Below, in pieces: positions 1 through 64,000 of a DNA stretch of 64,000 nucleotides; within the stretch, counting starts at the first letter, position 1; every line of letters begins with the position of its first letter. Below the pieces are notes generated by a model. It was not told the DNA's origin and made no database searches. It saw only the letters and a list, made by a program, of their open reading frames with translations. The position numbers and the translations under genes are program-made. The DNA comes from Hymenoscyphus infarciens (lineage: Eukaryota; Ascomycota; Leotiomycetes; Helotiales; Helotiaceae). The stretch lies in the NCBI GenBank assembly GCA_001414345.1, contig LLCB01000197.1:1-64000 (forward strand). The letters run 5' to 3'.

Positions 1-1510
1 GTAGAGAATAAGAGTAATAAGCTTTAGTAGCTAGTTTAATTTTATTCTCTATTAAGTAGATAGTAGGAATAGTATACTTTAGTAAATAGTTTAGTCTAAT
101 TCTCTACTAAGTAGAGAATAAGAGTAAATAAGCTATAATAGCTAATATAAGCTAATTCTTTACTAAGTAGAGAATAAGATTAATAGAGCTCTAATAAATA
201 GTTTAGTTTAATTCTCTACTAAGTTAAGAATAGGAATAGTATACTTTAATAAATAGTTTAGTCTAATTCTCTATTAAGTAGAGAATAAGAGTTAATAAGC
301 TATAATAGCTATTATAAGATATTTCTTTACTAAGTAGAGAATAGAAGTAATAGAGCTATAATACCTAGCTTAGTTTAATTCTCTACTAAGTAGAGAATAA
401 GAGTAAACAAGCTATAATAGCTATTATAAGCTAATTCTCTACTAAGTAGAGAATAGGGCTAATAGAGCTAGAATAGCTAGTTTAGTCTAATTCTCTACTA
501 AGTAGAGAATAGAAGTAATAGAGCTATAATAGCTATTATAAGCTAATTCTCTACTTAGTAGAGAATAGAAGTTCTAGTACTATAATACCTAGCTTAGTCT
601 AATTCTCTACTAAGTAGAGAATAGAAGTAATATACTATACTTACTAGCTTAGTCTAATTCTCTACTAAGTAGAGAATAAGAGTAAATAAGCTATAGTAGC
701 TATTATAAGCTAATTCTCTACTTAGTAGAGAATAGAAGTTCTAGTACTATAATACCTAGCCTAGTCTAATTCTCTACTAAGTAGAGAATAGAAGTAATAT
801 ACTATACTTACTAGCTTAGTCTAATTCTCTACTAAGTAGAGAATAAGAGTAAATAAGCTATAGTAGCTATTATAAGCTAATTCTCTACTTAGTAGAGAAT
901 AGAAGTTCTAGTACTATAATACCTAGCCTAGTCTAATTCTCTACTAAGTAGAGAATAGAAGTAATATACTATACTTACTAGCTTAGTCTAATTCTCTACT
1001 AAGTAGAGAATAAGAGTAAATAAGCTATAGTAGCTATTATAAGCTAATTCTCTACTTAGTAGAGAATAGAAGTTCTAGTACTATAATACCTAGCTTAGCC
1101 TAATTCTCTCCTAAGTAGAGTATAATAGTAATAAGTTCTAGTAAATAGTTTAGTCTAATTCTCTACTAAGTAGAGAATAGAAGTAATAGAGCTATAATAG
1201 CTAGCTTAGTCTAATTCTCTACTAAGTAGAGAATAAGTATAAATAAGCTATAGTAGCTAATATAAGCTAATTCTCTACTTAGTAGAGAATAAGAGTAGAA
1301 GAGCTATAATAGTTAGCTTAGTCTAATTCTCTACTAAGTAGAGAATTAGACTAAACTTATAATTATTACTCTTTTATTCTAATTATCTACTTAGTAGAGA
1401 ATAATTCTAAGCTAGCTATTATAGTTCTTTTATTCTAATTAGCTATTAAGTAGAAATTAGACTAGATTAGCTATTATTGTTCTTTTACTTTAATTATCTA
1501 CTTAGTAGAG
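1..1510. repeat. Array of near-palindromic CTCTACTWAGTAGAG repeats
   Basis: The near-palindrome CTCTACTAAGTAGAG or CTCTACTTAGTAGAG occurs more than 20 times at roughly 55-60 bp intervals. The spacers are alternating variants such as AGCTATAATAGCTA. CA and TG dinucleotides are almost absent, as expected after RIP. No coding potential is present. Confidence 0.9.
568..1068. repeat. 167-bp higher-order repeat units (three copies)
   Basis: The marker GAAGTTCTAGTACTATAATA starts at 568, 735, 902 and 1069, exactly 167 bp apart each time. Each unit contains three palindrome monomers with unit-specific spacers. The copies between 568 and 1068 are nearly identical, while the flanking monomers are more divergent. 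This is the pattern made by recent unequal exchange in the array. Confidence 0.9.
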
Positions 1511-1620
1511 AATACGTTAGAGCGGACCTTTTAGCCCTTTAAAGGTGGGATCTTATCGTAGCGCTCGGCCTCTATAAGGGTGTTTCGGAGTACGCCGCGC
1601 ATGCCTGTGGTGCCCTTTGG

Positions 1621-1857
1621 CAGGGAGAATCATCATCCAGCCTTGTCACTATATCTGCAAGAAAGAACGAAAGCTACCTCGTACTTGTAGTAATTGCATC
1701 TTTTCACATCTTCATTAGCTTTTTTCAAAATATCCCGAACCGGCAGCTCTTCCTAGGGGCTGGGGTAGTTCGGCTGGCTGCCATCCTCCGATATGACGGG
1801 CGCACAAGAGACGTATGTATTTATCACTCAAACTTCCACAAAACGGTATTTTAATTC
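1621..1857 (+). other. Upstream region of the NACHT receptor gene
   Basis: GC-balanced DNA between the transposon end and the first ATG of the receptor. I see no convincing TATA box or other gene. The promoter must lie here or in the edge of the transposon. Confidence 0.4.
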
Positions 1858-4800
1858 ATGATCGATAGCAAAGCTCTATGGCAAGCCGCCTTGAATACTC
1901 TGGATGAAGATGCGAAGCAACGTTTGTCAGCTTTTAACATATCCAAGCTGGAGGTTCTGAACGACATTTTGGAAGCTGCGAAGTCCAAGAAGGCTGAAGC
2001 ATTGGAAGGACGATGGAAGTTTACCCACAACGGACAAACCTACATTGTTCGAGATTATTTGGAAAAGATAATCGTCTGGGTGGAGAAGTTCAAAATCGTG
2101 GGGGACCAAGCAATTCAGTATGACCCTGCCCATGCTGCATTGCCATGGGCCTGCGTTCGTTTCTTCCTCCAAGCTGCCGTCGATAGCGTAAAGACTTTCG
2201 GCATGATGATGGAGAATATTGGGCATATTTCCAACATCATTGCTCGGTCGGCGATACTCGAGGACCTTTATATCAGCAAGAATTTGAAGATTTCAGATCT
2301 GTTGGAGAACACACTTACACGCCTCTACGCCAAAATTCTGGGTTATTTGGCAAAGGCAACAAAGCATTACTCCTCCAAAACGATCAAGAATGTTGCGAAA
2401 AGCGTCTTCGCAGATTCTTCCGCAACTCAATCCATTTCAAGCCAGGTTGCTCTTGAACAAAACGAGATTGACCGTTGTGTGGCTTTGGCAGACGCGGAGT
2501 TGCAAAAACTTTCTGACACCGAGTTCGATCGAACTCAATCTTACCAACATAGATCTCTGAAGAAGCTATTTCAAGAGTTGCAAGAGCCCATTGTCCGGAT
2601 AAGCGCAGATATGTCCCAAATGCTCAAACTTGTCAAAGAAGCAGATCGGATACATCTCCTAAAGTCTATCTCAACAATTCCCTATCCTTCTCATCACAAA
2701 ACCATATCGAGAAGCCGTTTGTCTGGCTCTGGAAGTTGGCTCTTACAGCATCCCGCCTTCATAGACTGGCGTACAAGCAGTTCATCAACAATTCTTTGGT
2801 TGCATGGGATGCCCGGTTGTGGAAAAACGAAACTCTGTTCGATCGTTATTGATGAGATGAAACTCGCAAATTCGAAGGAGGGCTCCGTTGAGCACATTGC
2901 TTTCTTTTACTGCGCCCGTGATCCGCGTGAACCCCTCCGTGGTCAAAGCTGTGCTGTCATGCAAAGTATTTTAAGACAAGTCGTTTCCATGTCGCCAGAT
3001 AAGTCCATACCATTACCTGCCAAGCAGGCATATGATGAGATCCAGAATGAAGGATTCGGTGAACGAGAGTGGACAAAGGAGGAATGTGTAGAGACATTGA
3101 TCCAAATCATGGAAATTTGTCCTTCAGTGACCATTGTTATCGATGCATTGGATGAGTGTTGCGAAGATGAGCGATCCTCACTTCTTCTGGATCTTAAAGA
3201 TTTGCGAGACAGATCTGCAAATCTCATCAAGATCTTCATTTCAAGTCGAGATGACGTAGATGTCTTTTCCTGTCTGGCTGATACATCGGATATTCGAATA
3301 CATGCTGGTGATAATTCGGAAGATATTGGTCGGTTCGTAAGCGAGAGGGTTGGATCCCTGATGGATTCGAGAAACAGCCGGTACGGTCCTGGAACACCTG
3401 GTCTCCAAAAAGAGATCGAGTCAGTCTTGCGTAATGGTGCACAAGGCATGTATGTATAAGAGTGCAAAGTACTATTTTAATTGAAGCTGACTTCTGCAAG
3501 GTTTCGTTGGGTAGATCTCCAACTTGAGACACTGAAGCGTGGAAAACTGGACGAGGACCTTAGAGATCAATTAGGAAGTCTCCCACACACCCTTGAAGAA
3601 TCCTATGGTAAAATATACACTACCATCATTGATTACGGACCTCACGCGAAGGCACTAGCAGATGCTCTCTTCCAATGGCTACTTTATGGAAAGAAAATGA
3701 TCCAGACTGGGGAACTTGCCGCTTTCATCTCTCTTATTACAGGAGCCTCGAAAGTGCCGCTTAGACCACAAAATATGCTAGATATATGTGCAAATTTGGT
3801 TGAGATCGATCCATCAGAGAATGTTTTCCGTTTCGTCCATTTATCGGTCAGGGAGTTTTTTGAAAACTACCAGAAACACGGCATGACAACGTTCACACGA
3901 TCAATAGGCAATGCCTCCCTTGCGAACTGTGGTCTCCTATATATTTGTTTTACACTCTCTCCAGCACGGGTATTGAACCAGATGCCTGAAATTCTAGTCA
4001 AAACCGATATCTCATCGGAGTTGGCATCTCAGAAAGCTGTAAGACAATACGTCGATAGCTACTGGCTTGAACATGCTAAGCTGGGCGGTAAAGACCGATG
4101 TAAGGCACCCTTCCAACCGCTCTTTCAGTTCTTCTTTCATAAACCTTCCGGTGCAGAATCAATACACGAAATCTGGTGTCGCTCTACTTCTTTCCCGGCA
4201 ATTACAACTCCCTCCAACGAAAACCAAAGCGAGTCTGGACTGCAGCTGGAAAAGCGGTGGGCAGCTATTCGCAAACCCGCCCACCATATTTGGATCGCTT
4301 GTGCGTTTGACTTGGATGAACTTGTGGATCCTTGCTTCTGCGATGAGCCTTTGGACATTGAAATGAAGACGGGCGTCCATCTTACACCATTACTTGAAGC
4401 TGCCAGACTTGGAAGTGTGAGCGTCTTCCTCCGTTTGATGGAGAGAGGTGCTGATACTCAGGCTTCGACGCCTCGACATAATAAGCGAGCAATAGACTTT
4501 GCAGTGGAAAACGGCCACCGAATGATAATCAAACAGATTGCTAGGTTTGAACATGTTGACAATAATCTGCTCGAGCTGGTCGACAACACACTAGAACCCT
4601 CTGCTCTAGATGATTACCGAGCACGATTGCTAAAAGACACTCGAAACAACGGGACAGGCTCTCTCGATGATGACACTTATATATATGAAGCACCGTCTAG
4701 CCACGTCGATTTCCTCTCACACCACTGGGAGGATCAAGATATCTTAGCAACCTGGAGATACACCATTTCGAATCGAAAAGTTTATTCCAAATATGCTCGC

Positions 4801-5414
4801 CTTGAAAATATGTGCTGGAGAACTTGGGCAAAATCAATGAACAACATACAAACTTTGTCTCCCGTAGAAATCAACTGGTAAATAAGGGGTTCTCGTGCAT
4901 GAACTTTGTTTTAACTCTTACTAGGCTCAAAGACTGTGATGTTACTTGGTTATACGGCCCTCTCAAATCTGGTAGTTTCGATCTGTTTCAGAGTCAAACA
5001 GGAACAACTGCTACCAAGATACATGAGCCCAAGAACCAAGGGACAAATATGAAGTCAATCCTCAAAACCGGCGCAAGCACAATGTCTGCAAGATTCAACG
5101 CCCCACTTGCTCCTTTCGATCGGGCGGCGGACTTACAAGCACGATATCCTTCCTTGGACCAGAAGTACATAGATACGCTCTCGAAAAAGCTTTCACCTCC
5201 ATCTGCCACCGCTTCAATCGATGGCCAGTCAAGACATGTACAGTTCAATGAACAGGTTCGGCAGTGTATCGCGGTTACTGACCCCGAATACGAGGGAGAC
5301 AGCGATGATGAAACTTTAGGTATTATTCTTTTTGGAGAGGGAAAGAGAAAGAATGATAAGAATATTGCGTTACTTCCGGACACCTCTCTAAGGGCCTGTT
5401 TGGCACACATATAA
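1858..5414 (+). CDS. NACHT-domain STAND/NLR receptor with ankyrin and C-terminal Reg1-like PP1-regulatory module
   Basis: Exons 1858-3449, 3501-4877 and 4925-5414 give 1152 residues. Introns have GTATGT/GCTGAC/CAAG and GTAAAT/ACTAG signals. Residues about 10-260 resemble the fungal NACHT N-terminal helical domain. The NACHT core has P-loop GMPGCGKT (317-324), Walker B TIVIDALDEC (425-434) and FISSRDD (460-466). VHLSVREFFE (643-652) is the usual winged-helix region. Two ankyrin-like repeats lie at about 822-875. From 930 the protein matches the fungal Reg1/DUF1752 family: FLSHHWEDQDI, RLENMCWRTWAKS, LKDCDVTWLYGPL, the PP1-docking RVxF-type RHVQF (1093-1097) and IALLPDTSL. STAND proteins act in fungal non-self recognition; the partner here is unknown. 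The last seven residues come from an inserted MITE. It could instead be two genes misread as one, but both splice junctions keep frame. Confidence 0.8.
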
Positions 5415-5829
5415 TTTAATTTAGATATATGAGATTTGTGCACGAGTACAGAGTCAAATGGTGCTCGTATATTTCTAATTTATTATAGCTTTTTCATAAA
5501 TAGATTTAATTACTGTTTGGCTCATCGTGTATATATCGGTGCACATATCAGAGAAGCAGGGCTGTCTAGTACTAATAGTGGTAGAGATTTAATAATATGT
5601 ACATATATATAAAAGTTGAAGGTCAAGAGGTCAAAAGAGTATATTGATTTAATTTTAGTGGTGTACATCTTCGTGCACATATTTAAAGGAAGTGCGAGCA
5701 AAAGTGCATACTGTAATATATGCTAGCTAAACGTTGGTGTACGTCATCATAATATGTATGTATATATTAAATTTTCTTTGGTGGTGCATATATTAAAAAA
5801 GGACTAATATGTACGAGCCAAACAGGCTC
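5392..5829. mobile_element. 438-bp MITE inserted in the last exon of the NACHT receptor
   Basis: Ends are GGGCCTGTTTGGC and its inverted copy GCCAAACAGGCTC, flanked by a TAA target duplication (5389-5391 and 5830-5832). The 3-bp TWA-type duplication and GGGCCTGTTT ends are typical of PIF/Harbinger (Tourist-type) elements. There is no transposase, so it is non-autonomous. It is little mutated compared with the copy at 63031-63446. Removing it with one TAA joins the receptor frame to 5833-5924. Confidence 0.9.
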
Positions 5830-6569
5830 TAAAGTATACGAAGGTTATAGAAGTACAGCAGGCATACTCCCCTTCTCCTTCCTCTTTTCCCCCACTAGAT
5901 GATGACAATGATACTTTTTTTTAGCCTCATTCAACAAATATTCTTAGACAAAAGCAATAATCAGAACAACTTGAAGCATTATGTACAAATCTTTAGAGTG
6001 TTGTAAATTAATCCACCCCGAGTCGCTTAGCACATGATTTATCATTTAGTATAATCATAACAAATGCTACACATTTACTCGAGTAGTAACCTGCTTATCG
6101 TTTTTCGATTTCTTTTCAGGTCTCATTGTTATTGTGCCTAGACCTAGTTTAAATCCAACTTGGATTATCAATATCTTCAAGCATCCACACCTGCTCTACT
6201 TCGAGCTTCAAAACTGTCTTACAATCACTGCTTACGATCTACTACCCGTCGTCCAAAGATACGAGTCGCTGTACTTTCTTTTACGAATAAGATTCGATGG
6301 GTTATGAAATTTATTCAGTGGTTGACTACTCTAGTTGAGATGCACAAAGCAAGGGTTTCAATACAATACAAATGCCATAAGCATAGTAAAGTAAGCTGAA
6401 TAGAAACGGATAGCTTCAACTAGATATTACTATAATATAAGACGGCATGGAAAATCAGAAAGGGGAGCCTTGTTTGAACAAATCCCATTTCTCGAACTTT
6501 TTAACAAGCAGAATACTCATACATCAACCCCCCCCCTTCCCCCAAACATACCTTACAACCTCACCATAC
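5830..6569 (+). other. Displaced receptor tail and 3' intergenic region
   Basis: Bases 5833-5924 are the original 3' end of the receptor reading frame. Without the MITE the frame reads LPDTSL-KYTK and on to a TAG at 5922-5924. The remainder up to the MEF2 stop codon shows no supported gene, only AT-rich DNA, short open stretches and a C-rich run near 6530. Confidence 0.7.
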
Positions 6570-9363
6570 TCAAACAGCCTTCTCCCTCAACCCAGAAAGC
6601 CTCTCAAACCGATCAACATTCATGATAAATGTTCCCCTCCCCCCCGTCAAACTCCTCAAATGCTTCAAATACCCAACCATCTCCTTCAACGGCACCCTAG
6701 CACTCACCTGCCTCTGCTGCCCGGGTCCCTCCATCTGCATCCCTCCCGTCGCAAACGGATCAGGCGGAGCATAGATCCTCTTAGGATCTATAGCTGGAAA
6801 ACTAGAATCATCATTTCCCTCATTTTCAAGAGAAAGAACGTGCCCGCCGCGAGCAGAGGAGATATCGTGAACGATTGCACCGAGAGAACCTTCATTACAT
6901 GAGATTATGACGTTCATTACGGGCTCCATGAGGCCGATGTCTGAGTTTGTCAGGGAATCTTGGAGCGTTGCGTGGACGGCGAGACGAGCGGCTGAGGAGA
7001 TGGCTGCGGGCGAGGTGTCTGGGCCGAAGAGGTCGGTGAGGGGGTCGAGAGTGAGAGTTACGTGACTTGCGTGCAAAGGAAAGTTTCGTCTCGGACCACG
7101 GGCTAGTGCTGCAACAGCTCCATTGATAAGAGCTGCGCGAATTGTAGGTAATGGAAGATCTGGAGGGAGGGAGGAACTTCCTAAAGGACCGTCTGAGGCT
7201 ATGGATCCGAGGACGCAGAGGGTGATGTGGTTTCCGTCGCGTTCAACTGTGTAGTCAGTTTTCTTGGGGGCGAGTTCGTCGAAGGCTTCGATGATTGCCG
7301 AGCAAGCTGCTTTTCCTTTTTTCCCGGCGACTTCGCGGTCAAAGAGGATTCGTTGGGGGGTCGAGAGGGCGAGGACACATTCTCGGTAACTTATTTCTAT
7401 GTTTCCCATTGTGGCTTTGGCTTTGAAATCGTTGACTAGGCGGTCTCGGGCAATTTCTAGATGGAGTTCTCCCATGCCACTTAGTAGCATTTGGCCGGAT
7501 TCCTCGTCGACGTTGACGTGTAGACTTGGATCTTCTCTGAGCAACATTTGCAAGATATCTTTGACGTTTCGCTCCTCGCTAAGACTATGCGGTTCTATAG
7601 CTGCGAAGAATACGGGGGGTGGGACGTCGATTGGTCGTAGTTGGAGAGTGTTCAAAGGTGCTGGAGGTCCCGATTTGGGATGATGACCGGCATACGAGAT
7701 CAAGGTATCTCCTGTTCGAGCATGCTTCAATCCAGAAATAACACCAATTTGTCCAGCGGGTATGTGCTGTATTTCAACAGCATCAGAAGCTTGCATTTGC
7801 AAGAGTCTCTGAGCTCGTTCGGTGACGTGCAAGTTCGTGTTCCAAATGGAAGAATTTCGCTTGATGGATCCGGAATATACACGTATATAAACAAGAACAC
7901 CACGTTTCGGGTCGTTTACAACCTTGAAGGCCAAGGCGCAAGACTCAATTTGGGCTACCAAACTTTTCGAGGGGTGAGTCTTTTTCGTCAGATGTTTGTC
8001 CCCTGGTGTGGCCAGTGAGACACTTCCGCGAAGTAAGTCTGATAGTGAACATTCTTGATCACCAAGACTGATTTCCGGATCCGGTCTTTCTGTAGGATCG
8101 GGGAGGTAGTCGTCGATGGCATCGAGAAGCGGTTGAACACCAATATTCCGGAAACTGGCACCAGCAAATATTGGAATCAGTCTTCCTGAGCCATCGATAA
8201 TGCATCTTCTAATGCTATCTCGAATAGCTTGAGCAGGTACTTGTAATGCATCATCATTGCATTCCAACCAAGTAGATAATAGCTCTTCATCGAATTCGCA
8301 AAGACTTTCCACCAAAGCATTTCGTGCCTTGACAAGTTCACTTCGAAGTCCAGGATCCTTTATCGTCAAGGCCTCTAAATCATATTGTTGGATGATTTTA
8401 CCATCGCCCCCTTCCGTCCACTCCAAACCAGAAAGATTAATGGCATCTCCAATACCCTTGAAATTTCCTTTTCCTCCCGCCCACCAAGGAATCTGGCATA
8501 CAGCTGGCCATCCTCGAAGTCGCGAGGCGACCTCTTTGACTGTTCTCTCGAATGCAGCTCCATCTCTATCAAGTTTGTTAATGAAAGCAATTCTGGGGAT
8601 AGTGTATTTATTGGCCTGGGCCCAAACTTTCTCGGTTTGTGCTTCGACGCCAGCTACGCCATCAAGAATACATACTGCACCATCCAGAATTCTCAGTGAT
8701 CTGAGAACTTCAAAGGTAAAGTCCGCGTGACCAGGAGTATCGATGAGATTGACGGTGTGGGGGACGTGGGATCTCCGCGGATCGTCTCTGGTTGTGCCTG
8801 CACCTAGTGGAGGCCAGTGGAAAGTTACTGCAGCGGATTGGATGGTAATTCCCCGGGCACGTTCTGCTGGCAGAAAGTCCGTAACAGTAGAGCCATCATC
8901 GACATCTGAATGTATGGTCAGCTTAAATTTTCCAATGTAAACAGCAAAACAGAAAATAGAGAAAAGTCAAATAGGAGAATAGGAGAATAGATTTCGCGGG
9001 TACATTGAGCGTGAGAGGTGATATTTTTGATTCCCGGGTTTTTTCATAGGATTTTGAAACGAGATAAGTACCTCCTATCCGACGCGTGTAGCCACTATAA
9101 TAGAGCATCCGCTCAGTGGTTGTAGTTTTCCCCTAATACAAAGATTAGAAAGGTTCGTTCTTCTCAATTACTAAGAGACTTACAGCATCAATATGTGCTA
9201 TTATGCCAATATTTCGTGTCCTTTTGACATCAGGCTCATGATGAACGCTTCTGGATTGCCGAAGCCAGATATTTGAGCACAACTGGTCTCTGCGTCGAAC
9301 AACAAGAGATTGGAAGCTTGGGTGCCATTTTAGACAGCCCCTTCTCAAAGCTAGAGAACTCAT
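6570..9363 (-). CDS. MEF2: Mitochondrial ribosome-releasing factor 2 (EF-G2 type GTPase)
   Basis: Exons 9363-9184, 9132-9072 and 8905-6570 (complement) encode 858 residues, the usual size for this family. EF-G2mt works with the ribosome recycling factor to split mitochondrial ribosomes after termination. GTPase motifs are AHIDAGKTT (56-64, spanning the first intron), the RGITIQSA switch I region, DTPGHAD (136-142) and NKLD (190-193). EF-G domains II-V follow, with SYRECV in domain IV and a C-terminal EF-G fold ending LREKAV. The basic N-terminus (RRGCLKW, VVRRRD) fits a mitochondrial presequence. Introns are 51 and 166 nt; the second has a GCTGAC branch site. The small middle exon of 61 nt encodes GKTTTTERM. 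It is divergent from VPS17 across a 606-bp shared promoter region. Confidence 0.92.
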
Positions 9364-9969
9364 TACCTAGAAGTGGCACGAGGTTCAAACTTGGGACGAG
9401 GGCTCCAGCTGGAGAGAAGGTTCAAGGGGCGAAAAGCGGCACTCGCCCGGTGACCAGATATTGAGACGCAAAGGAATATGTTCGCGAAAGAAGAACAGCA
9501 GGTTATTTACGAAATGAATGCAAGCGGAAATCAAGAGAATTGGTTTATCCTCGTATCTGATGCCATTGGCGATGTGAACTATGGTGGTTGATGGAAGTGC
9601 AGCGCCGCTTGGAGGTTGCGTTGCTGCTTCTTTGGATGCCAAGCCTTTTTCGCTTAGGCGGCTGGAGGGCGGCTGACGAGCCGACAAGCGCCGTTTGTGG
9701 TGGAGAACTGGACTGTTGTTGACAATGACAGTTGCTCCAAAGCAAAGGCATCAACCTCCTGATTCCACCCAAACCTGACACCTCTAATTATCTATCTGGG
9801 CCTACATACGCATTTGTATCTTACCGCCATTCATGGTCCCACGATATCTGAGCTAGAATTGCTTGCTCTGCGCCCGACGTCATAAATCCCCAACCTCCGA
9901 GCTTGCATTGCTACAACTCCAACGCCCATCACCTCAATCATCGAGACATCCTCAATTTCAGTCGCAGCG
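9364..9969. other. Shared divergent promoter region of MEF2 and VPS17
   Basis: The starts of MEF2 (9363, -) and VPS17 (9970, +) face away from each other here. Small open frames on the minus strand lack family similarity and look accidental. The pyrimidine-rich stretch before 9970 is typical of a fungal 5' leader. Confidence 0.5.
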
Positions 9970-11957
9970 ATGGACTACTCGACCTCCATAAACGATGCCG
10001 ATAACCCAGCCGCTGCTTCGCCCTGGGGCTCATCACCAGTGTCCTCTCCGCGACATGTCAGGACCAGCTCATATGGGGCCTCGGGCGAGCCACCGTCACC
10101 AATACCCTATGGCACAACCCAATCAGCAAACGGCAGCTATTCGCAAGATGAAGGCACAGGCGAGCACAACTACAGCAGACCGGACAGTAGCATTGGATCG
10201 GTGGCAGACAACGAGAGCCACAGGCCAGACACGGCCGAATCAGCTCAGAATCACCCAGAACAGCAAAGCATACCGAGTCAACAAGCACCGCTATTGCAGC
10301 ACCAACAGCAACAGCAACATCGTCAAGAGCCGCAAAGGTACCACGCATCAGCCGCGCGGCAAGCCCAAGCTCAGCACACTCAAGGCCCCCAGTACAAGTT
10401 GCAAGCAAAGATTACCGGTCTAGAACGCACTGGAAGGAAGGATCCTATTTTAAGATTTGACGTGCATGTAAGCTGCTGTAGTTTAATTCAACGTTGGTGA
10501 CAGACACTGACTCTCTAGACCAACCTCCCAAAGTTCCGAACCACCCAATTCCGCGATGTCCGACGAACCCACTCCGAATTCATCAAGCTGGCAGACCATT
10601 TAATATCCTCGAACCCGGAGGCCATTGTTCCTGCTGTACCACCTGCGTTGACTTCCGCTGGCGCGGGCACAGACGAGGACGAAGCTCGCGTCAAAGCCTC
10701 GCTTCAGAGATGGCTCAATTATGTTTGCTCCAATGATGTTTTAATGAGGGATGATGAGATGGTGCTATTTGTGGAGAGCGATTTTGGTTACAGCCCGATG
10801 TTGAAGAGGAAGCAGCCTGCAACGGGTGTGCGACGAAGAGTTCTCAAGCAGTTTGCACCCCCGCCTGATGATACCCCCGAGCTGCAAGATGCCCGCCCGG
10901 TGGTGAAACTATTCTATCTAGGTACAATGGATGCAGGGCACAAGGTGGACCGGCTAGTAAAAGCCCGACGAGGTGAGTTATGTTGTGCTTTTTACGGGGC
11001 TCACTCTGACATATGTAGGCCTGGGACTTGCAGAGTCCGATTTTGGCGTCAAGCTGGGTGCAATGAATGTTCAAGAGCCCCATTCTGGTTTGGCAAATGC
11101 ATATCGAAAACTTGGCAAGACAATCCAAACGACTGGGGATTATCATGCGGCGCAAGGGACAGCTGAGGCTACCACGATTGGGGACCCCCTACAGTACCAT
11201 TCGCAAGATGCTTTCATTGTGAAAGAAACCCTGACGAATCGTCATATTCTTCTCCGAGAATTAGTTCAAGCTCAGCATTTGACCAGGAGCAAGTTGAGTG
11301 CCGCAGATAGGCTTAAAGCCAGCTCATCCGTTCGTCGGGACAAGGTTGACGATGCCATCTCTGCACTAGACGAGGCGCGAAGTAACGAGCTCTATCTTTT
11401 GGGTAAAACACAGCGAGTCACTTCGAATCTTCTTCAAGAGCAACGCCGCTGGTTTGCACGAACGGCAGCGGATTTAAGGCTCAGCATCCGGGAATATGCG
11501 GTTCGAGAGATTGAGGCGGAAAGGCGCACACTGGCAACGCTGGAAACCATCAGGCCTGATATCCGGGCGATCGATTCTTCCGGGGGCTTGAGTCGACTTG
11601 GACGCGAGGCGCATCCTGCGGCACGACGTGCAAGTCTGGCGGCCAGTCAAGGACCAAAGGGAGATGCGTGGAGCGGTGTGCCTCGACGACCTGATGGGCT
11701 CAACAGAAGCATATCAGGCAGTTTCATGTCCAACGTTGCGGAAGATGCAAATGGTGAAGACGAACAGGGACCGGGCCGTGCCCGAGCTCTCAGCGGTGGG
11801 AGTATAGGGGGCCTTAAGGGTGTTAAGGAGGAGGACGACGAGGATCGAGTAGATGCGCGCAATGCGGCATCACGACTCGCCACAAGGTAATCCCGTCCCT
11901 TCACAATCCTGGTGGTGGCCTGCAGACTGCAGCTAACTCTCGTCTAGCACGTTCTGA
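9970..11957 (+). CDS. VPS17: Retromer sorting nexin Vps17 (PX-BAR)
   Basis: Four exons (9970-10467, 10519-10972, 11019-11886, 11948-11957) encode 609 residues. Vps17 pairs with Vps5 in the membrane-bending part of retromer for endosome-to-Golgi retrieval. The low-complexity N-terminus (about 1-135, with a Q/H-rich run) precedes a PX domain beginning YKLQAKITGLERTGRKDPI and continuing into RTTQFRDVRRTHSEF. A long helical BAR region follows (AESDFGVKLGAM to AVREIEAERRT). The acidic C-terminus ends in ASRLATSTF, where the last three residues and stop come from a 10-nt terminal exon spliced with a GCTAAC branch site. Without that exon the frame would stop one codon after RLAT, so the splice is inferred from the usual ending of the family. 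All four junctions keep frame. Confidence 0.9.
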
Positions 11958-12879
11958 TTGTAGATACATCCCGACATTATGGATTGGTTAGGTCCTATCG
12001 AAGGACGGGAGTTGAACGTGCCCTGGTCACCGCTGCAGGTTGTGCTCCCCCAGTATCGTCCTGATCGCTTGTCTGTTGGGGCGGCCGAGAGGCGAGAAGC
12101 ATGGGGGGGGGGGGTTAAATGCTGGTGGAAGTATCGGATCGCATCTGTCGCAAATGATATTCCACTCCCAGTATACTTTGTGCTACGGAGGCTGCGGAAG
12201 GCTACACCGCCACGTCAGAGAAAGCAGATACCTGATATGTCGTTATCCTGCGCAATTATGATCTTGAAATCCTGATAAAGCTGTGCCAGTCGGAATCGGT
12301 GGGCATGTCCCGTAGCCCTAATATTGCAGCTAGTGCAGCCCCCTGCAGCCAGGACGACCCCCTTTCAGTGATGCCACCACTTGTTACTGCACAGCACATC
12401 GTTAGAGCTGCGGGCCTTTAGGCTCCGAATATCAAAAACTGCTCCCCTCAGCGTCCACCTCTTCGTTCATTACCTATAGATGCCAGAATTTTAATTTTTC
12501 GTTTTCTGTCAAATCAGCGTTTTGCAGAGTCACAAATTGCCTAGATACCTTAGTTCTCCGGCTATGGGTGGGTCTCATAAATTGGTTTCATATCAATATA
12601 AAAAGCCCTTTCACGCTCATCATTGGTCCCTTGGCCTGTCCGGCATGAGCGGATTGCCTGGTCGCATTGCCACGACACCAAAGCGGGCTCGGGCGGGTTC
12701 CTGAGAGGTGCTGCAGGCGATGCGCTTATGTGGGTGGGCATTGGGCAACTCAAGCCATCGCTTAGCTTCACTCACAGCACCACATTACACTCATTACACT
12801 CCACCCCAATGTTTTCTGCTTCTGCTATTCGCACTGCTATACCACTCGCTTAGACACTTAGACCCCAGGTCTCCCCTCT

Positions 12880-12909
12880 CAACCCCCTCAACCCCCTCAA
12901 CCCCCTCAA
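12880..12909. repeat. Short CAACCCCCT tandem repeat
   Basis: The 9-bp unit CAACCCCCT is repeated three times in perfect register. It lies 30 bp upstream of the hairpin at 12940-12971 in the same non-coding region. Confidence 0.85.
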
Positions 12910-12939
12910 TGACGAATCTTCCCAACCCCACCTTCAAGC

Positions 12940-12971
12940 AGAGACACCACCTTTGGAGGGGTGGTGTCTCT
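12940..12971. repeat. Perfect 12-bp hairpin
   Basis: AGAGACACCACC is followed after an 8-nt loop by its exact reverse complement GGTGGTGTCTCT. It could form a stable stem in DNA or RNA. No gene is nearby on either strand. Confidence 0.8.
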
Positions 12972-14182
12972 TTTGCATGGGAACACCGCGTTATCGCCGC
13001 CAACATGCCATCTCAGAGGTCTTTTACCACCTTGCAGAGTTGCAATGCGAGATGGCTTGCAATAACGTTCTTTTTAGTGGTGTCGTTCTAGCAAAGCGCA
13101 GGAAACTTGCTATAGAGGGGTTGCTAGTGGCAACAACAACAAGTGTATCTTCAACAGGCAGAATAATCTATCTTACAGCTCTTCTAGCACCCTTTCCGTA
13201 CACACCGTTCATCCTTCACCCTCCTTCCCCAAGCGCCTCTTGTTTGTTTCCTCCCTTCAAAGTCCCGAGGACTTGTGAACGGGAGATGTTGCTTCCGTCG
13301 CTGACTCGTCTCTTTGTCCCAAGCTCTAATTTTGACAAGGTCTAGCGACGGCAAAATGGTACCGCAACTCTGGGGTCTGGGGGCAAAGAACGTTTATGTC
13401 GTAGTGTGGCCATAGCTTATAGTGAACCGCACTTTATTTCAAACTGGGGTAACTATTACCCTACCAACCACATTGACCGGCTTGCTGAACCGAATCCCAG
13501 CTGCTGGATCCGAAGCCGTCGTACCAGCTAGATCTGCCAAATCTCAAGCTTGGCAATGGCAACCTAGTAACTCTCTCGATAAGAGACCCCTCCCTCTTGT
13601 GCTTCAATGACATGTCTGGTTCAACCTCTTATGTGAGGTTATGTCAACACGCTTTTAAACCCACTGTCCAACAACGATTATCATAGGGCCGATAAAAGAA
13701 AGCCAAAAACTTCGGTCGCCGGTGGTGACTAGGGTCCCTCGTGTCTCTTTATTTGGCTACTCTGCCTTTCGTTATAGCAAGGATCTTGAGCGCGAGTACC
13801 GTTCTTGCTGAACGGTGGATGGGGTAGCCCAGTGGGCCACTTTCGTTTTCAGACGACCACTTTTATATGTGCAGTACCTGCAATATCCCGGGAGCGACAT
13901 GTACATGTATCGCGAATGGGGACATCCACACTGCTGCTCTTACACTAGGACCAGCAGTAACCAAGCAGCGCAGCTCAATACACGGACAACGCCTGCATAT
14001 CCATTTCCTCCCGATATTATGAATATTTTCTTCCCCTGGGGGAGGCAGAGATTAGAGAGATAGCTCAGAGCTCCATGACTGGTAAATCCGGCTCCTTCAA
14101 TGGCACTTGAACTTGCACTATCAAGGCAAGGAGCAACATACCGGTAGGGGCCAGGCCATGTTGCCTTCCTACATCCCCTTCC

Positions 14183-14189
14183 TTTATAA
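14183..14189 (+). promoter_or_regulatory. TATA-like element upstream of the dehydrogenase gene
   Basis: TTTATAA lies about 150 bp before the ATG, in pyrimidine-rich DNA. Position and composition suit a fungal core promoter. There is no other support. Confidence 0.35.
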
Positions 14190-14339
14190 CCCCCACGTAC
14201 TTTCCTTTCTCGTGGAGGTCCTTTTTTCGTCAAGCTCACTACTCTCCCCCACAAAGTCTCTCCTTGCCATACGTTTCCAAGCTCTTACCTCATACCTGAG
14301 CTATCAAAAAAAAAAAGCAAAACCAGGACTACCTATAAG

Positions 14340-15821
14340 ATGGCTCCCTCTGCCGATGCGGAGACATTTCCGGCCCTCTTAACAGGCCACCACAGCTTCC
14401 CATCCAAATCCGTGGTCAACGCCTCGGTTCTGCATGGCAAACTTGACCTGCGCTTAGTAAGAACTCAATCCCCCTTCCTTCTAGAATGGGAGACTTGCAG
14501 CATGTCCGCCCTCCGGCACGTTTCTTGAATTCCAAACGAATCCTAACACCCAACCAACACTTCAACTAACCAATCCAATAGGAGACGAGAAGCATAGAGG
14601 AACCTTCCACGGGGGAACTCCAGATTCAAATCAGGTCTACCGGCATATGCGGTTCCGATGTCAGCTACTACAAGAAATTCGCCAACGGCGACCTTTGTGC
14701 TTGTGCACCTCTCTCACTTGGACATGAATCGTCGGGTGTGGTGGTGAGTATCGGAGCACAAGTCAATGGCTTCAAGATCGGTGATCGAGTGGCTCTCGAA
14801 GTCGGCATCCCTTGTGGGCAATGTACCATTTGCAGAAAAGGGAGATATAATCTTTGCAAGAAGATGAGATTCAGGAGTAGTGCGAAGAGTGTACCACATT
14901 TCCAAGGTACCCTTCAGGATAGGATAAACCATCCTGCGATTTGGTGTCACAGGTATGTATACTCTTCTCAAAACAAGCGAGTTCTTATACTGACTTGACT
15001 CCTTTAGAATCCCAGATCATGTCTCCTTCGACGCAGCAGCTCTTCTCGAACCCCTCTCAGTAGCAATCCACTCCCTCAACCGCGCAACCCCAACCCCCGG
15101 CTCAACCGCCCTCGTCATCGGCGCCGGAACAGTCGGTCTCCTCGTTGCCGCCATGGCCCGTCAATCCGGCTGCACATTCGTAACAATCATGGACGTCGAC
15201 GCGGGCCGAGTCGAATACGCAATCTCAAAGGGTTTCGCAACCCACGGCTTCGTAGTCCCAAAACCACTTCATTCTTCCTCCTCCTCCTCCTCCATCTTCA
15301 CAGATGGAACATCCACCCCCGTTTCCTGCGATGGAATCATGACCCCCCTCTCCTCCTACAGTCCGCTAACCGACCGCCTCGACGGCGCCAAAGCCCTCGC
15401 AGCCGAAGTCCTCTCCGTGGCGCGTCCCGACATGGTTCCCCTCGAAGAAGACGAGGATGACGGTGTAGACGTAACATTCGAATGTACCGGAAAAGAAGCA
15501 TGCATGCAAACCTCTCTCTACGCAACCAAACCCGGTGGAAAGGTAATAATGGTGGGCATGGGGACACCCATCCAGACTGTCCCATTATCCGCTGCTCACC
15601 TTAGGGAAGTTGATATCTTGGGGATATTTAGGTATGCGAATACGTATCAGACGGGCATACGGTTGTTAGGTGCTAAGGGACCGATGGCGTTGCCGAGTTT
15701 GGATGGGATGGTTACGCATAAGTTTAAGGGGTTGGGGGCTGCGAAGCAGGCATTTGAGTTGGCGGGGAGGACAGTGGATGATGAGGGGAAACTGGTTTTG
15801 AAGGTTGTAATTGAGGCTTAG
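14340..15821 (+). CDS. Zinc-dependent medium-chain dehydrogenase, sorbitol/xylitol dehydrogenase type
   Basis: Exons 14340-14456, 14582-14952 and 15008-15821 encode 433 residues. The family oxidises polyols or secondary alcohols with NAD(P)+. The catalytic-zinc region has C62 (ICGSD) and GHESS (86-90). Structural-zinc cysteines are at 117, 120, 123 and 131 (CGQCTICRKGRYNLC). LLEPLSVAIHS is the usual polyol-dehydrogenase hinge. The Rossmann glycine motif is ALVIGAGTVG. Between the second Rossmann strands there is an extra Ser-rich acidic segment of roughly 55 residues (HSSSSSSS to PLEEDEDD) that is absent from typical 350-380-residue members. Substrate cannot be read from sequence; sorbitol, xylitol or L-arabinitol are candidates. 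Splice sites are GTAAGA/ATAG and GTATGT/TTAG with CTAAC and CTGAC branch sites. Confidence 0.85.
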
Positions 15822-16552
15822 ATTTTCTTCTTCCTTCTTTTCCTTTTGCTTTTTTGGCGGGTTTGTCTTTGGTTAGAGATTTCGCTGGGTATTGGAAGTG
15901 TGTTTGGGAATCAGGTATTTGATGGCCGTAGCGTGGGCCTTGGGTAGGATGGGATGGAATGGGATCGGTATGCTTTATCTTTTTTTGGGAGGCTTCTGTG
16001 TTTTAGGTAGACCGTGGTGTGGGTATTATCAGAGAGCTTAATTATACTTTTTACCGTTTTCAAAGTTGGGGTAATTACCACTTGACTGTTGACATGTGGT
16101 GGACAGAAAAAGTGGCAGTAAATACTTCGGGTTCGTACTCGCCTTGATAGCTTATTATTCAGCTCATCCAGAACATTTGAATTAAGGGTCTGACATGAGC
16201 TGGGTTAACATTCGCTTTCCTTTTTTCATCAACCAAGAAATTTGGAACAACAAGAGTTGTGGTACGAACGAGAAGTATTTACTGCCACCCTCCCAGTCCA
16301 CCACAAGCATCTAGCTGAAATATTGGCAGTCATTCTGTGTCCTATTCAGTAATTGCAGGTTACAATTCACGGCTGATGTACGGGATAATTCTGTAGTGTA
16401 TTTGTTTTGTTTCATTCATGTCGTGCTCTCGTATTGACGCTCTCAAGAGTGTACAAAATCATCCCAACGCCAACTTCTCATGATATCCTCGATCTTAACG
16501 CCGAAATGTGCTGCTCGCTAATTTTGAAGTAAACCTTTGATGCAGATGTTCT
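15822..16552. other. Convergent 3' region holding an inverted repeat
   Basis: The dehydrogenase (+) and CSN6 (-) end towards each other here. No open frame is supported. The only structure is the 43-bp inverted repeat listed separately. Confidence 0.6.
16096..16304. repeat. Inverted repeat, 43-bp arms with 123-bp spacer
   Basis: Arms 16096-16138 and 16262-16304 are reverse complements at 36 of 43 positions. Perfect blocks are GTGGTGGAC, GTGGCAGTAAATACTTC and GTTCGTAC. The arms are equal in length with no gap. This could be a tiny foldback/MITE element of about 209 bp, or a hairpin shared by the two convergent 3' UTRs. Confidence 0.8.
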
Positions 16553-17856
16553 TCATGACATCAAGTCACCAGCACCCAAAACCATTGACGAAGGACCCCA
16601 ATCTCCTGGGGCAAGACTCAAACCAACCTTTCCTCTCGAACTCTTGCCTCCTTCAACAATCTGAGATTTCTTGCCAATTGCACGAACTTCCTTGATACTA
16701 GTTGTGATATTACTGAGTAGTGATACTAGATTGACATCGTTTTGCTCCGAAAGGAGTTGGTGTTCGAAAGTAACGCTGTCTGCGGGAATAAGTAGGCTCA
16801 ATCGAGTGAGCAGGGCTTGAATGGATCGAAGTACGGAGTGGTTGACAGGGGTGTATTTCTGATCATCAGATTCAACGCTTTCCGGGACGGAACTCGATAC
16901 ATATGATGGTGGGAGGTTCCGCAGGTAGGTAGCGATCAAGTTGACGCGGGTTCGCAGCATCTTGATTGCATTGGCCTTGGCAGTCAACGACGCAATCAAC
17001 TCATCGTCTTCACGAGACAAAATATGATCGTCGGCTTTGACGCTTTCGCCCTCTTCGTCTTCCTTTTTCGCCGCACGAGTCTTGCCTTTTCCTTTTCCCT
17101 TGGGATCTTCAGACGATGATTCCGTCTTCAATGTACCATCGACGGCGGTCGCATTGCCTCCGCCTCGTGCCACGAAGTCAACGCTGATCATTTCGGCCTC
17201 TCCTGTCTCCACAGTATATGGGAGCTCCTTGAATCGCAGGCTCAGTTGTGGCTCGCCATCTTTCATCTCCTTGTCTTCCCCCGCATCTGCAGTTGCCCCT
17301 TCGGCCTCGTAGTTGCTTTCGTAGATCGTGAGAGGGAGTTTTCCACCAACCGCGCCGTCGAGGACTGCCGTGGGGTGAAATCCAAGGAGGATTGCAGACT
17401 CGTTAAAGCCTTCTAATATTTGTTGATGAACGGGAAGGTGGATGGGTTGAGGGCCGGATATAGGCATAATCGTATACCAACCAACAAGATCAAGTGCCGG
17501 TACTTTGTGGACATCCTTCACTATAATTTGAAACATTCGATCAGCATCGGAAATCGCGATATGGGATGGCATGACTGACTCTGTTGCAATCGCTCCTCGA
17601 AAGCTGCCTGATGCAAGACGACTCGCCCCTCCACCTCTACCATTTGGCAGTCAAACGCATGCTCGATGGTAATTTCTCTTCCATTCTGCTCCCCCAGCAA
17701 TGCACCCACAATAGGACCTTTCTGCTGTCGGAGGGTATGCCTGGTAATGTAGTCGGATATGGTCAAGAGGACGAGGGGGTGAAGTGCTACCTGGAGTCCG
17801 CTGTCCGAGGACTTCTGAGTAGAAATCAGAGGGTTTGATGTCGAGTCGACGGCCAT
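16553..17856 (-). CDS. CSN6: COP9 signalosome subunit 6
   Basis: Exons 17856-17580 and 17520-16553 (complement) encode 414 residues. CSN6 is the non-catalytic MPN partner of CSN5 in the complex that removes Nedd8 from cullins. The MPN domain starts at VALHPLVLLTISDYITRHT, with GPIVGALLGEQNGREI and LVGWYTIMP. The JAMM metal motif (E...HxH...D) is missing, as expected for CSN6 rather than CSN5 or Rpn11. A basic/acidic linker (KGKGKGKTRAAKKEDEE) leads to the C-terminal helices. The 59-nt intron starts with GTCAGT, a weaker donor, but splicing gives QQMKDVHKVPALDLVGW, the expected family sequence. Rpn8 is the nearest alternative; the KDVHK and C-terminal sequence favour CSN6. Confidence 0.88.
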
Positions 17857-18459
17857 GATGGGCAGAGGTTTGCGTATGCAAAGTAACTAGAAGTTTCGTC
17901 TTTGCTTGGATACGTGACAAGAAGAGTCGGTGTTGACAAGAAGCAAACAGGCGAGGCTGGAGCTTAAGGAAGGCTACCGCTATACCTGAACTTGCTCCAC
18001 CTTGGATCAAGTTGCCGAAGCTTATCCGAAAATGGCTTGGCGCGATTGCCCCTCCAAAACTTCACCTTGAGCTCAGGTCTCTCCTTTTTCATCAACTTCA
18101 CCCATCAATGGCCTTCTGTCAAGTAGTTTCCATACACCAACATGGTTACAGAAAGCGGCTCTTTATGCTTCGTTGGTGTTTCTTTCTACGCTTGTCTACC
18201 TTTGAAGTTATTGTCCACTATCGGAGTCTTGCAGGATGTTTTCTTTTCTTTCATTTCACCACGTCAGCTTTTCTCAGAGATTGCATTTCCCCTTTCATTA
18301 TATCTTTTGCTTTCTATTTCTCGCGTTCATTCCTCATGGTTGGTATTTTACTATGATCAACCTTCCTTCAAATTCAGCCATCTTCAGATCTCAAACGTTG
18401 GAATCTGAACCATGCTGGCCTCTCATTGCAAGGGATTTGGCCAATATCAACACTTCCAG
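17857..18459. other. Divergent promoter region of CSN6 and the putative nuclear protein gene
   Basis: The region separates the CSN6 start (17856, -) from the ATG at 18460 (+). The + strand is pyrimidine-rich with several hydrophobic open frames that look like translated CT tracts. An in-frame upstream ATG at 18412 is an alternative start for the downstream gene. Confidence 0.5.
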
Positions 18460-20583
18460 ATGGCTGAGGATCTTTCCAAAATGGATACAAGCGATGGCAC
18501 CAGAGACAGAGCAAGAAACACTGCTGAAGTGACCACTTCTGGGCCATCAACCGCTCCAACCGAAAATGACGATGATGTGCAATTCATGTTTTCTGCTCCC
18601 AGGCGAAAGAGCAGGAAAAGGAAAAGGTATGCCCGGAGCACTTTGAAGGCGATGGTACTGATTTTCTCAACAGGGTTAGTGCTTTACAACCGACGAGAGG
18701 AGGCAACCGTCCCCCACCTCCCGTTCTTTTGGCCAAGCCTTCTGTCTCTGTAAAAATAGAGCAGAGAAGGGCGAGTGCGGGCATGGTACAGCAATTAGAG
18801 TCATGCCATATTGGGTTTGATGCAAGCACAAGATTGCCAGTCCGGAGTGGCTCCCTTCCAGCGATTTCAGCCACGGCAGGACGGGTCTCGAACTCACAGC
18901 CCACTCAATCCGACTCATCATCACAATCTAAACACTTGCGTTCTGTATATGGTTCCGTTGTCTCGGACCCCAACTTGACAGTACCATCAGTACCATCAGT
19001 ACCATGGAATCAGTCGTCGATTTTATCGCAGCCTTATATCTCACCTAGTGGTTGGAAGCCTGTACATTTCGATGCCAATTCAGCCAAAAGGCAAAAGCGC
19101 GATGAACGAGCCTCGAATTTTCATTCCGTGGGCCACCCACAAATCTCTCCGAAAACGATTAATCCTTCGATACCATCACCACTTCTGGATTCTGCCGGCG
19201 GATACGATGGGTTCGTTGATATGCTCGGAAGCTCAGGGATGCAAGATATGCTGGGCCTTACCATCCCGAGCGACACCATGGAGGTCACCTGGCCCGAAGT
19301 TAGCTGCGTATCACCCACCAATATAGATCCAAGAGGAAATCAGTTACATTTCGGTTCGGCAACCGCTCCCGGGAATAGTGCCGGAACAGAATCGGTACAT
19401 GCAAGTCGGCATGTGGCACCACCTTCCGTTTTGAATAATACGAGTACCAATATAGCCTCACATCAAAATCCCAGAGGCTTTCCGCAATATCAAGGGGCAA
19501 ATATGCACCCGGCAGTCTTCGAGTGCAGATCAACCAATGAGCAACCTACTCATTCCCCCGCCTTTTCAAATTTGGAAGGACATGGGCATGGGCAACCGTC
19601 GAGGGAGAACCATCCAGTACAGCAAACATATGCTTCTTCAGGGATGGATTCCCATTCTATTCCCCGAGTGGCTACCAACAATTCAACCACACCACCGCCA
19701 TGTTTCTTCTGGCGAACTCCCCGTCCACCCCAGCTTCTCCCAACTCCAACTCGGAACCTAAACAAGAGTTCCCCGGATACACTGCAGACCCAAGAAGCAG
19801 ATATGCTACGCAAGCCTTCTTTATACAGCATACCTCCCTGGCCAAATTCCACTTCAACCGTTGCTTCTCAGCGGCTTGCAGAAACCAATGGGAGAGGCAT
19901 GTTCTCACAAAATCCAGCTTTTGGCCAGGGTGGGACGATGGACAGGCAGAAACCTCCATCGCAAAGAAATGCCATGTCTCACGGAATGTCGAATCAATCA
20001 GGCCAATCCAATGCAGAAGCAAATAGGCAAAGGCACGATGCAGTACCAACAGCCTCAGTTACGACGACTAGCCAAACTCCAAAAGCTTCAACAGCCGAGA
20101 ACAATCGCCAACCCCCACGAAAAAGAAGACGCCTCTCGCACTCCCCAAATTTGTAAGTGTAATGACTACGTCTTCCTGAAATTCCCATGCGATGTATTGT
20201 GCCATGCTCATCATTACATCACCAGGATTGTTGACATCGCTGAAACATGTCAAGAAGTCTTCCCTTTCGCAGTAGTAGCCGAACGGCACAACAAGCCCAT
20301 CCAGAAAGTCTTCGATGCCTTTGCGGCAATAATACAACTTCCACTTCTTCGTAATGCCGACGATAAAAGAAGACATGGTTCCCTTGGGAAGAGGAGGACG
20401 AAAGAATATCGGGATGCGAGGAAGGCTATGGCGTTGGCACAGGAAGAAGAGAGGAAGGTGAGGATGAATGCTTCGGGGGCTAATGCTCAGTTTGGTGCGT
20501 CGAGGAATAATGGGCGGGGAGCGAATGGAAGGGGCTTGTTGAGGGATGCGGTTTTAAATAGTGCTTCGGATGTGGGGACTTGA
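18460..20583 (+). CDS. Fungal protein of unknown function with nuclear localisation signals
   Basis: Exons 18460-18626, 18674-20152 and 20226-20583 encode 667 residues. I do not recognise a named family. A basic cluster PRRKSRKRKR sits at about 47-56. The long middle (57-535) is Ser/Pro/Gln/Asn-rich and probably disordered. It ends in PPRKRRRL, a second likely nuclear signal. After the second intron a compact region follows (IVDIAETCQEVFPF, VAERHNKPIQKVFDAF, AIIQLPLLR, RRHGSLGKRRTKEYRDARKAM), the only part that looks folded and conserved. A chromatin or transcription role is possible but unproven. The start at 18460 was chosen over 18412 because the acidic MAEDLSKMD start looks more typical; both are in frame. 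Confidence 0.7.
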
Positions 20584-22541
20584 TTATTCTCATTCATATA
20601 TTTGGATAGTTTATGTTCACCTAAGCGCCAAATGCATGGAGGACAGATTCTTCTCTCGGCTCTGAGGATTGGTGAAAGGTTTCTAGGCTATCTTCATTTG
20701 CAAACAGTTAAGCGAGGCTCTTGTCAAAACCGAGGATTGCCTTTCGCTCTCATTTCTCCTGTCCTTGAAATTTCCACGACCGTTGTGCAGCCAAAGGAGA
20801 AGGTTCCTTGGATTTCGGAAGAAAAAGAAGCATGAGTTGAAAAGACAAAAGAATTCGGCCCCGGGTTGATTGCCTTGTCCTTTCCCGATTTTTGTTGTAT
20901 TATTTCCGTCACTGCGTACAAATTTGTGTTCATTGAAACTAGATTTTGAAACTTTGGCTTGGAAGTTTGACTTGAAGCATGGGTTTGAAGCGTCTGCTTT
21001 TTTGAAACTTTATATACACTTTTGACCTTCATTCAACCGTTTTTTAAACTCTCGGAACTATCTTGGATCTTGTTGTAGACTCTCAACCCTCTTTTGAACC
21101 TTTTTAGACCCCTTTAAACTGTATGTTAGTATTTGAAACTTCCATTCTATCTCCAAGTGTGGTGACTTTTCGAAGCTATTAATTGCAAGTACGTCCCCGT
21201 CGATGGAACCGAGCTTTACTTGAATCGAGAGTTATATGTGTTCTTCACTTTTACAATTGTTTGGGTTGAGAAGTGAAGCTTTGGTTTAATGGGGGGGGGG
21301 GTATAGAAGGGAGGTTGGGGGCTGTTTGTGGGGTATAAACGTGGAAGGGGGGGAGTGATGGCTTAGGTGAGTTGAGGGGGTTTGAGTTTGTGGAATGAGT
21401 GTGAGAAAAGTATTTGAGTACTGAGAAGTAGGTGCTTTGAGCATTTAGTGTAGAGTCTGAGTATTTACTTGAAATTCCTTGGTTGAAGTAGAGTACTGCT
21501 CGGTTCTCTGCGCCACTCAATTCCCACATTTAGAACTGAAAATCGTGGTTGTTGAATTAGTAATGCACATTCACATGTCATCAACGACGATCCCAGTCTA
21601 CATTTCTTTTCTGGTACATAAACTTTCTCCCTATTGGCTGCCCCTTTTCCAAGCACCTTCTAAGTTGAGGACTATGCTTACAACAGCAGCATGTTAGTCA
21701 TTTGAGATTTCCACTCAGAGGCTTGAGACATTGCAAAAGAGTCTCTTGCTTTCTTAACCGGTTGTCACTCTAATTTTGAGTTCTCGAAATCGTAGCCAAA
21801 GTCATGGGGTTACTTTGACACGTTAATCTATCTCTATCTCTTGCAGTAAAGGGGCCTAGTAGTTTGTTCCTTGATTTTCCAGAAAGTTCGCTAGTAGTTG
21901 TTCGAGATTTAGACGAGGAACGAGAGAAGGGGTATTAACAGAGTAATGCTCACTCCACTTCCAAGTGCACATGTTCAGACTCACAAAATAAAACAGTTCC
22001 GGAAACTTAGGAGGCCTCCGATAGCTAACAAAAATCATTTGAAGTGGTAAGGTACAAAAGAAAGTACACGGACTAGTATTCATGGCACCCTACCCCATTT
22101 TAAAGCCATCAGGATTACAAAATCATCAACACACCCCTACAAATTTCAAAAATATATTCACTTGAGTTGAGATTTTATATATACTTCCTCTACACCCCAC
22201 ACTCTCCACCTTACTTTTCATATATATTTCACGCCCCTCTCAGCCACGCCTAGGTCACTCGACGACCTCTTTTACCTGTATATGAGGGCCCCAACACCCC
22301 CAAATTCAAGCTCTTTGGAGGACTATACGTGACAAAAGAGGATATCAAGTATCTCGCGCTCACCGTAGACGCGATATATGCGCGGCCCGCAATTGCCCGC
22401 ACCCCGTGCTGTGCCTCTTTCCCATCTCTCACCTCAACCCACCATTTCGTGTTCGCAACTTATATATAAAACCCCCTCTATCTCATAAACGTCCTTTCCC
22501 ACTTATATCCACATTCCATCCTTTTAAATTCCTTCACCGCC
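20584..22541. other. Intergenic region with degenerate TTTGAAACTT-like motifs
   Basis: No supported gene in nearly 2 kb. From about 20930 to 21140 the motif TTGAAACTT and close variants recur several times at irregular spacing. A G run lies near 21292. The right end contains the promoter of the arylesterase-like pseudogene. Confidence 0.5.
22461..22470 (+). promoter_or_regulatory. TATA box of the arylesterase-like pseudogene
   Basis: TATATATAAA lies 72-81 bp before the ATG at 22542, which itself sits in a good context (CGCCATGG). The promoter seems to have outlived the coding sequence. Confidence 0.5.
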
Positions 22542-23113
22542 ATGGTATCTAAACTCCTCATTTCAGGTATATCCATAACCCTCTTCGGAATCTTCTACCA
22601 AGTCGTCCTCCACAATGTCATTTTCCTCGCCCTTGGTGTGGGAAGAGGAATTTCCGTCTCACTGTCTCAGTGTCGTAGGATTTATCATCCTCTTTTGGAG
22701 AGTTGTGAGGATTTGGTGATTGATGAAACGGGGAGGAGGATTTATGTTACTTGTTTGGATTAAGTTACGAGGATGGGGTAGATGCCTAAGTGAGTTTGTG
22801 TTTTATTCTTTTCTTCCAAATTTAAGATAGTTAGGTAACTGTCTATATTTACCCCCTTTCCCCTTTAAGGTACGTCTCCAACTCAGGCTCCGGAAAAATC
22901 ACAGTCCTCAACTTCAAGGCCCTTACAAAAAAGCTAGAGAAAATCGATGAGATAGACATCAAGATGCTAATCGACAACATAAAAATGGCGTCGAGGGGAG
23001 ACATCTATGTCCCTGGTTTCCCCGATGTGGTGGGGTTGATGAGGAGTAGTTTTGCGCTTGAGAAGCCGGATGTGGGGAGTACGCACGTAGAGCTGACGAG
23101 TTTATCATTCTGA
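22542..23113 (+). pseudogene. Arylesterase/paraoxonase-like (SMP-30 superfamily) gene with a large internal deletion
   Basis: The first frame (22542-22763) has an N-terminal membrane anchor and then CRRIYHPLLESCEDLVIDETGR, the start of fungal serum-paraoxonase-like proteins. It stops at TAA 22761-22763 before any usable donor. About 110 bp later a second frame (22870-23113) resumes with ITVLNF, IDNIKMASRGDIYVPGFPDVVGLM, which corresponds to the far C-terminal part of the same family. Roughly 200 residues of propeller are therefore missing. A possible remnant intron (GTGAGT 22790, AG 22869) cannot restore the frame. The intact proteins are calcium-dependent lactonase or arylesterase beta-propellers of about 400 residues. 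Confidence 0.65.
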
Positions 23114-23382
23114 TCTAGGTAGATAAAGATAGTATGCTTGAAGGTTTCGTTTACAGTTAGATTATTAGGATACCTACGACATAAAACGCGAGAGCAAAGC
23201 TCTTGACCACACGAAGAACTAGCACTATAGTTAATACCGAGATTCCATCATGCTAGTGTCGCTGAGCGGACGAGTGGAATAGATGCTACTACTTGAGATA
23301 GGCTAGCAAAATGTTTGGTTCTCTCACGGCTTCTTGAAGTTTCACGCTGGCGTGGAAAGACGGTAAAATAGCGAAGTTATCG

Positions 23383-25077
23383 TCATTCCCGGGGACTCTT
23401 AGAGAGTATTGAAGCTCGAGAATCTAGATTCACCAAAGTGGTCCAGGAATCGAGAGAGTCAGACCTTAAAATCGTGTTAAACGACTGATCTGGATCTCTT
23501 CCAGATTGGACTAGGCCCTGTAGCCGTCGTGCTCTGAAACGCTTCTGGGCCCGCAGGACATAGAACACTGCCCATAGAATTTGTACTATACTGAGCCTGC
23601 TAGTTCGGATATCTTGTTGATCAAGTAAGCTGAAGTTCAATGAATTTGCATCCACGATGCTCTGTTTCTTCCAATCTTCAAGCCCGGGAGCGTCAAGCCA
23701 AGCCATCCCTCTTTTTGCAATTACGCCACGGACGAATTGATACCCCTCGACCTCCACTGATTGAGGAATCGTAAGCACATTTTCCAACAGCTTCTCGAAT
23801 TCCTCACCCATAATATTAGACTTATCGATAATAGGTATAACCGGAGAGAGCAATTCCCATAAAGAGTCTAGGAAGTATTGTTTTAGATGAAGATTTTCGA
23901 CCATGGTAGCAGAAGGTTGAAGGCTCGGCGTTTTTGTAATGTAATCCTGATCGATATTATTATCGATTATGAATTTAGGAAGAGGATAACCGAAAGAGAA
24001 TGGTCTTGTAGTAATCTGCTCCCAGTCAAGTAGTGCGATAGGAACCCCCTCCCTGTTGACGATTACATTGTTGGATGAGATGTCAAAATGGTGTAAGAAA
24101 GTTGATCGCGGAGGAAGAGCTGTTTCTTTGACAATGAGAGGGATGGCGTAGCGAAGCGATTGACAATAATGAGGGATGTTTTCCAGATCAAACTTCGAGT
24201 ATAAGGAAGGCCAGAGCTGCAAATCTTGCCGCTTAGAGTGCATTATTCCCTGGGATTCGAAATCGTTAAACAGATCCCAAAAGTGGCTCCGCTTATGTTG
24301 ACGCGGATCCAATGTCTCCGCCTGATATATTTCGACAATTCCTCGCAAGTAGTCTCGAACACTATCGTATGGCCCACGTGGGATGTCATATTCCTGTCGA
24401 TAGTCGTGTGCGAACTGAAAATCCGAGGCTGGTCCGAGGTAAAAATCGCCAAGAATAGGGTTTCGAAATGGGTTCCAGCGACAATACAGACTTCCAATCT
24501 TGTCAAACTGGAGGGTTGAAAGTTGATGTACCCAGCCAGCAATATCGCGATAGACCCGTTCCTTTTGCTTCATGCTTAGTTCAGCTTCAATAACCGAGCC
24601 AAGCGTGTGACCATCAATCTTCTCCATTATCATCCATTCCAAACCAAGCTCATTTTCCCCACTTGAATCAAAAATATAAACTCTCGGGACTGGGATCGTG
24701 GTTTGCAAGCGGACAAACTCCATAGTTGCAACCTCACTCTGGATTGTATACCATGGGTGGATAGGCATACTTAAGCGAAGTATTCGTTCGACCCGGTTGC
24801 CAGTGCGGGTGTCGATCGCAGAAACGATGTAAAGTTTGTTGAAGGCACCTTCCTTGAAGAACTCCACAAAAACATTCTTAGAGCCGAAACCACACATCCG
24901 TATGTACTTGTTGGCGATTAGACGTACGAGTTCGAGATCCGGTTCAGCCGCCCAAACAGGATCCGGCTCGGTGAATGGAGAACGCCTCCATCGGACCCAC
25001 CGCTCTCGCCGGGTTACAGCCTCTGCGGGAGCAGGAGGGCGCAGATAAGAAACACAGAGTGGCCAATGCAGCGACAT
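23383..25077 (-). CDS. Aminoglycoside-phosphotransferase-fold (APH) family protein
   Basis: A single-exon gene of 564 residues from the ATG at 25077. The same frame remains open to an ATG at 25335 (650 residues), but those 86 extra residues look unlike coding sequence, so the inner start MSLHWPLCV is preferred. The APH/choline-kinase-like fold is shown by YTIQSEVATMEFVRLQTTIPVPRVY, GLEWMIMEKIDGHTL, the catalytic loop HHFDISSNNVIV (usually HGDxxxxN; Asp and Asn kept) and LLDWEQ for the metal-binding DxE region. These genes are much expanded in filamentous fungi; substrates are unknown. It is not evidence of antibiotic resistance. Confidence 0.82.
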   Translation of the reverse strand: MSLHWPLCVSYLRPPAPAEAVTRRERWVRWRRSPFTEPDPVWAAEPDLELVRLIANKYIRMCGFGSKNVFVEFFKEGAFNKLYIVSAIDTRTGNRVERILRLSMPIHPWYTIQSEVATMEFVRLQTTIPVPRVYIFDSSGENELGLEWMIMEKIDGHTLGSVIEAELSMKQKERVYRDIAGWVHQLSTLQFDKIGSLYCRWNPFRNPILGDFYLGPASDFQFAHDYRQEYDIPRGPYDSVRDYLRGIVEIYQAETLDPRQHKRSHFWDLFNDFESQGIMHSKRQDLQLWPSLYSKFDLENIPHYCQSLRYAIPLIVKETALPPRSTFLHHFDISSNNVIVNREGVPIALLDWEQITTRPFSFGYPLPKFIIDNNIDQDYITKTPSLQPSATMVENLHLKQYFLDSLWELLSPVIPIIDKSNIMGEEFEKLLENVLTIPQSVEVEGYQFVRGVIAKRGMAWLDAPGLEDWKKQSIVDANSLNFSLLDQQDIRTSRLSIVQILWAVFYVLRAQKRFRARRLQGLVQSGRDPDQSFNTILRSDSLDSWTTLVNLDSRASILSKSPRE

Positions 25078-26020
25078 TTTGCGTCGAAGCGTCAAAGTAG
25101 CTGCGGTGCTGGTCTTTCTGTTGTTATCGATGGGCAAGGGACCAACACGGCAAGGTAAGCGCGCGTGTTGGCGCGCTTTCACGTTTTCAGTCAGGTGCGC
25201 GCTAATGCACCAATCAAACGCCGCTTCCGGGATTAGCCGAGGAAACCGAAAAGTGGAGATTAGGGTGGTTGGTGAGAAAAGAGTTCTTCTGGAGACTATT
25301 ATCTGTTTAGCTACCATGGGGCGTTCGGACGACATTCAAGACTTACTCGAACAGTATTTCGACTCGTGGGAGATTGAAGATCTTGAGAGCTAATGCTGGC
25401 GACTAGACAAGGCGGGCCGGATCGCAAAACTCGACGACCGACCTGTAAAATGTAAACGATCTCAGTATAAAGCACTAGCGCCTGCTCTAGTAGAGCAGAC
25501 GAAAGAGGGGATATAATAAGAAAGGACAGCTTTAAAAGTAAGGAAAGGCATAGATAGGAACCTTTAGGAAGGATAGGAGTGCTAATCTAGCTAGGAAAAC
25601 AAAAACGCTGATAGAAAGTGTTACCTACGTACTACGCAATCCGCACGTGTTGTTCATAGGTAAGCGCAGATATATGATACTCTCTTCAAGTTCATGAAAC
25701 ACTTTGAATGGAAGTGAATGCATCGCGAACAGGGTTGCAGATAGTATTGGCCGATATGTGCCAAGTTGGCAGCCGTGGGGTTCTTCTAGAAACCAGTTTG
25801 GCGATGCCGTCAAGCGAAGCAAGGCAAGATCAAGAACTCGAATAGAGAAGGGGGAGCCTTCGACGTCATAAGAAGTGAATATACAGATAAGAAATAGCAT
25901 TTAAACAAACTCTCCTTCTATTATTATCCTCTTAACAATCATCCTCTCACAAACCCAATTGAGATCAATTAGTTCATAATACCACCCCCTCCCAAACAAC
26001 ACGACCAAAACACACTCGCA
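25078..26020. other. Intergenic region with fragments of open frame
   Basis: On the + strand a frame from ATG 25316 reads MGRSDDIQDLLEQYFDSWE to a TAA at 25391-25393, then continues open past that stop in the same frame to about 25517. This may be a decayed small gene with a single stop. A 91-residue minus frame (25900-25625) has no recognisable similarity. Otherwise nothing is supported. Confidence 0.35.
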
Positions 26021-26442
26021 ATGGAGCTCAACAACTACACCATCGCCGCCATCGCAATCACAACCTTCGCCATCGTGCTAGCAGCCGCCTACCTCTCCGG
26101 AGCACTCGACCCCGTCATCAAAGAGGTCGGCATCATGTTCTTCAAAGCTAAAGCGGAAGCCGAAGCCAAGAAGTTGCAGGCTCAAGGAATGAAGCAAGGA
26201 GAGGATTTCACCAAAGGTGTGTGACCATCTCGTTTGGGAAGCTGTCCCGTCTCTTGATGATCGCTGCTACAAAGAGCAACTGGCTTGGATGCACGGAAAA
26301 ATGAGATGAGATGTTAGCAGATGTTGGCTAACATGAGTAACTATCTCCAGAGCAACTCAAGGGCAATAAACAGGCTACGGATGTTGCGGAGGGATTTGGA
26401 AAGATGGGTGGTGGTGTTGGGGGATTGAAGATTGGTTTGTAG
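26021..26442 (+). CDS. Small single-pass membrane protein of unknown function
   Basis: Exons 26021-26216 and 26351-26442 encode 95 residues. The ATG has a strong fungal context (CTCGCAATGG). One hydrophobic segment (about 7-28, YTIAAIAITTFAIVLAAAYLSGAL) is followed by an Ala/Lys/Glu-rich amphipathic helix (FFKAKAEAEAKKLQAQGMKQ) and a Gly-rich tail (GGGVGGLKIGL). The 134-nt intron has donor GTGTGT, branch CTAAC and acceptor CCAG, and splicing keeps frame. Without splicing the frame stops right after the donor. I do not recognise a named family; the layout suggests a small membrane-anchored helical protein, perhaps mitochondrial or ER. Confidence 0.7.
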
Positions 26443-27536
26443 ATGGAAGCTGGACCATCTGGATGACCAGAATGATTTGATGATACCGAGACGAAACAAA
26501 AAGCAAGGTGCATGATGGGATGAGCAACGAAAGGAATAATGATTGCGGGGAAATGAAGTTTGTTTTATTCTTCTTGCACGATCTGATATCTGCCCACTTT
26601 ATGCACCGGGATAGGGGCGTGTTGCCGAAAAGGGTGGAAAAGGGGTGCCACTGGCTGACGCCACGATGAGAAAAAAAAGTAAAATGGGAAATTGATAGGC
26701 TTGACAATTCCTATAATTCTATCTTTGTGATTCGTGAATGCAGCACTTGTCGATCGTCATTCTGTTTCTGATAAGAAGTAATTAATGTTCAGATGAAATG
26801 TAGAAAGAAGCAGCTGCAGTATGAAGGAAAACGAAGCCTGATAAGCGGGAACAGGAACAGGAACCTCCTTCCACCTTGGTGCTGGTTTCTTACAGTAGTG
26901 CGAAGGGTGCTAGGTAGTACGAAGGGCAATCGTCGTCATTGAAGTGGATCTGGAGAATTCCCCAAAAAATGAAAAGTATTTATAGCATCTTTTAAATCTC
27001 CGATATAATTTTAGAATCATTTTTTTCCTTTTCCACCCCTCGAGCCTCTCTTGCGAAATGATTTTCAGACTGTTACTGTTTTCTTTCGTCGGATCAGGTG
27101 GGGAAAAAGCAAATGACATCAGTTCTCTGCTCACCCGCCCCAGGGTTTTAGCTCCAACCCTTGATTTGTGAGCGAGGGACAGCCTCACTAATACTTCTTA
27201 CCAAAGTCCTTTTTTTCTTTTTACCGTTGGTCATTGTGTAAAATTCTTCTTCTCCTTCTCATCCTCCTCCCTCCTTCTCCTTCTCCTAATTTATAATGAA
27301 GGTATTCACACTTCTCTTTTACTCTATTTGATTGTGAATCCGAAGTAACCGGTGCACCACCTACGGAGCACACGACTCGGGATCGACAGCTCTTTCGCCT
27401 CCGCTTGCGCCTGCGGTCGCAATCAGTCGCATCGCATCGCATCGCCTCCCCTCCCCTCCCATCCCCTCCCCTCCATCCGAACCATCAGCAGTTCCGCCCC
27501 AACAGGCTGAAATCCCCCATCGAATGAGCTGCCAAA
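26443..27536. other. Intergenic region and CT-rich promoter of the SYLF gene
   Basis: No supported gene. Around 27230-27290 the + strand is a long pyrimidine tract, and at 27420-27475 there are short GCATC and CCCCTCC tandem repeats. This is the usual composition of a strong fungal promoter and leader. Confidence 0.5.
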
Positions 27537-29857
27537 ATGCAGAGGGTCACCTCGATTCTACCTTCGTGGGACAAGACCAAGACGGGAAGCAAGAAGGGTT
27601 TTGATAAAGCCTGGACGTGGGCTGATAAACGTGAGTGCCTGGAGTAACGTGGGGAAAAGGGAAGGGAAAGGGAAAGCCCGGAAATCTGACAGCTTCTGGT
27701 GTAGTCGGTGCGCCCGTCAACAAATTGTCCAACAAGATCGGATCGGAAGCTTTTTGGCCTACAACACTCGACAAGGAATCCGACAAGGCCGCGCGCATTT
27801 TAAGGTCCTTTTGCAGTATGTTTGCAGCTCTTTACACTTTTCCGGGGTCCAGTTACTGACGTCCGCACTACAGAGGATGGCTTTTACGCAGAGGAGGATC
27901 GACTGGTGGCGGCCGACACCCCACGAGGGAAACAAAGAGTCCTGAAAAAGATTCCCCAAAAGGTGATAGAGAATGCCGTTGGATTGGCTATTTTCACAAC
28001 AATGAGAACCGGATTATGGGTATCAGGCGCCGGCGGTTCTGGCATCCTTCTCGCCAGGAAAGAAAACGGCGAATGGTCACCACCCTCAGGCATATTGCTA
28101 CATACGGCTGGTTTGGGATTTCTCGTTGGCGTCGATATCTACGATTGTGTGGTGGTGATCAATAATCGCAAGGCACTCGAGGCATTCACTAAAATCCGGG
28201 CGACTATTGGGGGCGAGATTTCGGCTGTTGCTGGTCCTGTGGGGGCAGGCGGGGTTTTGGAAAACGACGGAAAGTGGAAGCAAGCCAAGTATGTTTGTCC
28301 TGTTGGATTGGATTGTTGGATTGCGCTGTTTTCTCATGCTAACAAACTTACAGTCGGCCTGTTTTTACCTACCTTAAATCGAGAGGCTTTTACGCTGGAG
28401 TACAGGTCGACGGAACCGTCATCATCGAACGAACAGACGAAAACGAACGATTTTACGGCGAGAGAATAGGTGTCGCAGATATCCTGGCTGGAAAAGCGAG
28501 ACATCCACCATACGAAATAAAAATGCTGATGGAAACGGTCAAGGCAGCAGAAGGTAGAAGGGATGTTGATAGAGAGGTTCTCGAAGTGCTCGATGACCAA
28601 CCCGCCCCTGGAGATGTCGATGTTGCATCTCCTAACACAGCCAGCGGACCAACGTTTGGCATCCCCGAAGTCGACGATCCCGATCCATTCGGTGTTTTAG
28701 CTCTCGAGAAGATTGGGTTGGAAATTAAGGAAGCAGGAACCAAAAGTCGTCCCCCAAGTTCCATGTTCGAATATAATCCTAGTCCCACGAGTCCAATATT
28801 CGGCAGATTTCAGCACCGTCGGAGTATGGATACTTTGGCTACAAACAGCAACAGAGAGAGTTACATGTCCACGCGGAGTAGTCGTACGAGAACGAGTACA
28901 GACAGATGGACACAGACGACGGAGATGGGTACACAAACCGACTTCGATACACCAGCCACGAGCCCGAACCGAAGCGATCACAATAAAAGAATCGAGGAGG
29001 AGGACGAACCTCCGGCTGCTGTAAAGGAACCCGAGGAAATCGATTATACCAAGATTGATCTGGGTCCTTACAGCAGTCTGAATCATAGTCAGGACTTTGA
29101 TGGAACGACGGTAAATGAAAATGAGAGCCCGGGAGAACAAGACAGCAACGAGCTCAGGGAGCCGAATGAGCCTCCAATTTCGCTCGACACCAGTTTCGTA
29201 TCAGACGATGACCTCGATGACGACGAGGAGCCAGTCATCTTCGAAGCAGCTTCCGCTCAAGCAACTGTCATTACACCCAAAGCTATCAAAGCCCGAGGTG
29301 GTCTAGTTAACATCCCCAAACGACCACCTCCACCACCTCTACCACCAAGGAGCATCGCCCGATCGAGTCGAAATCTCACGGTTGATCAAGGCTCCGGACG
29401 CAGTCCAATGAACAGCCCATTGAAATCGGAATTCGAGGAGGTCGACCTACATGGCTCGAATAGATTGAGTGTCGATAACTCGTCGAATAGACTCAGTGTT
29501 GGGAATGCACCAAATAGACTGAGTGTCGACAGTACTTCAAGCCGAGTACGTACACCATCGCCAGTGAAGGAACCTGTGTTGGAGGATCTGGAGAAAACCG
29601 AAACGGCGAAAGCGACGGCTGGTGAGATGCTGGAACATAAGGTTGAAGAGGCGCTTCAGGAACAACATATCGATCATTTTACGCCTGCTACCGAGAATGT
29701 TCCCGAGTATAAGCATTTTGTCACGGGGTTTGAGGAGAGTGAGCTGGCGAAGGAAGGGTCTGCTGCTGAGAGAGAGACTCCGAAGATCCCGGGATCTCTG
29801 GATGATTCCGATTACTTCCAGAGTTTACCTACTACACCTGAGGTGGAGCTCAAGTGA
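27537..29857 (+). CDS. SYLF-domain (Ysc84/SH3YL1-type) actin- and lipid-binding protein
   Basis: Exons 27537-27630, 27705-27815, 27874-28288 and 28354-29857 encode 707 residues. The SYLF domain (about 35-260) shows AARILRSFCKDGF, IPQKVIENAVGLAIFTTMRTG, WVSGAGGSGILLARKENGEWSPPSGI, GVDIYDCVVVINN and RPVFTYLKSRGFYAGVQVDGT. SYLF proteins bind PI(3,5)P2 or actin and work in endocytosis. Yeast Ysc84 has a C-terminal SH3 domain; here the C-terminus is instead a long disordered region with a proline run (KRPPPPPLPPR) that could itself bind SH3 domains, and three short NRLSV repeats near 29458-29530. All introns have canonical GTGAGT or GTATGT donors, and the frame is kept throughout. Confidence 0.88.
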
Positions 29858-30740
29858 ATGTACGAATGAGTTAGGGAACAGTCATATTTTTCATTAAATA
29901 TCTGCGGAATATTGTTTATTGAGCGATATATCAAAAGGGAATCTTGAATCGGGCTCTTTTCGCGAGGCACGAGGCGTTATTTCCTTGGGCTTCTATTTGC
30001 CTAGGGATGGAAAGATATCATCGGGTTTACTTGGATGGCATGTTCAGTAGGCGAAGTGAGAAAGCATTCATATTCATTGTGCTTATTTTCTCACGACCGG
30101 CATTTGCACATTGGACTACGGACTGGGGCTTTGGACATTTTTGGACTCCGAAAAGGAGAATCATTATTATCATGATATAACGTTAATCTTTTAGTGCATA
30201 ATTTATATTCACACGCTCTTTATATGAGGTCAGGGGAATATCAGGATGATAGGAGAGACGAATGGGATGAGGGGTTTTGGGGATGGAGGATAGGGGATAG
30301 GGAGGAGGTGTTTCGATATGATAAGGATGAGAGTGGAGAGAAATAGATTAATTTAATGTTCATGTCAAATTGTTTTTCGTGTGTCTTGTTGTGTTTTTGA
30401 ATTGTGGTTGTTTGAGGGTTTTGGGGAAGATCAATAGTTGAGTAATAGGAAGTTTTGTAGGTGGAAGAGGTGGGGTTTTTTGGTGGAAGGAGAGCTTGAG
30501 TGGTGAGTTGGTAAATGTTGGGTGAACTAGTGACAGATTTGGGGGCTGAAAAGAGAAGTGTGAGTAAGCTAACATATGACGAGTACGCTACAAGAAAAAA
30601 AAAAGAGTCGTGGATTAGCTATCAAGTGTTGAGTAAGCTGGACAATTGTGGGTGAGCTAATAAGTAGTAAGTAAGCTATTATATGTCAAGTAAGCTAGCA
30701 AATGCCAAGTAACCTAACATTTATCAAGTAAGCTGTCTAG
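29858..30740. other. Intergenic transition into the RIP block
   Basis: No supported gene. Base composition drops from balanced to AT-rich over this interval. The last 200 bp hold a degenerate AGTAAGCTA repeat. Confidence 0.5.
30550..30735. repeat. Degenerate CAAGTAAGCTA minisatellite
   Basis: About eight variants of GAGTAAGCTA or CAAGTAAGCTA recur every 20-30 bp, with partial decay between copies. The array sits at the border of the RIP block. Confidence 0.65.
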
Positions 30741-31724
30741 ACTTACTTGAATTGTTTTAGAACTTTCGAGATTAAGAGTTGATTTCGTAGCTTACTTTGA
30801 GAGTAAGATAGTAAGTATAGAGAATACTTTAGAGATAAAGAAGTTTCCTTTTCAAATCCGATACTATAGATATATTTTCAGCGTATAAATTTCTATATAA
30901 TATAAAACTTTTTATACTAAAAACTCGTAGTTAGCTTACTATAATTATTTATTAAGCTCTAGTATTAATAAGAATAGTATTTTACTATCTCTTTAGTTAT
31001 TCTTATACTCTACGTGATTTAGTAGAACGCGGTTCTAATCTTATATTTCTAGCTCTAACGCGACTAAATAATTATATTATTCTCTTATTCTTTAAACGCT
31101 ACTAAAGTATATAATAATACTAATAGAAATTTAATAATTATTTACTTATAATCTTATTTTTAAAAAGCTCTAGTGAAAAAATTATTATTTTAGTATAAGT
31201 TAGCTTAGATATAATATTATTATAAGCTAAGTTTTCTCTATCTACTTCTACTACTTCTACTACTACTTTTCTACTCTTTTCTTCTTCTTTTTACTTACTT
31301 CTCGTACTAAAAGTCTATTAAAAGAGTCTTAAAAGCTATTAAAAAGAAGAAAGTCTTCTAGAAGTATATTATATATACTAACTTCTATATATATATAAGT
31401 ATATAAAGAACTGCTTACTTATAGATAAAGTAGATTAATTATTAAAGAATATATTAGTAATAGCAGACGTTTCTAAGTTTATACTATTATATCTAGATAC
31501 TTCTTTCTCTACGTCTATTAATTTAGATTTTAATATCTTAGTACTCTTAAACTAGTTTAGTAGTATTATAGTTCAAAGCTATCTAGATTTTAGTCTAAAA
31601 CTACTCTAAATAAGAGTAGTTTCTAACTAGACTACTAAGCACGTCTATACGTAGAGTATAGAAATAACTAAAGAGATATTAATAATAGGAGAAAAAACTA
31701 GTTAGTAAGTAGTATTTCTAGCTC

Positions 31725-34171
31725 TATAATAGTATGCTATTATTCTAGATAGCTAGAAGTACCTGTTATATATAAGGTTTTAGTAGTTATTATCTTATAT
31801 TATCTGTTTTAGAAAGGTTACGTAGGTTCGAGCTTTTATATTAGCCGACGTATAACGTTAGTCGGTTTCGGACCTTTTAGTCCGAACCTCTTATATATAG
31901 TAGCCTACTCTTAGAGTAGAAGAGGGATAGTTTTTCCTTTTCTTCTATATTAGTATCTAGTATTTATATACGTTATTTAGTCTCGAACGTACTCCTATAT
32001 ACCTCTTCTCTTATAGTATATATTTTATACTATTATATAAAAAGGAAAAACTCTACTTTACTAGTAATAGTATTTATAATATCTCTTTAAGCTTATTATT
32101 ACTTTTATTTCTTTTTTAAGCTAGAATCGGACCTAAATAACGCTATTCTTAAATAGCCGGGATTCTAGAGATCTCCTAAATAGCTAGTAATATTAGAGTT
32201 TAGTATTAGTTTTAGATAGCTAGTAAAAATCGTGTCTTATACGTTATAGAATTTAAATACGCTAAGTATTTAGAATCCTAATAACCCTCTCTATATAGAG
32301 ACTACTATATATAGGTTTAGTAAATAAGTCGACATATAAAGTTATCTAGAAGGCTTCTAAATCTAATCTTACCTCTCTCTCTCTAGTTCTACTATAAGGC
32401 GTTAAATAACCTTCTAGAGCTATCTCTCTTTTTAAAAGACTCTCTAAACCCTCTCTAATCTATAACTATATACTAAAATAATAAGAGCTTAGCCTCTAAA
32501 GATAACCTTCCTAAATTTAGATAATATATAGATAATAGATAGATAAGATAGAGGTAAAGAATATAAAAGATAAAACGATTAGTTAACTAAGAGATAGAGG
32601 ATAAAAACTATAAGCGAACTTTAAAGTTAAAAACACTCTCTAAACTCTTACTAATCTAACTCTCTTTTAAACCTTCGTTTAAACCCTTCTTTACTTTTTA
32701 AAAGCCTAAATTTAGACCTCTTTTACTTAAGAGACACCGCTACCTCTAATGCCTTTCTATTACTTCTCTTAAATTAGATATAAATTAGTTAAAATACGCT
32801 TTTTATTAAGATTAAAGAAGTAAGCTCTTAGCTAAGTTATCGCTATTAATCCCGACTAAACATTATCTAAAAGAGATAGAAGTAGAATTAAGAAGAAGAT
32901 TTTACTAAAGAAACGTTCGCTTTTCAAGTATAGCTATACTTAGAGAGATACTAAAATCAGAACACTTCTTTTATATATAGAATAAGATTACACCTTAGCT
33001 CTAAAACCTGTCTACTACGCTTAAGAGATACTAGAATTATAACTTTACTAAGAAACACTTCAGTTTAGAATACCTCTCTATCTAGCTCTAAACTCTCTAT
33101 AATCTAATAGTAACTCTTCTTCGAAATCAGAAGATAATAAATAAGTCCTTAAGTATCTTAAAAGGAATAAGGTAATATAACAACTTCGGTAATAACTTCG
33201 CCTTTAACTAGCTAAAACTATCTCTCCTTTTTATTATTCTAAACTTTAAATAACGTTTATAACATTTAATAATAAACACTTTTAACTAGTTAAAACTCTA
33301 CCGACTCTAGTATAGAGTCTTATAGTCTTTACTTTCTTACTTTCTTTTACTTCTAGCTAGACTAGAAGTTCTTTTTTATTTAAATTCAAATTAGATATAA
33401 ATCAGTATACTCTTAAAGTAAGCTCTTAACTAAGTTATTACTACCTCTTAACTGAACAACTTTCAACTCTACTCTAACTTCGCCTCTAACTCTACTTTAA
33501 ACTTTTTCTAATTTTACTTTAAACTTTCTCTAATCTACTAGATAGATTGAATAACACTCTTTTAGTAAACGCGAATACTTACTTTAATATAAAAGGATTA
33601 GAAACGAAGTCTCTTTTATAAGCATCTACGAATTAGGTTAGTTATAATTCGAAATCGATATCTCGTCTTAGTTATAATAATTATAATAAATAAAGCATCT
33701 ATAAACCGGGTTAGCTATAATTTAGACTCTAATCTACCTTCTTACTTATAATAAAATCAATAAATATAATAAATATTATAATACTTATACTATCCCGATT
33801 CGACCTTAAATAATAAGAGATAGAAGACTTAGAACGAGTCTTTTTTAAAAGAGAGAGATATAATAGTATACTATTATTCTAGATAGCTAGGAGTACCTAC
33901 TATCTATAAGGTTTTAGTAGTTATTATCTTATATTATCTATTTTAGGAAGGTTACGTAGGTTTAGGCTTTTATATTAGCCGACGTATAACGTTAGTCGGT
34001 TTCGGACCTTTTAGTCTAAACCTCTTATATATAGTAGCCTACTCTTAGAGTAGAAGAGAGATAGTTTTTCCTTTTCTTCTATATCAGTGCCTAGTATTTA
34101 TATATATTATTTAGTCTCGAACGTACTCCTATATACCTCTTCTCCTATAGTATATATTTCGTACTATTATA
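31725..34171. mobile_element. Complete LTR retrotransposon, RIP-mutated, non-autonomous length
   Basis: LTRs at 31725-32037 and 33859-34171 are both exactly 313 bp and align along their full length. The element is bounded by the 5-bp duplication AGCTC (31720-31724 and 34172-34176). LTR ends read TATAATAG...CTATTATA, explained by RIP changing TG...CA to TA...TA. The internal 1.8 kb is too short for gag-pol and full of stops. Superfamily cannot be told. Confidence 0.88.
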
Positions 34172-34357
34172 AGCTCTTATATATATAAACCTATCTCTTA
34201 TATTAATATTATTTTCTTAGTATTATAACGAGTCGTTATATAGCTAAAGATTACGTAGATAATACTACTGCTTTTCTAGTATAATAGAATAGCGAATTAT
34301 TCTACTAGTTAACTCTTATATCTTTTAGCTTACTAGCGTAGTAGTTGAAGCTATTTA

Positions 34358-34721
34358 TATAATAGCCTATTATCTAGGCTATTCTAGATAGCCGAGATTA
34401 TATAGTATATATTATATATATAAGGTTTTAGTAGTTATTATTTTATATTATCTAATTTAGAAAGGTTATATACGTCTAGGCTTTTAGACGTACTTTATAG
34501 AGTTTAGGCTTTTATATTAGCTAACGTATATCGTTAGTCGGTTTTAGACTTCTTTTATATTATCTAAACCTCTTATATATAATAGCCTACTCTCCTAGAG
34601 TTAGAAAAGACTAGTTTAGCCTTTTCTTCTATACTAGAGCTTAGTATTTATATATATTATTCTGTCTTAAACGCACTTCTATATATCTCTTTAGTAGTAG
34701 TATCTCTTTCGTACTATTATA
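34358..34721. mobile_element. Solo LTR of the same family as 31725-34171
   Basis: It starts TATAATAG and ends GTACTATTATA as in the complete element, and shares long blocks such as TATATAAGGTTTTAGTAG and CTTATATATA. It has about 50 bp extra. Flanks are ATTTA (34353-34357) and ATTCA (34722-34726), a target duplication differing by one C to T change. Its unoccupied site is present at about 35180. Confidence 0.8.
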
Positions 34722-35044
34722 ATTCACTCTACTAATTATTATAGAAGAATTAATCTAACTAGTAACTAAGATTCTAAGACTTTAGCTAGAGATATATATA
34801 GTAGTAAATAACGTAAACTATACTAGAATTAGCGTTATATTAGCTATATAGCGTATTAGCTCGCTAAGCGAGAACTGAGACACTTAAAAATATTATATTC
34901 TAAATACTATAACACGTATAGTCTCTAAGAATATAAGTGATTATACTACTATAGAAGTTATTTAGTCTTATAGTTAACTATCTCGCGTACTCTAAAGACT
35001 ATACTAAGACGTTATAGCTAAGAGTAGCTACTCTAGAAGTAGAA

Positions 35045-35205
35045 GAGCTATAATATACTATTATATAGCTAGAGGTTATATAGGTAATACTACTACTAAC
35101 CTAGTATAGTAGAATAGTAAATTATTCTACTAGTTAATTCTTATATCTTTTAACTCGCTAGCGTAGTAGTTGAAGCTATTTACTCTACTAATTATTATAA
35201 GTATC
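35045..35205. repeat. Duplicate of 34205-34357 plus 34722-34742 without the solo LTR (empty site)
   Basis: The sequence matches the left flank of the solo LTR (CTAGCGTAGTAGTTGAAG, CTATTTA) and runs directly on into its right flank (CTCTACTAATTATTATA) with no LTR between. It therefore shows the pre-insertion state in a paralogous copy. Confidence 0.75.
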
Positions 35206-37255
35206 TACTTTATTAATTTAACTACTTTTTCGATATTTAAATAGCTTTAATTATATATTACTTAAAGATCTATATATTAAAAAAGATATTAAATTAATAG
35301 TATTAGTATATTTTTATTAAATATCTAGTTTAGTACTTTTAAGAATAGTAGAGTATATATAGTCTTTTAAAACTAGCTATATTACTAGTATTAGTATATT
35401 CTAAGATATATAACTAAGTTTAGAATTATAAGTTTATTATTTCAATTACTAATATATCTTTTTTATAAATATTATTAGTTCTAAAAGTCTTAAATATAAA
35501 GTAGTTTCTTTTTAGAATTATAAAAATTATTAAAATTAGTATAGTAGTTATTTAAAATAAATAAAAACTTATAGCTTAGTTGAAAATTAGATATTTTAGA
35601 GACTTTAGAGTCTTAAAAGTTATTAGTTTCTAGTTAACTTAGAGTTATACTATTAGATACTTATTATAGTATAATAACTTTAAAACGCTTTTATAAGAGA
35701 GAACTAGATATAGATTATTATAAAAGTTATTAAGAATTATAATTTAAGTAAAAAAGTTAGATCTTTTATTACTAATAATATATTAGATAATAATAATTGT
35801 CTTTAGTTTATTATAAAATAATTCTATTTATATCTTATATTAGAAGAGTATAAAAGCTAACGCTTATAATTTCTAAAGTATATTATTAAGCTTACTATTA
35901 AAGCTTTTATATATAAAATATAATTTAATATTAAAGAATTAGATATATTAGCTATTATATAAAATATAGCTTTTAAAAAGAAATTAAATCTCTAATAAAA
36001 GTAAGAACTTCTTAGAAAGCTATATATTAAATAATCTATGATATTATAGTATTATCTTACTATTATAAATAATTTAAAAATCTTAAAATAATAGATAATT
36101 ATAGAGTTAGTTTTAAAAAGAAATCTAAATATCTCTAGATTTTTAAAAATAATTTAAACTAGTAGAATTTACTATATATAATAGGTAAATATACTATTAA
36201 GATTAGAAGCTATAATAAATTATCTTATAAGTAGAATACTCGTACTATTTATAATAGTAATAATAAGCTAGAAAAATAAAGAATATAGATTCTAAAACTT
36301 TTTTATATAATATACTTAACTCTAATAACTATTACGCTCTTAATAAGATTTAATATATCTTTAATCTCTTTTATAATCTTATAAATTAGATTAAAGAAAA
36401 TTTAATATTATTTATTTATAAGATAGTCTTAGTTTATATAGTAAGATTTAATAAACTTAGTAAATATATATTTAAGTAAAATAAGATAAGTTAGAATTAA
36501 AAAAGAATACTAAGTATAATATACTAGCTTTTAAATACTTTTATATATACTTAAAGAATTATTAGATTAAGATTAATAAATACTTTAGTAAAGCTATACT
36601 AGTATATTATATTTTAATTATTATAAACCTTTATAAAGAAAAATACTCTAAAATAAAAGAAAGATAAAGAAGTCTAAGTTATAATATAATTAAGCTTAGA
36701 AAACTATAGAATAATTATAAAAGAGCTCTAGAATATATATATAGATTACGTAACTATACTCTATATAAAAAGCTTAATATAGCTGCTTTTATATATTTCT
36801 ATATATATTAGATAGTTCTTAAATTAGCTCTTTTATATAGTCTTTATAATTAGAATCTTTTGAATATTTTTAATAGATTAAAAAGTAGATAAAGTATTTA
36901 TAAAAGTTCGTATAACTTACTAAACTAGTTAGTTCTTTTATAGTATATAAAAGAGTATTTTTAATAAGTTCTTATCTAGCGGTTTTAAAGTATTATATTT
37001 TAGAAACTTCTTATATATATATAATAAAGCGAGCTATCTAATCTAGATAATAGATTTTCATAAATTAATTAATAAGAAGAAGTAAGTATACTAAGTAATT
37101 TACTTATAAGTAAATATATTACTAAAATTAGAAATAATAAAATAAGAATTATAATTAAGTTAAAAATAAAGCTTTTATATAATAGTAGAGATATAAGCTT
37201 ATATAGACTATTTATACTTTTTAAGCTCTCTTTTACTATTAGAACTCTTAGGTCT

Positions 37256-38323
37256 AGCTATATAACGATATAAACTATATACGACTATTAAAGAGATATA
37301 TAGAAGTATATTTAATAGAATAATATATATAGATACTAGATACTAATATAAAAGAAAAGACTAAATTAGCTTTCTCTTATTCTAAATAAGAGTATCTATA
37401 TATAAGAGATTAGATACTACTAAGGTCTAATAATAATATTAATTAAGTTCTATCTAATATAGCTAAGACTAAATAATAAAAGCTAAAAAGCTAAATATAT
37501 AATATCTAAACTTTACTCTCTTTTATATATAACTAGTAGATATTAATATCTTTAGTATCTTTAGTTATATAAGTATTAGTAATTTATACTCTCGGCGTAT
37601 AAGTATTAGTAGTTTTATAAATACTAGTAATTTAGAATAGCGAGCTATTATAAGCTAGATCTTATAAAAGTCAAATAAAGTCTATTATATAATAACTAAT
37701 AAAGAAAATTCTTAGGTTACTTAGCTAGTTTAAGAACCTTTTCTTTTACTATTTCCTTCTTTTCTAAGTATATCTTATTTTATTAAAATACTATCTAGAT
37801 TTATTTATTATATCTATATATAATTTAGTATAATATAGTTATTATAAATTAACTTCTAAAAAGCTTCTAGTATATAGAAAACCTATTTCTCTATAGTTAT
37901 CAAAAGTAATTCTAACTTACTAAACTATATAGTTATAAAGATATATAAGAATTAATATTAAAGTAATAGTATAATAGCTTATTATTTGAAATTACTAAGA
38001 GTATAAATTATTAATACTTATATAACTAAAGATATTAAAAGTATTAATATCTAATATTTATATATAAAAGAGATTAAAGTTTAGATATTATATATTTAGC
38101 TTTTTAGCTCTTATTATTTAGTACTAGCTATATTAGATAAGTCTTAGTTATTATTATTAGACCTTAGTAGTATCTAATCTCTTATATATAAATACTTCTA
38201 CTTAGAATAAGAGACGACTAATTTAGTCTTTTCTTCTATATTAGAGTCTAGTGTTTATATATATTATTCGACTCTTATATATCTCTTTCGTAGTTATATA
38301 TACTTCGTACTACTATAAATAGT
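37256..38323. repeat. Large inverted repeat formed by two opposed LTR-like copies
   Basis: Arms of about 340 bp (37256-37600 and 37988-38323) are reverse complements with RIP-type differences, around a spacer of about 385 bp. Shared blocks include AAAGAGATATATA, TCTTATATATA and TATCTTTAGTTATATAAG. The arms resemble the LTR family at 31725-34171 (CTTTTCTTCTATATTAG), so this seems to be two insertions in opposite directions. Confidence 0.65.
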
Positions 38324-39357
38324 TTCTAAAATTCTATTTTATAACTAAATAAAACTAAAAGTTCTTAGAATCTTTTAAAATCTAAAATTCTTATATACTT
38401 AGTAGCTTTACTTATAAAAAATAAAAATAATAAGTATAATAAGAGCTATAATTTACTAAGAGTCGATTTTGAGATAAGTTAAACTAAGAGTAGATATTTC
38501 CTAGATCGCTATTATCTTAGTTTCTTAGATACTCTTTTAGCTAATTCTATCTATCTAGAAAAGTAGATAAATAAAAGTAAAAGATAATATAGAATTATAT
38601 AAAGCGAGTAGAGTTTAGCTAAAATATCTAAGAGCTTATAATAATAGTTTTAGTATTAAGTATAACTTTTTATATTATAAGACTCGCTTTTGTATTAGCT
38701 ATATTATAGCTAATTTAAAAGCTATTAAAAAAAGAAATTTATATTTAAATAGTTCTAATTCTAATTTATATTTCTTATAAAAGAAAGTCTAGATTTAAAT
38801 TATAATTCTATTATAATAATATAAAAGGTAAGCTCTTTTCTTATATAATATAACTTTCTAAGAATAATAATAATATAAGTAATTTAAAAGCTATTAAAAA
38901 AAAGATTTATAAATAAATAGCTTTTATTTTACTTTAACTTTTATTAAGCTAGATTTTTAAAAGAAGAGTTTATTATTAATATATATTAAAAAAAACTAAG
39001 AAAGTATAAAACTAACTTTAGTTTTAAGAATTTTAAATAAGTCTATATAATAGTAACTAAGTATAAATAGAAAGACTTTTAATAGATAAACTAGAGATTT
39101 ATCTAATACTTCTTAGAAGAGATTTTAATATAAAAGAGTAGTTATTAAGAGATTAATAGCTTAAAGTACTTTATTAAAACTAAATCTATATTTAGTACTA
39201 AAGCTATTATTATTAGATCTTAGACTTTTATAAAAGAAATATTATCTTAACTAAGTATCTTTTCTTTAATTATTTAGTCTATTTTATTATTAAGTAGATA
39301 TAATAATTCTTCTTTTATAAGACTAAGTAGCTAAGATAAGAGCGCTATCTAAGATAT

Positions 39358-39905
39358 AATATTATACTATATAACTAAGCTAATATTCGCAGAGTCTATT
39401 CTATATACGCGCTATTAGTTAAAATAATACTATTTAGTAGTTATTTTAGATAAACTTTTATATTATTCTTTCTTTAGTATAATAGTTATCTTATATATTA
39501 TATAAACTAATAGCTAGTAATATAATATACTACTAAATACCTAGGATTTATCTCGAGCTCTTAAATCTAATAGTAGACGATTTTATCTTAGTACTATATC
39601 TCTAGTATAAGATATACTCTTAGAAGTTTAATATATATTATTCTTTTAACTACTTTTACGAATATATCTAGTAGATTACTTTATTAGAGCAGGGTTTATA
39701 ATTCTATAAGTATAATCTAGACTAAGTAAGAGAATATATAATATTAGACTATATAACTAGGCTAATATTTATAGAGTCTATTCTATATATACGCGATTAG
39801 TTAAAAGAATACTGTTTAGTAGTTATTTTAGGTGAACTTTAGTATTATTATTCCTCTGGCGTAATAGTTACCTTATGTATTACGCAGACTAATAGCTGGT
39901 AAGAT
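39358..39905. repeat. Direct repeat pair, 165 bp, unequally RIP-mutated
   Basis: Copies at 39358-39520 and 39740-39905 share GCTAATATT, AGAGTCTATTCTATATA, TTTAGTAGTTATTTTAG and ACTAATAGCT. The right copy keeps CTGGCG and CGCAGAC where the left one reads TTTAG and ATAAAC. They may be LTRs of a very small element, but I could not fix the ends. Confidence 0.55.
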
Positions 39906-40128
39906 AACAAAGAACAGAAAATACGGTCACGTGGAAGCCTTTCTAGACATGGTTAGCGTTGTCACCGGGTTCTAATGTCAACTTACATGCCTAATGCGGT
40001 GGAACCTCTCTAGCCCGCGCTCGCTGCGATATATTTGCTTCAATCTCAAGAGACATTTATCAATAATCATTCATTCTGTATCTCAAAAAGAAATATCTTT
40101 CTTTGTCCTTGATTAAATTCAGACCCAA

Positions 40129-40884
40129 ATGGAAACACTACCTGATATTCTAAAGAAGGTGGGCCGTCTCCCCATGATCTCACATGGTATCTCAGGAGTG
40201 GTATTTGCACTCTCGGATTCGCATGTCATCAAGAAGCCCCTTCCAGGAAAGAGTGAAAAAGAACAAGTCGACATCGAGCGCCGAATCTATGAACGCTTAG
40301 GTCCACATCCTTATATTACGAAGTACTTCGGCGCACGTGATGGGATGATCGTTCTCGAACGCCTCAAATACCCACTCCGCAAGCGCCTCCAGGACCTTCG
40401 TGGCGACAATAAGCTCCCCATGGCCGACGACGTGGTCCGCTGGGCGTTGCAAGTTACGCAGGCGATTCAGCACGTACACTCACAAGGCGTAATGCAAGTA
40501 GACATTGGCGCTGGGAATGTCCTACTTGATCAGTACGGAAACGCGAAGTTATCTGATTTTGCTGGATCTTCTCTCGATAAATCGAAGCCTTTGATCGCTC
40601 CAAGTGCGCATTCTGAGCACCCGAACATGCCTTACACAAAGCCGTCGATCCAGTCAGAGTTATTCGCAGTGGGCTCTTTGCTATATGAGATCGAGACGAC
40701 GAAGTTGCCGTACGCCGATAAAAATGATGGTGAGCTTGAGAGGCTGTTCAGGGCAGATGTATATCCAGATACGGCCAACTTGATCCTGGGAGAGGTTATT
40801 ACGAAGTGTTGGATGGCCCAGTATCAGGATGCCAGTGAAGTGGTGGATGATATTCAGAATATTCAGAACATCCAGAATAATTAA
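40129..40884 (+). CDS. Protein kinase-like protein of a fungus-expanded family
   Basis: A single exon of 251 residues, little more than a kinase core. The start has a short glycine loop region (HGISGVVFALS, 19-29) and a candidate ATP lysine in HVIKKPL (35/36). The catalytic loop is QVDIGAGN (123-130): Asp125 and Asn130 are kept, but the usual HRD is QVD. The metal motif is DFA (143-145) instead of DFG. WALQVTQAIQHVHS and SELFAVGSLLYEIETTKLPY are normal C-lobe helices. The activation segment is short. The tail DIQNIQNIQNN comes from a small ATTCAGAA repeat. Such genes are numerous in some filamentous fungi with unknown roles. Activity is possible but reduced by the motif changes. The gene is an island of normal composition between two RIP blocks. 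Confidence 0.75.
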   Translation: METLPDILKKVGRLPMISHGISGVVFALSDSHVIKKPLPGKSEKEQVDIERRIYERLGPHPYITKYFGARDGMIVLERLKYPLRKRLQDLRGDNKLPMADDVVRWALQVTQAIQHVHSQGVMQVDIGAGNVLLDQYGNAKLSDFAGSSLDKSKPLIAPSAHSEHPNMPYTKPSIQSELFAVGSLLYEIETTKLPYADKNDGELERLFRADVYPDTANLILGEVITKCWMAQYQDASEVVDDIQNIQNIQNN

Positions 40885-41584
40885 ACAATGCAACAACTCA
40901 GCTCCCTCCGCTTCATTCCGTTTCTTCTCTTCGCTCTCGCATATTGATCAGTTGAGGTATTTCTAGTTTAGAACCCGCAGTCAATTCACTACTCTCATGG
41001 CAAATATTTGAGATGGCAAAGACGCAAGTGGGACAGTCACCTGATGCTCTCGAGGAACCGAAGAGGACGCTGGTTGATGCGGTTGAGTCGTCGCAGTGCT
41101 TTTTCTCTACTTGACCTTTTTCTTTACACAAATAGTACAGGCGAACTTCCACTTGAAGCTTAACATCTTTTTCCTTGCAATCGCTGAATTTTGGTGGTAA
41201 CGTCGGTGTATTCGCACATCTTAGCCAGATTGTCAAGAAGGCTTGATTTCTGAACTTACGAACAAGTCGAGGAAGGAGCTCCTTTTATCTACTAATTGAT
41301 AGAGACTTGTGAAATTCTCAAAATCATCTGCCGAACCAGATACCACTCCCACGGACTAGGGTAGCGTGGCACACAGCCATTTGCCCATCACTTTCACCTC
41401 AGTCCTCACTCTCTTTCACCCCTACTTTTCTCCATATCGCCTGCCAGAACGAGCGTTACCTGCATATCTTCCTGCCATCGCCCAACGTACTACATTATCT
41501 CTTCGCTTCATTCAGTTCCGATTAGTCCGAGATAAGAGCGAAAACAATTTCTACTTTTTAATTTACTTTAATATCTTTGAATAA
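40885..41584. other. GC-balanced remainder of the kinase island
   Basis: Apart from the possible small minus-strand gene, only short open frames are present. The boundary to RIP-mutated DNA falls near 41560, within a few tens of bases. Confidence 0.4.
40913..41236 (-). CDS. Possible small cysteine-containing hypothetical protein
   Basis: A 107-residue frame with balanced codon use and protein-like sequence (KFSDCKEKDVKLQVEV, LYYLCKEKGQVEKKHC, DCPTCVFAISNIC), seven cysteines in all. No family is recognised and the start is uncertain: an alternative ATG at 41217 is in another frame. It lies convergent to the kinase-like gene, 29 bp from its stop. It could be a real small gene, a frameshifted one or chance. 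Confidence 0.3.
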   Translation of the reverse strand: MTIWLRCANTPTLPPKFSDCKEKDVKLQVEVRLYYLCKEKGQVEKKHCDDSTASTSVLFGSSRASGDCPTCVFAISNICHESSELTAGSKLEIPQLINMRERREETE

Positions 41585-42239
41585 TAATAAATAATAAATA
41601 GTAAAATAAAGAAATAAATTATATTATCTTTCTTTATTATAGTAAGTTACGAGTTAAGCTTCTCTTTTAATAATGTTTTATAAACCGTGCTTTTTTCTTT
41701 CTAGGTTTTCTTCTTATTTATTCTAGAAAATAAAAAACTAAAGTACTCTTTAAGATATAAGACTAAGCTAGAAAGAACTGATATATCTTCTTATATATCT
41801 AAGTAAGTATAATAAGAATAAACTTAATTCTTGAAAAATCTCTTTTTTATAAGAATTTTTTTTTATACTCTTATAAAGTTAAGTAGTCTCTACTAACACT
41901 TTATAAAGATTTAAATATATATCTAAGTATCTATTTCCGTTCGATATATAGAATTCTAACTCTATAGCTAAAATACTTAAGATATTAATTTTAACTCTGA
42001 TATAATTTCTCTATTTAAAGAATTAAGTAAATATATTTTTTTAAAAACTATAAGTTAGTCTTTTATATTATAAATAGTTTATTTTGTAATTTTTTAACTA
42101 TATATACTTCTTTAAATAATAATATTTAGTATTTTAAAACTATTCTTACTTTATTAAGATAATTCTATTTTATATTTTATATTTTTAGATTAGCTAACGC
42201 TCTACTTAGAGCGTCTTAGAAATACTAAAAATTCGAAAT

Positions 42240-44935
42240 CAACTAAATCGTAAATCGTAAATTATAAAATTCAAGTATTTATAGCTAGATTAACTAAGAT
42301 TTCTAAGAGCTATATTAAATCTTTAAATATATTATATTATCTACTTACTCTCTTACTTCTTATTCTATTCTTTTATATGTTACGTATACTAAGAGAGTAT
42401 AAGTAAGAATATAGATAAGAGTATAGAGTAAGTGTCGGTATATATTTAAGAGTAAATAGCGACTCGGATTAGTATACGTGAGTATACGTGCTTCTCGCTT
42501 AAGGGCTACTTAAGTAGTTATCGTAGCTAGCTTTACTCGGTATATATAAACGATAATATAACTCTTTTTATATCGCTTTTATAACTATAAGTTATACTAA
42601 CACTAATCAGTAGACGTATAGATTAGATTAGATACTTAGTTACTTCGTGTATTTCTACTATAGGTATACTTATATAAAAGTAAACTTAATATTACTAGTA
42701 GACTCCTCTTCTTTGATTATAACTCCTTCTACTATTTAACAACTTTTTAATAATATACTATAAACGCTTCTTAATATAGGAAGCACTAATTATAAATACT
42801 AACCTCCTACCGACCCTCTACCGACCTCTGAGAGACCTTCTACCTCTCTCTAAGAGGCTCTCTTAACCTCCTACCTCTAAGAGACCTCTTGAACACCTAC
42901 TATATATAAAATCGTTAGTATTAATACTTTTAACAATACTTTCGATTCAATAAACATATAAACGCTTCTTAAGATAAGAAGCGCTAATTACTACCTCCGA
43001 CTTCCTACCTCTCTCTAAGACAATTTATACTATCTAAGATACTTTATTTACTTAAAACCCGATAACGACTTTTTAATAACATTAATATAGCGGATATACC
43101 GACTCTAATAGAAGAGACAATATATACCGTCGAATAAGAAGAGGAATACGCTAAAAGAGAGAACGAAGACCTTCTCTTTTAAGATGAATTTTAAGTGGAC
43201 TTTAAGAGATAGGACTAAGATAACTTTACTAAGATCTACTAGTCTACTGCTACTAAGTTATAATAAATACTTTATAGTAGAGGTGTATAGGTTGAGATAG
43301 ATAAGTATACTTAGGTACTATATAATACCGCTATCGAGGTTAATTAAACTGATTAGTTAGACAAAGTAATATTAAAAGCTATAGTAGCTGAGGGAGCTAG
43401 TACTAAAGTCTTTAGATCCTGTTATAAATATATAAAGATATATACTAAAAGATAATAAAAACTATAGTAATAATAATATCTAGCCTCCTTAGATACTACT
43501 AGTAATAACTTCGATAGTTCTACCGACCTTGGTCTATTATATACTATCTAAGCTTAACATTTAGCTTCCTTAGATACTACTAGTAATTACTTTAACGATC
43601 TCGCCGACCTGGGTCTGTTATATGCCGCTTAAACTTAAGATAACGAAGATGATAGAGTCGGGAATAAGGACTATATCGTAGTGCTGCTAGGCGGTCCTAT
43701 AAAGTTTCGACCTATAGTTATAAAACTATACTCTTTTAAAACTCTTAAAACTTTTAGAACAGCACCAGCGGATAGAGAAGTTTCTAGGACGGCACCGTCG
43801 AATACTCTAATACCACAATCTCATGAAAAAGGGGGAACTTTTAAGCCTTAGAGTAGGCAAGATGTTGAACGATAGACCCCCCCTCGATATCGATATCGAC
43901 TTCGTCATTTACCCTCCCCCTGATATCGACTTCAGATTCGTTAGAATACCGATATCTTAAAACCCCTTTTGGAACCGCCCCAGAGGCGCGGACATAGCCG
44001 ACTCCGAAAGCTTCCGAGGCCTCTAAGCGACTTCGAACTCGAAGTGTTATTCCAAGAGTTTGAAACCTTTGTCCCTAATTTAAGCGACGACAGTGATAGC
44101 TTCGATATTCTTACCGAACGTCTAGAGCATGATCGGTGATAAGACGATCCTGGTAGAGGTTTACCGATACAAAAGGGTGTATACTTCGATCCAGGTTAGA
44201 GTAGAATATAGGATAATATAGCTATGAAATAAAGCTTTCTTATTAGCCAAGGACAAGGAATAGAGAGCTCTGATTAGTTAGATTAGATAGGAGATTTTGA
44301 TGATTTTTAGGGTACTAACTTCTGTCGTTTTGAAGAAGTGCTAGTGTCGGTATATATTTAAGAGTAAATAGCGACTCGGATTAGTACACGTGAGTACACG
44401 TGCTTCTCGCTTAAGGGCTACTTAAGTAGTTATCATAGCTAGCTTTACTCGGTATACACGAACGATAATACAACTCTTTTTAGATCGCTTTTATGACCAT
44501 AAGTCATACCAACAGTAAGAGAGTAAGAGAGTAAGTAAATATTTCAGAGAAAAGTTTTTCCTAGCGTATATAAAAGAAGTTTAGTCTCTCTCTCTCTTTC
44601 TCGCTTTTTCTTACTCTCTCTCTCTCTCTTTTATTTATCTAGAAATAATAGAAAGAATACGATACGAGAGTTAGGTAATAAGTAGTAAAGATACGATAGT
44701 AAGAAGACAATAGCGAGAAAGTGATATTACTTCTATATATATAATATATTATCTCTCTCTATTCTCTAATTAGTTACTATACTTAAGACTATCTAGTCTT
44801 AAAATAGAGAGAGAGAGAGAGAGAAGAAGGAGAGTGAGGGAACTTAAATTAAAAAATATTATATTTTATACTTATAAGAAGTAATACTTTATAAGTTGCG
44901 ATTTCCTATTTACGATTTAGTTAATCTGACTTTTT
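42240..44935. mobile_element. TIR element hosting an LTR retroelement
   Basis: Terminal sequences near 42240 (AACTAAATCGTAAAT...TTATAAA) and 44890-44930 (reverse complement of AACTAAATCGTAAAT and AACTTATAAA) form an inverted pair of about 40 bp. Without the LTR element inside, the host would be about 600 bp and rich in GAGAGTAAG and CTCTCT runs. It looks like a MITE-type element split by a later insertion. Confidence 0.55.
42433..44514. mobile_element. Short LTR retroelement (TRIM-like) with 170-bp LTRs
   Basis: LTRs at 42433-42602 and 44345-44514 are both exactly 170 bp, start TGTCGGTATATA and end AACA, and differ mainly by C/T and G/A changes. The flanks are an exact GTAAG duplication (42428-42432 and 44515-44519). 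The internal 1742 bp cannot hold gag-pol. No tRNA-primer site is obvious next to the left LTR. Confidence 0.9.
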
Positions 44936-45629
44936 GGCGCGTTTAGGATGCCGTACTACTATAGTCCTCTGTACCTACGAAGAACATATGAATATTACAA
45001 CTCTTCATAGTAATTTTAGCAAATCTCAACACCTATTCCTAGATAATCCACGAATAGCAAGGCCCTTTCTCTCTCTGCCTTTGTTCAGACGCTACCGAAT
45101 ATAGAAAGCAATTCACGGGTAACCTACAAATTGCAAGACGAATCGACTCCTCGCTCGAGATCCTTGAGTCGGGTGGAACTCTTCTCGCACGAGATAAGTC
45201 GTGCCGTAGCTGTCTCAAATGGGTCGAGGTCGAGGGATCGAGGGACTTGAGTTCATTGGTGTGAGGTCCTACTTTCCCTACCTTCGCTGATCAGCGGCCT
45301 CGACCCGACTCCATTGCGACGCGATACAATTTCAAAATGGACAGTGCAAGTGCGCATCACAATACATCGTCTCTCTTTTACACAAAATCAAGACGCAATA
45401 ACTCAAAGTAAAGTCAGCCAACCCTGTCGTTTCCCTCAAACTAGACAGACTACCTACGCGATCGGTCGGGGTATTCATCAATAAAAAAGAGAAGAGCGAA
45501 AACCTGCACAAGACAGATATTACTCCACTCCACCGATACAGTGATGAGAATCCCATTCTGAAACCCAGAATGACCCAAACCCCCCGTTTCCAAAGGACCA
45601 GCACAATTCAAGAGATGGTATACATTCCA
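44936..45629. other. GC-balanced intergenic DNA
   Basis: Normal composition returns at about 44935. Open frames are short and unsupported. This may be 3' flank of the FG-rich gene. Confidence 0.4.
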
Positions 45630-45911
45630 TCACCTGTTTTTCTTCCACGAAATATACTGTCCTCGAAAACATACACTCCTCCCAAACTCCAGTGCATCAA
45701 TCCGTGTGCCCATTTCCGAAGTGTAAACAATCCGTAAGAGGTACAAACTTCCCTCTTCCAGCATAATCCTCACTCGATCAAAATAAAAACAGCTTTCCTT
45801 GTCCCGCAAAAGCGAAGCAAACACCGTATTGTCGTCTGTATAAGAGAAATCCCGAAACCAATTGACACCCAGAAGCTTCGAATGCTCATTCATCCTTTCA
45901 TCACAGTTCAC
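45630..45911 (-). CDS. Possible small hypothetical protein downstream of the FG-rich gene
   Basis: A 93-residue frame (LLGVNWFRDFSYTDDNTVFASLL, ...) of protein-like composition begins 32 bp after the stop codon of the FG-rich gene on the same strand. No family is recognised. It could be an extra exon, a decayed gene or chance. Confidence 0.25.
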   Translation of the reverse strand: MNCDERMNEHSKLLGVNWFRDFSYTDDNTVFASLLRDKESCFYFDRVRIMLEEGSLYLLRIVYTSEMGTRIDALEFGRSVCFRGQYISWKKNR

Positions 45912-45942
45912 AGATATAAGCTATTCGTTGCACATTTCAGCA

Positions 45943-47802
45943 TTAGTCGGACTCGTCGGGACTCTCCAATCGGGTTCGGTAACTCTCTGCGGAACGGTAG
46001 GTAACCTTAGCTGGGGACGATAAAGGGAATGCTCCGGGAACGTAGGGAGAGACTTCAGGAAGTGGACTTGGTGCGCGCCAGCGGGACATGACAGCATTTG
46101 GAGCCCGTGTTGCAAGTGAAATAAATTGCGAAAAGAGCCGTTGTTCCGGTACTGTTTGAGGATTTCCTGATGTTTTATTAACTTTGATGAAATTGGCATG
46201 AGGATTGAGTCTTTGTTTTTCGATATTCGGGACGAATAGACCTCCAGTCGCAGCGGGTTGCTGGGTTCCACCAATGATTGGGCCGCCAGAGGCTGGAGTA
46301 GTAGTGTTAACGGCAGCGAAAAGGCCACCGACAGGCTTTGCTTGATTTTGACTGAAGAGGCCAGCACCACCTGCGAACTCACCAAAGTCGGTACCCGATT
46401 GAGGCTGTTGTTGTGGTTGGCCAAAAAGGCTGTCTGGGGTTTGTGCTTGCGCGGTGTTATTGGCACCAAATAAACTTCCTGTTGATCCAAAGCGCGGGTC
46501 TTTACCAAAATCAAAACCAGATGCTGCGGCTGCGGCTTCTCCGTCTTCTAAAGGTATAAAGTCTTGGGCTCCTAGAAACGGGTCTTTGCCTGAAGAATAC
46601 TGAGGTTGGATGGGGGGTTGTACATTGATATTGGGATGGGGAGCAGACGCCTCGATTGGGGATGGGAGCTGCTGTGCCGGGAGATCATACGCCTGAACGG
46701 GATCTTCCTCCTCCTTCTGTGGCTGGGAGGCTTTAACGGTCTTTGATCGAGCCTTGTCCACAATCTTCTTGGAATCTGTGGTGAGGTCAACCGGGTTATT
46801 CATGCTCTCGCCAATTGCACCAATTGGCCCCAAGTCAACTATACTATCACCGGTAAGATCGATTAAATGGCTTACGGAGCTTCTTGCTTTCTTGAGAAAA
46901 TCTCGATTGACGGGATATGGCGCCAATCTGTCTCTGGCCCTGACTCGTGAACGGGTATTTGAAGCAGGGTGGCTTTCTGGTGACTGACTTCTCATATATG
47001 GACCAGAATTGTGAAGCGACGGCAAACTGTTCTTTTTCTGGCGACGCGGCTTCTTTACCACGGGTGCTGGTACTGAATCTCCTGAGACCATTTGGGCCAT
47101 TGAAGCCATTGGAGCTCTTGGAGCAGGCGGTGGAGCACGAGGGGCGGTATCATACATCGACCCAGGCGGGCAGCCAGGGTAATCGAAATCCACAAATGCC
47201 TCGAGAGGCTTTTGCGTGATTCTCTGGAGATTTTCAAGGTCACCGTGGTAAATTGCCAGCTCAATGCACCGTAGCTTGTTCCTTCTCGGAAAATCCTTGA
47301 AGCCATAAGCAAGCTCAACGGCATCGATCATCATTTTTTTGATGCATTCGATACTGGTGACTTTTCGGTGCACAGAGGCATGTCGCAAATGGGACAATCG
47401 ACCGAGTAGTTCCCTGATGTGAGTGCGGTGGAATTGAGTGGCCGTAGGCGGAATACTCCTATCGAAGGAAGCATACAATACGCTCCACCATGTATTTAGC
47501 TCCCCCGCCTCAGGAGTATCCCAGCCTCTCTCTTGTAGCAGGCCCGGGCACCAATGTCGCACAAAATAGAATATAACCTCCTCTAGGATCTTTTGGACGG
47601 CGGTCAAAAGGGTATGTTGTATCCTGTAAGGAAATGCGATCTGCGAGCGACGGGCGCATTCGCGAGAATAAGGACCGTGATCTTTCCTGATGGCTGCGAA
47701 AAAGGTCAACTGGGGTAGAGATACGAGAGATACATACATGTATGGCATGTTCTTGCGAAGAGCGAAGGAGAGCTGACTGGTATGGCATTACTTACGCGGC
47801 AT
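45943..47802 (-). CDS. Fungal protein with FG repeats and possible SUMO-interacting motifs
   Basis: Exons 47802-47796 (7 nt) and 47693-45943 (complement) encode 585 residues. The micro-exon supplies ATG CCG C and a 102-nt intron (GTAAGT, TTGAC branch, CGCAG) joins it to the main exon, giving MPPIRKDHGPYSRECARRS. Residues about 10-160 are a helical region (LLTAVQKILEEVIFYFVRHW, IRELLGRLSHLRHASVHRK) seen in fungal proteins of unknown function. KKPRRQKK (216-223) is a likely nuclear signal. LIDLTGD (279-285) and VDLTTD (304-309) resemble SUMO-interacting motifs. The second half has nucleoporin-like SLFG and GLF motifs. A nuclear-pore or SUMO-linked role is only an inference. A minus frame also opens at ATG 47748 without the intron, but its first residues are intron-like. 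Confidence 0.65.
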
Positions 47803-50100
47803 CTTGTAGGTTGGGTTGTGTTCCAAACTGGCAGAAGAGTCTTGGGGGTTCCAGGTTGTTGTCGCTCTCTGTCGGGGTTGAGTGGAGGTTGAGATATCTT
47901 CGATCTGGGAGAGACAGCTGGAGAGAGACAGCTGGAGAGAGACAGCTGGAGAGAGATAGCTGGAGAGAGACTGGAGAGAGACTGGAAGTCTGACGTTGAT
48001 GGCGCCTACCTTGACCTCGACCTCGACCTCGGTCTACCTCCTGCAAAGAGGCTTGCAAAGGTATGAAGTAGTCGCAATGGAATACCATCCACCAGAGTCC
48101 GAAGCTCTTCGGTGGTGGTTCGCCTGGCCTGGTCTGACTTGGAGGTGTAGATGTCGATAGACACGCTTCCCTCCCAAGTTGAGTGGTGAAAGTGGTGTAA
48201 ATATTTATTCTGCCGCCAGTGGAAAATTAAGTTGTAAGCGACGGGAAGCAACTCGAGTCGCGACTTCCCCAACGACCCCATTCACTCCCATCACCGCAAG
48301 AGAAAGGTTCAAGAATATCAAAACACAACATTTCGCGAATGTCGCAGAGGGCGATACCTCACCTCCGATGAGTTGGAGCTGAAATTCCACTAGGTTCATT
48401 CCATTCTCTTGCATTCTAAAAAGAGGTTGCGAATTACTTTTTTGTTTGAGCGAACGTCTTTCAGAACGTCTCTCTTCGGGAGCTCGCCGCTGCTGATCAA
48501 AATGCTGCTGTCGAGTTCTCCCAAAAAGTGTCTGGAAAGACGCAACATTGCGACGGACAGAGAGGAAAGTTTGCAAGCAAGAACAGGAAGCATACCCTTT
48601 CCTCGAGACTCACGCTGCTTGAGATCCCGACAAGAATTCTAGCAAAATGAGGCTATCCCAGACAATGACAATCGGCAGCCCTCCCAGCTTTACTTCAACA
48701 GTATGCTTGTGCCTGGGAGGTTGGAAGCAAATTTGCTCCTCTTTAGCATCGACCCAAAAAGGAAGGCAATTCTCGCACTACAGATGGGAAGCAACTACTG
48801 TAGGTGAAAAGGATGAGATTGAGGAGTCCTTGTTCTACCTCTCGTCGAAAACATTCTTCTACTTGAAAGTTTTACTGACACCAAGCATTTAGGAGAACTC
48901 GGAAAACCCGTGCGCTGTAGTCGAATGATACCAACTTCCTAATTAAGCCTCCCGAAACAGAGGTGAACCGAGTTTTTCTCGAGGCAATCAGCCATCCTGG
49001 CGAATGGATCGACAGAACCAAGCATATCCTTCTGCGGTGTAGGTCTGAAGAATTTCATGTGATTGCGAGAGGAGTATCGCTTCTTCCTCCTTCACCCTCC
49101 TGCCCAAAGGGGCACCACGCCGGAGGAAGTACAACGAAAGACTTCAACCCTACAATCTGATTGCCAATCTGCAAACTCGAGCTTCCAATCAATTATTGCC
49201 AAACCTCAGTACTCTTATCTCGCACAAGTGGAAGGCAGATATGAAAACGTATTTTGGCTCTCTGCCGACTACCGAGAAGAAAACATGGGTTTACTTTACG
49301 AGTGGAGTTTCCAAGTTGTATAACGATGGAACATGTCTCTGCAATTGAGATTCTGCAAGACTGGCGGCCGCAACATTCCACAAGACGATGAAAGGCACAG
49401 CCTTATTTCGACATGGCGAGAGAGAAAGGGGGGTGGACTGTGTCAGGGAGGCCGCTCGCAAACTCCATACTCTAGTAATAAGGTTTCGGGGAATTCTCGG
49501 AATGATCTTTCGTCGAGTTGAAGAGATTGTTCATGAAACGCCCCAGTTATTTGGAATGCAATCTGGTGGGTAATGTCAGAACCTTCAGGCTCAAAGAATT
49601 TTGCCAAGCGGAGGAGAGCGAAGTAGATCTTTCACTGATCCGTGTACTTTTCCTTGGTAATTAATAGGAACTCGATACATTTTGCCATTGACAGAACAGC
49701 ATCACCGACCAAGTTACAAGGTCGGCAGGCCTTGGGGGCTAATCGCACAGTAGAGAAACACGTCCTTGGGAGAGGGATAACGATCCACAAAAGTCTGCAA
49801 GATGCCCAACTACATACAAGGCCTTTGCATGAACGCGTCGAGGTTTCGTGCCATACGGACATGGTTTATGTCGGGCTGTTTTTTCGATATGGCAGGAGGA
49901 TTGACTCCAGGTGGCCGAGACCGACATGCCGCAACGACAGAAGAGGGGAGGTTATGTTAACGTTTTGGGTGGCACACTCACAAAGCTTATATTGACAGAA
50001 TGTCCACAGACATACCTCTTGGCGATAGCATCACCACCGATTACAGGACTACTGGTACCTCTATGGAGATCGCACCACTGGCACGCGGTTTTAAATAAGC
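47803..50100. other. Gene-poor GC-balanced region
   Basis: The promoter of the FG-rich gene lies at the left, with a 14-bp minisatellite. The rest has many short open frames on both strands, none with a recognisable domain or good codon use. It may be an old decayed region that escaped RIP. Confidence 0.4.
47905..47985. repeat. 14-bp GCTGGAGAGAGACA minisatellite in the FG-gene promoter
   Basis: Units start at 47917, 47931, 47945 and 47959, 14 bp apart, followed by two shorter CTGGAGAGAGA units. The array ends about 110 bp upstream of the ATG at 47802. Confidence 0.85.
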
Positions 50101-50299
50101 CCTGACCCTCCGCAGGGCTGCTTATACCGGCTATAACTAGCCCTCCTAAGAGCCGTGTAACTCGGTTAAAACGTTGCGACGCGGCAACTACGCGCGGCAG
50201 CTAGCTACACGCTGAACTAAAATAAGGAAGCCCGAGGATAAAGACGCGATATAGCACGCGCATAGCTATAGGCTATCTAGATAGACTATAGTATAATAT

Positions 50300-50920
50300 T
50301 AGAATAGTAATAGTAAATATAACTTAAATAGACGAAGAAGTCTAAACTTTACTTTCTAGACTTTAATAGACTAATAAGTCTAGAATATTTAATTTATTAT
50401 ATAGATTATATATACCTTTTAATAACTAATAGACTAATAGTATTAGAATATTTATGCCTTTTAATAGCTAATAGACGAATATATCTAGAATATTTAATAT
50501 TTTATATATCTTATATAAACTCTTAAATAGCTAATAAGTCTATAATATTTAATTTATTATTTAATTTATTATATATATTAATAATAGCTCTTAGTATTTA
50601 ATAGTCTAGTAAGCTTAAACTAACTAAATAAAAAGTTATAATATATATACTCTTTAGTTTTTAATAGACTAATAAGTCTAAAGTAATTATATAAATATAA
50701 ATAATATTTAATATATATACTTTTTAGTTTTTAATAAACTAAAAAATCTAAGATAATTAGCTATTTTAGATATTAGTAGTTTAATAAGTCTTAATTAATT
50801 AAGTAAATAAATAAAGTTTATAATAAAATAATTAGTCTAAAATAACTATATAAAGAAATAATCTATATATATAAAATCTAGACTTTTTAGATTTTAATAA
50901 GCTAATAAGACGTTTTATAA
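50300..50920. repeat. Degenerate subterminal repeats with AATAGACTAATAAGTCTA
   Basis: AATAGACTAATAAGTCTA and variants recur about every 50-70 bp, each followed by GAATATTTAAT-like sequence. These look like subterminal repeats of the surrounding DNA element. Confidence 0.65.
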
Positions 50921-50923
50921 TTA

Positions 50924-52972
50924 TTATAAGAGTAAATAGCCTCTTATATACTAGTTATATACTATAAGAGGTTATAGTACGTATAGAGTAGGCTATAGAG
51001 TAGACTAGAAGTACGTAAGTTAAATTAGTATAGAGTAGATTAGATAATCGCTAAATCACGTTTCTAAGAAGTCGAAGTATAAGATAAGAGTAAAGACTTA
51101 AAATTAACTTTTAACTTAATTTCTAATTATAAGAATACTAGAAGGCTATATATACTTCTAGAGTAAATACTAGAAGCTTCTATAGCTTATAAATCAAAAA
51201 GTTACTAGAAGATTCTAAAGATTATATATTTACTTAACTATAACTAAGAACGTAACTAAACCTTCTAGATAATACTAGAAAGAACTAGTATAGACTAAGG
51301 TTTAAATCTAAAGTCTATTAGTAAGTAAGGTAATTATTATCTAATACTAATATATATATACTCGCTTAGCTAGCGTTCTTAGCTATAAGTAGATAGCTTT
51401 TTAAATTTTAAGCTCTTTATATATTTCTAATATAGTAGTAATATACTCGGTTCTACGTATCTACTAGAGTTACTACTATACGCTCTTTTTATAAACCTTA
51501 TTTTTAAAGCTTTAAGCTTCTTTTACTTAATAGTATAAACCTATTCTACTCTTACGAAAGTAACTAATTTATCTACTTTATAAAAATAATAATTTACTTA
51601 ATCTACTATAATAATAGACTCGAATAAGAAGCCTAAGCCTAGTACTAGTATTCTCTTACTTATAAAGAAGAACTTTAATAAATAGATAATCGATATTTAT
51701 ATCTTACTTAACTAAAATAAGCTATAGAAGATTATTATAGAATAGTATCTTCTAGCTTAACTTTCTAATAACGAAAAGAAGACTAAACTAGAAAAGGAAA
51801 AGCTTATTAAATATTAAACTAAATAAGTATAACTTATTAAAGTAGTTAATCTTATTATACTTTATTTCTTATCTAATATTAATTATAAGCTTAAAAATAG
51901 AGATTTTAATAATAGTTAGCTTCTTACTCTAGACAACTAAACTAGCTTTATAAAATCTCTTATTTAGCTTCTTATCTACTACTACGATAATACTAAAAAT
52001 ATAGAAGAGTATTTATAAGAAGTTAAGACTCTTATTAAACGAGTTAACTTCTTTAACGTCGTTCTTACTTCTAATATATATATAATTCTTACTCTTACTC
52101 TAGGACTTTATAATTATAAGTCTTACTAATCTATTATATAACTTTAGTAAATTAATAATATTACTTTTATAAATAAAGTAATATAAATAGTTTAAGACGA
52201 AATAGTATATAAAAAGAAAGCTAGTTTTAGTAGAGATAGTACTTTTTTAGTCTACTAAAACTCTAGTTTCTTAAAATATATAAAGTATAAGAAGTCTAGC
52301 TATAAAAGTAAGAAATACTAGATTAATAAGACTTATAACTATTATAAAAGGAAGAGATATATTAAAAAGATAAAGAAGTATAATAATAAGAATAAGAAAA
52401 GATATAAAGAGAAGAATAGAAGCGAATTAGATAGAATAGAGAAGGCTTTTAGCTATACTTCTCTTTCTTAATAAACTATATAATATAAACGATATAATAT
52501 AATATATTAGAAACGAGGTTCTTAGATTTATTAAGAGATTAGCTACTTCTTAAAAGACTTAATAAGAGAGTAGTCTCTTAGGATATTTTAAAGAACTTAA
52601 GTCTATCTTTAGTTTTTAGAATATTTTAAAAGACTTGAATTTGCTTTTAGTTATTAGAATATTTTTAAAAGACTTAAGTTTATCTTCGGATTTGCTTTTT
52701 ATAGAATATTTTTTTAAGAGAAATAATACTTTTTTTAGAAAGATAGAATATTATATTAAAAGAGACGCTTTTAAAGATAATTTATAGAAAATAGATAAGA
52801 AACGAAAGAGAAATAAAAGGTTATAAAGTAGTATTACTTAGAGAGAGATATTATAAGAGTAAATAGTCTCTTATATACTAGTTATATATCTACTCGCTTA
52901 GCTAGCGTTCTTAGCTATAAGTAGTTAGCTTAGATAGCTTTTTAAATATTAAGCTCTTTATATATTTCTAAT
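50924..52972. mobile_element. RIP-mutated LTR-type element with one LTR longer than the other
   Basis: The right repeat (52851-52972) matches the left one in two halves: 50924-50961 (AGTAAATAGCCTCTTATATA) and 51358-51430 (CTCGCTTAGCTAGCGTTCTT), with about 400 bp more in the left copy. Between the repeats, near 52320-52470, one frame reads a Lys/Arg-rich stretch with tyrosines where a RIP-mutated gag zinc knuckle would have had Cys and His. That reading is an inference. Confidence 0.5.
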
Positions 52973-53225
52973 AATAATTAGGCTCTAGCTATCTATATAT
53001 CTATATATTACTATATCGCGACTATATTACTATTAGTAGCTCTAGTAGTTATTCTATAACTATGTTATAAGCTAAAGCTCTTCTCTTAGTATTATTATAT
53101 TATTCTATACTCTATTATAATAGCTTAGACCTCGCTGAGTTATAACGCTCTAACCGAGTTATATAGCTCTTAGGAAAGTCTATTATAACTAGTATAACTA
53201 GGTCTTAAAAGCTTAAAAGAGTTAA

Positions 53226-53883
53226 GACGCGCTATACTCGTAGCTGGATTCCAACCGTTATCGTCGCTCCTTATCACTAGTATCGGGATCGACAACTTTA
53301 AGAACCTGCCCTCAGATCATCTTCTCTCCTTCCAACGTCGGCGAACTACTGCAGCGAAATCTGAAGAATTGCGGCGATATCAACGTCTCATCGTCCCGCC
53401 GATGGAGCCTGTCCTGCTACCACCCCCACCCAACTTTGGTCCTGCTAGGCAGGCTTTTTACTTCACACGGTCGGTACCTAGCCTTGCGCATTCCTCCGCT
53501 TCCACACGCTAAGCCTATAGGAAAAATTATTTTGTTAGGCCGCTCTAAGAATCTTCAAATCTTCCTCCGTCATTCCCAAATAGCCTAGCTCCTTCACCAG
53601 TAAATGGCAAACATGCGCTGGTTAAAAATATATTGCCTGATAGTATTTGGAATGTTGTATATGCCACATTTCCCCAGATTTCGCCATGTTCTTTTGATTG
53701 TTGCGTATCACATGTCATATACTGTAAGTTTTGTAATATAGGAGTTTACGGTATTACACTGGCAAGCGCTGGCAGTTGGAAGCATCCATCATACGGGGCT
53801 TTCTACAATTGAAATGCCGAGGCGGGAGTCCGTTTTCAAGGCCTAAACGACATTGGTCCGATCAAGGAATGATATACGTATAC
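53226..53883. other. GC-rich island between two transposon blocks
   Basis: Composition is suddenly normal. A frame open from 53282 to the TAA at 53510-53512 reads IDNFKNLPSDHLLSFQRRR and a proline run, but starts after a stop and has no start codon of its own. It may be the last fragment of an old gene. The rest shows nothing. Confidence 0.35.
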
Positions 53884-56342
53884 ATCTTACGTATACGCGG
53901 CGTACTCTAAAACACACTTATAGAGACCGCGCGCTATACTAAGAACCGGCTCTTAGAGAGCTTCAAAGTCTAGTTAACGTATTCTTAACTAAAGAGCCTT
54001 ATACTATAAGTCTATACGTAAAAAGTATTTTTATAATAAATTATTAGATTTATAAAAAAGTCTATAATTTAATTAGAAGTAGATATCTATAGTAATATAT
54101 TCTATTTCTTTATAAAAGCTTAGTATATCTTCTCTATAGTCGTAGATTAGTACTAATATTTATAAAATACTTATTTAATCTACTACTAGTACTTCTTTAT
54201 AGAAAAAGCTCTATATATATAAATCTATAATACTAGACTTATAAGTAGTGAAATAGAGAAAATAAAATCTAAAAGAGTTTATTTCTCTATTAAATAGAGA
54301 ATATATATAAAAGAGAAATATAGTTATAATAGCTAAGATAGATTACTTATCTACTAAATAGAGAATAAGAGTTAATAAAATTTTAATTTATAATAGTTTT
54401 AATCTTTATTAATTCGAAAATATATATAAAAGAGATATATAAAATAAGAATAGCTAAAAAAGTCTAGTTCTTAACTAAGTAGAGAATAGAAGATAAAATA
54501 GAAAGTAATAATAGTTTTAATATCTACTAAATAGAAAATATAAGTAAAAGAGCTATATATAGCTATACTATCTCGAATAGTTTAAATCTCTACTAACTAA
54601 AGAATAAGAGTATATTTTAATAATACTCTTTTTTAATTAAGAATCTATTTTAAAAGTTTTAAGCTTTTTGAAATACTAGTTAGAAGTTAATAAGATTTAA
54701 CTAGACTATATAGATCTTATTAATTAACTAGATATAGAATAGTATTTTAATAATAGTAACTATAAGAGAGAAGAGAATAGTTTATAATATAAATATTTTT
54801 AAAAAAGATAAAAGTAGTCTTTTAACTTTAATTATATTATAAACTTTTATTTAAGCTATATATACTTTATATAAGAAGGTCTTAGTCTTTTCTTTTAAAA
54901 TATAATTAATTAATAAAACTTCTATTCTTTCTTATAAGTTAAGATTCTAATCTAGCTACTACTATTAGATAAAAACTAGTTAAGCTTTTACTTTTTATAT
55001 AATCTTTTACTTTATTTTTATTATTAGATATTTATCTAAATTAGTTAATACTCTAATACTTTAGAGTTAAAAGTCTTTAACTTAATTATTTTTATATATA
55101 TATCTTTTAAAAGTTATTTTCTTTATTTTCTAAATAATTTTAAATTTATAATTCTAGTAAACTATATTATTAATATATAATATAAATATAAAGGTTTATA
55201 AGTTATAAATTTACTTTAAAATCCTATTTTCTAGTACTTTTAAAATAAAATTTCTTTTTATATATATACTAAGTTATTAGTATCTAATAGATATTATTTT
55301 TAATACTCTTTTTATTTATATAATAACTAAAAAGAAACTTAACTTTAAAGTAGATTATATAGCTTTTCTTATAATAATACTAGTAGATTAGAATTAGATT
55401 ATAAAAACTTTATATAACTAAGAAGATTCATTAAATAGAACTAAAATAATATTTAATCTATAAATCTACTAACTTTTGAAATTCAAAATTAATATCTTTT
55501 TAAGTCTATAATTTATATTATACTTACTAGATATTCTTTTTTTACTTACTACTTAGTAGAGAACGAGACTATTCTAGCTATAGATATCTCTTTTACTTAT
55601 ATAATTAACTTAAAGATTAAAACTATTATAGTTTTATATTATATTTACTCTTATTCTCTACTTAATAGAGAACTAAGCTATACTAGCGACTATATTTATA
55701 TTTATTCTTTACTTCTTATTCTCTACTAGTAGAGAATTTAACAAAGCTAGTTATATATTTTTTATACTTTTAATCTCTACTTAGTAAAGAGACAATTCTA
55801 GCTATTATAGTTATATATATTATTCTTTATCTTATTTTCTACTTATAAAGAAGTAGAGTATTCTAATATCTATAGTTATTTTTCTATATTTAATTCTTAT
55901 TCTCTATTTAGTAGAGAATTAGACTAATCTAGCTTTTTATCTTCTCTACTCTTAGTCTCTACTTAGTAGTAAATAAGAGAATTAAACTATTATTATTATA
56001 TATATTTTTTACTCTTATTTTCTATTTTATAAAAAAGTAGATAAATCTAGCTTTATATTTTATATACTCTTATTTCTTAATTTATAAAAAATTAGTCTAT
56101 TTAAGCTATTTTAACTATATATATATATCTATTTTACTTATATTCTCTACTAAGTAGAGAATATAAGTATTATTACTAATTTTTACTTAATAGAGAATTT
56201 AACTATTCTAGTTATTATACTTATATATCTCTTTACTAGTATTCTCTACTTAGTAGACTTTATAAAACTCTAGGAGCTAGTTCTTAGTATAGTACGCGGC
56301 CTCTAGAAGTAGGTCTAGTAATAGAGTTCGTATAGGTAAGAT
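53884..56342. mobile_element. Full-length TIR transposon with palindromic subterminal repeats
   Basis: Left end 53884-53975 and right end 56255-56342 are reverse complements over about 80 bp (CTATACTAAGAACCGGCTC against CTATACTAAGAACTAGCTC), with RIP-type differences. Between them, 54280-54610 and 55550-56270 carry decayed CTCTACTTAGTAGAG palindromes; 56151-56170 is a perfect example. The same ends and palindromes occur at 1-1620. The 2.46-kb interior has no surviving frame, so the element is non-autonomous or destroyed. Confidence 0.7.
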
Positions 56343-56956
56343 ATTAAGAGATATATATTACTCTTCTTTCGTAGAATATAATAAAAGGTAGATTACTAGT
56401 GCTGGTTTTACTAAAGAAGAGTCAACTATTAGCTCCGAGGCGTCTGTTTTTTTAATAGAGTCGATTTAGCCAGTTGCCGAGAGAGAGCATAAACTGGCCT
56501 GTAAATCGGAGATACCTCTTACCTACTATTTTACCTACTTTTCCCTGTCTAGAAACCCTCGAGGTTCCAACATTACTGAGTCTTTGTAAGTATCTCGTCA
56601 TCCTAAACTGTTACCAAAACCAGACGGACTGCTTTCTCTAAATTAGTCACTGTACTCAACTACCTAGCATAGTGGCAAGACTATCGCTTAGTCCCCCGTG
56701 ACATAGTACAGTGCAATTTTTGATAAGAGAAAACTTGGCGTGCCCTGTACATTCTACTCTTTTGTATTTGAAAATCTTCACCTCGTTAAAAATTCATATC
56801 GTTGCATTATCCATATAGCCGACAAGGGTGTGGTTACGGAGTGATGTGCCTCTGGGAATCGCCACGAGTTTGACCATACCCACTGATCTAGACTTATATG
56901 TTCCCCTCCCTTACCCAGTTTTCTCTCGTTTCTAGACCAGAACTTACTACTCCAAA
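56343..56956. other. Upstream region of the ferric reductase gene
   Basis: Balanced composition returns at about 56400. No supported gene. It includes the promoter and leader of the gene starting at 56957 (context CCAAAATGG). Confidence 0.5.
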
Positions 56957-58935
56957 ATGGCATTTTTTACTCCAGTTGTTACAGGAAAGAATGCCACCGC
57001 CAATGCTGCTGCCGCTGCCGCGGCCAAGAAGCAACAGTTAGCAAGAGCCATTGCACAGAAGAACAATGAGAACGCAGCCAAATATTTCACAGCTGCTATG
57101 GCGGGTTTCATCTTGCTGTTCTCGATTTTCCACTGGAGCCGGCTCTTGTACAGCAGATATGCTTCCAAGTCTGTCAAGGAATCTAGCATCATGAAGGGTC
57201 AAGTTTCTTCAACCAGGTATGTCGGCAATCTCCCTTTTCTAATCTGCTTCGACTTCTTACATATAATTTTAGGTTGGCACGACAGATTCTCAACCACCCT
57301 GCTCCTGGTTTTAGTTCTGTTGGTCATCTCGTTGTCGTTCTGATCTATCTTGGGATCAATATTGCTTTGGCAGTAATTCGCGTAGACTTCAAAACACTAA
57401 TTGGCCCTGCGAAGAGATGTGGCTGGTAAGTCATTAAATGAACTTGCTACCTTCATAGTTCGTATGCTCACTTATTATAGGATCGCATTTTGCAATATCG
57501 CATTCCTGACCTTTTTGGCATTGAAGAACACACCACTCGCGTACCTGACAGCATACTCCTACGAAAGTCTCAACCCTCTTCATCAAATCGCTGGCTACAC
57601 CACTATAATCTCGGCGCTTCTCCACGTCACACTCGAATCCACGTACTTCAAGAGAGCCAACAATCTCCATGAATTGGTCGAGCGTGACCAGATTTTCGGC
57701 ATAGTCGCCGTCAGCGCCATGGTCACCATTTTCATCACAGCAATGGCTATGAAGAAGTTGAGATATGAAGCCTTCTACATCATTCATGTCACCATGTTTA
57801 TGCTCATCATCGTCATGCTCTCAATGCATCGACCGGAATTCGATATGAAAGAAATCATTATCGTCCTTGTTGCGGCTTCGATGTGGGGTTCGGATCGTAT
57901 CCTCCGAGGCCTCAGAATACTTTGGTATAGCCGGAACAACAAAGCCACTGTCTACCCTTTACCCCACGGAGGCACTCGAATCGTGCTGCCACGTTCGCCA
58001 TCACGCGCCATCCCTGGGACACATTGTTTCTTGTGGGTGCCCAAGATTCGCCATTTCGAGACACATCCTTTCACGATTGTTAGCACGAGTCCGAATCTTG
58101 AACTTGTCATTTCTGCCTACGATGGCTTTACAAGCGATCTTCATGATTACGCGGTAAAAAATCCTGGCACTGCACTTCGTGCTTCTATTGATGGACCTTA
58201 TGGTGCACTCCCGGATTTCTCAAAGTCGGCTGATAAACTTGTTCTCATTGCAGGTGGGAGTGGGGCTTCTTTTACCTTTGGTGTGGCGCTGGATACGATT
58301 AAGAGACTTGCTGTGGAGAGTACGATGAAGATTGATTTCATCTGGACTGTTCGTGAAGAAGGTAAGCACTCTACTATATTCATAAGTGTATGCTTGGTAT
58401 TAAGCATGACATAGAAGCAATAACTTGGTTCGCGAAAGAACTCAATGAACTCAGACTATCTCCTCGAGTCAACCTCCTCCTTCACACAACTCGACCATCA
58501 TCTGGAAAAACAAGCGGCACACAGACACCAGCGTCTTCGCAAGTTGACGAAGAGAAATCCATCGTTTTCCCACCCTCAATCAGCAGCCCCTCTGTCACCA
58601 GTCCATCGATGAGCCGCCCGTCCGTGAACACAAGTACCCAAACTCCATTCAAAACTGGCGATATCGAGAAACAAGATGCAGAGATGGAGCTTGGAATCCC
58701 TCGTCATCACCATACCCACCCATGGGACTCCTCGGTCCTTGTTGTTGTTCATGGACGACCGGATATTGATGTACTCATTAAAGATATCGTTTCTAAGACG
58801 GACAAGAGTCAGAGAATTGCTATTGCGGGATGTGGACCGGATAGCATGATGAACGTTTTGAGGAAGTCGGCCACTGAGGCTATTAGTGTTTCTGGACCCA
58901 GCATTGAATTCCATTCTGAATCTTTTGGTTGGTAA
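56957..58935 (+). CDS. Ferric-chelate reductase (FRE/NOX superfamily)
   Basis: Exons 56957-57216, 57273-57425, 57481-58361 and 58415-58935 encode 604 residues. The family moves electrons from NADPH through FAD and two haems across the plasma membrane to reduce Fe(III) or Cu(II). A first helix (about 43-62) precedes the ferric-reductase transmembrane core. Haem-ligand histidines are H172/H186 and H240/H254, both spaced 14 residues in separate helices. The FAD site is HPFTIVS (333-339), the NADPH site GGSGAS (396-401), and the C-terminal NADPH motif is IAGCGPDSMM. A Ser/Thr-rich disordered insert lies before HHHTHPWDSS. The N-terminus is short and has no clear signal peptide. All three introns (53-56 nt) keep frame. 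Substrate metal is not determined by sequence. Confidence 0.87.
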
Positions 58936-60067
58936 ATTAATCTTCATGTTATGTAATTATCTCTTTTGTTTTTAGCGTAGGGTGGGGTTGTGATGGGGTC
59001 GGGTTAGAAGGGGTTGTTGTATGGTCTAGGCTTGGATCAGGATGGCGTAAAGGAAAGGTGCGAGCTTCATTTGGATGATGACTTGCTTTGTATAGAACTA
59101 CTTTTTTTCTCCGGGTATATAGGTTGTTCCTCTACGAAAGAGGAAGTCTTGCGTCGCTACGCTTTTCATGATGAAATATACTTACAGCACCATTATTTCA
59201 TGCCACTAAATATCTCCATCGTGACTCGTGACGAAATGTCTTCTGAGTAATGATAACTACAAAGTGTTCAGGAATCGTATGATGGCATTCATTTATTCTC
59301 CCGACGCCATACATGACCAGAGAATTACGCCTTGAGCCCAATATTTAGTCTGAATGGTTCGCTTAGGAGTAGCTGTCTAGTACTATCCAGTCAGTCGCTA
59401 GTCGCTATCTGCTATGCTTTATTCACCAATTTCGGAAAGGACCATTTACGCTACTAGTAGTTACTACTTTATTTATTTAGTAGTGTGTCTTGTAAGGAAA
59501 GCACTCAAAGTCTAGAGGAATTAGATTAATTAATTAAAGTTTCAAATGTTTTAAAAGTATAGAGAGTATTAGTTACCCATCTAAGCAACATTTATTTAAC
59601 GTAGGTATCCTAACCGTTTTTGAGTTATTTCAACAATGTAAGCGACCTAGACCCACAATTATAACACAAGTGATCTAAGCCGTCTCGTCAAGTCAGTTAA
59701 TGGGTAGAATGATTGACTGTTGTTGCCTGCAAAAAAATAGTCACGCTGCCTACGAAAGCCTGCTTTCTCTGCCTACCTATCTCGAGATAGGGGCCGCCCG
59801 GTATGAGAGCGGCTAGAGTTTTATTGTTTTTTTGGTGTTTTTTTTTTTTTTAGTTCTTTGTTTAAGATTGTAATCCCGTCCCTCGCCCACCTTGGGAGGA
59901 GGCAGGAGGTTGCGCCTTCCCTCTCACCTCGACCCGCAGAGAACGATTCTGTCCAACCTCCAGAGTATAACCGCCATCTTGATTTCTCATCTTCGGAGCG
60001 GCCCAGCCCCTCACAGGAAGATTGGCGTAAGAAGTTACCTCCGTCCCTCTACTCTTATCATGCATGT
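58936..60067. other. Intergenic region
   Basis: 3' flank of the ferric reductase gene, then DNA with short unsupported open frames and a T run near 59838. A 70-residue minus frame at 60074-59862 (LPVRGWAAPKMRNQDGGYTLEVG) reads well but has no recognised family. Confidence 0.35.
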
Positions 60068-60727
60068 TTACCACGTGAATGCATTTACCGACAATCTTGT
60101 GGGCGGTAAATCTTTCGGAGGTTGTGTTACGGGATTAGTGTACGACTTCCATATGCGCGATTCGGAATTTCTGTGCGAAGTACGAAAAGGGGAGTTACCA
60201 CTTCTGAAGACGATTTTCCGTGGTTTTTCAGGTGGGGCGGAACAGGATGATTGATTACGTGCAGGGCTTGTAGCGGGATCTGGGGTTTTTGTGGGGGAGA
60301 CGAGATCAAGTTTGGAGTCGGTAGTTGGTATATTGATTGGCTTCGATGATGTGGGGGGTTTTTGGGAGTCCGGTTTGTGGTGTGGAATTACGACGTTGGA
60401 GGTGGGTATCGGTTGTGTCACGTACCTGGCTGAGAGATGAGTTGAGCAACGACTTCTTGATTCTTTTGAGGGGGGTTTGAAATGGTGTTGAGGACAGAGG
60501 TATGCACAGCATTTGGAATTTGTTGGAATTCTTTTGAAACTAATTGAGTGTAATTTTGGTGGTGGAAGTTGGGTTGGGTTGCATTGCGCCGGCTGGGAGC
60601 CAGTAATTAAGTGGAAGTTCGGTTGAGGAAAGGAGCTTTTGGTTGAGTAGCAATGATGACTTACTTGATTAAAATGGCCGTAGGTTGTGACTAGTTTAGC
60701 GAATAATCTGTCTCTTTTTGGTGTCAC
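60068..60727 (-). CDS. Possible low-complexity hypothetical protein
   Basis: A 219-residue frame rich in Pro, Ser, Thr, Lys and Asn, with no recognisable domain. It is longer than expected by chance for this composition. The frame ends in TGG-TAA where a GTAAAC donor-like sequence could lead on to the open frame at 60074-59862. I cannot confirm either as real. Confidence 0.25.
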   Translation of the reverse strand: MTPKRDRLFAKLVTTYGHFNQVSHHCYSTKSSFPQPNFHLITGSQPAQCNPTQLPPPKLHSISFKRIPTNSKCCAYLCPQHHFKPPSKESRSRCSTHLSARYVTQPIPTSNVVIPHHKPDSQKPPTSSKPINIPTTDSKLDLVSPTKTPDPATSPARNQSSCSAPPEKPRKIVFRSGNSPFRTSHRNSESRIWKSYTNPVTQPPKDLPPTRLSVNAFTW

Positions 60728-61775
60728 TTGGACGCTAAATTGATTACATCTCTAGGTCATGGGCGTATTAATTCAGTCATTACACTGTTCTCCAACATCA
60801 TGGGAGCGTTCAAATTGATTACATCGCTGGAAGAGGTAGGTGAGCGGCAGGTTGAATTAGCGAGTAATTTGTTTTAGTATCCAAGTTGAAAGATTAAACT
60901 AGATTAAACTGTGAGTCGTGACACGTCAGGATGATGCTGTCTTAGATTTTGTCTTGGCTTCTAGTGTATCACAGCATTTCGAAAATGGCAGAATCCAGTG
61001 TCCAGGTGCGCGGGTATTGTCTTTGATTGGTGGGTGTTATGGCTAAAAGACTTCGAAAGTCTAGGAGCATTCAAATTGGAAATTTCCTATAAAAGACAAT
61101 AATTTTATTCGAAACGCTCCTTCTACTCCGTTGAGATGCTTTGTTGCACCACGGAATTATTCTAGCATAATTCGCTTAATTTTCCGGGTTGTTTATCCAG
61201 AATCCAGACCTCGCGGTTGGCCTCCTTGAAAGTTTGGTAAGTAATGGTCTGAGTTCTCGTTCCCACAGCCAAGATAACCATAGTATAGTTTCTACCTGCC
61301 TACTCAGCTCGTTATTCCAACATTCCAGGGGCAATGCGAAGTGATTTCCCTAGAAAATTCGAACAATTTAAATTAATGCCCAGTTGTTTTAGAAGAACCA
61401 AGTTTCATTGTTCCAAAGTTTTCAGGGTAATATTACGCTTTTTACGGCCTTTTTTCCCGTCCGTTGGCAGGGCAAGTATTAATTCACGGCTGGAAGCGGA
61501 AGTTTTGTGTAGTTTCGGCATTTGGGTTTTCGTTCCGAAAACAGAGTAAGTTTGGTCCGGTGCTACACACAGGTGCGTCCAATTTATTTGAAGGGGTCAA
61601 GAACTTAGAAGCTTGAGCCTCTTTTCCGCCATCTGCCAAATACCCATGCTCGCATCAACCAAACAGATGACAGTCACAGGCAACAAAGTATAAGCCCCTT
61701 TACTTGAGCCTAATACCCCTCACTTCAGCACGGCAATGCAGAAACTTTTCCCCAACAACCCTGACATATGATACC
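60728..61775. other. Intergenic region without supported genes
   Basis: Short scattered frames only. TTGATTACATC occurs twice (60738 and 60816) in similar context, perhaps an old small duplication. Confidence 0.35.
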
Positions 61776-62435
61776 TCACAAAGCTTGTTGTTCTTGTCCT
61801 TGTACCTCGCTTCCCAATTGTATTTGTTCTCTGCGCTCAACCTCCCGTCGAGCCTCCATATTCTCCAAACATTGTTCGCCGAAGGTTTTGACATTGCGTG
61901 TAGTATCGGGCCCATGATCCTTCTGTTGTTGATCAAAGTTCCTGAAAGATCGCATGTTCTCTTTGACGTCCTCCTCCAATTGCTCATCGAAGGCTCTGAA
62001 AGCTTGCATGTAATTGAAATCCTGCTCCTCCGGTTGTCCCAAAGCCCTTTCACTACATCGTTTGCCATTCTCTCGCTGGATTTCCTGCTGATGGTATCTT
62101 TTCTTGACTTTGAACACTTCTTTGTATGTTTTCAAATGTTTTGTCGTCCTTTTCGCCTTCCGCTCCAGTTCATCTGTTTCTCGGCAGACAGGTCAGTAAG
62201 TGGTACCTTGCCCTGCTGTTTTATGAATCTTTTGATAGCAGAATTTTTGACTTCTGTCTGTCACGGCAAGACCTCCTTCTTCGGTCTCAATTGCCCGAAG
62301 GTGTGCTCGTAGAGGTAATCGGCAAGGTTGCCCGGCGCCATATATTCTTCCCCCCCCCCCTATTGCTTGTTCGATAGATTGCTGGGAAGACATCGTTGGA
62401 ACTCGCTCTGTCAGTGGTCCTGGAAGTTGATCCAT
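61776..62435 (-). pseudogene. Charged coiled-coil hypothetical protein with one in-frame stop
   Basis: From ATG 62435 a single minus frame runs to the TGA at 61776, interrupted only by a TGA at 62195-62193. The downstream half is clearly protein-like: ETDELERKAKRTTKHLKTYK, QLEEDVKENMRSFRNFD, MEARREVERREQIQ. A CGA to TGA change, the commonest RIP-type nonsense change, would explain the stop. Alternatively GTACCA...AACAG around it could be a 33-nt intron, shorter than any other here, and would keep frame. No family is recognised. Confidence 0.4.
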
Positions 62436-62670
62436 CTTGATGGGTGTCGGATTTCGGCCGACAGATTGGTGGTGTTGCGAATGAGGGTGAGTGTCGTGGA
62501 CTGCGTCTCAAGGCTGCAGCCTTGTAGAGTTGTTGAGTGAATTAAGCGAGTTCTAGTATACTCCATGTACGCTAGAAGGATTGACTATCATTCTACTTAG
62601 TGAGTTCAGTAATTTAAGCTGTCAGATTAGATTGTTCGAGAAAGGTCGAGGAATTGAGCTAATTAGATAA

Positions 62671-63545
62671 AGTTCCCAGATTTCTACGTTTTTAGAAAAA
62701 GATTTCCCTCTGATTTATTTTAGAAAACAGAGAACTAAAGTATTCTTTAAGATATAAGACCTAGCTAGAAAGAACGGCTATATCTTCTTATACATCCTCT
62801 CTATCTAGTACTATATCTAAGTAAATAGACTAAGAATAAACTTAAAAATGCTTAATTCTTTAAAACCCCTCTTTTTATAAGAAAGATTTTCACCCCTCTA
62901 TAATTCTACTAAGATCTTATATATATATCTAAGTGTCTGTTTTCTTCCTAAAAAGTTTTTAGAGTAAGAAAGGGGGTATAGAGCTCTTATTAGCTTTTCT
63001 CGAGGATATAATAACATATGTTATTATTAAGGGCCTGTTTAGCACGCATATAATTTAATTTAGATATAGGACATTTGTGCACGAGTACAGGGTTAAAAGG
63101 TGCTCGCATATATCTATTTATATTATAAGTTTAACCTTAAATATATTCTATATCGTTTGGCTCGTATATATAATTCGGTGCACATTTCGTTAACTCTAGA
63201 CTAAGTCTCTAGTAGTTATAGTGTAAGGAGAAAAGATATATATATATATAAAAGTTAAAGGTTAAGAGGTTAAAAGACTATATTATTTAATTTTAGTGGT
63301 GTATATCCTTATGTATATATTTAAAGAATGTGCGAGTAAAAGCTAGCTAAACGTTCGTGTATATCATAATATGTATGCATATATTACATTTTCTTTGGTG
63401 GTGCACATATTAAAAAAGGACTAATATATGCGAGCCAAACAGGCCCTAAGTAAAGAGAGAAAGAGTGTCTAGGTAAAAAGTTTTTTTTCTAAAAACGCAC
63501 GGTTTATAAAATATCGTTAAAAGGGAAGCTTAACTCGCAACTTAC
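62671..63545. mobile_element. TIR element split by a MITE
   Basis: The left part (ACTAAAGTATTCTTTAAGAT, GACCTAGCTAGAAAG) matches 41700-41960. The right end (CACGGTTTATAAAAT, AAGCTTAACTCGCAACTTA) is the reverse complement of the start of that other copy at 41640-41700. Together they define a RIP-mutated TIR element of about 460 bp plus the MITE at 63031-63446. Confidence 0.6.
63031..63446. mobile_element. Second MITE copy, same family as 5392-5829
   Basis: 416 bp, with ends GGGCCTGTTTAGC and GCCAAACAGGCCC and the same TAA duplication (63028-63030 and 63447-63449). Internal blocks ATAATTTAATTTAGATATA and TTGTGCACGAGTACAG are shared with the first copy. More G/A and C/T changes show it is older or more RIP-exposed. 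Confidence 0.9.
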
Positions 63546-64000
63546 TGTAGATACATGCGAAGGTTACCTAGATAATGTTTATTTAACATGATTATATGTG
63601 AAAATCTCGGACAAATGAAGATTCTAATAGATTTTCAAGACTAAGTCGTTGATTTGTAGTGGAATCAAGTGTATGTATAGACAGAGTTGGTCAGAGAATA
63701 AAGCATACTAGACCGCCGGCGCAAATAAATCTCACGTTCTCGTTGTTCAATTATCTGGAGCAATCCAAAAACTAACCTAGATAATTAGGATAATGAAGCC
63801 ACATCGTTCCAAGTAACCTGAGTTAGAATTGGGGAATGTTTTCACCTACGTGAGCACCGTTTTTCCAGCACCGGCTCAGATAAGATTAGCCCGTATTCGC
63901 CTTTGAATGTTGACTACTTGCGAACTCCCCGGGCACCACAAGGCAGCTCCAGGGGTGACTACCCATTCTTTAAAGGTCATTGGCTCAAGAAGCCAAGTGC
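63546..64000. other. GC-balanced DNA at the right edge
   Basis: Normal composition, no supported gene or repeat before the window ends. Confidence 0.4.

Follow-up and report, generated by a model that had tools for sequence, protein, structure and literature searches.

Within the window, a stretch of 64,000 nucleotides from Hymenoscyphus infarciens (contig LLCB01000197.1), lies a predicted gene that joins a fungal NLR to a truncated module derived from Reg1, the PP1 regulatory subunit of fungal glucose-repression (sugar) signalling. The first-pass annotation had read this gene as an NLR with an integrated Reg1-like module, a reading borne out by the Pfam domains of the product and by the match of its tail to Reg1/Hex2 proteins. 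Judged from the sequences of the gene and of its relatives in other fungi, the NLR–Reg1 fusion is both real and recurrent.

The predicted gene occupies positions 1858-5414, on the plus strand like all gene features described here, and consists of three exons whose product of 1152 amino acids contains zero internal stops. Exon 1 (1858..3449) encodes the N-terminal helical domain and the NACHT NTPase; exon 2 (3501..4877) encodes a winged-helix region, a short ankyrin stretch, the junction and the start of the Reg1 module; exon 3 (4925..5414) encodes the LKDCDVTWLYGPL, KSILK, RHVQF and IALLP blocks and ends in a stop at 5412-5414. Both introns are of the GT-AG type: intron 1 (3450..3500) is located at GM^FRW and intron 2 (4878..4924, phase 2) divides the codon TG^G of NW^LKDC. 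The junctions 3449/3501 and 4877/4925, singled out in the first-pass annotation, are exactly those of the predicted gene. Exon 2 is open over 459 codons, compared to a maximum of 260 in 2000 random sequences of equal length and dinucleotide make-up. At the intron 1 site the frames of two NACHT genes of the same genome (C24 and C514) break too, the agreement being one of frame breaks only.

A single-gene model of this kind is a prediction from sequence, and it might be argued that two neighbouring genes have been merged by a gene-model artefact. Because the product has no Met between residues 872 and 968 and the reading frame runs uninterrupted over the NLR/Reg1 junction within a single open exon, a two-gene arrangement is unlikely; moreover, an identical junction is present in independently annotated Colletotrichum and Fusarium proteins. 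On these grounds we rejected the artefact as extremely improbable.

Exon 1 encodes a DUF7708 domain (2080..2481, residues 75-208; Pfam E 6e-10, above cut-off), predicted to be helical, which is followed by an NPHP3_N / NACHT NTPase (2725..3249, residues 290-464; E 5.3e-36, above cut-off) with Walker A (GMPGCGKT) and Walker B (IVIDALDE) motifs. The NPHP3_N match, both Walker motifs and the predicted fold identify the STAND/NACHT NTPase of a tripartite fungal NLR. The NACHT_N profile (Goodbye-like) overlaps the DUF7708 region at 28.1 bits, under its cut-off of 30; excerpts of PMC9815663 group NACHT_N with Goodbye-like domains, whose four-helix core is common to HeLo/MLKL. The ankyrin part is represented by a weak stretch (4294..4542, residues 796-878; Ank_2 E 0.011, under cut-off). 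Of the profiles expected in the 1152-residue product from the first reading, NPHP3_N (of the NACHT type) and GATA_AreA stand above their cut-offs, while the ankyrin profile and the NACHT profile itself match below theirs. The predicted model of residues 1-530 (mean pLDDT 78) comprises a helical N-terminus and then the NTPase, and it matches Cdc6/Orc1, CED-4 and the NTPases of plant resistosomes (STAND/AAA+) in a comparison dominated by the NTPase part. A sequence search of the PDB listed 60 matches, mostly ankyrin-repeat chains, and was uninformative on the tail.

The Reg1-derived module extends over 4660..5390, from approximately residue 918, with intron 2 inside it. Its GATA_AreA / DUF1752 core (PF08550; 4753..4833, residues 949-975) matches with an E of 1e-5 and 25.7 bits, above the curated cut-off of 20.9, and alignments to annotated Reg1/Hex2 proteins cover up to 100% of the tail (best E 7.1e-34, 35% identity). 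The blocks HVDFLSHHW, RLEN..WRTW, LKDCDVTWLYGPL, KSILK, RHVQFNEQV and IALLP are retained. The same 65.6 Mb genome holds two separate homologues of the tail, the kind of host counterpart that an integrated domain calls for: the housekeeping Reg1 at C180 (576 aa, two exons; 90% identical to the Reg1 of Hymenoscyphus albidus, the best among 189 proteins compared), and a second Reg1-like gene, C323 (492 aa). In codon and phase, intron 2 is identical to an intron of both the organism's own Reg1 (AAT TG^G TTA) and the C323 gene (AAC TG^G CAA). At the level of sequence, the ordered conserved blocks and the shared intron show that the tail originates from Reg1; given the shared intron, its source was likely genomic Reg1 DNA rather than a processed copy.

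Three protein searches, one of which gave the best 120 of 359 matches, revealed at least five further clusters of fused proteins: P0025 (6 members; Colletotrichum abscissum), P0030 (C. lupini, with a model that departs from the Reg1 frame beyond NW), P0031 (Fusarium sarcochroum), P0032 (F. torreyae) and P0146 (C. salicis, a partial sequence in which only part of the tail is kept). When 49 NACHT relatives were interrogated with an HMM of the Reg1 core, these five matched with an E of 3.2e-12 or better, and the other 44 gave no match better than E 0.097; the window tail and three of the five matches were themselves part of the input to the HMM, whereas P0030 and P0146 were not. The NLR–Reg1 fusion is seldom encountered among the matches listed, which include none from Hymenoscyphus albidus that carries it (one search giving the best 120 of 359). 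Further fusions may exist, because scoring was confined to the candidates with the most words in common (7992 and 7986). That NLR and Reg1 parts might always be separate genes in homologues, the outcome named at the outset as speaking against the fusion, is contradicted by the five homologues from Sordariomycetes.

The window and the four full-length relatives share the starting point of the tail, a D[DE]...PS..VD.L stretch that follows a short ankyrin part. Ankyrin Pfam matches are present in 32 of the 44 relatives that lack the fusion (counted by hand), with 8, 3 and 4 passing Ank_2 stretches in P0145, P0147 and P0151, respectively. The predicted full-length model of P0025 has three ankyrin-like helix pairs and a chassis that is folded to approximately residue 866, followed by an unfolded tail (pLDDT ~23-38); an exposed flexible arm would be expected to look like this in a model, and so might a tail modelled from a thin alignment.

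To compare the copies we used an alignment of housekeeping Reg1 proteins with 141 rows (140 database proteins and the organism's own), in which conservation reaches 90% or more at 131 columns. Of these the window keeps 66, P0031 61, P0032 56, P0025 48 and P0030, the copy with the frame-leaving model, 39; of the 44 most invariant columns of the Reg1 core the window retains 36. Losses differ between copies: P0025 is without KSILK and IALLP, and P0032 is without part of the DUF1752 core and has no match to the PF08550 profile. The three fusions that retain the block (window, P0031 and P0032) have KSILK instead of KPILK, whereas housekeeping Reg1 proteins have [KR]PIL[KR] in 137 of 140 cases and KSIL in 2 of 140. 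None of the six fusions matches the motif of the C-terminal Reg1 helix, TVNTA[RK]D..H...NVGW, which 112 of 140 database Reg1 proteins and the organism's own Reg1 do match.

In a tree of the NACHT part (a quick tree with SH-aLRT support only and with long rows, which took P0145-P0183 and left out P0184-P0189) the window and the five other fusions form one clade (SH-aLRT 100), within which the four full-length Sordariomycete copies group (98); the order among the window, P0146 and these four is not resolved, and P0146, a long row, does not group with the other Colletotrichum copies. P0146 aside, this clade fits vertical descent. NACHT identities are 65.3% (window–Colletotrichum), 64.9% (window–Fusarium) and 72.8% (Colletotrichum–Fusarium), and those of full-length Reg1 resemble them, at about 61%, 55% and 62% in the same order. 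Descent from before the split of the two classes, with many losses, or an old transfer would each fit these data.

The Reg1 core gives a less definite picture. The fusions group at 90/86 in a first tree, a hint only since the bootstrap had not settled and long branches meet (P0030 was cut after NW), and at 73/84 in a second, from which P0030 was left out because its model leaves the Reg1 frame after that point; the trees took 65 and 32 of the 140 database Reg1 proteins, respectively, and P0146 was in neither. Alternative placements were not rejected: the window tail with its own Reg1 and that of H. albidus (p-AU 0.085), the window tail with Leotiomycetes Reg1 (p-AU 0.148), the Colletotrichum tail with Glomerellales Reg1 (p-AU 0.434) and the Fusarium tails with Hypocreales Reg1 (p-AU 0.55, 1.39 log units better than the free tree). 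Each of the cores of the window, P0025 and P0031 is more similar to some housekeeping Reg1 (up to 64%, 68% and 61% identity, respectively) than to the other two cores. The Reg1 core is too short for its tree to choose between single and separate integrations, and separate origins are compatible with it. A recent local copy of the organism's own Reg1 is permitted by the tree test at the p-AU of 0.085 but disfavoured, because the window core is 58.7% identical to its own Reg1 and 64% to more distant Reg1 proteins.

Comparing the cores of four fusions with one another (six pairs, which are not independent; P0030 and P0146 left out) gives 69% identity at the columns that are invariant in Reg1 and 35% at those that vary, and on this basis the module still follows the Reg1 site pattern; the comparison between fusions is the fairer one, that with a housekeeping consensus being biased to invariant columns. 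The tail does diverge rapidly. Over 75 columns the cores are 54.7% (window–P0025), 57.3% (window–P0031) and 56.0% (P0025–P0031) identical, compared to 80-89% over the same columns for pairs of housekeeping Reg1 proteins (the organism's own, C. melonis and F. lateritium), and the tail thereby diverges faster than both Reg1 and the NACHT part of the same proteins (65-73%). An arms race or a partial relaxation would each give such divergence.

The window copy has also been cut by a MITE (5391..5830, 440 bp, given without strand) with terminal inverted repeats AGGGCCTGTTTGGC / GCCAAACAGGCTCT, inserted at the 3' end of the coding frame. Counting the element itself, the genome contains 43 matches to it, the remaining ones being 71-85% identical. 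The MITE begins directly after IALLPDTSL; it contributes the final seven residues plus the stop codon and so interrupts the native 3' end. P0025 stops before the IALLP block, and on this comparison loss of the extreme end of the tail may be tolerable. The MITE-derived end of the coding frame had no place in the first-pass annotation.

A neutral, decaying fusion, in which a piece of Reg1 landed in an NLR and is tolerated without function, would fit the inserted MITE, the long branches of the tail and the gaps and lost motifs of several copies. Against it stand the site-specific constraint, a frame intact across three exons, and the fact that each of the six members known here, from two classes, has kept the tail or a remnant of it; we regard it as quite unlikely.

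The tail also contains RHVQF (5232..5246, residues 1093-1097), a predicted PP1-docking motif of the RVxF type. RHVQFNEQV of the window aligns with KHIHFNEQV of the organism's own Reg1, and the H[IV]xFN context found in the window is present in 113 of the 140 database Reg1 proteins. Yeast Reg1 cannot bind Glc7 without its RHIHF motif, and F468C acts like a nonsense mutation (PMC12520357); Reg1 is reviewed as an RVxF regulator in PMC6506691. The consensus [RK]x[VI]xF fits the window (RHVQF), P0025 (KHVHF) and P0146 (KHVRF); the two Fusarium copies (AHVHF in P0031, PYVHF in P0032) keep V and F without the basic residue. All five readable copies retain the V and F anchors, the motif of P0030 being unreadable in its model. 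A Reg1-derived module with a putative PP1-docking motif on an NLR chassis, as originally proposed, is supported.

What might such a module do? The best reading, for which we consider the chances about even, is that the truncated Reg1 module works as an integrated sensor or bait for the Reg1–PP1 pathway. The main reason for reading the tail as a sensor is that it occupies the place where relatives have repeats, and the decoy reading fits this anatomy. The C-terminus of a tripartite fungal NLR is also the position for which kinase decoys have been proposed (PMC12258605). As a bait, the tail would mimic Reg1 in its role as a subunit of protein phosphatase 1, and it may still contact PP1 (RHVQF fitting the RVxF consensus) or another Reg1 partner. 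Once bound or modified by a non-self factor, it would set the NACHT domain free and lead to oligomerisation, with the helical N-terminus as the putative cell-death or signalling output. Candidate triggers include a mycovirus, a bacterium, a mycoparasite, a competitor toxin or an incompatible partner; interference with Reg1 by any of these would trip the receptor through the built-in bait. Counting against a sensor are the imperfect RVxF motif of both Fusarium copies, the absence of a PF08550 match in P0032, the frame-leaving model of P0030, the incomplete tail of P0146, the MITE-cut window copy, the rarity of the fusion among the matches listed and the compatibility of the Reg1 core tree with separate origins; the fast divergence of the tail also fits relaxed constraint.

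A bolder form of the sensor reading holds that the tail uses its RVxF motif to hold the catalytic subunit of the cell's PP1 and that the receptor fires when this PP1 is inhibited or removed. The V and F of the five readable copies, the full basic-x-V-x-F of three of them and the dependence of Glc7 binding on the yeast motif (PMC12520357, in part) are in keeping with such a guard. The loss of the basic residue from both Fusarium copies and the unreadable motif of P0030 are less so, and the best-kept block of the tail is LKDCDVTWLYGPL rather than the docking motif; we consider the guard unlikely. Similarly doubtful is the broadest version, an ancient surveillance receptor for phosphatase sabotage, in which the Reg1 module would have been acquired before the split of Leotiomycetes and Sordariomycetes, with PP1 docked on it; cell death would follow if PP1 were displaced or inhibited, or Reg1 attacked, by a virus, a microbe or the toxin of a competitor.

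The tail could also lie downstream of recognition, an activated receptor bringing PP1 to a target (Snf1 or its substrates) and so coupling recognition to glucose repression. Although the DUF1752 core and docking motif that this would call for are present, the known effector domains of fungal NLRs are N-terminal and their C-terminal parts are read as sensors (PMC12258605 and PMC9815663), and the motif of the Reg1 C-terminal helix has no match in any of the six fusions. An output module is therefore improbable.

The sensor reading has consequences beyond this gene. The ligands of fungal NLRs are largely open, and a recurrent fragment of a self protein names a candidate pathway, the glucose-repression/AMPK control exerted by Reg1–PP1; with a candidate target pathway named, the search for a ligand becomes concrete. 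If the tail is a sensor, a phosphatase regulator and two fungal classes would be added to the range of integrated-domain immunity, and some attacker of fungi would be suggested to target Reg1–PP1.

The first-pass annotation knew of no described system of this kind. For Reg1 this stands in the literature searched (few subscription papers, no supplements), which yielded no report of Reg1 inside an NLR. PMC4713082 was considered as a prior report and set aside: in the portion concerned, NACHT proteins and Hex2/Reg1 are separate table entries and separate genes. The statement does not stand for integrated decoys in general, since these have been proposed for fungal NLRs in the form of a C-terminal CHK2/PRD-4-like kinase on T-NACHT NLRs of Sordariales (PMC12258605, in the main text of which Reg1, GATA and PF08550 have no match). 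Like the fusion described here, these are tripartite fungal NLRs with a C-terminal copy of a conserved core signalling protein; they differ in carrying a kinase domain and in occurring in Chaetomiaceae and Podosporaceae (PMC12258605, in part), whereas the present fusion carries a fragment of the phosphatase regulator Reg1 and occurs in Helotiales, Glomerellales and Hypocreales.

Known systems close to the chassis include DUF7708–NACHT–ankyrin NLRs (P0145, P0147 and P0151; Trichoderma, Daldinia, Vezdaea and others), which share its N-terminal and NACHT parts at 34-39% identity but have long ankyrin arrays in place of the Reg1 tail. The tail itself shares with Reg1/Hex2 the PF08550 core, LKDCDVTWLYGPL, KP/SILK, the RVxF-type motif and IALLP in equal order, together with the same intron; it differs in lacking approximately the first 150 Reg1 residues and the conserved C-terminal helix, in the change of KPILK to KSILK and in being fused to an NLR. 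Plant NLR-IDs carry an extra host-derived domain on an NLR, which is read as a decoy. By this description the fusion resembles them, although the plant receptors belong to the NB-ARC/LRR lineage.

The contig end upstream of the main gene, which encodes the predicted NACHT protein with a Reg1-derived tail, is occupied by an AT-rich tandem array (window 1-1514) of approximately 27 copies of a 56-bp unit, the core of which is the palindromic TTCTCTACTAAGTAGAGAA. The MITE that ends the reading frame of the gene (window 5391-5830) carries terminal repeats AGGGCCTGTTTGGC; its family has 43 matches genome-wide, and copies are often preceded by TA. AT-rich blocks at window 31001-40000 and 50001-56000 have mostly 16-28% GC (the exception, within the latter, is kilobase 53001-54000, at 42%); adjoining stretches with genes have about 45-50%.

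The same genome (G000) holds a second Reg1-like gene (L021, G000:C323:14500-22000), whose 492-aa protein contains WLYGPL and KSVRF; it is strongly diverged from the housekeeping Reg1, with which it shares the same intron. A shortened relative of the main gene product, the 674-aa P0146 of Colletotrichum salicis, lacks the segment corresponding to approximately residues 594-970 of that product and still ends in a degenerate Reg1 tail (WLYGP, KHVRF).

Also in G000 is a NACHT-ankyrin gene (L022, G000:C24:222500-229500, positions 1782-5089) with a RelA_SpoT domain (PF04607, E 2.1e-10) N-terminal to the NACHT-ankyrin part; RelA_SpoT appears in PMC12258605 as a canonical N-terminal domain of fungal NLRs.
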